From contig JAPLKC010000134.1 of assembly GCA_026388255.1 (NCBI GenBank), positions 1 to 41,691 of the forward strand: DNA of 41,691 nucleotides, written 5' to 3'. Source of the stretch: Pseudomonadota bacterium (lineage in GTDB: Bacteria > Desulfobacterota > Syntrophorhabdia > Syntrophorhabdales > Syntrophorhabdaceae). This document shows, piece after piece, positions 1 to 41,691 of the stretch. A program made the position numbers and the translations under genes. The number at the start of each line of letters is the position of its first letter. Positions within the stretch are counted from its first letter, which is position 1. Below the pieces are notes generated by a model. It did not search any database, was not told the origin of the DNA, and was given only the letters and a program-made list of their open reading frames with translations.

Positions 1-9
1 AAAACAGAC

Positions 10-138
10 ATGGGTGTGAAATGCTTTAACTGCGATTCCTTCCAAAGACGTTTTTTCTGGTGGGACAGATCAGGGAAAGGACGAAGGGTGTTTTATTGTC
101 AGCACTGCGGGAAGCATTTATATAGGAGTGAAGGCTGA
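10..138 (+). CDS. 42-residue zinc-ribbon protein, possibly a fragment
   Basis: A short open frame starting at ATG 10 encodes two CxxC knuckles (CFNC and CQHC) about 24 residues apart, separated by a basic aromatic stretch, which is a typical zinc ribbon. The spacing and the G-x-G-R-R-x-F-Y-C pattern recall the N-terminal ribbons of IS1/InsA-like transposases, but the frame stops soon after the second CxxC, so no catalytic domain follows. The frame is also open upstream to the window edge, so the true start may lie outside. It may be a stand-alone DNA-binding peptide or a transposase remnant. The neighbouring serine recombinase suggests mobile DNA. Confidence 0.4.
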   Translation: MGVKCFNCDSFQRRFFWWDRSGKGRRVFYCQHCGKHLYRSEG

Positions 139-293
139 CCATCCTGAAAATTTGTATAGAGTAAGTCAATGATATATTCGGTTTATCTGACGTAATAAAC
201 GACCGTTTATATAGAGCAGTTTTTTACTATGAAAGTAACATTAATCTTTTGAATTATTGAACAAAAAAACTATAAAAAAGGGGTTTATATAGA
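117..293. repeat. Four TTTATATAG-like repeats upstream of the recombinase
   Basis: TTTATATAGGA (117-127), TTTGTATAGA (151-160), GTTTATATAGA (205-215) and GTTTATATAGA (283-293) lie in direct orientation, the last ending 2 bases before the recombinase start codon. Spacing is irregular. They could be recombinase binding subsites (a res-like site) or operator sites. The AT-rich sequence makes some chance similarity possible. Confidence 0.3.
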
Positions 294-295
294 CA

Positions 296-919
296 ATGAA
301 AATTATAGCGTATCTTAGGGTTTCTACAAATACCCAGGATCTCAATAATCAGAAATTTGAGATACTAAATTATACAAACAAAAACAACCTTAAGGTCGAT
401 GAATTCATCGATGTTGAAGCATCCAGCAGGAAGGACTCCAATACAAGAAGGATAACGGAACTCTTGGCTAAAGTGAAAGATGGTGATATGATCATAACCG
501 CTGAACTCTCAAGATTAGGCAGAAGCATTGTTGAGGTGATAAATATTGTAAATGAATTGATAACAAGAAACATCCGTCTCATAGTTATCAAGCAGGCACT
601 TGATATTAAGGGAAGCCATGACATGCAGTCAAAGATTCTCATCACCCTCTTCTCCCTATTAGCAGAACTTGAAAGGGATCTCATATCGGAGAGGACAAAA
701 TCTGCCCTTCATGCGGCTAAAATAAACGGAAAAATACTCGGAAGGCCAAAGGGCAGCATATCTAAAAGTAAGCTTGACGGTAAAGAGGATGAGATACAGA
801 TGTTTATACAGAAGAAGGTAAGCAGATCAGCCATTGCAAGGATACTTAATACAAGCAGGACGAACCTTAAAGAATTTATAAGAAAGAAAAGGCTTGCGCA
901 GGAGAAATCCACCATATGA
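296..919 (+). CDS. Small serine recombinase (resolvase/invertase family)
   Basis: The 207-residue protein has the N-terminal serine recombinase signature: strand MKIIAYLRVS with Arg8 and nucleophile Ser10, the SRLGRS motif at residues 72-77, and the long E-helix entry LLAELERDLISERT near 121-134. GRPKG follows at 149-153, then a C-terminal helix-turn-helix (about 175-195). Length and layout match Tn3-resolvase/Pin-type enzymes that cut DNA through a 5' phosphoserine link. The full set of recognisable catalytic residues suggests an active enzyme. A diverged partial copy of this gene lies at 23,489-23,704 in the same orientation, so this gene may mark one edge of a roughly 23 kb island. The ribosome site (AAGGGG, 12 bases upstream) is weak. 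Confidence 0.93.
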   Translation: MKIIAYLRVSTNTQDLNNQKFEILNYTNKNNLKVDEFIDVEASSRKDSNTRRITELLAKVKDGDMIITAELSRLGRSIVEVINIVNELITRNIRLIVIKQALDIKGSHDMQSKILITLFSLLAELERDLISERTKSALHAAKINGKILGRPKGSISKSKLDGKEDEIQMFIQKKVSRSAIARILNTSRTNLKEFIRKKRLAQEKSTI

Positions 920-936
920 AAAAAATTTGTTATAAT

Positions 937-1908
937 TTAATCTGTATTTCGGTAAGCAATGCGATTGTTCAAGGATTTGTTTTCTAAAGAATCTGATGGT
1001 TCAAAACTATATATCGATTTTTCAATGCTTTGGACTAATTTTTCCTTGAGGTTGTTGAATACCTTAACCCAATCTTCAATTGTTTTTCCGGGAAATAGTC
1101 GCCGGTCATAATATTCATCGATTGTGTCATCAATTAATAAAATAAGTTCCGTAGGTCGTAGAGCTTCCATCTCATAGTGTTCGTATATATCAAATATTTC
1201 ATTGTTTTCTGCATGCTTCCCTAAAATCTTGGCCAGAGGATGAGGTAGTATATTAGGAATGTGCTCAAAATTTATCCCTATATGTCGAATTAACGATACC
1301 CTGTTAGAAAATTGTTTTGCTACACATTCGTACATCTTGCGGCCTGCAGCGCCCCAATTACCCAAATATAAAATGACGAATTCCTTTGGCTCACGCAGCG
1401 ACATCTCTTCAAATCTTTTATAAGCATCCCGTAATTTTCTTTCAGAAAATATGTCATTGGCATGACAGACTCGAACCTGCCTTGGATTTCCAATCTCATT
1501 TCGAATGTATTCAGCCAGATCCGGGTGTTCAACCCAAAGCTCAATGCAATATCGCTGATGGCTCCATAGTTCAAAAGATGGAAGATTAAGAGAATTTCTT
1601 ACCTGTATTGAAAGATATTTTTTCGGATTCAATAAATTTGCGTTAATGCCATAGTATCCAGTTTCCCTTGATATTTTGCTGCAAGACTCACCATATTTTT
1701 TGACCGTGTCAATTGCAAACCCATCATCACGAGTCTGTGGAAAAATGTGTCGCATGTAGGAACCCCAGGTATGTTCGATCAGACCTTCTTTAGCCAATAG
1801 ATAATATATTTGCTTATTTGTTAATGACCTGTAATATCGCTTATAAAATTTGAATACTTCATCTGGATCGTTTGTGTTTAAATATTTAATAGCTTTTTTC
1901 ATTTTCAT
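937..1908 (-). CDS. TOPRIM-like protein with degenerate acidic motif
   Basis: The 323-residue protein follows the order of a phage/ICE family of hypothetical TOPRIM proteins. An N-terminal helical segment (TNKQIYYLLAKEGLIEHTW) comes first, then the strand IELWVEHPDLAEYI with the conserved Glu near 122. ILYLGNWGAAG (about 180-188) sits where relatives carry a GDxDPSG-type motif, and RHIGINFEHIPNILPHPLAK precedes EMEALRPTELILLIDDTIDEYYD. The usual DxD acidic pair is replaced by N-W-G, so the metal-binding centre looks lost or altered. The family match is from memory of conserved patterns, not a search. The start is supported by AGGAGG 8 bases upstream of ATG 1908. Transcription converges with the recombinase. 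Confidence 0.6.
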   Translation of the reverse strand: MKMKKAIKYLNTNDPDEVFKFYKRYYRSLTNKQIYYLLAKEGLIEHTWGSYMRHIFPQTRDDGFAIDTVKKYGESCSKISRETGYYGINANLLNPKKYLSIQVRNSLNLPSFELWSHQRYCIELWVEHPDLAEYIRNEIGNPRQVRVCHANDIFSERKLRDAYKRFEEMSLREPKEFVILYLGNWGAAGRKMYECVAKQFSNRVSLIRHIGINFEHIPNILPHPLAKILGKHAENNEIFDIYEHYEMEALRPTELILLIDDTIDEYYDRRLFPGKTIEDWVKVFNNLKEKLVQSIEKSIYSFEPSDSLENKSLNNRIAYRNTD

Positions 1909-2102
1909 TCCGTATACCTCCTATATTTTATTTTGTCATTGCGGTTCATTAACTTCACCTTCTTGCATTTTTTATTAACGCTTCGCCTCAGGGGCTGGCG
2001 ATAAATGTTTGAGCGGTCCTTGGTAGCCCATATAATTGGGTTGATTATTTTTTTAATATTTTTGTTTAATTTGAAGATTTGATGTGTTTTTTTATTTTCC
2101 AT
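1905..2102 (-). CDS. Possible small basic protein (doubtful)
   Basis: A 65-residue, Lys/Arg/Asn-rich frame ends in an ATGA overlap with the TOPRIM-like gene, which is the arrangement of a coupled upstream gene. I recognise no family, the composition is what AT-rich non-coding DNA gives, and the strong ribosome site of the downstream gene sits inside its last codons. It is listed only because of the exact overlap. Confidence 0.2.
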   Translation of the reverse strand: MENKKTHQIFKLNKNIKKIINPIIWATKDRSNIYRQPLRRSVNKKCKKVKLMNRNDKIKYRRYTE

Positions 2103-2477
2103 AAAAGTGTATTACTTACTTCACACAAAAAATTAATTGTCAGTAAGTTTATGATCGGTACCATAAGTTGATCCTTTTAGCCAACTTATGGTACCAAATG
2201 ACAAAGACCAACTTATGCTACCCACTGTAGTTTTACGAAAATTATCTCAATTTTGGTGATAATACGGAAAAATTGAATGATAGAGATAGTAGGTTAGCAC
2301 CTGTAATTCTTAAAATAATTGCCCAAGTTAAATTAAAAACAGGCTTAAAAAATGGTATTTGCTACGCCTACAAGTCGAGCATTGGGTATATCATAAAGAA
2401 CCGTGGATTACGTAAGGAAATATACACTTTGGTCCGCAATGCAACAAAAGCAACAAGGCTACAACCGCAAACGTTCA
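2103..2477. other. Intergenic region with dyad and repeats
   Basis: This 375-base AT-rich stretch separates the TOPRIM-like gene from the end of the four-gene operon. Its one clear structure is the repeated 14-mer described at 2157-2223. A plus-strand open frame (2273-2512) runs into the 3' end of the 647-residue gene and is not convincing. I see no clear terminator with a T tract for the operon ending at 2478. Confidence 0.5.
2157..2223. repeat. 14-bp inverted repeat plus third copy (operator or IS end)
   Basis: GGTACCATAAGTTG (2157-2170) and CAACTTATGGTACC (2182-2195) are perfect inverted copies around an 11-base spacer. A third copy with one mismatch, CAACTTATGCTACC, lies at 2210-2223, giving a 28-base direct repeat with the second. 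Multiple short repeats of this sort occur at the ends of IS21-type elements as transposase sites, and also as repressor operators. No transposase gene is nearby, so it may be a solo end. Confidence 0.55.
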
Positions 2478-4421
2478 TTAAATTTGGCCAAACCGGGCAG
2501 CGTTGTATTTAATGCTCCAGATCGGCATCCCACCATATACAAAAGTGACCCTAAATCGTTCCGGATTGTCCCTTTTTCTATCCACAACGGGTATTTCCGT
2601 TATCGAAATGCCCGAAGGCATCTGAGCCTGTAAACCATAGGCAGTAATTTCTTCAACAAAACTGCAGAGGCGGTCCAGCATATAATCCACAAACTGAGAA
2701 ACAGGTTGACTAAAGATTTGCGGTTCCACCGCCCCAATAACATCAGAGACCGCTTGGTAGGTCATTCTGGGCAGCATCCACCCTTCATGCAGGTCATTTC
2801 TGACCATAATCAGGCGCTCAGACCATTTTCGAGTTTCCCGAAGGTAGGCAGCTAATTCCGGTTGTGTTTTTGCGAGTGCTGTAACTCTATTCTCAAAGGT
2901 TCCTTGTTTCTTATACAAGAAGCTAATATCCATCTTCATAACCATCATAAGTTTTTGCATACCATCTTTAAGCACCCTCACGGAGCCGTTAAGGAACTCT
3001 TCAACTTGTTTCCTCAATTTACTATCAATTGGTTCATCAATCCTAATTACGTGACCGTGTAAGCTGGCAATTTCACCTCGTGACACCTTGTAATTATGTT
3101 CGGCCAAAATTTGAGTGATTTCCTTTGATGTGGTCCGGACGTTCATCAGTGTCTCTACAACAAATTTATAAATCTTGTCAAACTCTTCAGATTTTTTGTC
3201 ATCCGTAAAAACAGCCTCTCTGAGATTCAGAATCCCGACAAACAAACGAGCAATAAAAGGCGAAGCTGTGCCTTCATCGGCAAATTTTATGACAGTCCAC
3301 TTCGGTTCCTCTGGTCTTACCACCAAGTTGGTTTGCTTCTGAATGCGCACCAACATTTTGTTAAACTGGGCTTCTTTTATAGGAAGAACGGTTGAAATTG
3401 CTCCGTTGGACTGTCTTATGATCTTTGCGTTCATTACCTCTGCTCCGAGAAATAAAAGAATTCCTTCCAAGGGTAGCTTCCCGACCAGTTGCACTATTCC
3501 GCCATCCTGCCAGGGAATAAATCGCAAATGAGAAACAAGATTTCCTTTGTTATCCTCAAGGCGGAACAAAGGAGGAGCGACTATTCCTCTTTCCCATAGT
3601 TCGTTACGCGCAGGGACCAGGTCACCGGTCAGGTTGAATTGGTATGCACCAAGTGTGATCCCAAGAGGTGCAACGCCTTCCAAAACTTCGTCCATGCTAT
3701 GCATTATTGTTCCTGGAGAAAATGTCTGCAAGTGTGCGAATACAGAAGCGCACATCCTGTTCAATGAAAGCAACCCAAGGCCACGCGCAAAGACATGAAC
3801 ATACATGGGAGGGACATAGGAATAAGCAGTGTTGGGAAGGAACAAATCGCCTTTTATGGGCTCGCCAGGAAACGCCATCGTATAGCTAACCGAGCCCTGC
3901 GTGAGGATTGCGACCATGTCCGGCCACTCTGCAGACGGGCGGCTTTGGTTCAATACAATCATTTGTTCCCCGATTGCCTCGATTGGACCAACAGAGTCTA
4001 TGGCAAATATGATGCCCAATGGCGTGATATTTATCGGATATTTTACGTCTGGCACTGGATCTCTTTCCAAGCGCTTGATCGCAGCAATGTGTTCATATCC
4101 TGCACGGAGTTCTTCTGGGCCGAGAGTCTTTACTGCATATATGGCGCACGCGGCTGCATCCGCATCGACCTTAGCTGGTTGTCTCTGTGCTTGGCCTGTC
4201 GAGGCCATATAGATGAGTGAATCGAAGGTTGTAGTATTCCCGACACTGTCGGTCATATAAGCAGGGCCTGCTTTAAATGGCCAGGTCAGAAATAGATTCA
4301 AGGTCTTATTTAGTTGTTCTGCAATGGTTTCACCAGAAATCTGCACTGACTTAAGCAGGGATTGGGCTGCCAAGTGGATGTGGTGTGCGACGGAATTCTG
4401 TGTCGATTGCTGATCACTCAC
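2478..4421 (-). CDS. Unknown 647-residue protein, fourth gene of HD operon
   Basis: The soluble protein has no signal peptide or membrane segments that I can see. The N-terminal 200 residues look alpha/beta. The centre contains SPFIARLFVGILNLREA followed by a charged helical region. A long helical stretch (about 480-560) includes RNDLHEGW near 537, which resembles HEPN-type R-N-x-x-H signatures but with a spacing of three rather than the usual four to six residues. I do not recognise the family. The start is GTG at 4421 with AAAGGA placed 8-9 bases upstream. It follows the 91-residue gene by 79 bases and is probably the last gene of the operon that begins with the HD hydrolase. Its role is unknown. 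Confidence 0.75.
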   Translation of the reverse strand: MSDQQSTQNSVAHHIHLAAQSLLKSVQISGETIAEQLNKTLNLFLTWPFKAGPAYMTDSVGNTTTFDSLIYMASTGQAQRQPAKVDADAAACAIYAVKTLGPEELRAGYEHIAAIKRLERDPVPDVKYPINITPLGIIFAIDSVGPIEAIGEQMIVLNQSRPSAEWPDMVAILTQGSVSYTMAFPGEPIKGDLFLPNTAYSYVPPMYVHVFARGLGLLSLNRMCASVFAHLQTFSPGTIMHSMDEVLEGVAPLGITLGAYQFNLTGDLVPARNELWERGIVAPPLFRLEDNKGNLVSHLRFIPWQDGGIVQLVGKLPLEGILLFLGAEVMNAKIIRQSNGAISTVLPIKEAQFNKMLVRIQKQTNLVVRPEEPKWTVIKFADEGTASPFIARLFVGILNLREAVFTDDKKSEEFDKIYKFVVETLMNVRTTSKEITQILAEHNYKVSRGEIASLHGHVIRIDEPIDSKLRKQVEEFLNGSVRVLKDGMQKLMMVMKMDISFLYKKQGTFENRVTALAKTQPELAAYLRETRKWSERLIMVRNDLHEGWMLPRMTYQAVSDVIGAVEPQIFSQPVSQFVDYMLDRLCSFVEEITAYGLQAQMPSGISITEIPVVDRKRDNPERFRVTFVYGGMPIWSIKYNAARFGQI

Positions 4422-4500
4422 TTTCTTAGTCCTTTTGATATAAAAGCAGCGAAACCAAGGTCAGTATTTTGTTTCGTGCAGTATGATTTTGTGGATGTTG

Positions 4501-4776
4501 TTAGACAACATTACAAACTCCCTGATCCTTGCTTTGATGGGTTTCCAAAGTTGGTTCCTCTGCCTGTTTATCGCCCATACGTCCATTGTCCTCCGATTTC
4601 ACTCCTATTTCAAAGCGAGAATTCTCGGGAAGCATTGTCAAATAACATTTAAAAGAGGCCATCCTCTGCCGAGAATCAGAAGCACTGGTTTCATATGCCC
4701 AGTTGACTACTACCCTCCTTTGATCGAAAGTAAGTATTAAAGTATTTATTATAGATGTCTTTATTTTAGTTCTCAT
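4501..4776 (-). CDS. Unknown 91-residue protein coupled to long helical protein
   Basis: The start codon overlaps the stop of the 922-residue gene (ATGA), which points to translational coupling and is the main reason to accept this small frame. The N-terminal 60 residues alternate hydrophobic and polar positions (RRVVVNWAYET, ASFKCYLTMLPENSRFEIG) and look like a compact beta-rich fold. The last 30 residues are polar and probably disordered. No family is recognised. It may be a small partner or antitoxin-like subunit of the operon, but nothing in the sequence proves this. Confidence 0.5.
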   Translation of the reverse strand: MRTKIKTSIINTLILTFDQRRVVVNWAYETSASDSRQRMASFKCYLTMLPENSRFEIGVKSEDNGRMGDKQAEEPTLETHQSKDQGVCNVV

Positions 4777-7541
4777 ACCCTGAAAACGGAAAAAACACGT
4801 GCTCGTGGATCTTTTTTTAGATTTTCCGTCCAGTTATCTCTTTGATCGTTTATCCAGCCCATTTCTCCAAACAATTTGAGCAGTAATGCTGCGGCTCTTC
4901 GGCCATCGGAATTGGGTGCTTGGACAAGTTTTCCGATAATTTTGTCCAACATATTCAAAATGGAATTGATGTCTTTATCTTTTTTATCCTTTAAGATTTC
5001 CATCAGGCGTTTACCTTTTTTCCGTTGTGGCATAATCATCACATTATAAGACCTCTCCGCAACTTCTTTTAACACTAAAGTGTCAGTGGCTGTCCTAGCA
5101 TAGATTGCATTTAAGGCATTAAGTACAGAAATAGACTGGTCATTGGTTCCAGTAATATATAAGGCTAAGAGCATCTCCCACAATATCGGCAGAATTGCCT
5201 CTTCTGTCTCTGGAATCTCGTCTTGTATCCACGAAAACATATCTTTACAAATAGATAACGAAACTCTGTGAAGAAATCTTGACAGCGCTGCTGTTTTGAC
5301 AAATCGAGTAGCATCTTTTACATCAGAGACAATTGACATTCGTGAAAATGGACTATCTATGCCGGGAAGATGCTCTGGCATGGGTTGATAATTTCGGCAT
5401 AAATCAATCAACCAAATACCCGCTTCATCAATGACATTTTTATCTTGTTGACTGGTTATTATGCTCCAAATAGGAAGCAAAGTGATAAAATCACGTTCGG
5501 AACAATAACTATTGCCTATGGCTGCCTTGATGGCTTTGTCAATGCGAGCCAACTCTTTTTTACTTAAGTTACCCCAGTTCATTCGTCGAAACAAATGCGT
5601 TTGAAGATCCAACATTCCAATGCGAATTTGTGGTTTGGCCCTTCTATTGGCAACAGATTGAGCGTATTGAAGATATTTTACAACGTATGCCTCCCTTAAT
5701 TTACTACCTTCAAGCGTATTACTCACGGCACTATTATCTTCATCTACCGATAGCAATAAAGCACGATCATACATCATTTGAGCAGCTAAAGCGGGGTCTT
5801 TTTCAAGAAAGTCAAGGATGAGAAAAGCATATTCTCTTAAATCAGAACGTTCCAAGGATGCGTTATATACAATCGAATATCCATATGGATAAAGATCATT
5901 TTTGTTTCTATTTATGGCAATAGTGTTCGCCCATTTATGAGCAAGATCTTTGGGTGCCTTGATCAAGGCCTCTTTAAGCATTGCGTTGGAAATATTCCAG
6001 AAAAAAGGATTATGAAATAAATCAGTTAGCAAAATATCTACGATATCCCATTTTTTTCTATCCAAATCGTTCCATTTAAAAATGTCTTCCCACCAATTTA
6101 ACATCTTCATGTCAAAGCCCCAAAATGCTTCCTTTTCTGAGAACACAACAATGGCGATCTTGAAAACATCCTCAAGGCAATTCAGGGGTATCGCATCACT
6201 TACAACACTGAAGAAATTTACAAGACCGCGTGTTTCGATAGGACGTCTTGATTTTAATAGAGATTTGATTAGACTCTCAATTTCGGATTTTGCATCTTTC
6301 ATCAATTCAAGACTATATATTGCCCTCTTGACATCATTAAAATGCCGCGTTTTTTCATTTTGTAGCGACCAACCTTTGACGGCATTAAATATGCCATTTC
6401 GTAAATCATCAGCCCGACATGCAACAATAGGCTTATCTTTGTAATCAATGGAAAATAAACCAAGGAAAATAGATGCCTTGCTCTGCGTATTTAATGATTC
6501 TAAGTAATTCCGGAGGTCCCAATTGCGAAGGGCATTGATTTCTGAAATAAGTGGTAGTCGCCATAGTTGGACAGACTTTGAGCCTATAGGCTTTCCATGC
6601 TCAGCATCGGAAAAGGCATCATTTAATACCAGCGAGAACTCTTGATTTCGCAGTCGTCCAAATAACCATTGTTGGTTTTCCATGTATAGTCTTTGGATTC
6701 TGTATACGCCTGGAAATTGGTCCGTGTCCAACCTAACAATAAATCTTGTCATGTTAATGAGACTTTGGACGGGATAGAGTCTATCTTCATCCTCCTGTGC
6801 TAGCTTTGTTAATCGGGGGAGCAATCTTTTCATTTCATCAACATCTATGCTGTAGAAGGCATTCCAAAATTCTTCTAAGGCGTTTTCAGCCTTATAAGGA
6901 AACGCACCTGGCTCAAATAGGCAGGTATGTTGTTTTTCTGTCCTTTCCCGGGTCGTCATTATCATTTTTTGCAAATCCTCATTCTTTGCATACAATGCGT
7001 GAGATTCCCATCGCTTACAAAAGGAATGCCACATCAAAACATTTGAAAAACCTTCCTTTTTATCGGGATAAAGATAATGGACAAAATCTATGACAAGAGG
7101 AAGAATCATACAGAGGATTTCATTGGCGTATTGATCGTTCTTCGCCGCGAAAAAGGATTTTGGGATCTCTTCAAGCGCTTTTATGTCCGCCTCCCATTTT
7201 TCCCCATTAGGCATTAGGACATCAATAAAAAACTGTATTATAGTGTGCCAAGCATCATTATTGCCTGTATTGCTCGTTTGCGGCTTTTTGTTGAAAGATT
7301 CCCAAGCACCATCAAGAACGATACTGAAATCCTCTTCCTCCAGCATCCAATAGATTACCAAGTAAAAAGCCCAGGCCAAATCTTCGAGATTGACAACTGG
7401 AATCACTCCCTTGTTTGCTTCCTTCCTTAAAGCTATCGCGGCGAGTTGCCGTGCCTTGGCACCCTGACCATCGAGATGAGCCCTAATCGCTGAATCTCGT
7501 AAATATTTAATTGACTCGCAATGGGAAAGTTCCGTCGTCAT
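4773..7541 (-). CDS. Long alpha-helical (repeat-like) protein, HD operon
   Basis: The 922-residue protein is almost wholly helical by eye, with recurrent Leu/Trp-rich amphipathic segments typical of HEAT- or TPR-like solenoids, and no Walker, nuclease or protease motif. It has no signal peptide or transmembrane segment. Its start overlaps the stop of the HD-hydrolase gene (ATGA) and its stop overlaps the start of the 91-residue gene (ATGA), so all three are probably translated as a unit. In conflict systems such large helical proteins often serve as sensors or scaffolds that hold an effector in check; that role here is an inference. I do not recognise a named family. Confidence 0.8.
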   Translation of the reverse strand: MTTELSHCESIKYLRDSAIRAHLDGQGAKARQLAAIALRKEANKGVIPVVNLEDLAWAFYLVIYWMLEEEDFSIVLDGAWESFNKKPQTSNTGNNDAWHTIIQFFIDVLMPNGEKWEADIKALEEIPKSFFAAKNDQYANEILCMILPLVIDFVHYLYPDKKEGFSNVLMWHSFCKRWESHALYAKNEDLQKMIMTTRERTEKQHTCLFEPGAFPYKAENALEEFWNAFYSIDVDEMKRLLPRLTKLAQEDEDRLYPVQSLINMTRFIVRLDTDQFPGVYRIQRLYMENQQWLFGRLRNQEFSLVLNDAFSDAEHGKPIGSKSVQLWRLPLISEINALRNWDLRNYLESLNTQSKASIFLGLFSIDYKDKPIVACRADDLRNGIFNAVKGWSLQNEKTRHFNDVKRAIYSLELMKDAKSEIESLIKSLLKSRRPIETRGLVNFFSVVSDAIPLNCLEDVFKIAIVVFSEKEAFWGFDMKMLNWWEDIFKWNDLDRKKWDIVDILLTDLFHNPFFWNISNAMLKEALIKAPKDLAHKWANTIAINRNKNDLYPYGYSIVYNASLERSDLREYAFLILDFLEKDPALAAQMMYDRALLLSVDEDNSAVSNTLEGSKLREAYVVKYLQYAQSVANRRAKPQIRIGMLDLQTHLFRRMNWGNLSKKELARIDKAIKAAIGNSYCSERDFITLLPIWSIITSQQDKNVIDEAGIWLIDLCRNYQPMPEHLPGIDSPFSRMSIVSDVKDATRFVKTAALSRFLHRVSLSICKDMFSWIQDEIPETEEAILPILWEMLLALYITGTNDQSISVLNALNAIYARTATDTLVLKEVAERSYNVMIMPQRKKGKRLMEILKDKKDKDINSILNMLDKIIGKLVQAPNSDGRRAAALLLKLFGEMGWINDQRDNWTENLKKDPRARVFSVFRV

Positions 7542-8797
7542 AGGTTGGCCTCAAAAATGCTTCTGAAGGTAATTTCCTCATCAGAAAGGGGCTCCGGTCG
7601 ATCATCGGATAGTCCAATGAGTCGATAGTAATTCACAAGGTCTAATGTCCTAAATGTTGCGTTGCCTGTAATTTTACCCCATTTTTTTCGAACGTCAGCA
7701 TTCGGTTCTCTGGCAAATGAAAAGACGCTCTGTAAAAGACGCTCCGGTGTGCAATCCCAAAAATCACGCAGCGATGGCAAATTCCAGGGGATAGATACCA
7801 TCTCGTCTTCTTCGTTATATGTGGGATCACCCAGATCTGCTTTTAGAGCGGATAAATCATCATTATATAGGAGAGTGGATGAAAATTGATTTTTCAAGGC
7901 ATCGATTGCATTTTTATGTCTTGATCCACTTTGGCAGCCACTGGGATCATTTAATATCTGTATTCCTCTTTGATCTGTTCCATATTGCAGCCATCTGAAT
8001 GTAACTGTAAATTTGTTTTTCTTGATATATACGCGTTCTTTTGTCAATAAATGACGAATCCAATGAGCTTTATTCAAAACATTTCCTTGTCTGTGAAGAA
8101 GAAGGGTTTCAGTATCGCATCTCAGAGAATCTTCATCCAATATGTCACACACAGCGACAACAGCAGCAATACCGCAGGCGCGATCAGCGGAAATTTTATA
8201 GCCGTCTGCCGACATATAAGGCACCATTTTTCTTATATTTGGATAGTGTTGCGATTCCTTTTGCCACGACCATTCTTCATGGGCCATGGAGATGTAGCAT
8301 AGAAGATCAAAAAACTTTGACTGGGCAAATTTTGTATATCCCTCAGCCTCTAAAATTCGCTTTAATAATCGTCTTAAACGTTTACAGTGGGTTTTCCTGA
8401 CCCAGTTTGCCACATTTGACATGCCTTTCGTCGATTGTGCTGTCTCCATATCCAATGGATCTTGGGATAGCATCCCCAAGTCATGCGTAAGTATGGCAAG
8501 AATTAGCAATGTTGCTTCGTCTGGATTAAGTAATTCCACTAAAAATTTGTCATCACCCACAGTCCATTGATCGGCTCTATCTACCAAACTGACAAGATGT
8601 GGGATTCCATGATCTGTGAATTCCGGAAGATGACAACTCTGGACAAGAATATCTACAACCTTCAGCACATCCCGGATAATATTTGCAGCACCTCCAGGCA
8701 ATGATGCTTCCAAGGCCTTTCTACATAGATTGGTGGACAAGATGAAATCGGAAGCAACTCGAAGATCGGTTTTGAAATCGAGAATATTAATGGCCAT
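7538..8797 (-). CDS. HD-superfamily hydrolase (HD-CE-like), candidate effector
   Basis: The 419-residue protein carries the full HD metal-binding set: FTDHGIPH (His63, His67), LAILTHDLGML (His105-Asp106), MAHEEW (His173) and VAVCDILDED (Asp218). HD enzymes use these residues to bind one or two metals and hydrolyse phosphoester bonds, often in nucleotides. The FTDHGIPH opening resembles the HD-CE group described in biological conflict systems; this assignment is from memory. The C-terminal half (about 235-419) is a mixed region I cannot name. It is the first gene of a minus-strand operon and is coupled to the 922-residue protein by an ATGA overlap. AAGGG lies just upstream of ATG 8797. Its likely job is nucleotide or nucleic-acid hydrolysis, possibly toxic when unleashed. 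Confidence 0.8.
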   Translation of the reverse strand: MAINILDFKTDLRVASDFILSTNLCRKALEASLPGGAANIIRDVLKVVDILVQSCHLPEFTDHGIPHLVSLVDRADQWTVGDDKFLVELLNPDEATLLILAILTHDLGMLSQDPLDMETAQSTKGMSNVANWVRKTHCKRLRRLLKRILEAEGYTKFAQSKFFDLLCYISMAHEEWSWQKESQHYPNIRKMVPYMSADGYKISADRACGIAAVVAVCDILDEDSLRCDTETLLLHRQGNVLNKAHWIRHLLTKERVYIKKNKFTVTFRWLQYGTDQRGIQILNDPSGCQSGSRHKNAIDALKNQFSSTLLYNDDLSALKADLGDPTYNEEDEMVSIPWNLPSLRDFWDCTPERLLQSVFSFAREPNADVRKKWGKITGNATFRTLDLVNYYRLIGLSDDRPEPLSDEEITFRSIFEANL

Positions 8798-9407
8798 TAT
8801 TATTCACCCTTCTGTAAAAACTAACTTATGTGAAGCAAATCTGATCAGTTCTATATGACAAAATTACTATTTATCTTAATATATTGCAATATAGCTCAAA
8901 GAGCAAAACAAAACAGAATAAACTGCCATTAAATAATAAATTCCGATTGTAATGGAGATACTTAATAAGAAATTCAAAAACTCTCTTTCAGCTACAAATG
9001 TTTACAGCCTATCTTTTAGCAGTTATTATGGACAATTTTTCTCTTCTATGTTTCAACCGGTTATCAATAAGCTGGCAAAATATATTTTCCGGAGTCTATT
9101 ATGCGGAAGTAATATATAGGTAGACAGTAATTTTATTAGGTGATCGAAAAAATAGCCCCAGGGGTAAAAAATATCTATACAAGGGGCGCATTCAATCCCA
9201 AGACTTCGCTATGGTTAACCGAACGAGCCTTGAAAAATACAATATATATAATATGACTAACCGGGTGCAGCCCGGCACAGATTATTTATTATCAAAATGC
9301 ATAGATTGACCATTTCATATATCTATCCGATTCATCAACATCCATACTGACTACAATAAAAAGCATACAGAGACTTTGACGACTATCTTCACCAAATTAT
9401 ATAGAAA

Positions 9408-9439
9408 CTACATGCCGGCATAGTTTTCCCGGCATGTAG
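9408..9439. repeat. 11-bp perfect inverted repeat upstream of integrase
   Basis: CTACATGCCGG (9408-9418) pairs exactly with CCGGCATGTAG (9429-9439) around a 10-base loop. No T tract follows on either strand, so it is more like a protein-binding or recombination site than a terminator. Confidence 0.45.
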
Positions 9440-9751
9440 AGATAACCCATAAACTATCCGACCTATGTCGCTCATATTTGATGATTCATTTATTTTGTAC
9501 GAAGCTACCCATATTTGTAAAAGTTTACAAATGATGCCCAACAGAGGGCCATATTTCATTTATATGATATCAAACAGGTTTTTATGAGTCCTTTCTGCCA
9601 GTAAACGGTCAGAATGAACCCAAAAAAACAAAAGGCAAAAAATCCCGCAATACAGTAGTGCAGTTTGTTTTAAAAGATTAGGGATGACAGCTGCTAACCC
9701 TTGAACAGCTGATGGACCAAACCTGGGAGCCGACCGCCCAAAAAAGACGGC

Positions 9752-9758
9752 AAGGAGG
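9752..9758 (+). promoter_or_regulatory. Strong ribosome-binding site of integrase
   Basis: AAGGAGG lies 6 bases before ATG 9765 and fixes that codon as the start rather than the out-of-frame ATG at 9760. Confidence 0.75.
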
Positions 9759-9764
9759 CATGTT

Positions 9765-10763
9765 ATGACAGGCAGTGTAATAGGACAGATCCAAGCTTTG
9801 TTTCAGAAAAGCGGTATCATAAGTATAGGCACAAAAAGGCACCAAGCAAAAGCATTTGCAAGGGCTGCGGGAGCCAGTACAAGTCAGGAGGTTGCGGATA
9901 AATGCTTAATAACCTCATACGAAACATTGGACAAATACAGAAATATAGCAATTCTCTTAGGAAAATATATAAAAACAGAATACAGACAATGGAATGTCGA
10001 ATTGACAACTGCAAATGATATAAAAGATTATCTGGAATTTGTCATCGATGAAGGCCTATCTTTACGGACCTTTAAAACTTACGCAGCAGGGTTGGGCAAG
10101 CTTGCAATGGCTTTAAACATGTATGCGGTAAAGTTCCATAAAGCAAATAAATACGATTTTAGTGAGGCGATAAACAGCCTTCGCCCCATTGCCAAAGCGG
10201 AACTGGACCTCAAAAAGGAAACCCGTGAATATGCAAATCCAAAAGCATTGATCGAGGTTATTCGGGATCCTCTGCTTCGGATAGTGGCATTAATTCAATA
10301 CGAAGCTGGCGCAAGAATCCGGGAAGCTGCATTAATAAAGTGTTATCAGCTATATGGTACTTGTATTGATGATGTAACCGGAAGGGAAGTGGGCAGAATA
10401 TTCCTGCCTTCAATTTCCACCAAAGGTGGCAGGGAGCGCGAAGTTTATGTTTCCCTCCAGACCTATACAGATCTATCCCGGATACTTGATAGTAATAATG
10501 GAGTGCTGAAGATAGACCACGATCATTATCGGTATAAACTGAAGAAGGCAGCAGAGGCGACCAATCAGAGGTACACAGGGAGCCATGGTTTGCGACATAG
10601 CTTTGCCCAGAGGCGGTTACAGGAATGTTATCACAAAGGGATGGGTGAAATTACAGCTAAATTGAGGGTGGCACATGAAATGGGTCATTCCCGACCAGCA
10701 ATTACAGGGTTATATCTGAAAAAACCAGCTGGTATTCTTGGAGATATAAGCAAGCAGAGATGA
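9765..10763 (+). CDS. Tyrosine recombinase (integrase family)
   Basis: The 332-residue protein has an N-terminal SAM-like core-binding region (about 60-150) and a C-terminal catalytic domain. Catalytic positions are visible: Arg in YEAGARIREAALIK (about 184), a beta-hairpin Lys in STKGGREREVYV, His-x-x-Arg in GSHGLRHSFAQRR (about 274-277), His in HEMGHSRPAITGLY and the nucleophile Tyr at its end (about 316). The complete set suggests an active enzyme. It is followed by a strong bidirectional terminator and faces a convergent small gene. It could mobilise an element covering part of the island, but no att core was identified. Confidence 0.92.
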   Translation: MTGSVIGQIQALFQKSGIISIGTKRHQAKAFARAAGASTSQEVADKCLITSYETLDKYRNIAILLGKYIKTEYRQWNVELTTANDIKDYLEFVIDEGLSLRTFKTYAAGLGKLAMALNMYAVKFHKANKYDFSEAINSLRPIAKAELDLKKETREYANPKALIEVIRDPLLRIVALIQYEAGARIREAALIKCYQLYGTCIDDVTGREVGRIFLPSISTKGGREREVYVSLQTYTDLSRILDSNNGVLKIDHDHYRYKLKKAAEATNQRYTGSHGLRHSFAQRRLQECYHKGMGEITAKLRVAHEMGHSRPAITGLYLKKPAGILGDISKQR

Positions 10764-10791
10764 TATATGGATAAGTTTTAATAATTAAACG

Positions 10792-10826
10792 AAAGGGCCG
10801 CGGAGAATTCCAGCGGCCCTTTTTTA
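10792..10826. terminator. Rho-independent terminator, probably bidirectional
   Basis: AAAGGGCCGC (10792-10801) pairs with GCGGCCCTTT (10813-10822) around an 11-base loop, followed by more T residues on the plus strand, with A residues on the other side. It sits between the convergent integrase and the 179-residue gene and can serve both. Confidence 0.9.
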
Positions 10827-10841
10827 TTGTGTATGGAACAC

Positions 10842-11381
10842 TCAATATTGTGTATCCGGCAAAGACTGGCAGATCATCGGTCCACCCTCTTCTTCGAGCT
10901 TTTCATAAATGTTCTTCAGACCTGTATGGCTTATTTTATGTCCAGATTGGTGTGACATTTTTTCGGCTATCGTTCTCCAAGGCTCCGGCTTGGGCTGTTT
11001 ATCCCTCAACATCTTGATATCACAATAATGCTGTTCGGCTAACATTTGCACAACTGATGGCTTGCGTGATGCCCTGGCTTTCCTGTGCGTCTTTTGCAAG
11101 GCATCTACTTGCCCTGCCTCTTTCATTGTCATTCTCCTTGATGGGGCAGACGGGTTTTGAGCTATCTTATACTCTCTTACCGCTAAAATAAATGTGGCAT
11201 GGTAGTAGGCGGGGGTTCGAGAGTTGTCTTTCTGGCAACTTCTTTTTTGGGAGACTTTCGTATGAAGGCCATGTACAGCAATCCGCTCTTCTGGCAACAG
11301 GTTTGCGTAGTATTCCATAAGCCGTTCATGGTCTCTATCTGTTAATTGGGTAACGTTTCGAACATATTCTATGTCTGTCAT
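10842..11381 (-). CDS. Unknown 179-residue protein with possible C-terminal HTH
   Basis: The start is set at ATG 11381 because AAAGGAG lies 5-6 bases before it; a longer frame begins at ATG 11396 but would place that ribosome site inside the coding sequence. The protein is basic in the middle (KTHRKARASRKPS, then a Gln/His-rich helix). The end, PWRTIAEKMSHQSGHKISHTGLKNI, looks like a helix-turn-helix of the kind that recognises DNA. It converges with the integrase and shares its terminator, so it may be a regulator or directionality factor of the same element. The family is not recognised. Confidence 0.65.
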   Translation of the reverse strand: MTDIEYVRNVTQLTDRDHERLMEYYANLLPEERIAVHGLHTKVSQKRSCQKDNSRTPAYYHATFILAVREYKIAQNPSAPSRRMTMKEAGQVDALQKTHRKARASRKPSVVQMLAEQHYCDIKMLRDKQPKPEPWRTIAEKMSHQSGHKISHTGLKNIYEKLEEEGGPMICQSLPDTQY

Positions 11382-11605
11382 TTTCACTCCTTTCATTAAG
11401 AGTTTCTATCGAGATTTCTTCGGTCTTCATATGGTCACTTCTATATAATACTTCTCTTATGCAATACAATTCTATCGGGGTGAGGTTGAAACATGAGCTG
11501 TATTAATATCCGCAATAATCATTATAGGTCAGGACAGGAAATGATCCAGGTGACCAAACCGCCATTATAACATCAATAGGAATTATATTTATTGTTTTTC
11601 TTGCC

Positions 11606-11809
11606 TTGACTACCTTTAATCCATTTGATAACATTAGAAAAAACAAGTTTTGGGGATTATGGGGAAAAGATTTCTCATGGGATATGGAGGCATGGTCTAT
11701 CGGTGCGGCCTATAAGATGTACATGGCAGGTGAGAAGTTTTTCAGGTACTATAAACAATTGAAAGAATCGGTATATAAGGAAAAGAGTGAACTGGAACTT
11801 GTTGAATAA
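11606..11809 (+). CDS. Possible small protein, perhaps membrane-anchored
   Basis: The frame from TTG 11606 encodes 67 residues rich in aromatic and charged positions (FWGLWGKDFSWDMEAW, then a Lys/Glu helix). The same frame is open back to 11528 without ATG or GTG, and that extra segment (IITSIGIIFIVFLALTTF) would form a transmembrane helix. Either translation starts at a rare codon, the 5' part is decayed, or the frame is fortuitous. The composition after the hydrophobic part looks coding. No family is recognised. Confidence 0.35.
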   Translation: MTTFNPFDNIRKNKFWGLWGKDFSWDMEAWSIGAAYKMYMAGEKFFRYYKQLKESVYKEKSELELVE

Positions 11810-11835
11810 ACAATGCATCTTATTCGGGTGTAAAT

Positions 11836-11863
11836 TTGCAAGAAACGTGATACTGACTATTAA
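11836..11863 (+). promoter_or_regulatory. Candidate sigma-70-like promoter of helicase operon
   Basis: TTGCAA (11836-11841) and TATTAA (11858-11863) are 16 bases apart and lie about 55 bases before the helicase start codon. It is judged by eye only. Confidence 0.3.
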
Positions 11864-11917
11864 TTATGCCGGAAAGACAGATTATGAGATTGGAATATTG
11901 AGACTATACAAATTGTT

Positions 11918-14900
11918 ATGAATACAGACCTGACTTTTATTACTAACGAGAAAGGCCAAAGCCTTAAAAACCGTTTCGAGACGCTCATTAAAGACACACG
12001 CTTCTTTGACTGTCTTGTCGGTTACTTTTATACCAGCGGTTTTTTTAACATTTATAAATCTCTCGAAGACACAGAACTGATAAGGGTTTTGATCGGCATC
12101 AGTACAGACCGCCAAACCTTTGATCTTATTCAAAAAGGTGGGGAACCGCAGCAAAGAGAACTGCAATTCTCTCATGCTGAAACGAAACAACGCCTCGAAG
12201 GTGAAATTGAAAAAGAGTTTGAGCATTCCGACGATAATCAGAACATTGAGGAAGGGGTGGAGAATTTTATTGAGTGGATACGAAATAATAAACTCCAGAT
12301 CAGGGCATTTCCTTCAGATAAGATACACGCTAAGGTTTATATCATGACTTTTAAGGAAGGCGATCGTGATATGGGTCGTGTAATTACCGGCTCCAGCAAC
12401 TTTACGCAGGCCGGATTCATAGATAATCTTGAATTCAATGTTGAACTGAAAAATCGCACTGACTTCGAATTTGCTCTCAATAAATTCAATGAACTCTGGG
12501 CTGATTCAGTTGATGTCAGCGAAAAATATATCGAGACGATCAAAACTAAAACATGGCTCAACCAGACCATCACGCCCTATGAACTTTATCTGAAATTTCT
12601 CTACGAATATTTCAAAGACGAACTCAGCCTGACAGATGAAATCTTTGTTCGTTATTTACCTGAAGAATTCATGAAACTGGAATACCAGGAGCAGGCTGTT
12701 CTAAATGCAAAGAAAATTCTTGAAGAATACGGTGGCGTATTTGTTTCAGATGTAGTAGGTCTCGGAAAGACCTACATTTCTGCGATGCTCGCGGGACAGC
12801 TTGACGGCAGGACGCTTGTTATCGCCCCTCCTGTCCTTCTTGACACCAACAATCCCGGCTCATGGAGCAATGTCTTTTCTGATTTCCGTGTTCCTGCCGA
12901 TTTTCAATCAATTGGAAAGCTGGACGATTTACTGAAAAAAGGTGTTGAAAAATATGACAACATAATTGTTGACGAAGCACATCGTTTTCGCACAGAGTCC
13001 AATGTAACTTATGAAAAATTGGCGGAGATATGTCGCGGCAAACGAATCATCCTTGTCACTGCTACTCCTTACAATAATTCACCAAAGGATATACTTAGCC
13101 AGATAAAGTTATTTCAAAACGCGAAGAAAAGTATAATCCCAAACCTCCCAAATCTGGAAGCTTTTTTCAATGGATTAGATAAGAGGCTGAAAAACCTTGA
13201 TCGCCAGAGAGATTACCAAGAATACATAAAAAGGGTCAAAGAAAATGCTAAGGAAATCAGAGATAAAGTCTTGAAATACCTCATGGTCCGTCGTACCAGG
13301 ATGGAAATAACGAGGTTTTTCTCTCAGGACCTTGATAGACAAAATCTGAAGTTTCCCGATGTGGAGGTCCCGATACCGCTTTTCTACGAGTTGGATGAGC
13401 ATGAAGATAATGTCTTTAGCAAAACAATTGAACTTGCTGCGCAGAAGTTTAACTATGCCCGCTATATGCCGATGCTTTACTACAAAGGGAAAATCGATCA
13501 GCTCGAAGAGCAGTCTCAGAAAAACATGGGTAAATTCATGAAGATATTGCTCGTAAAGCGTCTGGAAAGCAGCTTTCATGCATTTAAAAATTCTATTGCC
13601 CGCTTTATACATTCCTACGAGCAGTTTATCCAGGAGTATGATAAGGGCAATGTCTATGTGAGCAAAAAGTACGGGAATAAAATATTTGAACTGTTAGAAA
13701 ATGATGATGATGAAGCCATTCAACACCTCATCGAAGAAGGGAAGGCGCAGATATATGATGCTTCCGATTTTAAAGATGATTTTAGGCCTGTGTTACAGGC
13801 TGATCTCGATATCCTCCGGGAAATCAAGGAATTATGGTCATCAATTACCAGAGACCCGAAGTTACATTCCTTTCTTACAGAGCTTCAGAAGAATCAGGAT
13901 TTGCAGAAGAATAAGCTTATTATTTTTACTGAATCAAAAGAAACTGCAGAATATCTTGCCGGTCATATTAACACCAGGCTTAAGGGGGAGGTTCTTTCAT
14001 ACAACGGTTCATCAGGAGAAGCCGTACGGGATAAGGTTATTGAAAACTTTGACGCAAAGGTGAAACATAAAAAAGATGATTACCGTATACTGGTTTCAAC
14101 GGAAGTACTTTCCGAAGGCGTCAATCTTCACCGGGCCAATGTGGTTATCAATTACGACATTCCCTGGAATCCTACACGCATGATGCAGCGCGTAGGCCGT
14201 ATTAATCGTGTGGATACATCCTTCGACAAAATCCATACCTTCAACTTTTTTCCAACTAAACAATCGAACGACCAGATCAAGCTGAGAGAATCGGCGGAGT
14301 CAAAGATCAATGCCTTCCTGACACTCCTTGGAGGTGATGCTGCGCTTCTCACAGAAGGCGAACCTATTGGGTCTCACGAACTTTTTAATCGCCTCCTCAG
14401 TGCAAAAACCATTACCGGCGAGGACGAAACAGAAGAGAGCGAATTAAAGTATCTGAACATTATTAAAACCATTCGTGATGAGCATCCCGAAATTTTTGAT
14501 AAAATAAAGCGCCTTCCAAAAAAGGCCCGTACCGCAAGGGAAAACAGAGAATATCACAATACGCTTTTAACTTATTTTCGTCGTGGAAAGCTGCAAAAGT
14601 TCTTCCTTGCCGGTAATGTCCGCGATGCCCGGGAACTTGATTTTTTAACTGCTGCCAAGCTTCTTGAGGCCGGGCGCGAAACAATTCGCCATAAAACAGG
14701 TTCAGATTATTATGAGTTGCTTTCCAGGAACAAGGAAGCATTTCTGTTTGCTACCAATGAGGAGATGCCTGAAATAACTGCACGAGGGGGTGGCAGGGAT
14801 AGTGCCTCGCAACTACTGCGTATTCTGAAAGCGGTAATGAAAGACCGCCGTAAACTTACTGAAGACCAGGAGATATATGTTAAAAAGATTATGCTACGGC

Positions 14901-15112
14901 TGGAAGAAGGGGCTTTACCGAAGCAGACCGCCAAAGAAACCCTTAGGTCTCTTAATGAACTTAAGGGCGGCCTGGTTAACCCGTTAAAGGTGCTTGGGGT
15001 GTTGCAAACTTCCATATCTACAAGGCTGTTGGAAGAACATTTTGCCGCAGGTGCAGGTGCTAGAACCGGCAGGAGAGAAGTAATCCTGTCGCTTTATTTA
15101 ACTGAGCATTAG
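11918..15112 (+). CDS. SNF2/DEAH-type helicase with N-terminal PLD nuclease domain
   Basis: The 1064-residue protein starts with a phospholipase-D-like nuclease domain: IHAKVYIM near 136 and TGSSNFTQAGF near 157-165 form the HxK...S/N signature. A superfamily 2 helicase follows, with Walker A DVVGLGKT near 279-286, DEAH in IIVDEAHRFR near 352, motif III TATPY near 381, and motifs V/VI in STEVLSEGVNLHRANVVI and QRVGRINRVD (about 755-765). The last 250 residues are a helical extension. It would translocate on duplex DNA and cut it. The BRO-N gene starts 8 bases after its stop and a methyltransferase follows, the gene order of a restriction-like defence locus. No strong ribosome site precedes ATG 11918. 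Confidence 0.9.
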   Translation: MNTDLTFITNEKGQSLKNRFETLIKDTRFFDCLVGYFYTSGFFNIYKSLEDTELIRVLIGISTDRQTFDLIQKGGEPQQRELQFSHAETKQRLEGEIEKEFEHSDDNQNIEEGVENFIEWIRNNKLQIRAFPSDKIHAKVYIMTFKEGDRDMGRVITGSSNFTQAGFIDNLEFNVELKNRTDFEFALNKFNELWADSVDVSEKYIETIKTKTWLNQTITPYELYLKFLYEYFKDELSLTDEIFVRYLPEEFMKLEYQEQAVLNAKKILEEYGGVFVSDVVGLGKTYISAMLAGQLDGRTLVIAPPVLLDTNNPGSWSNVFSDFRVPADFQSIGKLDDLLKKGVEKYDNIIVDEAHRFRTESNVTYEKLAEICRGKRIILVTATPYNNSPKDILSQIKLFQNAKKSIIPNLPNLEAFFNGLDKRLKNLDRQRDYQEYIKRVKENAKEIRDKVLKYLMVRRTRMEITRFFSQDLDRQNLKFPDVEVPIPLFYELDEHEDNVFSKTIELAAQKFNYARYMPMLYYKGKIDQLEEQSQKNMGKFMKILLVKRLESSFHAFKNSIARFIHSYEQFIQEYDKGNVYVSKKYGNKIFELLENDDDEAIQHLIEEGKAQIYDASDFKDDFRPVLQADLDILREIKELWSSITRDPKLHSFLTELQKNQDLQKNKLIIFTESKETAEYLAGHINTRLKGEVLSYNGSSGEAVRDKVIENFDAKVKHKKDDYRILVSTEVLSEGVNLHRANVVINYDIPWNPTRMMQRVGRINRVDTSFDKIHTFNFFPTKQSNDQIKLRESAESKINAFLTLLGGDAALLTEGEPIGSHELFNRLLSAKTITGEDETEESELKYLNIIKTIRDEHPEIFDKIKRLPKKARTARENREYHNTLLTYFRRGKLQKFFLAGNVRDARELDFLTAAKLLEAGRETIRHKTGSDYYELLSRNKEAFLFATNEEMPEITARGGGRDSASQLLRILKAVMKDRRKLTEDQEIYVKKIMLRLEEGALPKQTAKETLRSLNELKGGLVNPLKVLGVLQTSISTRLLEEHFAAGAGARTGRREVILSLYLTEH

Positions 15113-15120
15113 GGGGGATT

Positions 15121-15909
15121 ATGGAAGAAACAAAAATCGCATTATTCAAAGGTAAAGGGATTCGTAAAACCCTATACGAAAACGAGTGGTGGTTTTCTGT
15201 AGTCGATGTATGCGTTGTATTGACTGAAAGTGCAGACGCGGGAGCATATTGGAGAAAGTTGAAACAGAGACTAAAGGAGGAAGGAAGTGAAGTCGTGACG
15301 TTTTGTCACGGGTTGAAGTTGCTTTCGCCCGACGGACAGCACAGGGAGACGGACTGTGCCAATACGGAAGGCATTTTCCGTGTTATCCAGTCAATCCCTT
15401 CCCCTAAAGCTGAACCTTTCAAACGCTGGCTGGCCAAAGTGGGATATGAGCGTGTTCAGGAGATAGAAGATCCTGAGCTTGCTACAAAGAGAACCCGGCT
15501 TCTGTATAAGCTCAAAGGATACCCTGATGACTGGATTGAAAAAAGGATGCGCGGTATTGCCATCCGTGAAGAGCTTACCGATGAATGGCAGAATCGCGGA
15601 GCGCAGGAAAAAAGGGATTATGAGATTCTCACCGCTGAAATATCAAAGGCAGCATTTGGACTAACTCCAACAGAATACAAGAAACATAAAGGATTAAAAC
15701 GCGAAAACCTCCGCGACCATATGGACGATTTTGAACTTATCTTTACTATGCTCAGTGAGCGGGCCACAACTGAAATCCACCGTACCGAAGATTCGCAGGG
15801 TATGAAAAAGCTCAAAGAAGACGCGAAGGCAGGTGGCGATATTGTCTCCAAGGCAAACTATTTAAGAAAACCTATGGAAAAGAAAAGGCTGCCGAAGAAA
15901 GCAAAGTAA
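15121..15909 (+). CDS. BRO-N domain protein (DinD/antirepressor-like)
   Basis: The 262-residue protein opens with a BRO-N/phage-antirepressor fold: GIRKTLYENEWWFSVVDV and LTESADAGAYWRKLKQRL (about 10-55), then CANTEGIFRVIQSIPSPKAEPFKRWLA (about 80-105). The C-terminal half, with LTDEWQNRGAQ, HKGLKRENLRDHM and a lysine-rich tail, matches the layout of DNA-damage-inducible protein D-like proteins as I recall them. BRO-N domains bind DNA. Its stop overlaps the methyltransferase start (TAATG), so it belongs to the operon and may act as a DNA-binding regulator or specificity helper of the restriction-like system. Confidence 0.8.
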   Translation: MEETKIALFKGKGIRKTLYENEWWFSVVDVCVVLTESADAGAYWRKLKQRLKEEGSEVVTFCHGLKLLSPDGQHRETDCANTEGIFRVIQSIPSPKAEPFKRWLAKVGYERVQEIEDPELATKRTRLLYKLKGYPDDWIEKRMRGIAIREELTDEWQNRGAQEKRDYEILTAEISKAAFGLTPTEYKKHKGLKRENLRDHMDDFELIFTMLSERATTEIHRTEDSQGMKKLKEDAKAGGDIVSKANYLRKPMEKKRLPKKAK

Positions 15910-16667
15910 TGGACAGAGACCAGGCGCAAAGTATTGTCAGAGAAACATTGGAGAGCCCTTTCGACAAGGGCAGATTTACATATTTCATCAAGAACCTCCT
16001 TAACTCAATCGAAGAAGCCCCATTTTCCTATAAGGGTAATTTTATTCCAGATGCGTACGACCAATACATAAGTGTCCTTGAACGTATTGGCAAATATTCC
16101 GATGGTGAGCATAAGATTGACATCCTTGTGGTGAAGCTTAAAAAAGAGACTTCCATCGAACGTGCCCGCACCATGCAGAGAAATTTCATTGCTTGGTATC
16201 TGAACGGCAGCCGCGGCGGAGATATGAAAGACGCGGCGCTTGCTGCCTTTGTTTCACCCGATCAGGAAGACTGGCGATTTTCCCTCGTCAAGATGGACTA
16301 TCGCGTTGAAGAAGGCAAAAACGGGAGAATGAAGATCAAAGAAGAATTCACCCCTGCCCGCAGGTGGTCTTTTCTCGTAGGCAAGAATGAAAACAGTCAC
16401 ACTGCACAAAGCCGGCTTGTTCCGATCATGGCCGACGATGAGCACGACCCAGCCCTTTCCCGGCTTGAAGAAGCCTTCAACATTGAAACGGTCACCAGAG
16501 AATTCTTTGAAAAATATCGTGAACTTTTTTTATGGACCAAAGAAGCCCTTGATAAGATTGTCTTTGAAAATCAGGCGGTCAAGACTGATTTTGAAACAAA
16601 GGGCGTCAACGCTGTTGATTTTGCCAAGAAGCTGCTCGGTCAGATCGTCTTTCTCTATTTTCTTTAG
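15909..16667 (+). CDS. N-terminal part of Eco57I-type R-M enzyme, ended by amber codon
   Basis: This 252-residue frame stops at TAG 16665-16667, but the same reading frame continues without interruption (KKGWFGVERDADWG...) into the methyltransferase at 16743-19283. Relatives, as I recall them, read FLYFLQKKGW here, so a single CAG-to-TAG change explains the split. The segment carries DILVVKLKKE and ALAAFV...WRFSLVKMDYR, features of the N-terminal region of large Eco57I-type restriction-modification polypeptides. Read together, 15909-19283 is a 1124-codon gene. The gene is either a recent pseudogene, read through by a suppressor, or a sequencing error. Confidence 0.8.
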   Translation: MDRDQAQSIVRETLESPFDKGRFTYFIKNLLNSIEEAPFSYKGNFIPDAYDQYISVLERIGKYSDGEHKIDILVVKLKKETSIERARTMQRNFIAWYLNGSRGGDMKDAALAAFVSPDQEDWRFSLVKMDYRVEEGKNGRMKIKEEFTPARRWSFLVGKNENSHTAQSRLVPIMADDEHDPALSRLEEAFNIETVTREFFEKYRELFLWTKEALDKIVFENQAVKTDFETKGVNAVDFAKKLLGQIVFLYFL

Positions 16668-16742
16668 AAGAAAGGCTGGTTTGGTGTTGAGCGCGATGCC
16701 GACTGGGGCACAGGGCCAAAGAATTTTCTCCGTGAGCTTTTT

Positions 16743-19283
16743 ATGGGCAAACACGGAACATACAATAATTTCTTCAATGAAATCCTCGAACCGCTCTTTT
16801 ATGAAGCACTGGCGAGGGAGAGAGATGGCGATTTTTACAGCCGTTTCAACTGTAAAATTCCCTTCTTGAACGGCGGCCTCTTTGATCCCATTGGAGGCTA
16901 TGACTGGGTACATATGGACATTCTTCTGCCCAACGACCTTTTTTCGAATGATAACAAAACCAAAGAAGGCGACAGCGGCAATGGCATCCTCGACATATTC
17001 GACCGTTACAATTTTACCGTTAAAGAAGATGAACCCCTTGAGAAGGAAGTGGCCGTTGATCCTGAGATGCTCGGAAAAGTTTTTGAAAATCTCCTGGAAG
17101 TAAAAGACCGCAAATCGAAAGGCACCTATTATACGCCCCGCGAGATCGTCCACTACATGTGCCGACAAAGCCTTATAAACTATCTCTATAATGAATTATC
17201 TGCCGGGGTTGTTGCCTACGAAAAAGTCGGCGAAGAGCAGCTTGACATGTTCGGCAATAAAGCAAAGACAGGACAACTGGATTTGACTATAGAATACATG
17301 TCGGGACCTGCCATTCCTAAAAAGGACATAGAAACGCTTATCCATTACGGTGAGCAGTTGGGTGAAAACGAAGCGACAGTGGAAGCAAAAGGCAGGGAAA
17401 CCGATAGATACTCCTATCAGTTGCCTGAAAGCATCCGGCAAAATGCCCGGATCATAGATGACAAGCTTGCTGCCATAAAGGTTTGCGACCCTGCTATCGG
17501 GAGTGGCGCCTTTCCCGTGGGAATGATGGGTGAGATTGTCAAGACCCGTAATGTCCTCTCTGTCTTTATAAAAGAGCCTTCGCGGACAATTTACCATTTT
17601 AAGCGCCATTGCATTGAGAAATCCATCTATGGCGTTGATATTGACCCCGGCGCGGTAGAAATAGCAAAACTCCGTCTCTGGCTATCCCTTGTCGTAGATG
17701 AGGATGATATCCGGGAGATCAAGCCGCTGCCGAACCTTGACTACAAAATTGTCTGCGGGAATTCCCTTGGAAGCGTCAAAAGGGACGTACTGAACGATCG
17801 TCTTTTTGCCGAATTGGAAATATTGAAGTCGCACTTTTTCGACGAGACAAGCCCTGGAAGAAAAAGGGAGGAAAAAACCCGCATTGACGCATTGATCGCG
17901 AAACTGACAAATAACGATACCCATTTTGACTACAACATCTTCTTCAGCGAGGTCTTCGACCATCGGGAAGGTTTCGATATCATCATTGCCAATCCCCCCT
18001 ATGTGCGACAAGAGGGGATAAAAGAGTTAAAACCCATGCTTTCTAAAGAGTTCGGTAAATTCTACTGCGGTACTGCCGACCTTTATACATATTTCTATAA
18101 ACGGGGTATAGACCTATTGAAATCAGGCGGTCATCTCTGTTTCATCGCTCCCAACAAGTTCATGCGCGCAGGCTATGGGAAGAACACGCGGGAGTTGCTG
18201 ACGGGCGTAGTTACGCCAAAGACAGTCATCGATTTCTGTGACCTGCCTATCTTCGATGCCACCACATATCCTTCAATCCTGCTTGTGGAAAAGCGTCGCC
18301 CCGGGCCGAAAGAGACAACCCTTGCCGCCACTTTTACCGACGCTTCACAACTGGAGCGGCTGGAAGAAGCCCTTGACAAAAAAGGTTTCTCCATGCCAGT
18401 TACGTCTTTGAGGAAAGAAGGCTGGGCACTTGAAAAGCCGGAAGTCTTATCCCTTATGGAAAAACTCCGCAAAGCCGGTACGCCTTTAGGTGAATATGTG
18501 AAGGGCCGGTTTTACCGGGGCATATTAACCGGACTTAACGAAGCATTTGTCATTGACGAGACAACGAAGAAGCGGCTTATTGCTGAAGACCCGAAAAGCG
18601 CAGAACTAATAAAACCCTGGCTCCGGGGACGGGATATCAAGAGATGGAAGGCGGAATGGGCAGGGTTGTATCTTATTACCATCCCAAGCAGTGCCAATAG
18701 GGATTGGCCCTGGTCAAATGCAAAGACAGAAAAAGCGGCGCATGACGTTTTTGAGCAACACTATCCTGCCATCCATTGCCACCTTACGCAATGGGAAGAT
18801 AAACTGAGAAAAAGGGACGATCAAGGCAAATACTGGTGGGAGCTGAGGTCATGCGCGTATTATGAGGAGTTTGAAGGGCCAAAGATTATTATCCCTGCAA
18901 TCACGAGTGGTGTTGAATATGCTATGAATAGAGATGGATTTTTTTCTAATGATAAGACCTCGATCTGTGCTTGTGACAATCCCGAATATGTTTGTGGGCT
19001 GTTGAACTCAACTGTTTTATGGTGGTTTATCAAACAGCTTGCCGCTACTCGACGTGGAGGATACTATGAATTCAAACCTATGTATGTCGAACAACTTCCA
19101 ATGCTGCCTGCCACCCCATTCCAGCAAGCCCCCATCATCGCCCTCGTCAATCAAATACTCGTTGACCCTGACTCCCCCGACGTCTCCCGCCTTGAAGCCG
19201 AGATCAACAACCTCGTCTATCAACTCTACAACCTCACTCCTGACGAAATCGCCATTGTTGAGGGTAAAAGAGGCAAGCAATAA
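16743..19283 (+). CDS. Eco57I-type adenine-specific DNA methyltransferase (C-terminal 846 residues)
   Basis: This is the continuation, in frame, of the preceding amber-interrupted gene. The N6-adenine methyltransferase core is complete: SKGTYYTPREIVHYMCR at the start of the domain, SAM-binding motif I KVCDPAIGSGAFPVGMM, GVDIDPGAVEIAKLRLWL, and catalytic NPPYVRQEG. The C-terminal third (WLRGRDIKRW, then NPEYVCGLLNSTVLWWFIKQL) is a target-recognition region. The first ATG after the stop is 16743 with no good ribosome site, so separate expression would be poor. It probably modifies host DNA at the site that the PLD-helicase complex uses for self/non-self discrimination. The stop overlaps the next start (TAATG). 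Confidence 0.88.
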   Translation: MGKHGTYNNFFNEILEPLFYEALARERDGDFYSRFNCKIPFLNGGLFDPIGGYDWVHMDILLPNDLFSNDNKTKEGDSGNGILDIFDRYNFTVKEDEPLEKEVAVDPEMLGKVFENLLEVKDRKSKGTYYTPREIVHYMCRQSLINYLYNELSAGVVAYEKVGEEQLDMFGNKAKTGQLDLTIEYMSGPAIPKKDIETLIHYGEQLGENEATVEAKGRETDRYSYQLPESIRQNARIIDDKLAAIKVCDPAIGSGAFPVGMMGEIVKTRNVLSVFIKEPSRTIYHFKRHCIEKSIYGVDIDPGAVEIAKLRLWLSLVVDEDDIREIKPLPNLDYKIVCGNSLGSVKRDVLNDRLFAELEILKSHFFDETSPGRKREEKTRIDALIAKLTNNDTHFDYNIFFSEVFDHREGFDIIIANPPYVRQEGIKELKPMLSKEFGKFYCGTADLYTYFYKRGIDLLKSGGHLCFIAPNKFMRAGYGKNTRELLTGVVTPKTVIDFCDLPIFDATTYPSILLVEKRRPGPKETTLAATFTDASQLERLEEALDKKGFSMPVTSLRKEGWALEKPEVLSLMEKLRKAGTPLGEYVKGRFYRGILTGLNEAFVIDETTKKRLIAEDPKSAELIKPWLRGRDIKRWKAEWAGLYLITIPSSANRDWPWSNAKTEKAAHDVFEQHYPAIHCHLTQWEDKLRKRDDQGKYWWELRSCAYYEEFEGPKIIIPAITSGVEYAMNRDGFFSNDKTSICACDNPEYVCGLLNSTVLWWFIKQLAATRRGGYYEFKPMYVEQLPMLPATPFQQAPIIALVNQILVDPDSPDVSRLEAEINNLVYQLYNLTPDEIAIVEGKRGKQ

Positions 19284-20908
19284 TGTTTTGGTTAGATGAT
19301 GATTACAACAGCCCATTTAACGGTGCCGACATATATCTGGAGATTGACAAGTTCCAGGACTCATGCGGTAAACTGAACATTAAAGCAAATGACAAAGCGC
19401 TGGAGGCATATGACAAGCACGGGCTGATATGTCCGCTTTACCGCATAAACAGACCAAAGGATTACCTGCAAACAATATTTGAGCAAACATATGGGCCTCA
19501 GGATGTTAAGGTGGTTTCAGTGCCTGATGAGCATGGAAATCTTTTGCAATTTGAATATGAGGAGTTAAACCGGTGGCACATAGAAATATTGCCCGAATTT
19601 GAAATAACGTTAAAGGAAGGCCATCCGCTTGATCAAGCCCACAAAAGAGGCGAATGTTTTGTCGAAGTCCCATCAAAGGACACATTTAAAGACTGGAAAG
19701 AATATGAGCTTAGGCTGCAAATGACAGTCGATGGAGCATCTATCAGACATATGGAATCAACTGCCAGACACTTCTATGCCCCATGGCAGATTTACTTAAT
19801 TGAGGAGGCCAACCAGTGGCATACCCGTACGATCAACGTTCTCGTGCCTCTTGGCGAAAATGAGACATATATCCTGAGCGAAACTCCCCGAAAGCTTTCG
19901 CTTACGGACTGGCAGGAACAGTTCAAATCCCTCTGGGTATATCGGTTCAAGGAGAGTCTTCTTTTCAGAAAGACTTCTTATTTTGTAAAAGAGAACATTC
20001 TGGAGGAAGATGATGCGAAAAGATTTTACAGTGATCGTAGTAAAATAGCGGAAACCATAAGCAACCAACATTCATATGAGTCATGGATAGGCTTTCTTAG
20101 GACGCTATGCGGTCTCTACTTCAATTATCGGGGAAGGGAGAAATATAAACTTTCGAATGAGGTAAAGAAGGACATAAGTGAAACAGTCAGCCTTTTGAGG
20201 TTTGGATTGGGGAAGAAATACAGGGATATAATCAATGATGTAGGGATGATCCTTGGCGGACAAGAGTTCTTCTACGTTCCACCCCTTGAGAGGATATATC
20301 CGGAATATGAAAGCTTTTTAAGAAGAGAAACAAAATCATCTTTGGATAGCGTTCTGGAAGACTATAACAAAGAAGTTCCTGCTGTTTTAAAACTTGGTCA
20401 GGGCGCTGTTGATGACATTATAGACCACGCATTCAAGATAGGGAATGAGACACTCCTTGTTTCAGTCATCGGCATTAATAAAGAATACTTCTCGCCATCA
20501 TATTTCGGTGAAGAAGGAATCTGGTCCTACATGCGGTCACTTGCGGTAGCTGTTGAATCATGGGTAAAAGAGATAGCAAGCAAGAATGATTTCAGGCCAG
20601 CTATTGTGTTTTTGGCGACCGGAGATTTTGACTCATGTTGTGATCAATTGCAGAAGAAAGTAGGGAAGACAAACATGGATGTTCAAAGCTACGTTGAGTT
20701 AAGGCAATTTCTTGATGAACTCAAGACCGTGAAATTCATAAAAAAATCAAAGGATTTGACATGGATGAAATATTTAATCAGGGCTTATCTCATAAGAAAC
20801 TATGTTGCCCACCATACAAAACTGGAGCCTGAATTGTTTGGAAAAAACTTAATAGATTTGTATAGATCATTGTTGTTTTTAGTGTTTTTTTCATGGAAAT
20901 CGAAATGA
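19283..20908 (+). CDS. Unknown protein with C-terminal HEPN-like Rx4H motif
   Basis: The 541-residue protein has no recognised N-terminal domain; the first 200 residues look beta-rich. The C-terminal 200 residues are helical and end with IRAYLIRNYVAHHTKLEP, where R-N-Y-V-A-H (about 504-509) is a textbook HEPN Rx4H ribonuclease signature. HEPN proteins in defence and toxin systems cut RNA in response to phage. It is inserted between the methyltransferase (TAATG overlap) and a leftover methyltransferase-tail fragment (ATGA overlap), so it is translated with the R-M-like genes. Inference: an RNase fail-safe that acts if the DNA-modification arm is compromised. It could instead be a structural HEPN without catalysis. 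Confidence 0.65.
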   Translation: MFWLDDDYNSPFNGADIYLEIDKFQDSCGKLNIKANDKALEAYDKHGLICPLYRINRPKDYLQTIFEQTYGPQDVKVVSVPDEHGNLLQFEYEELNRWHIEILPEFEITLKEGHPLDQAHKRGECFVEVPSKDTFKDWKEYELRLQMTVDGASIRHMESTARHFYAPWQIYLIEEANQWHTRTINVLVPLGENETYILSETPRKLSLTDWQEQFKSLWVYRFKESLLFRKTSYFVKENILEEDDAKRFYSDRSKIAETISNQHSYESWIGFLRTLCGLYFNYRGREKYKLSNEVKKDISETVSLLRFGLGKKYRDIINDVGMILGGQEFFYVPPLERIYPEYESFLRRETKSSLDSVLEDYNKEVPAVLKLGQGAVDDIIDHAFKIGNETLLVSVIGINKEYFSPSYFGEEGIWSYMRSLAVAVESWVKEIASKNDFRPAIVFLATGDFDSCCDQLQKKVGKTNMDVQSYVELRQFLDELKTVKFIKKSKDLTWMKYLIRAYLIRNYVAHHTKLEPELFGKNLIDLYRSLLFLVFFSWKSK

Positions 20909-21021
20909 GAATCTATGACTATAGTCCTGTATTAAATCCAAATCGCTACCTTGCCTATCAACTTTACAGCCTCATAGCCCAAGAGATCGAAATGATTGAG
21001 GGGGATAGTTATGTCAGATAA
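20905..21021 (+). pseudogene. Fragment resembling the methyltransferase C-terminus
   Basis: A 38-residue frame whose ATG overlaps the HEPN gene stop contains YQLYSLIAQEIEMIEG, which lines up with YQLYNLTPDEIAIVEG at the end of the upstream methyltransferase, and the DNA is similar too. It looks like the surviving tail of a second methyltransferase gene, or a duplicated tail carried with the cassette, now overlapping the start of the TcmP gene. Confidence 0.55.
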
Positions 21022-22171
21022 TTTTTTCTATCAAAAGAAGGAATGGTCAAAGTACAAAGACTTAATTCTTGGTTATTATTTAACCCCATATCTGGAAAAA
21101 GTTAAATATCTGAAGAAACCAATACTCATCATAGATTGTTGTGCAGGACCAGGGTTGTTTGATGATGGATCAGACGGCTCGCCGCTGATAATTGCCAAAC
21201 ATGTTAAGACCCTATACGATAAAGGGGTTAATATAAAAGGCTTGTTTCTGGAAAAGAAAAAGAAATTCTTTGCCAAGCTTCAAAATAATCTCGGACCATT
21301 CAGTGCCTATGCTGAAGCCAAACATATAGATTTTATGGGTTACCTTGAAAACGTACGATCGATGGCGAAGAACAGCACTATTTTTCTCTATGTAGATCCA
21401 TATGGAATAAAAGAACTTCTATTCTCTGAACTTTCCGAAATTTACAATGCAATAATGGAACACAATTCGAGTGTCGAAGTATTGCTTAATTTTAATAGTC
21501 CTGCATTCGTTAGATGCGCGCTGGTTGCTCTTAAGATGGATACAAAAGATTTTGATGTCGAAATAGATGACGATTTTCTCGATGAAATTATTTTTAATGT
21601 GGAGGGCATGACAACGGACCAAATGGATGCAATAGCCGGTGGTAACTACTGGAAAAGCGTGGTGTCCGATCTGAGCCTTTCTTTCTTTGAGAAAGAACAA
21701 AAAGTTACGGAATTCTACATGAAGCAAATGAACAAATATTTCCCAAACGTTTGCAATTTCCCGATACAAAAAAAGTACGGACAACTACCAAAGTACAGGC
21801 TTATTTACGGGACAAGGCATGAAGATGGTATTCTACTTATGAACGATACAATGTATAAAGCACGAGAACAGTTTCTGAACAATGAATTTGCCGATGGGAG
21901 ACTATTTGACACGCGACCGCATGAAGAATTAAAAGATATATCATTGTTCACAAAGCGTCTTTTTGAAATAACCGAAGAAAATAAACCTATATCGAGAAAA
22001 GATTTGAAAATAAAAGCTATGCAAGAGTTTTTTTGTTGTTATAATAGCAGCGATTACTCAGAGACTATTAAAAAACTTCTCATTGGATCAAAAGGAATGA
22101 AATTATACAGCCACTCTGGGAAAACAAGGATTAACGATGATGTGTTGCTCTCGACAAAGCCTTTTACATAA
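21011..22171 (+). CDS. tcmP: Three-Cys-motif partner protein (TcmP family)
   Basis: The protein resembles the TcmP family. The N-terminus YQKKEWSKYKDLILGYYLTPYL leads into a Rossmann-like methyltransferase-type core with ILIIDCCAGPGLFDDGSDGSP (glycine-rich nucleotide or SAM loop) and IFLYVDPYGIKELLF. The C-terminal 150 residues contain a winged-helix-like part. TcmP proteins are named for their adjacent radical-SAM partner with three cysteines, which is present here immediately downstream. The start is placed at ATG 21011, preceded by GAGGGGG; an alternative TTG at 20996 would add five residues. Biochemical function is not established for the family; the neighbours suggest nucleic-acid modification or repair within a defence island. 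Confidence 0.85.
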   Translation: MSDNFFYQKKEWSKYKDLILGYYLTPYLEKVKYLKKPILIIDCCAGPGLFDDGSDGSPLIIAKHVKTLYDKGVNIKGLFLEKKKKFFAKLQNNLGPFSAYAEAKHIDFMGYLENVRSMAKNSTIFLYVDPYGIKELLFSELSEIYNAIMEHNSSVEVLLNFNSPAFVRCALVALKMDTKDFDVEIDDDFLDEIIFNVEGMTTDQMDAIAGGNYWKSVVSDLSLSFFEKEQKVTEFYMKQMNKYFPNVCNFPIQKKYGQLPKYRLIYGTRHEDGILLMNDTMYKAREQFLNNEFADGRLFDTRPHEELKDISLFTKRLFEITEENKPISRKDLKIKAMQEFFCCYNSSDYSETIKKLLIGSKGMKLYSHSGKTRINDDVLLSTKPFT

Positions 22172-23240
22172 TCACGACGAAACCTCATTAGTTTCTGAAC
22201 TCTGGGCTCTCCGTGACAAATGCGACAAGAAAAGGGCCGAAGAGATTGCCGAACGGTCACTTATTCCTCTCAAATGGATTGACAAAGCGCCGTCCCCCAA
22301 CGGGGAGAAGGGTATCGAAAAGCTCCTGGCCGAAAGAGGGGTACTCCTGCTTCGCAATCGAACTAGTCCTTTTATTGAGCAATTTCAACACCCCATCGGG
22401 CGGTGCGCCAAATTCTACAAACTCACCGCTTACAACAACTGTAACTTCTGGTGTGAATACTGTTATCTCTATTTGACGTTTCGCACAAATCCTATTTCGG
22501 CACATTTTGTAAATTATGAAAAAATGTTCAAAGAGATAGTTGCCTTTGATAAGAGCGATATACCAGAAGTGTTACGGGTACTTAATCTTGGAGAGTTATG
22601 TGATCCTTTAGCTGTCGAGAATGTAACTGGATTTGCGGAAAAACTCATACCATTTGTGGCAGAAAATACCACGAAAACAAAATTACTCTTTCTCACCAAG
22701 AGTGATAATATTGAAATATTGCGACATCTACCCCATGGTGGAAAATCAATAATGTCCTTCAGTGTCAACACCGATAAAGTCTACAAAAACCTTGAGCACC
22801 GCACGGCATCGCCAGAAGCACGATTGCTTGCCGGGCAACAATTACAAAAAGACGGATATGAGATTCGCTTGCGCTTTGACCCCATTATCATTTATGAAGG
22901 ATGGAAAGAAGACTACCTTGCCCTTGTGGATAATATCTTCCGCTATGTTAAGCCCAATCGTATTACTATGGGCGAATACAGACCATCTAAGGGTCTGGCA
23001 AATCATATCCGTTCTCGCTTCCCGGAATCTGCTCTGTTACAGATAACAAATGGACTTATCAGCGATGGCGTGAAGCTTAGGTATCCGGAGAAGAAGCGCG
23101 TTGCCGCTTTCCGCGCCATACTTGATAGGATAAGACAACACGATTCAGAGGTTAAAATCAGCCTGTGCAAAGAGAGTCCTGCGATATGGAAACAGTTGGA
23201 TATGAAGTTAAACGGGTTATACTGTAATTGTTTGGGTTAG
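22137..23240 (+). CDS. Radical-SAM protein, TcmP partner (SplB-like)
   Basis: The 367-residue protein carries the radical-SAM cysteine motif CNFWCEYC (CxxxCxxC, residues about 101-108), preceded by FYKLTAYNN and followed by a typical half-barrel. RVLNLGELCDPLAVE and KTKLLFLTKSDN resemble the spore-photoproduct-lyase/Gp37-Gp68 branch, enzymes that act on DNA or tRNA bases or are uncharacterised. The first 35 bases overlap the TcmP gene; ATG 22137 is the first in-frame start and the true start could be slightly later. It is the last gene of the plus-strand operon. The TcmP pairing is diagnostic of the three-Cys-motif system. Substrate is unknown. Confidence 0.82.
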   Translation: MMCCSRQSLLHNHDETSLVSELWALRDKCDKKRAEEIAERSLIPLKWIDKAPSPNGEKGIEKLLAERGVLLLRNRTSPFIEQFQHPIGRCAKFYKLTAYNNCNFWCEYCYLYLTFRTNPISAHFVNYEKMFKEIVAFDKSDIPEVLRVLNLGELCDPLAVENVTGFAEKLIPFVAENTTKTKLLFLTKSDNIEILRHLPHGGKSIMSFSVNTDKVYKNLEHRTASPEARLLAGQQLQKDGYEIRLRFDPIIIYEGWKEDYLALVDNIFRYVKPNRITMGEYRPSKGLANHIRSRFPESALLQITNGLISDGVKLRYPEKKRVAAFRAILDRIRQHDSEVKISLCKESPAIWKQLDMKLNGLYCNCLG

Positions 23241-23488
23241 CAAAAGCCTCATCATCTACAAGAAAAAGGATAATATTGAGATAGGTGCGGACAATATGAT
23301 CAAAAAGTTGAAATAACTAATTTTACCAATGTTTTTATTATGACCTGCCCACAAGCACTGTACACCAGGCTGTAAACTAAAATTTTAAAAACATGGTAAG
23401 CATGGACATCGCTTCATGATATATAATTGATTGATATAATGGTAAGTCTTTGATTTTGTTTGAAATGGGGAAAGTGCCAAAAGTGTCT

Positions 23489-23704
23489 CATAACCCTTTT
23501 CTCCCTATTAGCCGAACTTGAAATGGACCTCATATCGGAGAGGACAAAATCTGCCCTTAATGCAGCTAAAATAAACGGGAAAATCCTCGGAAGGCCAAAG
23601 GGCAGAACATCTAAAAGCATGCTTGGTGGTAAAGGATGAGATACGGATACTCATGCAGAAGAAGGTAAGCAGATCGGCTATTGCAAGGATACTGAATACA
23701 AGCA
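23489..23704 (+). pseudogene. Decayed partial copy of the serine recombinase
   Basis: These 216 bases match bases 640-857 inside the recombinase gene, with scattered substitutions and a single 2-base deletion (GGTAAAGAGGATG became GGTAAAGGATG) that shifts the frame to a stop. The catalytic N-terminus and the last 20 codons are missing. The same orientation as the intact gene makes the two copies a direct repeat about 22.8 kb apart. Confidence 0.9.
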
Positions 23705-23790
23705 TCCTCTGGATCAATTACAAACTTATATTTATTATTCCTTTTTGATTTTACTTTTGTGTTTTTAGAAAAATCATTTTTTTACTCCAT
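23705..23790 (-). pseudogene. Truncated frame ending at the recombinase remnant
   Basis: An AAGGAGG ribosome site stands 6 bases before ATG 23790, but codon 3 is TAA. The frame is then open and coding-like (basic, then YKFVIDPED) exactly up to the edge of the recombinase remnant, where the match to any plausible gene ends. It may be the 5' end of a gene cut off when the island arrived, already damaged near its start. The evidence is slight. Confidence 0.25.
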
Positions 23791-23838
23791 GAGTTTCCTC
23801 CTTACAGATCACGCCTACGTGTTACATTGCTCTGTTTG

Positions 23839-24072
23839 CTATTTCCCAGCATCCTCTTTTCTCTGCCTTCTCTTCAGAATGATAGCTACGGCTTCTTTGG
23901 TGTGTATATGCGTGGTAAATATCTTTGAGAGAAAATGACCCATCAATACCCTGCAGATTCTAAAAATGAATTTAATTTCCTCCGGCATCATAAACACAAT
24001 TTTCCATTTGACAGCGGATAGAATCTGGTGCCAAGGCGACACATTCTCCTTATATGCTAGTGGTTTTGCCAC
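23839..24072 (-). CDS. Small unknown protein, last gene of radical-SAM/ATP-grasp operon
   Basis: The listed frame starts at GTG 24072 (77 residues; helical, basic C-terminus KRRQRKED). The same frame is coding-like further upstream (SILASYPIDGQ). An ATG two bases after the ATP-grasp stop would open exactly this frame if the run of five A residues at about 24,105-24,109 had one more A. So the native protein probably starts there, with a frameshift or a sequencing error in the run. No family is recognised; the position suggests a role in the same pathway. Confidence 0.5.
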   Translation of the reverse strand: MAKPLAYKENVSPWHQILSAVKWKIVFMMPEEIKFIFRICRVLMGHFLSKIFTTHIHTKEAVAIILKRRQRKEDAGK

Positions 24073-24118
24073 TTGACCATCGATGGGATAGGAAGCCAGA
24101 ATACTATTTTTGACATTT

Positions 24119-25357
24119 TTATTCAGCGTTAAATACCCTCCTATGTTCAGATGTAGCCGTTACTTGATATCCCTCGGTGGCTATCTTCCTGGCAACATTC
24201 ATCTCTTCATCAGAAACTACTTTGGCAAGAAATCTATCGAAATGGGGATCAACAATTCTGCTGATCCAATCAAACAAAACCGATTTTACTTTGAGTGAAT
24301 TCTTCGCAAATCTCAAACACCGGCTGCACCTCTCGGTTTTCCACTTGGGGTTCGATTTATCAATTGCATAGGCGGTTGCACAAAATGCAATTATCCATTC
24401 AAAAAGTTTGTGTATAACAAAAAAACATGCCGATCTCTTTTTGGCCAGTTCGACAAGCATCAATGTGCATTTTTTGCAGACAACGCTTTTTGGATCTGCC
24501 TTGTTTCTGTCTTCAACACTGTCTGTCTTTTGCGTACCGCCTGTTGGAATATTTTTCACATTGATAGTCTCCTTATTCTGGTGAAAAAAATACTTCTCCG
24601 TGAGATCCATAATCCGCCTTGCGATCTCCACAGGGGGTTCCGGAACTTTTTTGAAACTTGGGAAACACCCGGGATCAACGCTAAAAATTTGTCCATGTTT
24701 GTCTACCACAAGATCGAGATCTCCCCACTCAATACCTGTTGCTTTCTTGAAGGCGCCAACCACCTGGACCAACTCCTCCCAAACGGAAGCGGGTCTCATA
24801 TTTACGTCGTCTCCAACGTTAGGGTCCTTTTCGAAGCAAAAGATATCATCTCCAATAAAATCAACACGATAATGCCGTCCATTAATAAACTGTTGAATGT
24901 ATATCGGCCTTCCGGGATCATCGGCAAGTTTATGGAATTCAGACCAGTCTTGAATTAGCGTTAAATTTTTACCTCCTGAACTTGCTATTGGTTTGACAAT
25001 AAATGGCAACGGAAAGTCCTGATACCGTGCGAGATTGCCCTTAAGGTTATAGGTAGACTTTGGGTGAAGGATCTTTGCCCTTTCCATAAGCTGATCACAA
25101 AGTGGACGGATTCGGATGGCCTCCGCGACGAGAGGATCAGGGATTACTTTCGCACCGTGGCTCTTAGCCCGATACCCCGCATTCAGAAATTTTGGCTTTT
25201 TTGTCTTTAACACCACTAAATCGAATAATTCCAAGCTTGTTGCCTCAAGGAAGTCTCCATTGAACACTTGAACTTCATATGCACGCTCTTTCATCACGCA
25301 GACAAGGCCCTTTGTAAATTCATTATTCTTTTCTGCCAACAGTGCAATTTTTGTCAT
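24119..25357 (-). CDS. ATP-grasp ligase with Cys-containing C-terminal extension
   Basis: The N-terminal 270 residues form an ATP-grasp enzyme. A pre-ATP-grasp region is followed by LPFIVKPIASSGGKNL (ATP-binding Lys and Gly-rich loop), IYIQQFINGRHYRVDF, and the metal-site segment IEWGDLDLVV...FSVDPGCF. Such enzymes join a carboxylate to an amine or thiol through an acyl phosphate. An extra region (about 285-412) holds CKKC, ACFF, AFCATAY and ERCSRCLRF, which could bind zinc or an iron-sulphur cluster and which I do not recognise. The start overlaps the stop of the Cys-rich gene (ATGA). Its context with a radical-SAM enzyme and a GHMP kinase suggests peptide or cofactor biosynthesis. Confidence 0.82.
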   Translation of the reverse strand: MTKIALLAEKNNEFTKGLVCVMKERAYEVQVFNGDFLEATSLELFDLVVLKTKKPKFLNAGYRAKSHGAKVIPDPLVAEAIRIRPLCDQLMERAKILHPKSTYNLKGNLARYQDFPLPFIVKPIASSGGKNLTLIQDWSEFHKLADDPGRPIYIQQFINGRHYRVDFIGDDIFCFEKDPNVGDDVNMRPASVWEELVQVVGAFKKATGIEWGDLDLVVDKHGQIFSVDPGCFPSFKKVPEPPVEIARRIMDLTEKYFFHQNKETINVKNIPTGGTQKTDSVEDRNKADPKSVVCKKCTLMLVELAKKRSACFFVIHKLFEWIIAFCATAYAIDKSNPKWKTERCSRCLRFAKNSLKVKSVLFDWISRIVDPHFDRFLAKVVSDEEMNVARKIATEGYQVTATSEHRRVFNAE

Positions 25358-25770
25358 GAATTTCCTCCATTTGATTTAATAATTGGTGGTTCAGCCTTTA
25401 CATTGTTTCTGGAAAGGTGTGCTTCTTCAGGACACAATCCTTTTCGAAAACACTTAGGTTTTGATCCTTTTTTTCGATATCTTTCTAAACACATGCAACA
25501 CATTGCGCTCGGCAAAATGTAGGGGCATAATTTTGTGCATGGGCAAATACCCGTGTTTTCACTCTTTCGAGGACATTTAAAACGGCGCCCATGAGCAATG
25601 GAGATATCTTTCACGGGATTTCTTCGGAACATAATACTGGCCAATACAAAATTGCCTGCCCGTCTTGCTATGGATAAACAAATGGGGACAGCATTGGTTT
25701 GAATCGATTCTTTAATGCAAAGGCAGCAGACACCTTTACATCTGAACCTTACAGCATTCAGTTTTTTCAT
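25354..25770 (-). CDS. 14-cysteine protein with duplicated CCxC motif
   Basis: The 138-residue basic protein has cysteines at 11, 15, 16, 18, 31, 66, 76, 78, 82, 91, 92, 94, 107 and 113. The segments CKGVCCLCIKE and LPSAMCCMCLER look like two copies of a CCxC motif, each followed by another Cys 12-13 residues later, which suggests metal or Fe-S binding by an internal duplication. The tail (about 115-138) is polar and free of Cys. Its first 35 bases overlap the radical-SAM gene and its stop overlaps the ATP-grasp start (ATGA). It may be an electron-transfer or metal-delivery partner, or a substrate protein. No family is recognised. Confidence 0.65.
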   Translation of the reverse strand: MKKLNAVRFRCKGVCCLCIKESIQTNAVPICLSIARRAGNFVLASIMFRRNPVKDISIAHGRRFKCPRKSENTGICPCTKLCPYILPSAMCCMCLERYRKKGSKPKCFRKGLCPEEAHLSRNNVKAEPPIIKSNGGNS

Positions 25771-26854
25771 GAGCCTGCCACATGTATATATTCATGAACA
25801 TATCGTTATAAAAACACGTGCAATTTTTTGATGTTGCAAGCCGTTTTCTTACATAGTTGAATGTATTGCCATTCCATATTTCTTTAAAAGATTGCTTTCT
25901 AAGATTGCCAACATGTTGAAGCTGCTCCACGCAGGGATATACATCACCTGTAGGGGTAATTCTTACGACCCAGTGTCCGGCTAAACATGGTAGATGACAG
26001 AAACGTTTCGGATCCTCTAAATAGTCAGGCATCAAGGCATTATAAAAATTTTTGTCCAGGCCCGTATCGTGGAGAATAGATTTCAGCTTACCGATAGATG
26101 ATACGATCTGTAAACCATCGGTCAGCCGATACAGGTTGTGAGAACCATTGTGAAGAGGCTGTAAGAGAATGCTATCTACAACTTCGTTCCAATAAGAGAC
26201 AAAAAAAGCAATTTCGTCAAGGTTATCTTCATGAAGTAACATTCTGCAGGAAATAGTTGTGCCATCTTTGATTCTTTTTTTTATGATTGATCTAATGCCT
26301 AATTCAGCATGCTGAAAAAGACCTCTTACACCTCGCATTTTATCATGGCTCTCTGGTTTTCCATCCATACTGACTATGATATGATCAGTATGAGCATTTA
26401 TAAGTGCGTCAGACCTTTCAGCCAACAGAGCGCCATTTGTACAGATACTTACGCAAAGACCAAGCTTCTTGATATAGCGAATAATATCAGGAAGATCCTT
26501 GACAAGGAGCGGTTCTCCGCCTGCTATGCATATAAAGCGGGTGCCTGCTTCTGCTAACTCCTTGATGATACGGAATATCTCATCTGTGGTCAGCTCGTCG
26601 TGTAGCTCTTGCTGTGATCTGCCGCAATGCAAGCATCTGGCCTGGCAGCGATACGATAGGTCAATAGCAGCATACTTCGGACCGGTGTTTAAATTCAATC
26701 CACAGTAAGGCGCAATAGATGAGATAGCAGCCCTTGATAACTCGGAAATTCCTTTTATAGTTCCTGTTTTTGCCCTAATGTAACTGAGGGCAGCGGTCCA
26801 TTCATGGCCATTTTGATATTTACGAAGCGGATTGTTCCGGTTGTTTTTGCTCAT
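25736..26854 (-). CDS. Radical SAM/SPASM enzyme
   Basis: The 372-residue protein has the radical-SAM motif CQARCLHC (about 70-77) after AIDLSYR, the GGEPLL strand, and VSMDGKPESHDKMRG typical of the peptide-modifying branch. The C-terminal SPASM region has CHLPCLAGHWVVRITPTGDVYPC, then VGNL, WNG, and a final Cys group (CTCF, ECC), able to hold auxiliary 4Fe-4S clusters. SPASM enzymes usually modify peptides (cross-links, epimers) or activate partners. ATG 26854 overlaps the kinase stop (ATGA) and has AGGAGG 6 bases upstream. No obvious short precursor gene with a recognisable core is adjacent, so the substrate is open. Confidence 0.9.
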   Translation of the reverse strand: MSKNNRNNPLRKYQNGHEWTAALSYIRAKTGTIKGISELSRAAISSIAPYCGLNLNTGPKYAAIDLSYRCQARCLHCGRSQQELHDELTTDEIFRIIKELAEAGTRFICIAGGEPLLVKDLPDIIRYIKKLGLCVSICTNGALLAERSDALINAHTDHIIVSMDGKPESHDKMRGVRGLFQHAELGIRSIIKKRIKDGTTISCRMLLHEDNLDEIAFFVSYWNEVVDSILLQPLHNGSHNLYRLTDGLQIVSSIGKLKSILHDTGLDKNFYNALMPDYLEDPKRFCHLPCLAGHWVVRITPTGDVYPCVEQLQHVGNLRKQSFKEIWNGNTFNYVRKRLATSKNCTCFYNDMFMNIYMWQAHEKTECCKVQM

Positions 26855-27807
26855 ATCGCCTCCTTATACTTGGTGGATTCGGCACAGAGAATCTTCGTAC
26901 CGGAATTGTCGATGTTGGTAACCATGATTTCATGTCCATACTTCCGCCAGGTGTTCACGATGGAAGGTGTGTTTGCCTTAGCGACCACGGCGGCAATGGC
27001 AGGCCCTTTGCCAGAAACCCCGGCACCTAACGCTCCTACCCTGAGGGCTTCAAAGACTGGTTCTGAAGAATAGCCAAAATGGGGGGCATGCAGTAGCCCA
27101 GAGAGTGTCATGGCGGTGAACACATGTCCCGTAGCGGCTATTCTGTAAAGCTTCTCAATAAGGTGTTTATGAACTTTTAAGGCCTCTCTAGATCCGGTAG
27201 GCACCTGCCTTGTCTCTTTAGGCGGCGCTAGGATAATGACATCCAAACCGCTATCGTCTAAATTCTCTCTATGTAGGAGCCTGCGCGACCCGCAATCGGC
27301 AAACACTAGCCCTCCACAAAGGCTGGCAAAACCGTCATCAACACTGCCAAATGTGCTTACACCCGTATCAATCTCTGCGCTCCGAGCAATCGCCATTATA
27401 TGGTTTGTTCCCAAATCCAATCCGAGGGCGTCGGACGTTGCCATCACAGTGGCGTTCGCAAGAGAGGAACTGCTCTTTAAACCCCGCTCGATCGGTAGGT
27501 CGAAATCGATATCGATCTTCGCATCGAAGGAGCGATATGCTGACGTTAGGCCTGTGGTCTTTCTAAAGCACATTTCAACGAGACGTGTCCCCTTGTCTGA
27601 AGAGTAACTGGATGCAATCCTAATCCTCGTATCACCCGATGATATAGGCTTCAGAAGGACTGTCACCGTTTGTCCCAGCCCTATAGCAAATGCCACCCCC
27701 TGTCCTGTTGAGTATGAGTTGATGACGGAACATGCTCCTGGCGCACGTGCCGATCCAATCCTGACACCATCTTCTTTCTGATCTCCTCTGTTTATCCTTA
27801 TTCCCAT
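26851..27807 (-). CDS. GHMP kinase, archaeal-type shikimate kinase family
   Basis: The 318-residue protein has the GHMP signatures: N-terminal RAPGACSVINSYSTGQGVAF, the ATP loop ERGLKSSSSLANATV (about 110-122) and a C-terminal GVSGKGPAIAAVV. The SVINSYSTGQGVAFAIGL and GLKSSSSLANA segments match archaeal shikimate kinase rather than homoserine or mevalonate kinases. Bacteria normally use the unrelated P-loop AroK, and no other shikimate gene is near, so this copy probably phosphorylates a different, pathway-specific alcohol. GGAGGAGG precedes ATG 27807. It is the first gene of a five-gene coupled operon with radical-SAM and ATP-grasp enzymes. Confidence 0.8.
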   Translation of the reverse strand: MGIRINRGDQKEDGVRIGSARAPGACSVINSYSTGQGVAFAIGLGQTVTVLLKPISSGDTRIRIASSYSSDKGTRLVEMCFRKTTGLTSAYRSFDAKIDIDFDLPIERGLKSSSSLANATVMATSDALGLDLGTNHIMAIARSAEIDTGVSTFGSVDDGFASLCGGLVFADCGSRRLLHRENLDDSGLDVIILAPPKETRQVPTGSREALKVHKHLIEKLYRIAATGHVFTAMTLSGLLHAPHFGYSSEPVFEALRVGALGAGVSGKGPAIAAVVAKANTPSIVNTWRKYGHEIMVTNIDNSGTKILCAESTKYKEAI

Positions 27808-27882
27808 CGAATCACCTCCTCCATAAACTTGCTCAAATTCGATAACACATCACATGCCAATAGAACGATCTGTTTACCACAT

Positions 27883-27942
27883 AAACAAAGGCCCGGGGTT
27901 AGAGATAAAAGCAACCTACTCTCTTCCCCCGGGCCTTTGTTT
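27883..27942. terminator. 16-bp perfect dyad, terminator-like
   Basis: AAACAAAGGCCCGGGG (27883-27898) pairs exactly with CCCCGGGCCTTTGTTT (27927-27942) around a 28-base loop. It lies just after the 73-residue minus-strand gene and 76 bases before the kinase start. It can end transcription from the former, but the long loop and lack of a following T run also allow an attenuator or protein-binding role for the downstream operon. Confidence 0.6.
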
Positions 27943-27977
27943 CCTGTTCCCCGGAACCTCAAGCTATGAATTAAGAT

Positions 27978-28199
27978 CTACTCAGTCATTTTTCGGACAG
28001 TCTTTACTGAGTTCGTTCTGTATTTTAGCCCAAACTTATTTTCGACAGCAGATAGTGTGACCTCGCCGTGGCCAAAAAGTCGCAACCATTGTACAATATC
28101 CGCAAATAGAAGATACGTGCGTGCCTCCGCATCTGCACCTACCTCGGACCTCAGTCTTTCCATTTCTTGTTCTAATATCTCCTTTTCCTTCGCCTTCAT
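27978..28199 (-). CDS. Small unknown helical protein (73 residues)
   Basis: The start is set at ATG 28199 because AAAGGAG lies 6 bases upstream; a longer frame from a GTG would enclose that site. The first 30 residues are a strongly charged helix (KAKEKEILEQEMERLRSEV), followed by an aromatic helix and VTLSAVENKFGLKYRT, which could be half of a helix-turn-helix. The layout suggests a small regulator or binding protein. It is followed by the dyad at 27,883-27,942. The family is not recognised. Confidence 0.55.
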   Translation of the reverse strand: MKAKEKEILEQEMERLRSEVGADAEARTYLLFADIVQWLRLFGHGEVTLSAVENKFGLKYRTNSVKTVRKMTE

Positions 28200-28504
28200 A
28201 TTTGCTCCTTTAGAAGACACCGCGATTACTTGAACGCCCTTGCATAGTCACGCAACCACAACAATATCTTTTCCTTTCATGCTTTGTCATTCCCGGATCC
28301 TTCACTGAAATCATCGGAAAGTAACCTCTATGCCACTTTTAAAGCGTATCATCAAGAAAACGGTGGGTCACTAACATTGTCCTAACAACAAAAATCTATC
28401 ATTTGTCACCTAAGGAGCAATTCAAAAGAGGTCGGTTTGATGTTGCAGAAGATCAACAAAAGAGGTTTGAGCTACACATATACCACAAACAACAGATATA
28501 AAAT
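28200..28504. other. 305-base gap after the signalling operon
   Basis: No convincing gene, hairpin or repeat was seen. A plus-strand frame at 28,437-28,622 runs against the 3' end of the receiver gene and looks accidental. The promoter of the 73-residue gene should lie here. Confidence 0.4.
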
Positions 28505-29485
28505 TCAAATGCGGCGGCTCCAGAAGCCAGATCTGAGAAACATTTGTTTGGTATCCTCCTGTCGATTGGACAAGCACACAGTGTCAGTAGATAAGTCAAA
28601 TACTTCAGGTACACGTAAGTGAAGGTGTATCTCGCTTACACCGTCTATTATTTTTTTTCCCGGGTCCCTCGAAGGATGCTGGTGAATGAGCATTGCATGA
28701 TTTGTTTTCTCCGTAAAAAGCCGATTCAGATCACGGCAACTCTGAACATTATCCTGATCGGTGCTTATTACTTCACAGGACCAGTCCGTCTTACCTCTTG
28801 GTTTATCCGGGTCGAGAGCCCACTGAATGAGACGGTATGAATGTCTGGGCCGCCGGACATATTCCTCAGGAGAAGGGTCTGGTTCACCAGCCCTCGTAAA
28901 GGCAAAACTCATCTCTGTTCCATCATCTGAAGGAATTAAGACATGCATTATAAGATCAACAGCGCTCCACACGGATTTCAAAGTCTTCTTGATGGAATCT
29001 GTGTAACCCTTACGGAGCGAATTCTTACTGAGCGTGTAAGAATTTGAGTAAATTGGGGATGCGTTTATCTCAGACAGGAAATCCTGTGCATCGGGCAGAT
29101 CGTGATCATCAGCACGTAGTTCCGAGAATATTAGAATAGGTACCCCTGGCAAAGTGGCAGGTTGTCCCTCCAAACGGTAGCCTTGAAGCCCGGAGCGGAT
29201 AGCTTCATATATGTGAACTCCCTGGTCGCGTTGTCCTTTAAAAACTAAATCAAGCACAATCAAGTCGTATCGATTCCTGCAAAACAATTCCAGCCCTCTT
29301 GGTTGAAGTGCCCGCGCATTCCAGGTCTGTGCAAAATCTAGCCTACAATTTCTAGCGATTTCATCCGATAGCTCTTTAAACATTGCTTCCAACGCCGACC
29401 TATCACTCGGGCTCAGGTCGTCATCCAAGATAAGCACATTTATTGTTTGGTCAGTTTGCTTCATGGTGAAGTCCATTCCTTTCAT
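28505..29485 (-). CDS. Receiver-domain protein with unknown C-terminal domain
   Basis: The N-terminal 150 residues form a response-regulator receiver: INVLILDDD (acidic pair), YDLIVLDLVFKG (phospho-acceptor Asp) and VPILIFSEL (switch Ser). A long insertion separates the strands. The C-terminal half (about 170-326) contains AMLIHQHPSRDPGKK and a histidine-containing strand SEIHLHLRVPEVF; I do not recognise it and it is not a normal DNA-binding output domain. Its start overlaps the preceding gene by 35 bases (ATG 29464 is an alternative start). It is probably the last gene of the ABC-GHKL-serine dehydratase operon and may be phosphorylated by the GHKL protein. Confidence 0.75.
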   Translation of the reverse strand: MKGMDFTMKQTDQTINVLILDDDLSPSDRSALEAMFKELSDEIARNCRLDFAQTWNARALQPRGLELFCRNRYDLIVLDLVFKGQRDQGVHIYEAIRSGLQGYRLEGQPATLPGVPILIFSELRADDHDLPDAQDFLSEINASPIYSNSYTLSKNSLRKGYTDSIKKTLKSVWSAVDLIMHVLIPSDDGTEMSFAFTRAGEPDPSPEEYVRRPRHSYRLIQWALDPDKPRGKTDWSCEVISTDQDNVQSCRDLNRLFTEKTNHAMLIHQHPSRDPGKKIIDGVSEIHLHLRVPEVFDLSTDTVCLSNRQEDTKQMFLRSGFWSRRI

Positions 29486-30215
29486 TCAGGTAAACTCTCG
29501 TTGACAACAATTCTTCGATCACCCCAAGAACGTCTTTTAATTTAGAGGGCCACTTATCTTCCAGCAACTCGTCAACCTTCCTGATAAGCTCTATCGAAGC
29601 ATAGTCCCCTAAAATGAATCTGATTTGTCGGAGTCCTTCCATATATTTATCGATATCATCCGGAGATGACCGATATCTCGAAAACCCGTGAAACACTCTC
29701 AAGATTAACTCTGACGGCTGACAGTAATGGCGAATTTGCATCTCCGCCCTCTCATGGGTAGATTCCGGCACAACAAGAGTCGGCCAATCTGGCGGCATTT
29801 TTCTCTCAATCCGACAAAGAATCTCCGGCACATGACCGAACTTAATAATACTTGATTCGAGCCACCAGTAACTCCACGGACCCTGAGTACTTACATCATC
29901 GCTGAAAAGATCTAGAACATCGGGACGTGGTACACCATAAAAACATATAGGGCTAAGAATTTGAGCTTGTTTCCGGATTGAAAAAAGGGCGTGGCTGACC
30001 AACTGTTCACTGCTTATGCGCCATGCAACGAGAACCGGATCCGGTCTTGCACCAGGTTTTGTTTCACGTATTTCTTTCCATGATGACTCTGTATATACGT
30101 GATAAGCCTTATCATCACTAAGAAACAAGATTGCCAGAGTGCTTGCCAGTTCCCAGTCTCCCTTTTCTGATACCACAGCCACAAACTTGCCTGTCGCAAA
30201 CTTGCGCATTGTCAT
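29451..30215 (-). CDS. Unknown 254-residue protein, receiver-like N-terminus
   Basis: The N-terminal 110 residues alternate strands and helices (KFVAVVSEKGD, DPVLVAWRISSE, SPICFYGVPRPD) like a degenerate receiver fold, but the acidic pocket and Lys are not clear, so it would be a pseudo-receiver at most. The rest (about 160-254) is helical, ending in a Lys/Glu/Leu-rich segment. The start overlaps the stop of the serine dehydratase fusion (ATGA), so it is made in step with it and probably acts as a partner. No named family is recognised. Confidence 0.65.
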   Translation of the reverse strand: MTMRKFATGKFVAVVSEKGDWELASTLAILFLSDDKAYHVYTESSWKEIRETKPGARPDPVLVAWRISSEQLVSHALFSIRKQAQILSPICFYGVPRPDVLDLFSDDVSTQGPWSYWWLESSIIKFGHVPEILCRIERKMPPDWPTLVVPESTHERAEMQIRHYCQPSELILRVFHGFSRYRSSPDDIDKYMEGLRQIRFILGDYASIELIRKVDELLEDKWPSKLKDVLGVIEELLSTRVYLNERNGLHHEAN

Positions 30216-33200
30216 TTAGGGCACTCCGACTCAGTTCCTTGAAGGTTGCAGGAACTGCACTTACTTCTACCCGAAATCGTTCGTGCCAGACCTCCTAACG
30301 ATGTTTCTCTGAACTTCTCCGGCATGGCTTCACCGGCCTCTCGAAGAACCCATAGCACTTCATCGGGGAGGATGTCCGACTTCACGCCTTTATATGCAGC
30401 CACACCTGCGATGAGTGCCTCTGCAGCCTTCATGCCAGAACGTTTAATACATGGTGTCTCTACCTTGCCTCCAACTGGATCGCAGATAAGACCTATGGAA
30501 TTCTTAAGCGCGAGAGCCACTGCATTCATAACCTGTTCTTGATTATTGCCATCCCCCAAATAATCGCAGACGGCAGCAGCAGCCATTGCCGCCCCAACTC
30601 CTGTTTCCGCTTGACAGCCTAATAAGGCTCCCGCTGTCGGCACCACGTTGTTGATAATCAGCCCAACCATTCCCGATACAAGCAGCGCGCCCTCGAGCTT
30701 TTCAACCATTCTCCCGTCCAATTTCTCGAGCTTGTCCATCAGGCTATGTGGCTCGAGCTTCAGCTTATACTCCTCATCTGGGTCCTCAAGCAATTCAATA
30801 AGGCTTGCTATGATCTTATCGTTAAGAGCCAGAGCAAAGAGGGCTCCTGGAAGTATTCCGCATGCTCCAGCGGTAGGGGCGGCAATGATTCGTCCCATTC
30901 TGGCATTTTGTTCCTGGACCGCGAGCGAGAAGGCATAAGCTCGCCAAGCTAACCCAAGAGACTCATTCTGTGTTTCGAGAGGAATAGCCGCATCGTCATA
31001 GAGCTTCTGCGCCAAGTTCTTGCTATACCCTGAGTGGGCCGTCTGTCCTGGATCCAATTTCAGACCTTCCAAGATTGAGAGCAACATAACCCCAAGAACA
31101 CCACGTAAGCTCAACAACATCTCCACACCATCGGTGGATAACGTCTCACTTTCCTTCGGTTTTTGAATGGACTCCTTGTTACGTCCAGACAAACTCATCT
31201 CGTATTTTTTAGCTTTCTGCTTAATTGTTCCTTTGTTCCTAAGTGCTAAGCCCTCAAGCGTTGTGACTAATTCCGGAATAACAGAATCTTTCATGCTTTC
31301 CATGGTAGCTCCTACGCTGAAAAGCGGGCTCTCATTCTGATCTCTCATTTCTGTTATGTCCAGTTCTGTAGAACCCTCTTTGGAATAGATGAAGATTTCC
31401 TTACACCCGGAGAACTGTTTCCTATTCTCATTTAGCATATCCTCAGAAAACTGTTGGGAAAATTTTGTGCCATTGGCATTCATCTCCATTCCGCTTATCT
31501 GAACATTTCCTCCGCCCCAAGAGCGGCAAGCGAGGCGCCCAAGTTCCTGCCCCTGCTCGCCTTTTAAACGGAATTGAATTGTGTTAGGGTGTAGTTCGGA
31601 AGGGCGGTTTTCACCCCAAAGTAGTCGAATCTCTTTTACCCCGATTGAGTTATCCTCCGGCCATGTTCCTATTTCAATTTCGCGTATTTGGGATTCTGGA
31701 GACTTTATCGGGAAGAACGCGAGCCGCCCATTTGGAAGATCCTTGCTCGATGGCAACTTGCCTAGTAGTCCGGTTAGAACAGCGTGATCCGATCCATGGC
31801 CCCTCCCTGTCGTCCGGAAAGATCCAAGCATCTCGATGTCAAGAGACAGGTTGCTTCCTGCCAGCCCATTCTTTCCAATTCCCTGAATCCAGTTCCTACA
31901 CAATCTCCCTATCCGGCAAGCGCCCGCTGTATGAGAACTCGATGGTCCTACCATATCTGGTCCGACAATATCAAATATGCTCAGAGGTGAAAAATCTGAA
32001 ACCACCATGAAATGCAAGTCGTCGGAGAATCCCATCAAGGCCTGACCCATCTCCCTCCCGGTCATTCCGTCAGTTGAGATTTCGAAAACAAAAGCAGAAA
32101 TGTTATTCGAAGGACTCATTCTATCGCGTTCCTTATATTGACATTCAACCCTGAGTTTTCTATTCAGGGACCTCATAAAAACAGCGCACAATCTCTGTTT
32201 CAACTTATCTGCGTAAAAGTAAATATCTTGCTCTTGTGCCTCGGCTGGCGTTCTCATTGCTATCGCTACACGATAAATGTTGTCGTCAAATGCAAGTGGG
32301 GCGAAGACGAACCGTCGGTTCTTCTGAAGAACCTGCAGGGCGAGGACTGCTACATTGCACGGTTCGTCTTTGATACGACCCTTCGAAGCTTTGCATAACG
32401 CTTCAGCAAGTTTCTTTGCTATGGTCAATGCACCCTGGATATCTTTCGGCCCCAAAAATTCTCCTATGTATGCAGCCAGCGTTATTTCTTGGACAGATTG
32501 TACGCCCGCAAAATTAGCACACCAATCATCGAAGTCGGGATCCGAGACCCATTGTGCCAGGAATTCAAGATCTGCATATTGAGCATCGTCAACGAGGATG
32601 GCACGGCCAAGTTCAACAGTGCTTTCCAAAGTCAGGTCGTGTTTGATTCTAGGGATCTTGATCTCATCTACGTTCCAGTGTTTATAGAGGACCTTTCTGA
32701 TTGTGGATTGCCACTCTTTGGGTACAACTGAATCCGCCTTAGATTCTTGCCTTTGATTCAAATCTCCGTATTGTTGCATAAGGTAGGCGTCCGGTCTCTT
32801 GCAAAGATAGCTTACGGCACCCACGTCTCTGAAGTCATTGATTATATTTACAAATCCCCATCGAGAGGCAACAATAACAGGCGTTCCGGGAAGAAGTTGC
32901 CTCAAAGCTTCCAAGTACTCACGAGTGACATTACCATATCCTTGCCATCCAAAGTCAATGTCAAGTATTACTAAGTGTGTCGGCCCTTCTCCGGCAGATT
33001 CTTTGATTTTATCTTTTGCTCTATCAAGAAGCACTCTAGGCGATGTTATCTCTATAAATTCGTTATCCACTCTGGGAAGGCCTGTCAAGAAAGCAAATGA
33101 CCAGGGTTCCAAGGCGGCCATTCGATCAAACCAGGGGAATAGTAGCGGATAGAAATCGTCAATCACCAATATACGGAAAAGGTTTCTACTTTTACTCCCT

Positions 33201-33865
33201 AGATGAGGAAACAATTGAAGTTCATCACAAGCAATATGGAACTCTTTAATCACATAGTTTGCCAATGCTAAGATTTCCTTCCGGTCTTGATCGACGCTTC
33301 GGAACTCATCTGCAAGATCAGGAGATACAGGGTTTGACATTGGCCCTATGTAGTTTTTGATCTTTCCAACTTTGACTCCGCAGATATTTTTTGTGTCATC
33401 CATCATGGCATCCCGCAAGTGATCCCTGAAGTCCCTTAGCTTGTCGGCGCCATCTTTACTCTCTTGCGAAAATTCTTGAAAACCGTCTTGTAGAGATTCT
33501 ATCAGTTCAAAGAGACGTAAAGGACCGGCCAAGGAGCGGCCACCTTCATAATTTGTGCTTTCCTGATGCAGTTGGTCAACCTTATTTCTTACCAGATCAA
33601 AGAAATAGGGAATTAGGTCCCTAAATGGTGCTTTCATAACAGTTGTAGCTGCACCTGTTGGGGTTGAATCTTTATCTGCCACTTTCTTAAGAGTTTCCCA
33701 TATATCGAACTTAGGATTTACACTTACTATCTCCTCAATCGAGATATACTTAGAATTTTGCAAACAGCGCTGCTTTATGAATGCACCGATAGCCGAAGCA
33801 TTCGGTACTAATCTACGAGCAACTTCAATTTCCCCAACCCCCAGATATTTATCATATGTTTTCAT
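30212..33865 (-). CDS. Receiver domain fused to Fe-S L-serine dehydratase
   Basis: This 1217-residue fusion has four parts. Residues 1-225 are helical and unknown. A receiver domain (about 230-390) shows FRILVIDDFYP, phospho-acceptor Asp in LVILDIDFGW and Lys in YLCKRPDAY. A linker of about 240 residues follows. The L-serine dehydratase beta domain starts near 635 with DIVGPDMVGPSSSHTAGACR, and the alpha domain runs from about 930 to 1200 with NARMGRIIAAPTAGACGILP. The three cluster cysteines are all present: GCQAETG (about 1083), LICDPVGG (about 1125) and TPCIKRSG (about 1137). The enzyme converts L-serine to pyruvate and ammonia with an oxygen-labile [4Fe-4S] cluster. A normal serine dehydratase is about 450 residues. 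The receiver should allow phosphorylation by the GHKL protein encoded 12 bases upstream. Confidence 0.9.
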   Translation of the reverse strand: MKTYDKYLGVGEIEVARRLVPNASAIGAFIKQRCLQNSKYISIEEIVSVNPKFDIWETLKKVADKDSTPTGAATTVMKAPFRDLIPYFFDLVRNKVDQLHQESTNYEGGRSLAGPLRLFELIESLQDGFQEFSQESKDGADKLRDFRDHLRDAMMDDTKNICGVKVGKIKNYIGPMSNPVSPDLADEFRSVDQDRKEILALANYVIKEFHIACDELQLFPHLGSKSRNLFRILVIDDFYPLLFPWFDRMAALEPWSFAFLTGLPRVDNEFIEITSPRVLLDRAKDKIKESAGEGPTHLVILDIDFGWQGYGNVTREYLEALRQLLPGTPVIVASRWGFVNIINDFRDVGAVSYLCKRPDAYLMQQYGDLNQRQESKADSVVPKEWQSTIRKVLYKHWNVDEIKIPRIKHDLTLESTVELGRAILVDDAQYADLEFLAQWVSDPDFDDWCANFAGVQSVQEITLAAYIGEFLGPKDIQGALTIAKKLAEALCKASKGRIKDEPCNVAVLALQVLQKNRRFVFAPLAFDDNIYRVAIAMRTPAEAQEQDIYFYADKLKQRLCAVFMRSLNRKLRVECQYKERDRMSPSNNISAFVFEISTDGMTGREMGQALMGFSDDLHFMVVSDFSPLSIFDIVGPDMVGPSSSHTAGACRIGRLCRNWIQGIGKNGLAGSNLSLDIEMLGSFRTTGRGHGSDHAVLTGLLGKLPSSKDLPNGRLAFFPIKSPESQIREIEIGTWPEDNSIGVKEIRLLWGENRPSELHPNTIQFRLKGEQGQELGRLACRSWGGGNVQISGMEMNANGTKFSQQFSEDMLNENRKQFSGCKEIFIYSKEGSTELDITEMRDQNESPLFSVGATMESMKDSVIPELVTTLEGLALRNKGTIKQKAKKYEMSLSGRNKESIQKPKESETLSTDGVEMLLSLRGVLGVMLLSILEGLKLDPGQTAHSGYSKNLAQKLYDDAAIPLETQNESLGLAWRAYAFSLAVQEQNARMGRIIAAPTAGACGILPGALFALALNDKIIASLIELLEDPDEEYKLKLEPHSLMDKLEKLDGRMVEKLEGALLVSGMVGLIINNVVPTAGALLGCQAETGVGAAMAAAAVCDYLGDGNNQEQVMNAVALALKNSIGLICDPVGGKVETPCIKRSGMKAAEALIAGVAAYKGVKSDILPDEVLWVLREAGEAMPEKFRETSLGGLARTISGRSKCSSCNLQGTESECPK

Positions 33866-33877
33866 TATAATGACCCC

Positions 33878-36800
33878 CTAACTTGTTGGGAAGAGTTGTT
33901 CAAGGAATTCTTTATCTTTCATAAGACGTTCTTGAGTGAGTCTCCATTTCATTCCCAAAATTTTTGATGTCTCCTGAAACGTGTTGCCATAAATTGCATC
34001 AATTTTTCCCAGTATCCAGTCGATGGCGAGCCATTTCAGACTTGGATCAAAAGTCAATGATTGCCCAGTAAATAGATCAACAAACTCTAGCGCATCATGG
34101 ATTTCTTCTGGATCGTAAGGTTTCCGTGACAGGAAGTCATTTCCGAAGTGTTGGAAGAAAAAATTATGACACTTACCAAAATCGCGTTTGGTCCTTTCGA
34201 TCCTTCCTGGACCAGCTAAGTCGAAAACTATCTTCTTCTTGTTTTCAATAACATCCTTTTCATCAAGGTTGTCTTTCTTAAGTGTCTGATCACACCAATC
34301 TCGAAATTCCTGATGATATGTGCCACGAAATCCATATTGTACCCCGATGTTATAAAGCCTTGGATCTTCCGAAATAAGCCAAACAAGGATCCGTTGGGAC
34401 CCACTTTGATAGACTTCATTTGCTTGTTTACACCACTCCTCAATTTCTTTTTCATTGTATTTTGCTCTTGCTGTATGGAGTATAATAGCATGCGGTAGGC
34501 TATTATGATGTTTGCATTCTTCAAAAAAGCTCTCATGGATCGCTTCAGGCTTGTTCACACCAAACAACCTGTATCGCTCTCGGTCATCGCTTGCCGGATT
34601 AGCATCATAGATCACTACCTTATAACCATCAATAGGTTCTTGAGGTACCGTTGGGCCAGTCAAACTCTGCAGTTCACAATTCTGCAGTAACAAGAATGCC
34701 ACTTGGGTCTCCTCTCCATTGGTAGGTAGCGGCATATCAAGAATCTTCTCAGATGCGTTTACCTCTTTTTGTAATGTTTTCAAATCTTCAATAACTGCCT
34801 GGGCAGCACTCTTCCATGTTCCATCTTCTGCTATTTTATCTGGCTCAGTTATACCATCATGTCCAAGAAGGTAAAGTCTTAGTTCGCGATCCTGCACGTA
34901 TCCCCTTTGTGCTTGAAGGGTTCTCATCATGACTCGGATGCCCTGCCCGGCCCCCTCCTCTTTGCCTGCTATGCCAGGAGTTTTTGTTTGGTAGATCTCG
35001 AAGGGAAGTTTGTGGTTAATGTAGTTCCTAAGCTCCCCTTGTATGCCATGTGGTTTATTGTCCCAAAACAAAATTCCAGCTGCTCTGTGATTGTTTTCCA
35101 AATCACAAATGTGAAATGTAACGTTGATCCGCACTGCGGATTCGCTTTCCTCATTGACTACGTATTTTCCATCCACTCCTTTGTATACTGCGGCATGCTT
35201 AAAAGCGTTATGCACCAATACTTCTAAGATTGTTTCTATCACCCCAGGCAAAATATCAATAAATAAAGGACTCTCCTCATGCCATGGAACGCGATGCGCA
35301 AAAAGACGCAAACGTCTCCAATACGCGGCCTCTTTACCACCGCATAACTTTAGATCATCACTTTCTTCTGGCAAGTAAGTCCACATTTGCATCCCAGGTA
35401 ATGTGAGGAAAAGATCAAAAAGGTTCCTCATGGTCACGTGGTGGCCTGACGATTTACGTTGATGCTCCGATGACTTAGGCGCTAAAATATCAATTCCTGA
35501 TTGCATACCGGCAATTCTCTGCCTAGTGATCATGCCCGTCTTCTGAAACTTTAAATAATGCCACCTGTCTTTGATCTTTTTTGGATTAAGGTCTTTAGGC
35601 AAGCCATACCTCTCATCCCTCGGAATCAACATTTCTCCGTAGAAATCACTGGAACCCAGGTTGTGCTTGGTGAATGCATGTCCAAATTCCCGGAAATAGT
35701 CAGAGAAAACTTCGAAGGTCGCAAGTTGATTTGCAAGTTTGCCAGACATACTCGACGCCTGCCGCGCAAGCTTGACAAACCTTGAGCGAGAGAAGACGGC
35801 ATCAATTCCTGGAAAAAGAATGTTTGTCAACCATTCTATGACGTCATCCGAAAGTGCACGATGTGCCTGCTCACAAATTAACGACCGGGCAATTGCCATA
35901 ACTGTTTCACTTAGCCCAAGGACAGACATGAAAGCAATCTCGGCAATGTGCGATAATTCAACTTCCAGAATATCGGAGCAAAACGCTAACTTAGTCTTTT
36001 TGCCGTTGGCATCAATACGGTACTCTTGATTCACCCGGTAACGAGATTCCTCCAAATCTGGGTCAAACAATCTCGTCTTGCCAGATAGACAGCAAAGACC
36101 GAAACCGAGCCTTTGTTCTGGATACCAACGTATTGGAAAAACTAGTTTGTCCTTCGGCAGGCTCTCATCAAATTCTCTGATTGCTCCCGTGAGTTTATCT
36201 GCCCGGCTTTTTTCTTCAGGTTTTTCTTCAGGATAGTGATAGCCTCCATAGACACGCATCATTGCTGAACCCGACCAAGATGTTTTGAGGATATTGCTCC
36301 ACTGATCATTTAACATAGCATTCAACTCTTCACACCATTTCTTCTTTTCACTCTCGTTATAGCATTCATCATAGTGCGAAATGAGTTTTTTGAGCACTGT
36401 GCCAGCATCTGCTCCTTGCATTTTGATTCCCCTATCATAGGGGACAGAAGGAGTGAGTTTCGATGGGTTATTGAGATATATCATTGGGAAGAGGAGTGCA
36501 TAACAGAGATTATTTTCCAGTAAGGTCTTCGGGTCCTTTGGATCTTCCGGCAATTTCTTGGATATTCCCTGGCTTAACGAAAAAATCTGTTCAAGTAGTC
36601 TCGGAATTCTTGGTATGCAACAACATAGTGTTATATCGTTAGGAAATGTTTCTGGATCAAGTACCCAGCCATATTGATAACTATTTGTTCCCACCTTTAC
36701 GCTGGAAAAGCACAGAAAATGATGCCAGCGCCTGATAGTCAAGGTTCCCAGAGATAATACATATCGGATATTGTCTAAGGCATCAGAGATTAGGTTATAT

Positions 36801-37450
36801 CCAAAGTTGTCCACCTCTTCCTTCTGGTCGCCGTTGTTGGCTCCAAGCAAAACAATCTCTTCAGGTACTTTTTCTTTTCCAAAGGCTTGGTTGATTCTCT
36901 CAGAGAGCATTTTCAATTGAAAAGAGCAGTTTTTACAACTAGTTAAATCACTAAACGCCTCACTTTTTTCGGTCCTTCTCAAGAGAAGAAAAACAAGTAG
37001 GCTGCTATCTAGACAAGAGAACCGTCCAATCTCTCTTATGAAATCAGGTTTAGAATCGTTCCATGAATCCAGTTCATTCTTGAAATCATCAAAGGAAGTT
37101 TCTGGCTTGAATTCATTCCCGTTTTGCACCCACCATATATCAATGAGGGTCTCAATTTCTTTAGTATTATAGCCTATACCAAGACTGTCTAGATCGGACG
37201 ATTCAAACACCTTTCTCTCATATTTTCCTTTCTTCTCTGTAAACTTTACACAAATAAACCGGTCCCAGTTCGGATCTGGAATCCAGTTTTTCGGATAAAA
37301 TCCACAATCTTTGATTTGTAATGATAAGCAACGCTTAGAAAGAATCGGGATCAAGCTTTTCGCAATGGGATCTCCGTTTTCTATGCTTTCGCAGCGGAAC
37401 ACACACCGAAGGACTTCGATTTTCCAGTCAATATCATTACTTTCCTTCAT
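33878..37450 (-). CDS. Giant soluble GHKL ATPase, histidine-kinase-like sensor
   Basis: The 1190-residue protein has no transmembrane segment visible. The ATPase part shows an N box ETILEVLVHNAFKHAA (about 737-752), a G1-like GILFWDNKPHG (about 795-805, with Asp-Asn and Gly retained but reordered spacing) and a G2 box GAGQGIRVMMRT (about 830-842). REFGHAFTKHN near 590 is the best candidate for the phospho-acceptor histidine. A C-terminal alpha/beta segment (about 930-1060, YKVVIYDANP, HAIILHTARAKY, ILVWLISEDP) looks like a pseudo-receiver. The 550 N-terminal residues are unknown and probably sense the signal. The gene lies between the ABC importer and the receiver-serine dehydratase fusion, its likely partner. 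Confidence 0.72.
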   Translation of the reverse strand: MKESNDIDWKIEVLRCVFRCESIENGDPIAKSLIPILSKRCLSLQIKDCGFYPKNWIPDPNWDRFICVKFTEKKGKYERKVFESSDLDSLGIGYNTKEIETLIDIWWVQNGNEFKPETSFDDFKNELDSWNDSKPDFIREIGRFSCLDSSLLVFLLLRRTEKSEAFSDLTSCKNCSFQLKMLSERINQAFGKEKVPEEIVLLGANNGDQKEEVDNFGYNLISDALDNIRYVLSLGTLTIRRWHHFLCFSSVKVGTNSYQYGWVLDPETFPNDITLCCCIPRIPRLLEQIFSLSQGISKKLPEDPKDPKTLLENNLCYALLFPMIYLNNPSKLTPSVPYDRGIKMQGADAGTVLKKLISHYDECYNESEKKKWCEELNAMLNDQWSNILKTSWSGSAMMRVYGGYHYPEEKPEEKSRADKLTGAIREFDESLPKDKLVFPIRWYPEQRLGFGLCCLSGKTRLFDPDLEESRYRVNQEYRIDANGKKTKLAFCSDILEVELSHIAEIAFMSVLGLSETVMAIARSLICEQAHRALSDDVIEWLTNILFPGIDAVFSRSRFVKLARQASSMSGKLANQLATFEVFSDYFREFGHAFTKHNLGSSDFYGEMLIPRDERYGLPKDLNPKKIKDRWHYLKFQKTGMITRQRIAGMQSGIDILAPKSSEHQRKSSGHHVTMRNLFDLFLTLPGMQMWTYLPEESDDLKLCGGKEAAYWRRLRLFAHRVPWHEESPLFIDILPGVIETILEVLVHNAFKHAAVYKGVDGKYVVNEESESAVRINVTFHICDLENNHRAAGILFWDNKPHGIQGELRNYINHKLPFEIYQTKTPGIAGKEEGAGQGIRVMMRTLQAQRGYVQDRELRLYLLGHDGITEPDKIAEDGTWKSAAQAVIEDLKTLQKEVNASEKILDMPLPTNGEETQVAFLLLQNCELQSLTGPTVPQEPIDGYKVVIYDANPASDDRERYRLFGVNKPEAIHESFFEECKHHNSLPHAIILHTARAKYNEKEIEEWCKQANEVYQSGSQRILVWLISEDPRLYNIGVQYGFRGTYHQEFRDWCDQTLKKDNLDEKDVIENKKKIVFDLAGPGRIERTKRDFGKCHNFFFQHFGNDFLSRKPYDPEEIHDALEFVDLFTGQSLTFDPSLKWLAIDWILGKIDAIYGNTFQETSKILGMKWRLTQERLMKDKEFLEQLFPTS

Positions 37451-37502
37451 ATTTTTTAATATTATCTCCCTTTATTCCAAATATTCTTTTCGCAATCTCT
37501 AC

Positions 37503-38309
37503 CTACCGCATCATGGCCATCAGATCCTTTTCGGTAAGACGCAAATCCGCGTTGTTCAGGTCGGATGTAATCATCCCATCTTGAAGAACCATTACTCTCT
37601 CGCATCGCTCTGCAATATCTCGAAGGCGATGAGAGACAAGGATGACCGTGCCCTTTCTAATCTTCATCTCTGATAGAGCCAAATCAAGAATTCTTTCGCC
37701 AGCGTACGGGTCGAGAGCGGCGGTTGGTTCGTCAAGGAGCAAAACCGCTTCCGGGTATTCGATTGCGAGTAAAACTGACAGTGCTTGTTGCTGACCTCCG
37801 GAAAGGAATCTCACTTGCTCCTTGAGCTTGTCTTCCAAGCCCATTCTTGCTTTGCTCAGAAGCTGGCGGCATTGCTCTTTCACTCGTTTGGAATAAGCCC
37901 ACATGAGACCTCCCATCTCATGGTTTCCTGCAAGTACATAATTTTCAAACACAGTCATGGTAGGAGCCAATCCGGCATCGGATCTTTGTGAAATGAGAGA
38001 GACTTTGGGTCGACTTACTAGATGCCCCTTCGCGGAGACGGTCGTTGATCCAATCTGTACATAGCCCGCGTCGGGCACAAGAAATCCACGGATGATACTT
38101 AATAAGGTTGACTTACCTGAAGCGTTCCTGCCAACCAATCCGACGCTCTGCCCATATGGTATAGTAAAGTTTGTTCCGTTGAGGACATCAAAGCGCACTC
38201 CTCCCTGCAATCTGTATGCAAAATTAACGTTTTGCACACTAATGGCGCAATCGCCCCGCGCAGCAGGGTTAGATGCTTCGGTTTCCGATTTGTCTCGTAA
38301 CTGATCCAT
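37503..38309 (-). CDS. ABC transporter ATP-binding protein (TrpXYZ type)
   Basis: The 268-residue protein has Walker A GLVGRNASGKST, a Q-loop region, signature LSGGQQQALSVLLAI (the usual R after the Qs is A), Walker B AVLLLDEPTAALDP and an H loop ILVSHRL. It energises import through the permease encoded upstream; the two genes overlap by 41 bases. It is the third gene after the binding protein and permease. The GHKL gene follows after 52 bases, so transport and signalling genes are probably co-transcribed. Confidence 0.92.
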   Translation of the reverse strand: MDQLRDKSETEASNPAARGDCAISVQNVNFAYRLQGGVRFDVLNGTNFTIPYGQSVGLVGRNASGKSTLLSIIRGFLVPDAGYVQIGSTTVSAKGHLVSRPKVSLISQRSDAGLAPTMTVFENYVLAGNHEMGGLMWAYSKRVKEQCRQLLSKARMGLEDKLKEQVRFLSGGQQQALSVLLAIEYPEAVLLLDEPTAALDPYAGERILDLALSEMKIRKGTVILVSHRLRDIAERCERVMVLQDGMITSDLNNADLRLTEKDLMAMMR

Positions 38310-39162
38310 ATTGACTTCTTATCCTATCCATACCGATGAAAACAAGTGCTAGAATAGCGGTTGTCACCTTGAGGTCTGCCGCAGCAAGGCCCAATCTCAG
38401 GGCAATTGCCACAATACCTTGATAAATCACCATACCGGCGATCGGCGCGAGCATGAGGGTTCCGACACGCTCGGGACGTATGAGTGTTTCACCCATTACT
38501 ATTGCAGCCAGAGAGATGATCACAAGACCGCCCCCCATCGAGACATCAACAAAGCCTTGGTATTGGGCAACCAATGAGCCTGCCCATCCAGAAATTGCGT
38601 TTACAATGGCAAGTCCTAAAATATAGTTGCTTTCACGAGGCAGACCGCGTAGCTCTAGTGCCGTGGAAGAATCACCTGTTGCACGTAATCTGAGCCCTAC
38701 TGGTGTCCAAAGAAGTGCGCATACAGCCAAATACACGAACAAGCAGGCTGACGATATGACAAGAAGAGGAAGCAGGCTGTCCCTTTGCATGACCAGGGAG
38801 CTAATAAAAGAATCTGCATTCATCAAGGATAGGTTCGATGTCCCCATTATTCGCAATGAAACCGAGTACAGGATCAACATGAGGAGAATTCCGCTGAGTA
38901 GCTTAGAGACGCGAAGCCTTGTATGCAAGAGGGCAGTTAGCATTCCCGCAAATGCACCCATCGCAAGCGAGACTATCATCGCGATCCAACTGGGGACCCC
39001 AGATAATAGCAGTACCCCAGAAACGGAGGCACCTAAGGTAAATGACCCATCAGGAGTAAGATCCGGAAATCCGATTACTCGGAAAGCCAAAATTACTGCT
39101 ATTGCTTGAATGGAATACAAAAGCGCTATCTGAAGGGTCGTATCTACTGCACCTATGATCAC
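38269..39162 (-). CDS. ABC transporter permease (branched-chain/TrpY type)
   Basis: The 297-residue protein is an integral membrane protein with about eight hydrophobic segments and the BPD_transp_2 pattern, including FPDLTPDGSFTLGASVSG near the N-terminus and GLRLRATGDSSTALELRG in a cytoplasmic loop that contacts the ATPase. The start is GTG at 39162, overlapping the binding-protein stop (GTGA). It forms the membrane channel of a TrpXYZ-type importer for amino acids or related small molecules. Confidence 0.92.
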   Translation of the reverse strand: MIIGAVDTTLQIALLYSIQAIAVILAFRVIGFPDLTPDGSFTLGASVSGVLLLSGVPSWIAMIVSLAMGAFAGMLTALLHTRLRVSKLLSGILLMLILYSVSLRIMGTSNLSLMNADSFISSLVMQRDSLLPLLVISSACLFVYLAVCALLWTPVGLRLRATGDSSTALELRGLPRESNYILGLAIVNAISGWAGSLVAQYQGFVDVSMGGGLVIISLAAIVMGETLIRPERVGTLMLAPIAGMVIYQGIVAIALRLGLAAADLKVTTAILALVFIGMDRIRSQYGSVTRQIGNRSI

Positions 39163-40160
39163 TGTTTAATGACCTTCGCTTTTTGAAGAAGGGATTTGGG
39201 GAATTCTACTCCTTGCTGTCTGGCAGCTTCTAGGTTGATAATCAAACGATTCGCGGCCCCAAACATGACTGGAATGGAACCCGGAGGAGTTCCTCCTAAT
39301 ACTTTAACAGCAATTTCTCCGGTGGCACGACCCAGTTGAAGATAGTCAATCCCAATGGTAGCCACAGCTCCCATTTCCACACTTCCTTCATCACCGACAA
39401 ACAAGGGAATTTTATTCGCTCGCGCTACGTTGATCACAGCGTCCAAAGCAGAAAGAACCGTGTTATCAGCAGGCATGTAAAATATGTCACATCTTCCGAC
39501 CAAAGACTGTGCAGCAGGAAGAACTTCTGATGTATTGGCAACAGAAGCTTCAACCTTCAGGAACTTCCATTTGTTTAGCAAACTGTCAATAATCTTTATG
39601 GAAGCTACACTATTGGCTTCACCCGGATTCCTTATGATACCTATAACCCTAGCATTCGGTAAGAGAGTTCTAATCAGTTGCAACTGTTCGTCGTATGGTC
39701 CTATATCACTTGTGCCTGTACAATTACCTCCTGGAGCTTTCATCGATTTCACCACACCTGCGGAAACAGGATCGGTCATAGCTCCAAATATGATGGGAAT
39801 TTTCAAAGTGGCTCTTTTTGTAGCTTGTACAGACGGGGTTCCCACGGCCAGTATGAGATTGGGTTTTTCAGCCACCTGCTTTCTGGCTATCTGGGTAGCT
39901 ATAGAAATATCTCCGGTGGCATTTTGAAGATCGTATTTAACGGCGGTGTTCTTACTGACCGCCCACCTATCTACAACTTCTTTGAACCCATTGTAAACGG
40001 CATCAATATTGGGATGATGCACGTACAGGTTAACACCTATTTTGACCGGTTTAGGTTTCTTCTCGTCAGCTGAAGTGTAGCCTGGGATAAACATAGACAA
40101 TGCAAAAGCGAAGACAATCATGCGGCGGCAGATGTTTTTACGAGACAACAACCAATTCAT
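39159..40160 (-). CDS. ABC substrate-binding protein, TrpX-like (PF04392 family)
   Basis: The 333-residue protein has a signal peptide (MNWLLSRKNICRRM, a hydrophobic core, then TSA before DEKK), so it is exported to the periplasm. The mature part has two lobes with the family landmarks LILAVGTPSVQA, IPIIFGAMTDPVSAG, FYMPADNTVLSA and VATIGIDYLQLGR. Members bind aromatic or other amino acids or purines; with a serine dehydratase in the same operon, serine or a serine-containing compound is a reasonable guess. AGGAGG lies 5 bases before ATG 40160. It is the first gene of the ABC set. Confidence 0.92.
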   Translation of the reverse strand: MNWLLSRKNICRRMIVFAFALSMFIPGYTSADEKKPKPVKIGVNLYVHHPNIDAVYNGFKEVVDRWAVSKNTAVKYDLQNATGDISIATQIARKQVAEKPNLILAVGTPSVQATKRATLKIPIIFGAMTDPVSAGVVKSMKAPGGNCTGTSDIGPYDEQLQLIRTLLPNARVIGIIRNPGEANSVASIKIIDSLLNKWKFLKVEASVANTSEVLPAAQSLVGRCDIFYMPADNTVLSALDAVINVARANKIPLFVGDEGSVEMGAVATIGIDYLQLGRATGEIAVKVLGGTPPGSIPVMFGAANRLIINLEAARQQGVEFPKSLLQKAKVIKQ

Positions 40161-40249
40161 TGTTTCCTCCTTCCTTCCCCAATGGAAGCAATAATGTACA
40201 TTCCAGACAGGACGGGCTAACCATTTCCATCAACTCAGGTGAAGTTTTC

Positions 40250-40267
40250 TGATAGTCAGGTCTATCA
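40250..40267. promoter_or_regulatory. Small dyad upstream of ABC operon
   Basis: TGATAG-TCAGGT-CTATCA is a perfect 6-base inverted repeat with a 6-base spacer in the 132-base gap before the binding-protein gene. It could be an operator. No promoter was identified with confidence beside it. Confidence 0.25.
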
Positions 40268-40292
40268 AAGACTTAGATCCCATACCTTAAAA

Positions 40293-40466
40293 TTACACGC
40301 CGGATTTAACAGCAACGAGCGGTGGCATTATCTTCTTCATTAAAAAGGCCACTGCAAGAACCGTATCCGGTTGATCCCAGCCACTTTCTTCAAGCCCCGA
40401 TCGGATAGTTCGCTCAAGCTCCCGCTCAAACTTGTTCAATATATCATCATGGTTAAAGAGTTCCAT
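40293..40466 (-). CDS. Small helical protein next to methylthiotransferase gene
   Basis: The 57-residue protein from ATG 40466 has GGAGG 8 bases upstream. A second in-frame start, TTG 40490, also has a good AAAGGAGG site, so a 65-residue form is possible. The sequence is acidic-basic amphipathic (NKFERELERTIRSGLEESG), then hydrophobic (TVLAVAFLMKKIMPPLV), and lacks Cys. It lies 54 bases (30 from the TTG) after the radical-SAM gene. It could be a small partner or a modified peptide, but no family is recognised. Confidence 0.55.
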   Translation of the reverse strand: MELFNHDDILNKFERELERTIRSGLEESGWDQPDTVLAVAFLMKKIMPPLVAVKSGV

Positions 40467-40520
40467 AAGCCTTTCCTCCAGCAAATTCAACGTAACCCTC
40501 CTTTATGTTTTCTTTCGTTT

Positions 40521-41691
40521 TCATGAGCGAGATCCGCATCGAACTTCCTTCTCTGTCCCCGTATCTTCACAGTTATCCCCTCCCTTATTTAGCAAGAGAT
40601 CTTCTTCTTTCTGCGGTGAAACCCCATTAACCCCATTCGGAAAATTAAAATGAACTGGCAAGCCGTTACCGTCTTCCATTACTCGCCTCAGTCCTTCGAT
40701 ATTGCAAATGCTATTCGATGATAAAAACTGCTTTAAAAAATCTTTGAAAAGTATTTGCCGCCTCTGTTCCTTAACCTCCTCCGGAATTTTTGGTGTAAGC
40801 TTTGAAGCTCTAGTCTCGGGGCGATCTTCATAAGTGAAAATCTCAAGGAAATGGAAGGGAAAAGCATTTAGGAGAAGTCTTGTTTCTCCGAAATCGAAAT
40901 CAGTTTCTGATGGAAACCCAACCATGAAGTCAGTGCATATCTTTACGTTAGGAAAAGCATCATAAAGATCACCTAAGATCTTTCTAATTTCGAAAATATT
41001 GTGCTGTCTCCTCATCAACTTAAGAACACGGTCAGAGCCCGATTGAATGGGAACAGAAAATTTCTTCGCTATCCTATCGGAATGCAGTAAGTCAATTAAT
41101 TCTGTTCCGTAATGGCATAGCCAATTAGGATTTAGGTTGTCCAGATATAATTCAATGTCAAAATCAGTGCTTATAATTGCTCTCAAGAGCTCGATAATTG
41201 ATGTATTCCTATCAAGTCCATAAGCACCTAAATCTTCTGAAATGATCTTTATTCTCCTAAAACCATGCTCTATGGCATCCTGTATGTCTCTTTTTATGTC
41301 TCCAATGCTACGACTTCTTGTTCTTCCATTTGCAAAAGGTATCGCGCAATAAGTACAGTATCCCATACAGCCGGTCGAAATTCGGATTGCTTTTCGTTTA
41401 CCATCCTCAGGCTCCTCAACAATTGGGGGAATAGTCTCAATCTTCACTCTTGTTGAAATAAGGTTATTGAGGCTATCTATCGTTCTAGGAGAAAAAACAA
41501 AACCGTGGAAAGCTTCTCGCAATCGATTGCCATTTATTGACGGTAAACAGCCGCCCACTACAATCTGGGATTCAAGCTTCTTTGTCTGTATTAACTGATT
41601 AAGACGATTCATGTTGTAATTTTCAGCAGCCTGTGAAAAGGCACATGTCATCAAGATTATAACCGAGGCATTCTCGTATGACGCCATGTGC
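40521..41691 (-). CDS. Radical-SAM methylthiotransferase-like protein, 5' end outside window
   Basis: The frame is open to the window edge. The visible start (MASYENASVIILMTCAFS) corresponds to the middle of the MiaB/RimO N-terminal domain, so the true start lies beyond 41,691. Landmarks are MTCAFSQAAENY and VVGGCLPS of the first cluster domain (an earlier Cys should be off-window), then radical-SAM CMGYCTYC followed by CAIPFANGRTRSRS, and VPIQSGSDRVLKLMRR. Methylthiotransferases add a methylthio group to tRNA or a ribosomal protein using two Fe-S clusters. The usual C-terminal TRAM RNA-binding domain is not evident; the tail is short and polar. The substrate may therefore not be tRNA. Confidence 0.82.
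   Translation of the reverse strand, partial: HMASYENASVIILMTCAFSQAAENYNMNRLNQLIQTKKLESQIVVGGCLPSINGNRLREAFHGFVFSPRTIDSLNNLISTRVKIETIPPIVEEPEDGKRKAIRISTGCMGYCTYCAIPFANGRTRSRSIGDIKRDIQDAIEHGFRRIKIISEDLGAYGLDRNTSIIELLRAIISTDFDIELYLDNLNPNWLCHYGTELIDLLHSDRIAKKFSVPIQSGSDRVLKLMRRQHNIFEIRKILGDLYDAFPNVKICTDFMVGFPSETDFDFGETRLLLNAFPFHFLEIFTYEDRPETRASKLTPKIPEEVKEQRRQILFKDFLKQFLSSNSICNIEGLRRVMEDGNGLPVHFNFPNGVNGVSPQKEEDLLLNKGGDNCEDTGTEKEVRCGSRS

Follow-up and report, generated by a model that had tools for sequence, protein, structure and literature searches.

The window, by which we mean the whole stretch of 41,691 nucleotides analyzed here, makes up the left half of a contig of 84.9 kb. The preliminary description listed seven open reading frames (ORFs) on one strand, joined by overlaps or by gaps of 52 bases or less, and all seven were confirmed on the minus strand at the coordinates given below. 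In the 5′ to 3′ direction along the operon, they encode the substrate-binding protein (39159-40160), permease (38269-39162) and ATPase (37503-38309) of an ABC importer, a probable, divergent GHKL-type ATPase of 1190 residues (33878-37450), a 1217-residue fusion of a receiver and a serine dehydratase (30212-33865), a 254-residue protein without a family match (29451-30215) and a 326-residue protein with an N-terminal receiver (28505-29485). The successive junctions are a 4-nt overlap, a 41-nt overlap, a 52-nt gap, a 12-nt gap, a 4-nt overlap and a 35-nt overlap. The widest gap, of 52 bases, is between the importer ATPase gene and the GHKL gene (37450-37503).

Downstream, an intrinsic terminator with a 16-bp stem and a U-rich tail (about 27883-27942, minus strand; folding energy -43 kcal/mol, z -5.1) lies between the operon and a shikimate kinase gene of the archaeal type. 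An archaeal origin, which this gene might suggest, was rejected because flagellar and other bacterial genes occur on other contigs; no 16S was detected. The last ORF before the terminator (27978-28220, minus strand) is small, with 73-80 residues, has a Shine-Dalgarno-like run and is a possible member. Upstream, a small TTG-started ORF with a good Shine-Dalgarno sequence (about 40294-40491) lies between the importer and a gene for a MiaB-like methylthiotransferase (40521-41691; Pfam, NCBIfam), which runs past the window edge. As both are on the same strand as the seven genes, the operon may extend beyond these. Several of the operon starts have upstream Shine-Dalgarno-like runs. A sequence scan detected no terminator-like sites in the junctions, and promoter-like and terminator-like matches across the operon were no commoner than in shuffled sequence. 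No riboswitch or other RNA was found. We infer from the sequence that the seven genes are transcribed together.

The first three genes are adjacent and encode a PF04392 binding protein (Pfam E value 7e-77), a PF02653 permease and a PF00005 ABC ATPase, the same families in the same order as in the tryptophan/tyrosine-type importer TrpXYZ. The binding protein scores below the equivalog cut-off of the NCBIfam TrpX model NF041285 (251.6 bits against 390). Judged by these matches, the importer is an ordinary cassette of the TrpXYZ type. Among 297 genomes from the phylum, 66 carried relatives of the binding protein. We compared the 9-16 kb around 20 of these relatives. A permease match was found in 19 neighborhoods and an ATPase match in 18, with the cassette order conserved, while in all 20 there was no counterpart of the GHKL protein, of the fusion or its serine dehydratase (SDH) part, or of the 254- or 326-residue protein. 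The importer was therefore seen linked with the remaining genes solely at the present locus.

This result bears on an alternative in which there are two adjoining units, a common importer cassette and a four-gene GHKL-receiver-SDH module that has nothing to do with it and begins, by chance, 52 bases further downstream. The cassette is widespread and stand-alone in the phylum, its relatives lack the other genes as neighbors, and the gap in question is the widest in the operon. However, all the genes share one strand, the gap contains no terminator, and the whole set is closed by a single terminator. We consider a chance juxtaposition unlikely.

The 1190-residue protein had no match in Pfam, PADLOC, NCBIfam, PHROGs or PDB, and even at E values up to 1 no Pfam model matched the whole protein. 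GHKL boxes were weakly indicated in its sequence: an N box at N748, a G1 box at D797 and a G2 box at G833-G837. A HATPase profile built on 50 sequences of local kinases scored 8.3 bits, compared with at most 4.2 in 500 shuffles, with the N, G1 and G2 boxes in register and without a Pfam match. The N-terminal and C-terminal thirds belong to no recognizable family. Residues 560-730 contain several histidines but gave no Pfam match, and no phospho-acceptor histidine domain was recognizable. AlphaFold models calculated without an alignment were unusable, with a pLDDT of 32.5 for the whole protein and 37.8 for the ATPase segment. The protein is probably a GHKL ATPase, and it may be an active kinase.

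In the fusion, a receiver at about residues 230-360 is followed by SDH_beta (638-789; Pfam E value 8e-18) and SDH_alpha (about 977-1194; 3e-50). Residues 1-230 had no match, and residues 400-620, scanned as an isolated segment against Pfam, matched only one family at chance level. When the dehydratase part was aligned to Escherichia coli SdaA and to the Legionella enzyme (PDB 4RQO), it was found to keep the GPSSSHT motif, His690 and three cluster cysteines (Cys1084, Cys1128 and Cys1139). His690 aligns with His61 of the Legionella serine dehydratase, which is likely the catalytic base of that enzyme (PMC12647591). Cysteines are also present near the C-terminus, where the Legionella enzyme carries an inhibitory tail cysteine. 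With all these residues in place, the fusion dehydratase looks intact.

The receiver part of the fusion has the complete catalytic set D236, D237, D302, S334 and K356. A receiver profile made from 81 sequences, mostly from the same genome, scored 14.9 bits on it, compared with at most 4.0 in 500 locally shuffled copies. The earlier call of a receiver-serine dehydratase fusion held. The receiver residues and the dehydratase histidine and cluster cysteines are kept, and this retention makes phospho-controlled deamination plausible. The fusion is the sole match to PF03315 (SDH_beta) in its genome. This family was matched in 19 of the 297 phylum genomes, where no frame with such a match, apart from the fusion, exceeded 672 codons and no other fused SDH_beta occurred.

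By its sequence, the 326-residue protein is a second receiver. All the receiver residues are present (D21, D22, D79, S121 and K154), and the same profile scored 9.8 bits, compared with at most 5.9 in 500 shuffles. In a small database, phmmer matched it (E about 1e-6) to receivers of the ordinary, stand-alone kind, which came from three genomes belonging to a single genus. Its C-terminal half belongs to no recognizable family. No significant alignment was obtained between this receiver and that of the fusion, and a common ancestry of the two was rejected. The 254-residue protein had no match in any library scanned, Pfam, PADLOC and NCBIfam included; it was considered as a degenerate receiver and rejected, because the receiver profile scored it at shuffle level.

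For either receiver segment in isolation, PF00072 was the sole Pfam match, at 15.9 and 13.0 bits, below the gathering cut-off of 30.2. In a further alternative, degeneration would have affected the receivers or the GHKL protein, and the fused N-terminus would serve as a protein-interaction or allosteric domain without phosphotransfer. All three domains fall under library cut-offs, and Pfam found no histidine phospho-acceptor domain in the GHKL protein. Degenerate receivers usually lose catalytic residues, but both receiver proteins here keep every one of them. We regard this alternative as very improbable.

Relatives of the novel proteins were sought in several collections. Plasmid collections held none of the GHKL protein, the fusion N-terminus, or the 254- and 326-residue proteins. 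A phage collection held none of the GHKL protein, and viral contigs held none of the GHKL protein, the fusion N-terminus or the 326-residue protein. Two pattern scans of genome contigs found no relative of the GHKL protein; they required exact short matches, so that distant relatives would be missed. One scan, of viral and genome sequences, used a hand-made degenerate alignment of the N, G1 and G2 boxes of this protein. In about 300-345 genomes of one phylum, nothing beyond generic receivers was related to the novel proteins, and in 46 genomes of the same class, a congener included, none of the four was found. The combination of importer, GHKL ATPase and receiver-SDH fusion was found nowhere else among the genomes searched. 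The operon, as read from the present contig, is real, unusual and seen once.

Right of the window there is a tRNA-Arg(CCG) gene (contig positions 48408-48484), directly preceded by a tyrosine recombinase gene. A partial copy of the tRNA 3′ end lies at contig positions 42184-42210 (27 nt, 89%). In the congener, the sequence right of tRNA-Arg is syntenic with 77-84% identity, whereas the 18.5 kb left of it has no nucleotide similarity to the contig of the operon. This difference between the two sides places the operon in an acquired or lineage-specific island. The operon lies there among defense genes. The island also holds an HD-CE protein, a PLD helicase and a type IIG-like enzyme, all within 30 kb, together with a second integrase and a topoisomerase VI-like protein. 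Metabolic genes are part of its mixed cargo as well.

We read the operon, with a probability of roughly 0.45, as a horizontally acquired module of the two-component type with an enzymatic output. In the relay proposed here, in which we infer the phosphotransfer, the direction of control, the substrate and the role of the importer, the GHKL protein would respond to some signal and then phosphorylate Asp302 of the fusion and, likewise, Asp79 of the 326-residue receiver. Phosphorylation at Asp302 would switch the [4Fe-4S] L-serine dehydratase of the fusion, which would convert L-serine, or a close analogue, to pyruvate and ammonia. The 326-residue receiver and the 254-residue protein might serve as a phosphate sink, an adaptor or a second output. 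By analogy with cyuPA, the TrpXYZ-type importer probably takes up the amino acid that the module senses or degrades.

The relay is favored by the tight packing of the genes on one strand, with overlaps and a downstream terminator, by the intact dehydratase, the sole PF03315 match of its genome, and by the full sets of receiver residues and the GHKL boxes, for which the profile scores lie above those of every shuffle. There is also precedent for receiver-enzyme fusions and for operons of an importer and an Fe-S lyase (PMC5847659, PMC9040844). Against it we counted that the collections searched yielded no homologues by which conservation of the gene set, its linkage or its active sites would show, the weak GHKL score, the lack of a recognizable phospho-acceptor histidine domain and the SDH scores below equivalog cut-offs, as well as the observation that relatives of the importer never travel with the remaining genes. 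The preliminary description had proposed a self-contained circuit. The importer, the GHKL-like ATPase, the receiver-SDH fusion and a second receiver are indeed present, but the idea of the importer as an inherent part of it was not supported (0/20 neighborhoods).

The same relay could act on another lyase substrate, such as cysteine, threonine or an imported modified serine, in a catabolic or detoxifying operon. The NCBIfam serine-lyase model TIGR00720 matched the fusion at 199.3 bits, below its equivalog cut-off of 345.1, and because the SDH matches fall short of equivalog cut-offs, the substrate is not fixed by them. A cysteine desulfidase has the catalytic fold of the SDH (PMC12647591), and the binding protein is TrpX-like yet under the TrpX cut-off. 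Nevertheless, SDH_beta and SDH_alpha occur together, and the histidine and GPSSSHT motif of the serine enzymes are conserved. We regard a different substrate as somewhat unlikely.

The island neighborhood raises the further alternative of defense or conflict, an idea already put forward in the preliminary description: an intruder would activate the GHKL sensor, the fusion would be turned on, serine would be depleted or reactive aminoacrylate made, and growth of the infected cell would stop. This idea draws on the location of the operon in an island at tRNA-Arg with recombinases, missing at the equivalent site of the sister species, and on analogy to HEF_HK/Response_reg_2 pairs, as GHKL and receiver pairs near restriction-modification genes have been described (PMC8011034). 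The HD-CE protein, the PLD helicase and the type IIG-like enzyme lie nearby, and the absence of relatives in the class would fit fast-moving cargo. However, no PADLOC model matched the GHKL, fusion, 254- or 326-residue proteins, and the ABC ATPase had generic ATPase matches only. In the literature searched, a serine dehydratase occurs in no known defense system. The island cargo is mixed rather than purely defensive, and importing the same metabolite would counter its depletion; an importer fits catabolism better than defense. The neighborhood agrees with the defense idea, while the features of the operon itself do not require it, and we consider it rather improbable. Even more doubtful is a new signaling-conflict system, in which a phage or other intruder would be perceived by the GHKL sensor, receiver phosphorylation would turn on the Fe-S serine dehydratase, and serine starvation would follow.

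The two-component-type module with enzymatic output, our preferred reading, has parallels in several known systems. The serine dehydratases SdaA/SdaB (PDB 4RQO; PF03313 and PF03315) share with the fusion the beta-alpha order, the GPSSSHT motif, the catalytic histidine and the cluster cysteines; they differ from it in lacking its long N-terminal extension with the receiver and the insertions between its parts. In cyuPA, an operon of an importer and an Fe-S lyase ferments an imported amino acid (PMC9040844). Here too, an importer adjoins an Fe-S lyase that is predicted to yield pyruvate and ammonia. The importer families differ, and control is transcriptional in cyuPA but apparently by phosphorylation here.

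The HEF_HK/Response_reg_2 families (PF19191, PF19192) form two-component-like pairs in islands with restriction-modification genes (PMC8011034). Similarly, in the present island a divergent GHKL protein adjoins a divergent receiver protein, but the receiver is fused to an enzyme and an importer lies upstream. Neither PF19191 nor PF19192 was matched by the whole proteins at E values up to 1, or by the segments at E values up to 10. The kinase-like protein and the receivers have diverged so far that none of the three domains is picked up in a standard Pfam scan.

Response regulators in which a metabolic enzyme is the output domain form a class of narrow and sporadic distribution (PMC5847659), and the fusion likewise joins a receiver to a metabolic enzyme. 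No receiver joined to an Fe-S serine dehydratase was found in the literature searched. The fusion differs from other members of that class in its Fe-S serine dehydratase output, in the internal position and the divergence of its receiver, and in its partner, a giant GHKL protein in which no phospho-acceptor domain could be recognized. If the receiver gates the dehydratase, a central amino-acid-degrading enzyme would be under direct, post-translational two-component control, and the short list of response regulators with a metabolic-enzyme output would grow.

Just right of the window, on the contig that carries it (C134; L035 is a second handle for this region), a tRNA-Arg(CCG) gene (C134:48408-48484, L035:7409-7485) adjoins a tyrosine recombinase, and a partial copy of the tRNA 3′-end lies at a distance of 6.2 kb (C134:42184-42210, L035:1185-1211). 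Together, the tRNA, the recombinase and the 3′-end copy make up a small module integrated at the larger island's edge. Synteny with the congener, the related genome compared at this tRNA, was confined to the side of tRNA-Arg(CCG) away from the module. The MiaB-like methylthiotransferase frame at the window's right end is interrupted by an ambiguous assembly base (~41691, L035:658-750), and the N-terminus of its protein resumes in a different frame past that end.

Within the window, at 2478-8797, an HD-CE conflict-type gene overlaps that of a 922-residue orphan, and a 647-residue orphan adjoins both. The genes at 11918-19283, all on one strand, encode a PLD/SNF2 helicase, two proteins of unknown kind and a type IIG-like restriction-methyltransferase part, and probably form a restriction-type defence locus. 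At 20996-23240, the gene for a PDC-M30A-like candidate-defence protein overlaps one for a spore-photoproduct-lyase-like radical SAM protein.

At 26851-27807 this bacterium encodes an archaeal-type GHMP shikimate kinase that scores above its NCBIfam cut-off. The genes that follow (24119-26854) encode one radical SAM/SPASM, one Cys-rich and one ATP-grasp protein, and the whole may be a biosynthetic cluster.

Elsewhere, at G000:C89:86843-88654, two TrpX-like binding domains lie in tandem in one 940-codon open frame. Other genomes of the phylum also have such tandem domains in a single open frame, and in these the TrpX-like binding-protein family is probably put to sensory use.

The integrase module also carries a 1005-residue protein (C134:42721-45738, L035:1722-4739). 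Its N-terminus appeared GHKL-like by eye. A Spo11/TOP6A Toprim match scored slightly below the cut-off. This protein is possibly a single-chain topoisomerase VI-like enzyme of the topoisomerase VIII type.

What the first reader, a model, noticed from the sequence alone, without database searches (positions are those of the whole stretch)
30212..33865. Response-regulator receiver fused to a complete iron-sulphur L-serine dehydratase
One 1217-residue frame contains a receiver domain with acidic pair, acceptor Asp and Lys, followed by both serine dehydratase domains with all three cluster cysteines and the SSSHTAG motif. Family knowledge: serine dehydratases are metabolic enzymes regulated by an ACT or ACT-like part, and receiver output domains are usually DNA-binding or signalling enzymes. 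A phospho-switch on serine breakdown would be a direct sensor-to-metabolism link. I know of no described example.
Basis: partly seen in the sequence, partly recalled or inferred. Interest (0 to 1): 0.88.

Follow-up and report, generated by a model that had tools for sequence, protein, structure and literature searches.

The report
Phospho-receiver fused to serine dehydratase
A bacterium carries, on a mobile stretch of DNA, one protein that joins a signal-receiving switch to a complete serine-destroying enzyme, apparently controlled by a sensor kinase encoded just upstream; sensors wired directly to metabolic enzymes are known as a kind, but this enzyme in that place has not been found before in what could be searched here.

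Summary
Window 30212-33865 (-) encodes 1217 residues in one frame: about 220 unknown residues, a divergent receiver (about 222-400; D236/D237, D302, S334, K356), about 220 unknown residues, then SDH_beta and SDH_alpha. The [4Fe-4S] cysteines (C1084, C1128, C1139) and the counterpart of the catalytic base His61 (H690) are kept. Pfam misses the receiver, but a genome-specific HMM, pairwise matches to real receivers and motif spacing support it. The gene lies in a tight operon behind a 1190-residue cytosolic protein with a divergent histidine-kinase-type ATPase domain and ahead of a second receiver protein, within a compositionally foreign island holding recombinases and restriction genes. No full-length relative was found in any collection searched; no other SDH_alpha fused this way was seen in several hundred sampled genomes. 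It is the genome's only SDH_alpha, on a very long branch beside type I enzymes. Best explanation: the kinase phosphorylates D302 and so gates serine deamination. Purpose is open: regulated amino-acid use, or a Detocs-like defence depleting serine. Receivers fused to metabolic enzymes are a recognised class, so this is a new variant of a known kind, seen in one genome; phosphorylation and activity are untested.

The parts
30212..33865 (-). RR-SDH, 1217 aa: N-terminal region + receiver + linker + L-serine dehydratase beta and alpha domains
   Evidence: ORF; Pfam SDH_beta and SDH_alpha; receiver HMM and BLAST
32666..33202 (-). Receiver domain, residues 222-400; acidic pair D236/D237, acceptor D302 (codon 32960-32962), S334, K356
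   Evidence: HMM above all 3000 shuffles; pairwise match to NtrC and hybrid-kinase receivers; PF00072 E 0.03
33203..33865 (-). N-terminal region, residues 1-221, no known domain
   Evidence: no Pfam match; no plasmid or phage match for residues 1-622
32006..32665 (-). Linker region, residues 401-620, no known domain
   Evidence: no Pfam match
31499..31954 (-). SDH_beta domain, residues 638-789, with GPSSSHTAG and H690 (GRGHGSD), counterpart of catalytic base His61 of the Legionella enzyme
   Evidence: Pfam; alignment to 4rqo; role of His61 (PMC12647591)
30278..31078 (-). SDH_alpha domain, about residues 930-1196, with C1084, C1128, C1139
   Evidence: Pfam; alignments
33878..37450 (-). 1190-aa cytosolic protein with divergent HATPase domain (N-box NAFKHA from N748, G2 GAGQGI from 833); presumed histidine kinase; candidate H-box FGHAFTKH (H591)
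   Evidence: HATPase HMM above all 3000 shuffles for residues 700-900; no strongly hydrophobic segment; not found by Pfam
29451..30215 (-). p3, 254 aa, unknown, overlaps the RR-SDH stop codon by 4 bases
   Evidence: ORF; no family match
28505..29485 (-). p4, 326 aa: second receiver (D79 candidate acceptor) + unknown C-terminal part, overlaps p3 by 35 bases
   Evidence: HMM above all shuffles; 32% to a CheY-like receiver over 76 aa
37503..40160 (-). ABC transporter (substrate-binding PF04392, permease PF02653, ATPase), same strand, ends 52 bases upstream of the kinase gene
   Evidence: Pfam

Best explanation
RR-SDH is a response regulator whose output domain is a complete iron-sulphur L-serine dehydratase. 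The soluble 1190-aa protein encoded just upstream senses a signal inside the cell through its roughly 540-residue N-terminal part, phosphorylates itself and passes the phosphate to D302 of RR-SDH. The change in the receiver switches the dehydratase, most likely on, so that L-serine becomes pyruvate and ammonia. The second receiver, p4, competes for or buffers phosphate, or carries a second output. The unit travels on a mobile island. Shown here: domain content, preserved residues, gene order, foreign composition. Inferred: kinase activity, phosphotransfer, enzyme activity, direction of the switch and purpose.
For: Receiver with all key residues; dehydratase with the three cluster cysteines and the catalytic histidine preserved despite a branch of 3.24 changes per column, which suggests selection for catalysis; HATPase-containing gene 12 bases upstream and second receiver gene downstream, overlapping; the only SDH_alpha in the genome.
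Against: The phospho-accepting histidine is not established, and the HATPase domain is too divergent for Pfam even at E 10 genome-wide. No relative was found, so conservation of D302 or of the fusion cannot be tested. AlphaFold without relatives failed (pLDDT 42 for the receiver, 34 for the kinase core). The loop SG[LI][ST]GGD of type I enzymes is lost and 26 of 81 otherwise invariant alpha positions differ, so catalysis could be altered.
Confidence: 0.6

Rival explanations
1. Detocs-like antiviral system: the kinase detects infection and phosphorylates RR-SDH, which rapidly destroys free L-serine (and makes ammonia), starving phage and cell of serine and one-carbon units. This is the same switch as in the best explanation, with defence as the purpose.
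For: Layout of soluble kinase, receiver protein and receiver-effector, like the 3-gene defensive two-component system Detocs with a metabolite-destroying effector (PMC11249213; detail from own knowledge of Rousset et al. 2023). It lies on a foreign island with recombinases, a type IIG restriction enzyme, a PLD-helicase and PADLOC candidate PDC-S13. Rare and fast-evolving.
Against: No sequence match of any of the four proteins to PADLOC models; no immune effector of this enzyme family is known to me or found in the library; serine depletion may be slower than ATP or NAD depletion; an amino-acid-type ABC transporter shares the operon.
Confidence: 0.3
2. Metabolic control unit: the ABC transporter, kinase and RR-SDH form one operon that couples uptake of an amino acid or related nutrient to regulated serine breakdown for carbon and energy.
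For: Three ABC genes on the same strand ending 52 bases before the kinase gene; the only SDH_alpha in the genome; in the Legionella enzyme a C-terminal Cys is an intrinsic inhibitor, and the Cys-rich tail here (C1203, C1206, C1215) could serve similarly.
Against: The kinase shows no membrane or periplasmic part to read a binding protein; transporter substrate unknown; the SDH branch is far longer than those of metabolic enzymes.
Confidence: 0.35
3. The dehydratase fold is used as a serine sensor: it binds serine and tunes the receiver or kinase, without significant catalysis.
For: Very long branch and many changed positions in the alpha domain.
Against: All three cluster cysteines and the catalytic histidine are kept, which a mere sensor would not need.
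Confidence: 0.12
4. Assembly artefact or pseudogene: two unrelated genes joined, or a decaying gene.
For: GC3 and codon use shift modestly at the SDH boundary.
Against: Open frame of 1217 codons; genes on either side that are both two-component-like; p3 and p4 return to the lower GC3; catalytic residues preserved.
Confidence: 0.04

Closest known systems
Response regulators with enzymatic output domains (REC + metabolic enzyme; review class in PMC5847659, from Galperin 2006/2010)
   Same: Receiver fused to a standard metabolic enzyme, with very narrow phyletic spread
   Different: [quoted passage not shown] no serine dehydratase. Here the receiver is divergent and sits inside a long chain behind 220 unknown residues
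Detocs, the defensive two-component system (PMC11249213)
   Same: Soluble kinase-like gene, separate receiver protein and receiver-effector that destroys a small molecule; island with defence genes
   Different: Effector is a dehydratase instead of the ATP-cleaving PNP; four genes; no sequence match detected; defence not shown
Type I L-serine dehydratase SdaAA/SdaAB (two subunits, Bacillota)
   Same: Alpha domain 32-37% identical and joined to this clade with 100/99 support; all catalytic motifs
   Different: Beta and alpha in one chain, long insert near residues 1010-1045, receiver in front, very long branch
Type II single-chain L-serine dehydratase (Legionella 4rqo)
   Same: Beta then alpha in one chain, Cys-containing C-terminal tail
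   Different: Only 27-32% identity to the single-chain enzymes of the host phylum; groups apart from them in the tree

Membership tests
Response regulator (receiver-containing protein) | Acidic pair, acceptor Asp, Ser/Thr and Lys in receiver order and spacing | tested here: met
   D236/D237, D302, S334, K356; D-S 32, S-K 22 residues; aligned on NtrC and hybrid-kinase receivers
Response regulator (receiver-containing protein) | Recognised by Pfam Response_reg above cut-off | tested here: not met
   Not reported at E 1 against Pfam; 16.1 bits vs cut-off 30.2; insert of about 20 residues between the acidic pair and D302. A detection threshold, not a biochemical requirement
Response regulator (receiver-containing protein) | Phosphorylation by a cognate kinase | not testable with these tools
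   Adjacent HATPase gene only
Iron-sulphur L-serine dehydratase | SDH_beta and SDH_alpha domains above cut-off | tested here: met
   65.6 vs 26.0 and 171.7 vs 26.4 bits
Iron-sulphur L-serine dehydratase | Three cluster cysteines and catalytic histidine | tested here: met
   C1084, C1128, C1139, H690
Iron-sulphur L-serine dehydratase | NCBIfam equivalog cut-off for L-serine ammonia-lyase | tested here: not met
   TIGR00720 199 vs 345 bits; TIGR00718 157 vs 243; so a divergent homologue, not called an equivalog
Iron-sulphur L-serine dehydratase | Deaminates L-serine | not testable with these tools
   needs assay
Histidine kinase (upstream gene) | HATPase domain with N, G1 and G2 boxes | tested here: met
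   Motifs at N748, about 794 and 833; HMM score 7.5 vs shuffle maximum 6.9, a narrow margin, but none of 3000 reached it
Histidine kinase (upstream gene) | Phospho-accepting histidine in a dimerisation helix | tested here: inconclusive
   FGHAFTKH is a candidate only; structure prediction failed
Detocs | Kinase + lone receiver + receiver-effector operon | tested here: inconclusive
   Gene order, HATPase and two receivers fit; but p4 is not a lone receiver (extra C-terminal part) and there is a fourth gene
Detocs | PNP or other described effector | tested here: not met
   Effector is SDH
Detocs | Sequence similarity to DtcA/B/C | not tested
   No Detocs sequences were at hand; no PADLOC match of any kind
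Detocs | Protects against phage | not testable with these tools
   needs experiment

The most novel reading that the evidence does not exclude
A new kind of phosphorelay defence system in which infection switches on a receiver-coupled iron-sulphur serine dehydratase, so that the cell is stripped of L-serine: amino-acid depletion as an immune effector.
Probability: 0.25. Interest if true: 0.85.

Novelty: new variant of a known kind. Interest (0 to 1): 0.58.

Why it matters
If the switch works as inferred, a kinase would set the rate of a central amino-acid-degrading enzyme directly, without transcription. That would extend the short list of receiver-enzyme fusions and, in the defence reading, add amino-acid destruction to the ways cells deny viruses their building blocks. 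It is testable with one purified protein and acetyl phosphate.

Tried and rejected
Relatives were sought and not found. RR-SDH: 60 related genomes, 327 genomes of another class in the phylum, plasmids, genome contigs by rare peptides; only ordinary SDH domains matched. Its N-terminal half: plasmids and phages. Kinase: 395 genomes of the phylum, plasmids, viral contigs, 12 genomes of another class. Kinase core, N-terminal half, p3 and p4 together: all 46 genomes of the class; N-half, p3 and p4: 395 genomes (only hits to ordinary receivers and weak p3-region matches). Crafted motif alignments (rows 2 and 3 artificial, only to place the search patterns) against viral contigs and 84,980 genomes gave no confirmed relative; these scans need near-exact motifs and may miss distant kin. 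Two long SDH frames in other genomes (1360 and 1176 aa) looked like fusions but are tandem genes or GC-rich read-through. Contamination of the assembly by a foreign contig was rejected: the rest of the 84.9-kb contig has the genome's own tetranucleotide signature. Single-sequence AlphaFold of the receiver and the kinase core gave models too poor to use or to search with. A PF02518 search did not reach the kinase. Rfam found no RNA in the window.

Full report
What is there. The minus-strand frame 30212-33865 encodes 1217 residues. Pfam finds SDH_beta at 638-789 and SDH_alpha up to 1194, both well above their cut-offs, and the nearest solved structure by sequence is the Legionella L-serine dehydratase 4rqo. 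The three conserved cluster cysteines align as C1084, C1128 and C1139, with spacings 44 and 11. His61 of the Legionella enzyme, the proposed catalytic base (PMC12647591), corresponds by position in the alignment to H690 in GRGHGSD. GPSSSHTAG is intact. Against type I enzymes, 30 of 38 invariant beta positions and 55 of 81 invariant alpha positions are kept; the SG[LI][ST]GGD loop is lost and there is an insert near 1010-1045. In a tree the alpha domain joins type I enzymes (100/99) on a branch of 3.24 changes per column against a median of 0.29; its exact place is therefore unsure.

The receiver. Pfam does not report it, so the claim needed its own test. PF00072 run on the whole genome hits residues 290-359 at E 0.03 and p4 at E 0.8. 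An HMM made from 29 receivers of the same genome scores residues 222-400 at 9.2 bits and p4 12-170 at 10.2 bits, above every one of 3000 shuffles each (maxima 4.7 and 7.9), while flanking segments are no better than their shuffles. A genome search returned true receivers as the best matches, and direct alignment puts D302, S334 and K356 on the acceptor, the Ser/Thr and the Lys. The acidic pair D236/D237 lies 65 residues before D302, about 20 more than in CheY (CheY spacing from own knowledge), which probably explains the Pfam miss.

The setting. Twelve bases upstream, 33878-37450 encodes 1190 residues with no strongly hydrophobic segment and a divergent HATPase region: NAFKHA, FWDNKP, GAGQGI, scoring above all 3000 shuffles with a genome-specific HATPase HMM, though narrowly (7.5 vs 6.9). 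Pfam misses it too. Downstream, p3 (254 aa) and p4 (326 aa, a second receiver) overlap one another and RR-SDH. Three ABC transporter genes with a PF04392 binding protein end 52 bases upstream of the kinase gene. The window is the first half of an 84.9-kb contig. Its 28-40 kb stretch correlates only 0.17-0.39 in tetranucleotide signature with sampled native contigs, which mostly correlate at 0.6-0.85 with each other, while the remainder of the contig tested (41-80 kb) is native-like; the 12-kb stretch is shorter than most of the samples, so part of the drop is sampling noise. Recombinases lie at 296-919 and 9765-10763, and an integrase at contig 47.1-48.3 kb. A PLD-helicase, a type IIG restriction-modification enzyme and a PADLOC candidate are nearby. 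This is a mobile island with defence content.

Distribution. This is the only SDH_alpha of its genome. None of 395 genomes of the phylum (56 with SDH_alpha; longest other open frame 693 aa) and none of 327 genomes of another class in the phylum has such a fusion among the matches listed; two long frames proved spurious. No relative of the kinase, the N-terminal half, p3 or p4 was found. Conservation of D302 and of the junction therefore cannot be tested.

Mechanism. The best reading is a phosphorelay-gated serine dehydratase: kinase to D302 to enzyme. What is shown is anatomy; kinase activity, transfer, turnover and direction are inferred. Purpose is unresolved between regulated amino-acid use (transporter in the operon) and a Detocs-like defence that destroys serine (island, layout, fast evolution). 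The SDH half has somewhat higher GC3 and a different codon use from the receiver half and the flanking genes, a weak hint that the enzyme was captured later by an existing receiver protein.

Known or new. Receivers attached to metabolic enzymes are described as a class with narrow distributions (PMC5847659). Searches of the held literature found no receiver-serine dehydratase fusion, but the two Galperin surveys themselves were not held. Hence a new variant of a known kind, from one genome.

Noticed in passing
24119-27807 (-): Cluster of an archaeal-type shikimate kinase (TIGR01920 above cut-off), a radical SAM/SPASM protein, a 138-aa unknown and an ATP-grasp protein on the foreign island: looks like an unnamed biosynthetic unit.
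   Followed up: no
15909-19283 (+): Type IIG restriction-modification enzyme split in two reading frames that match consecutive parts of one PADLOC model (1-253 and 282-1145 of 1148).
   Followed up: no
4773-8797 (-): 922-aa unknown protein overlapping an HD-CE domain protein, possibly another conflict system.
   Followed up: no
11918-15909 (+): PLD-SNF2 helicase followed by a BRO-N protein matching PADLOC candidate PDC-S13 (E 1e-109).
   Followed up: no
L075 1030-4047 (contig 42721-45738): 1005-aa protein with a GHKL-type ATPase start, topoisomerase VI-like by eye, partly masked, between the island genes and the integrase.
   Followed up: no
33878-37450, residues about 940-1060 of the kinase: C-terminal stretch that looks like a receiver without the acceptor Asp (VVIYDAN, AIILHTA); the HMM test did not support it.
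   Followed up: partly
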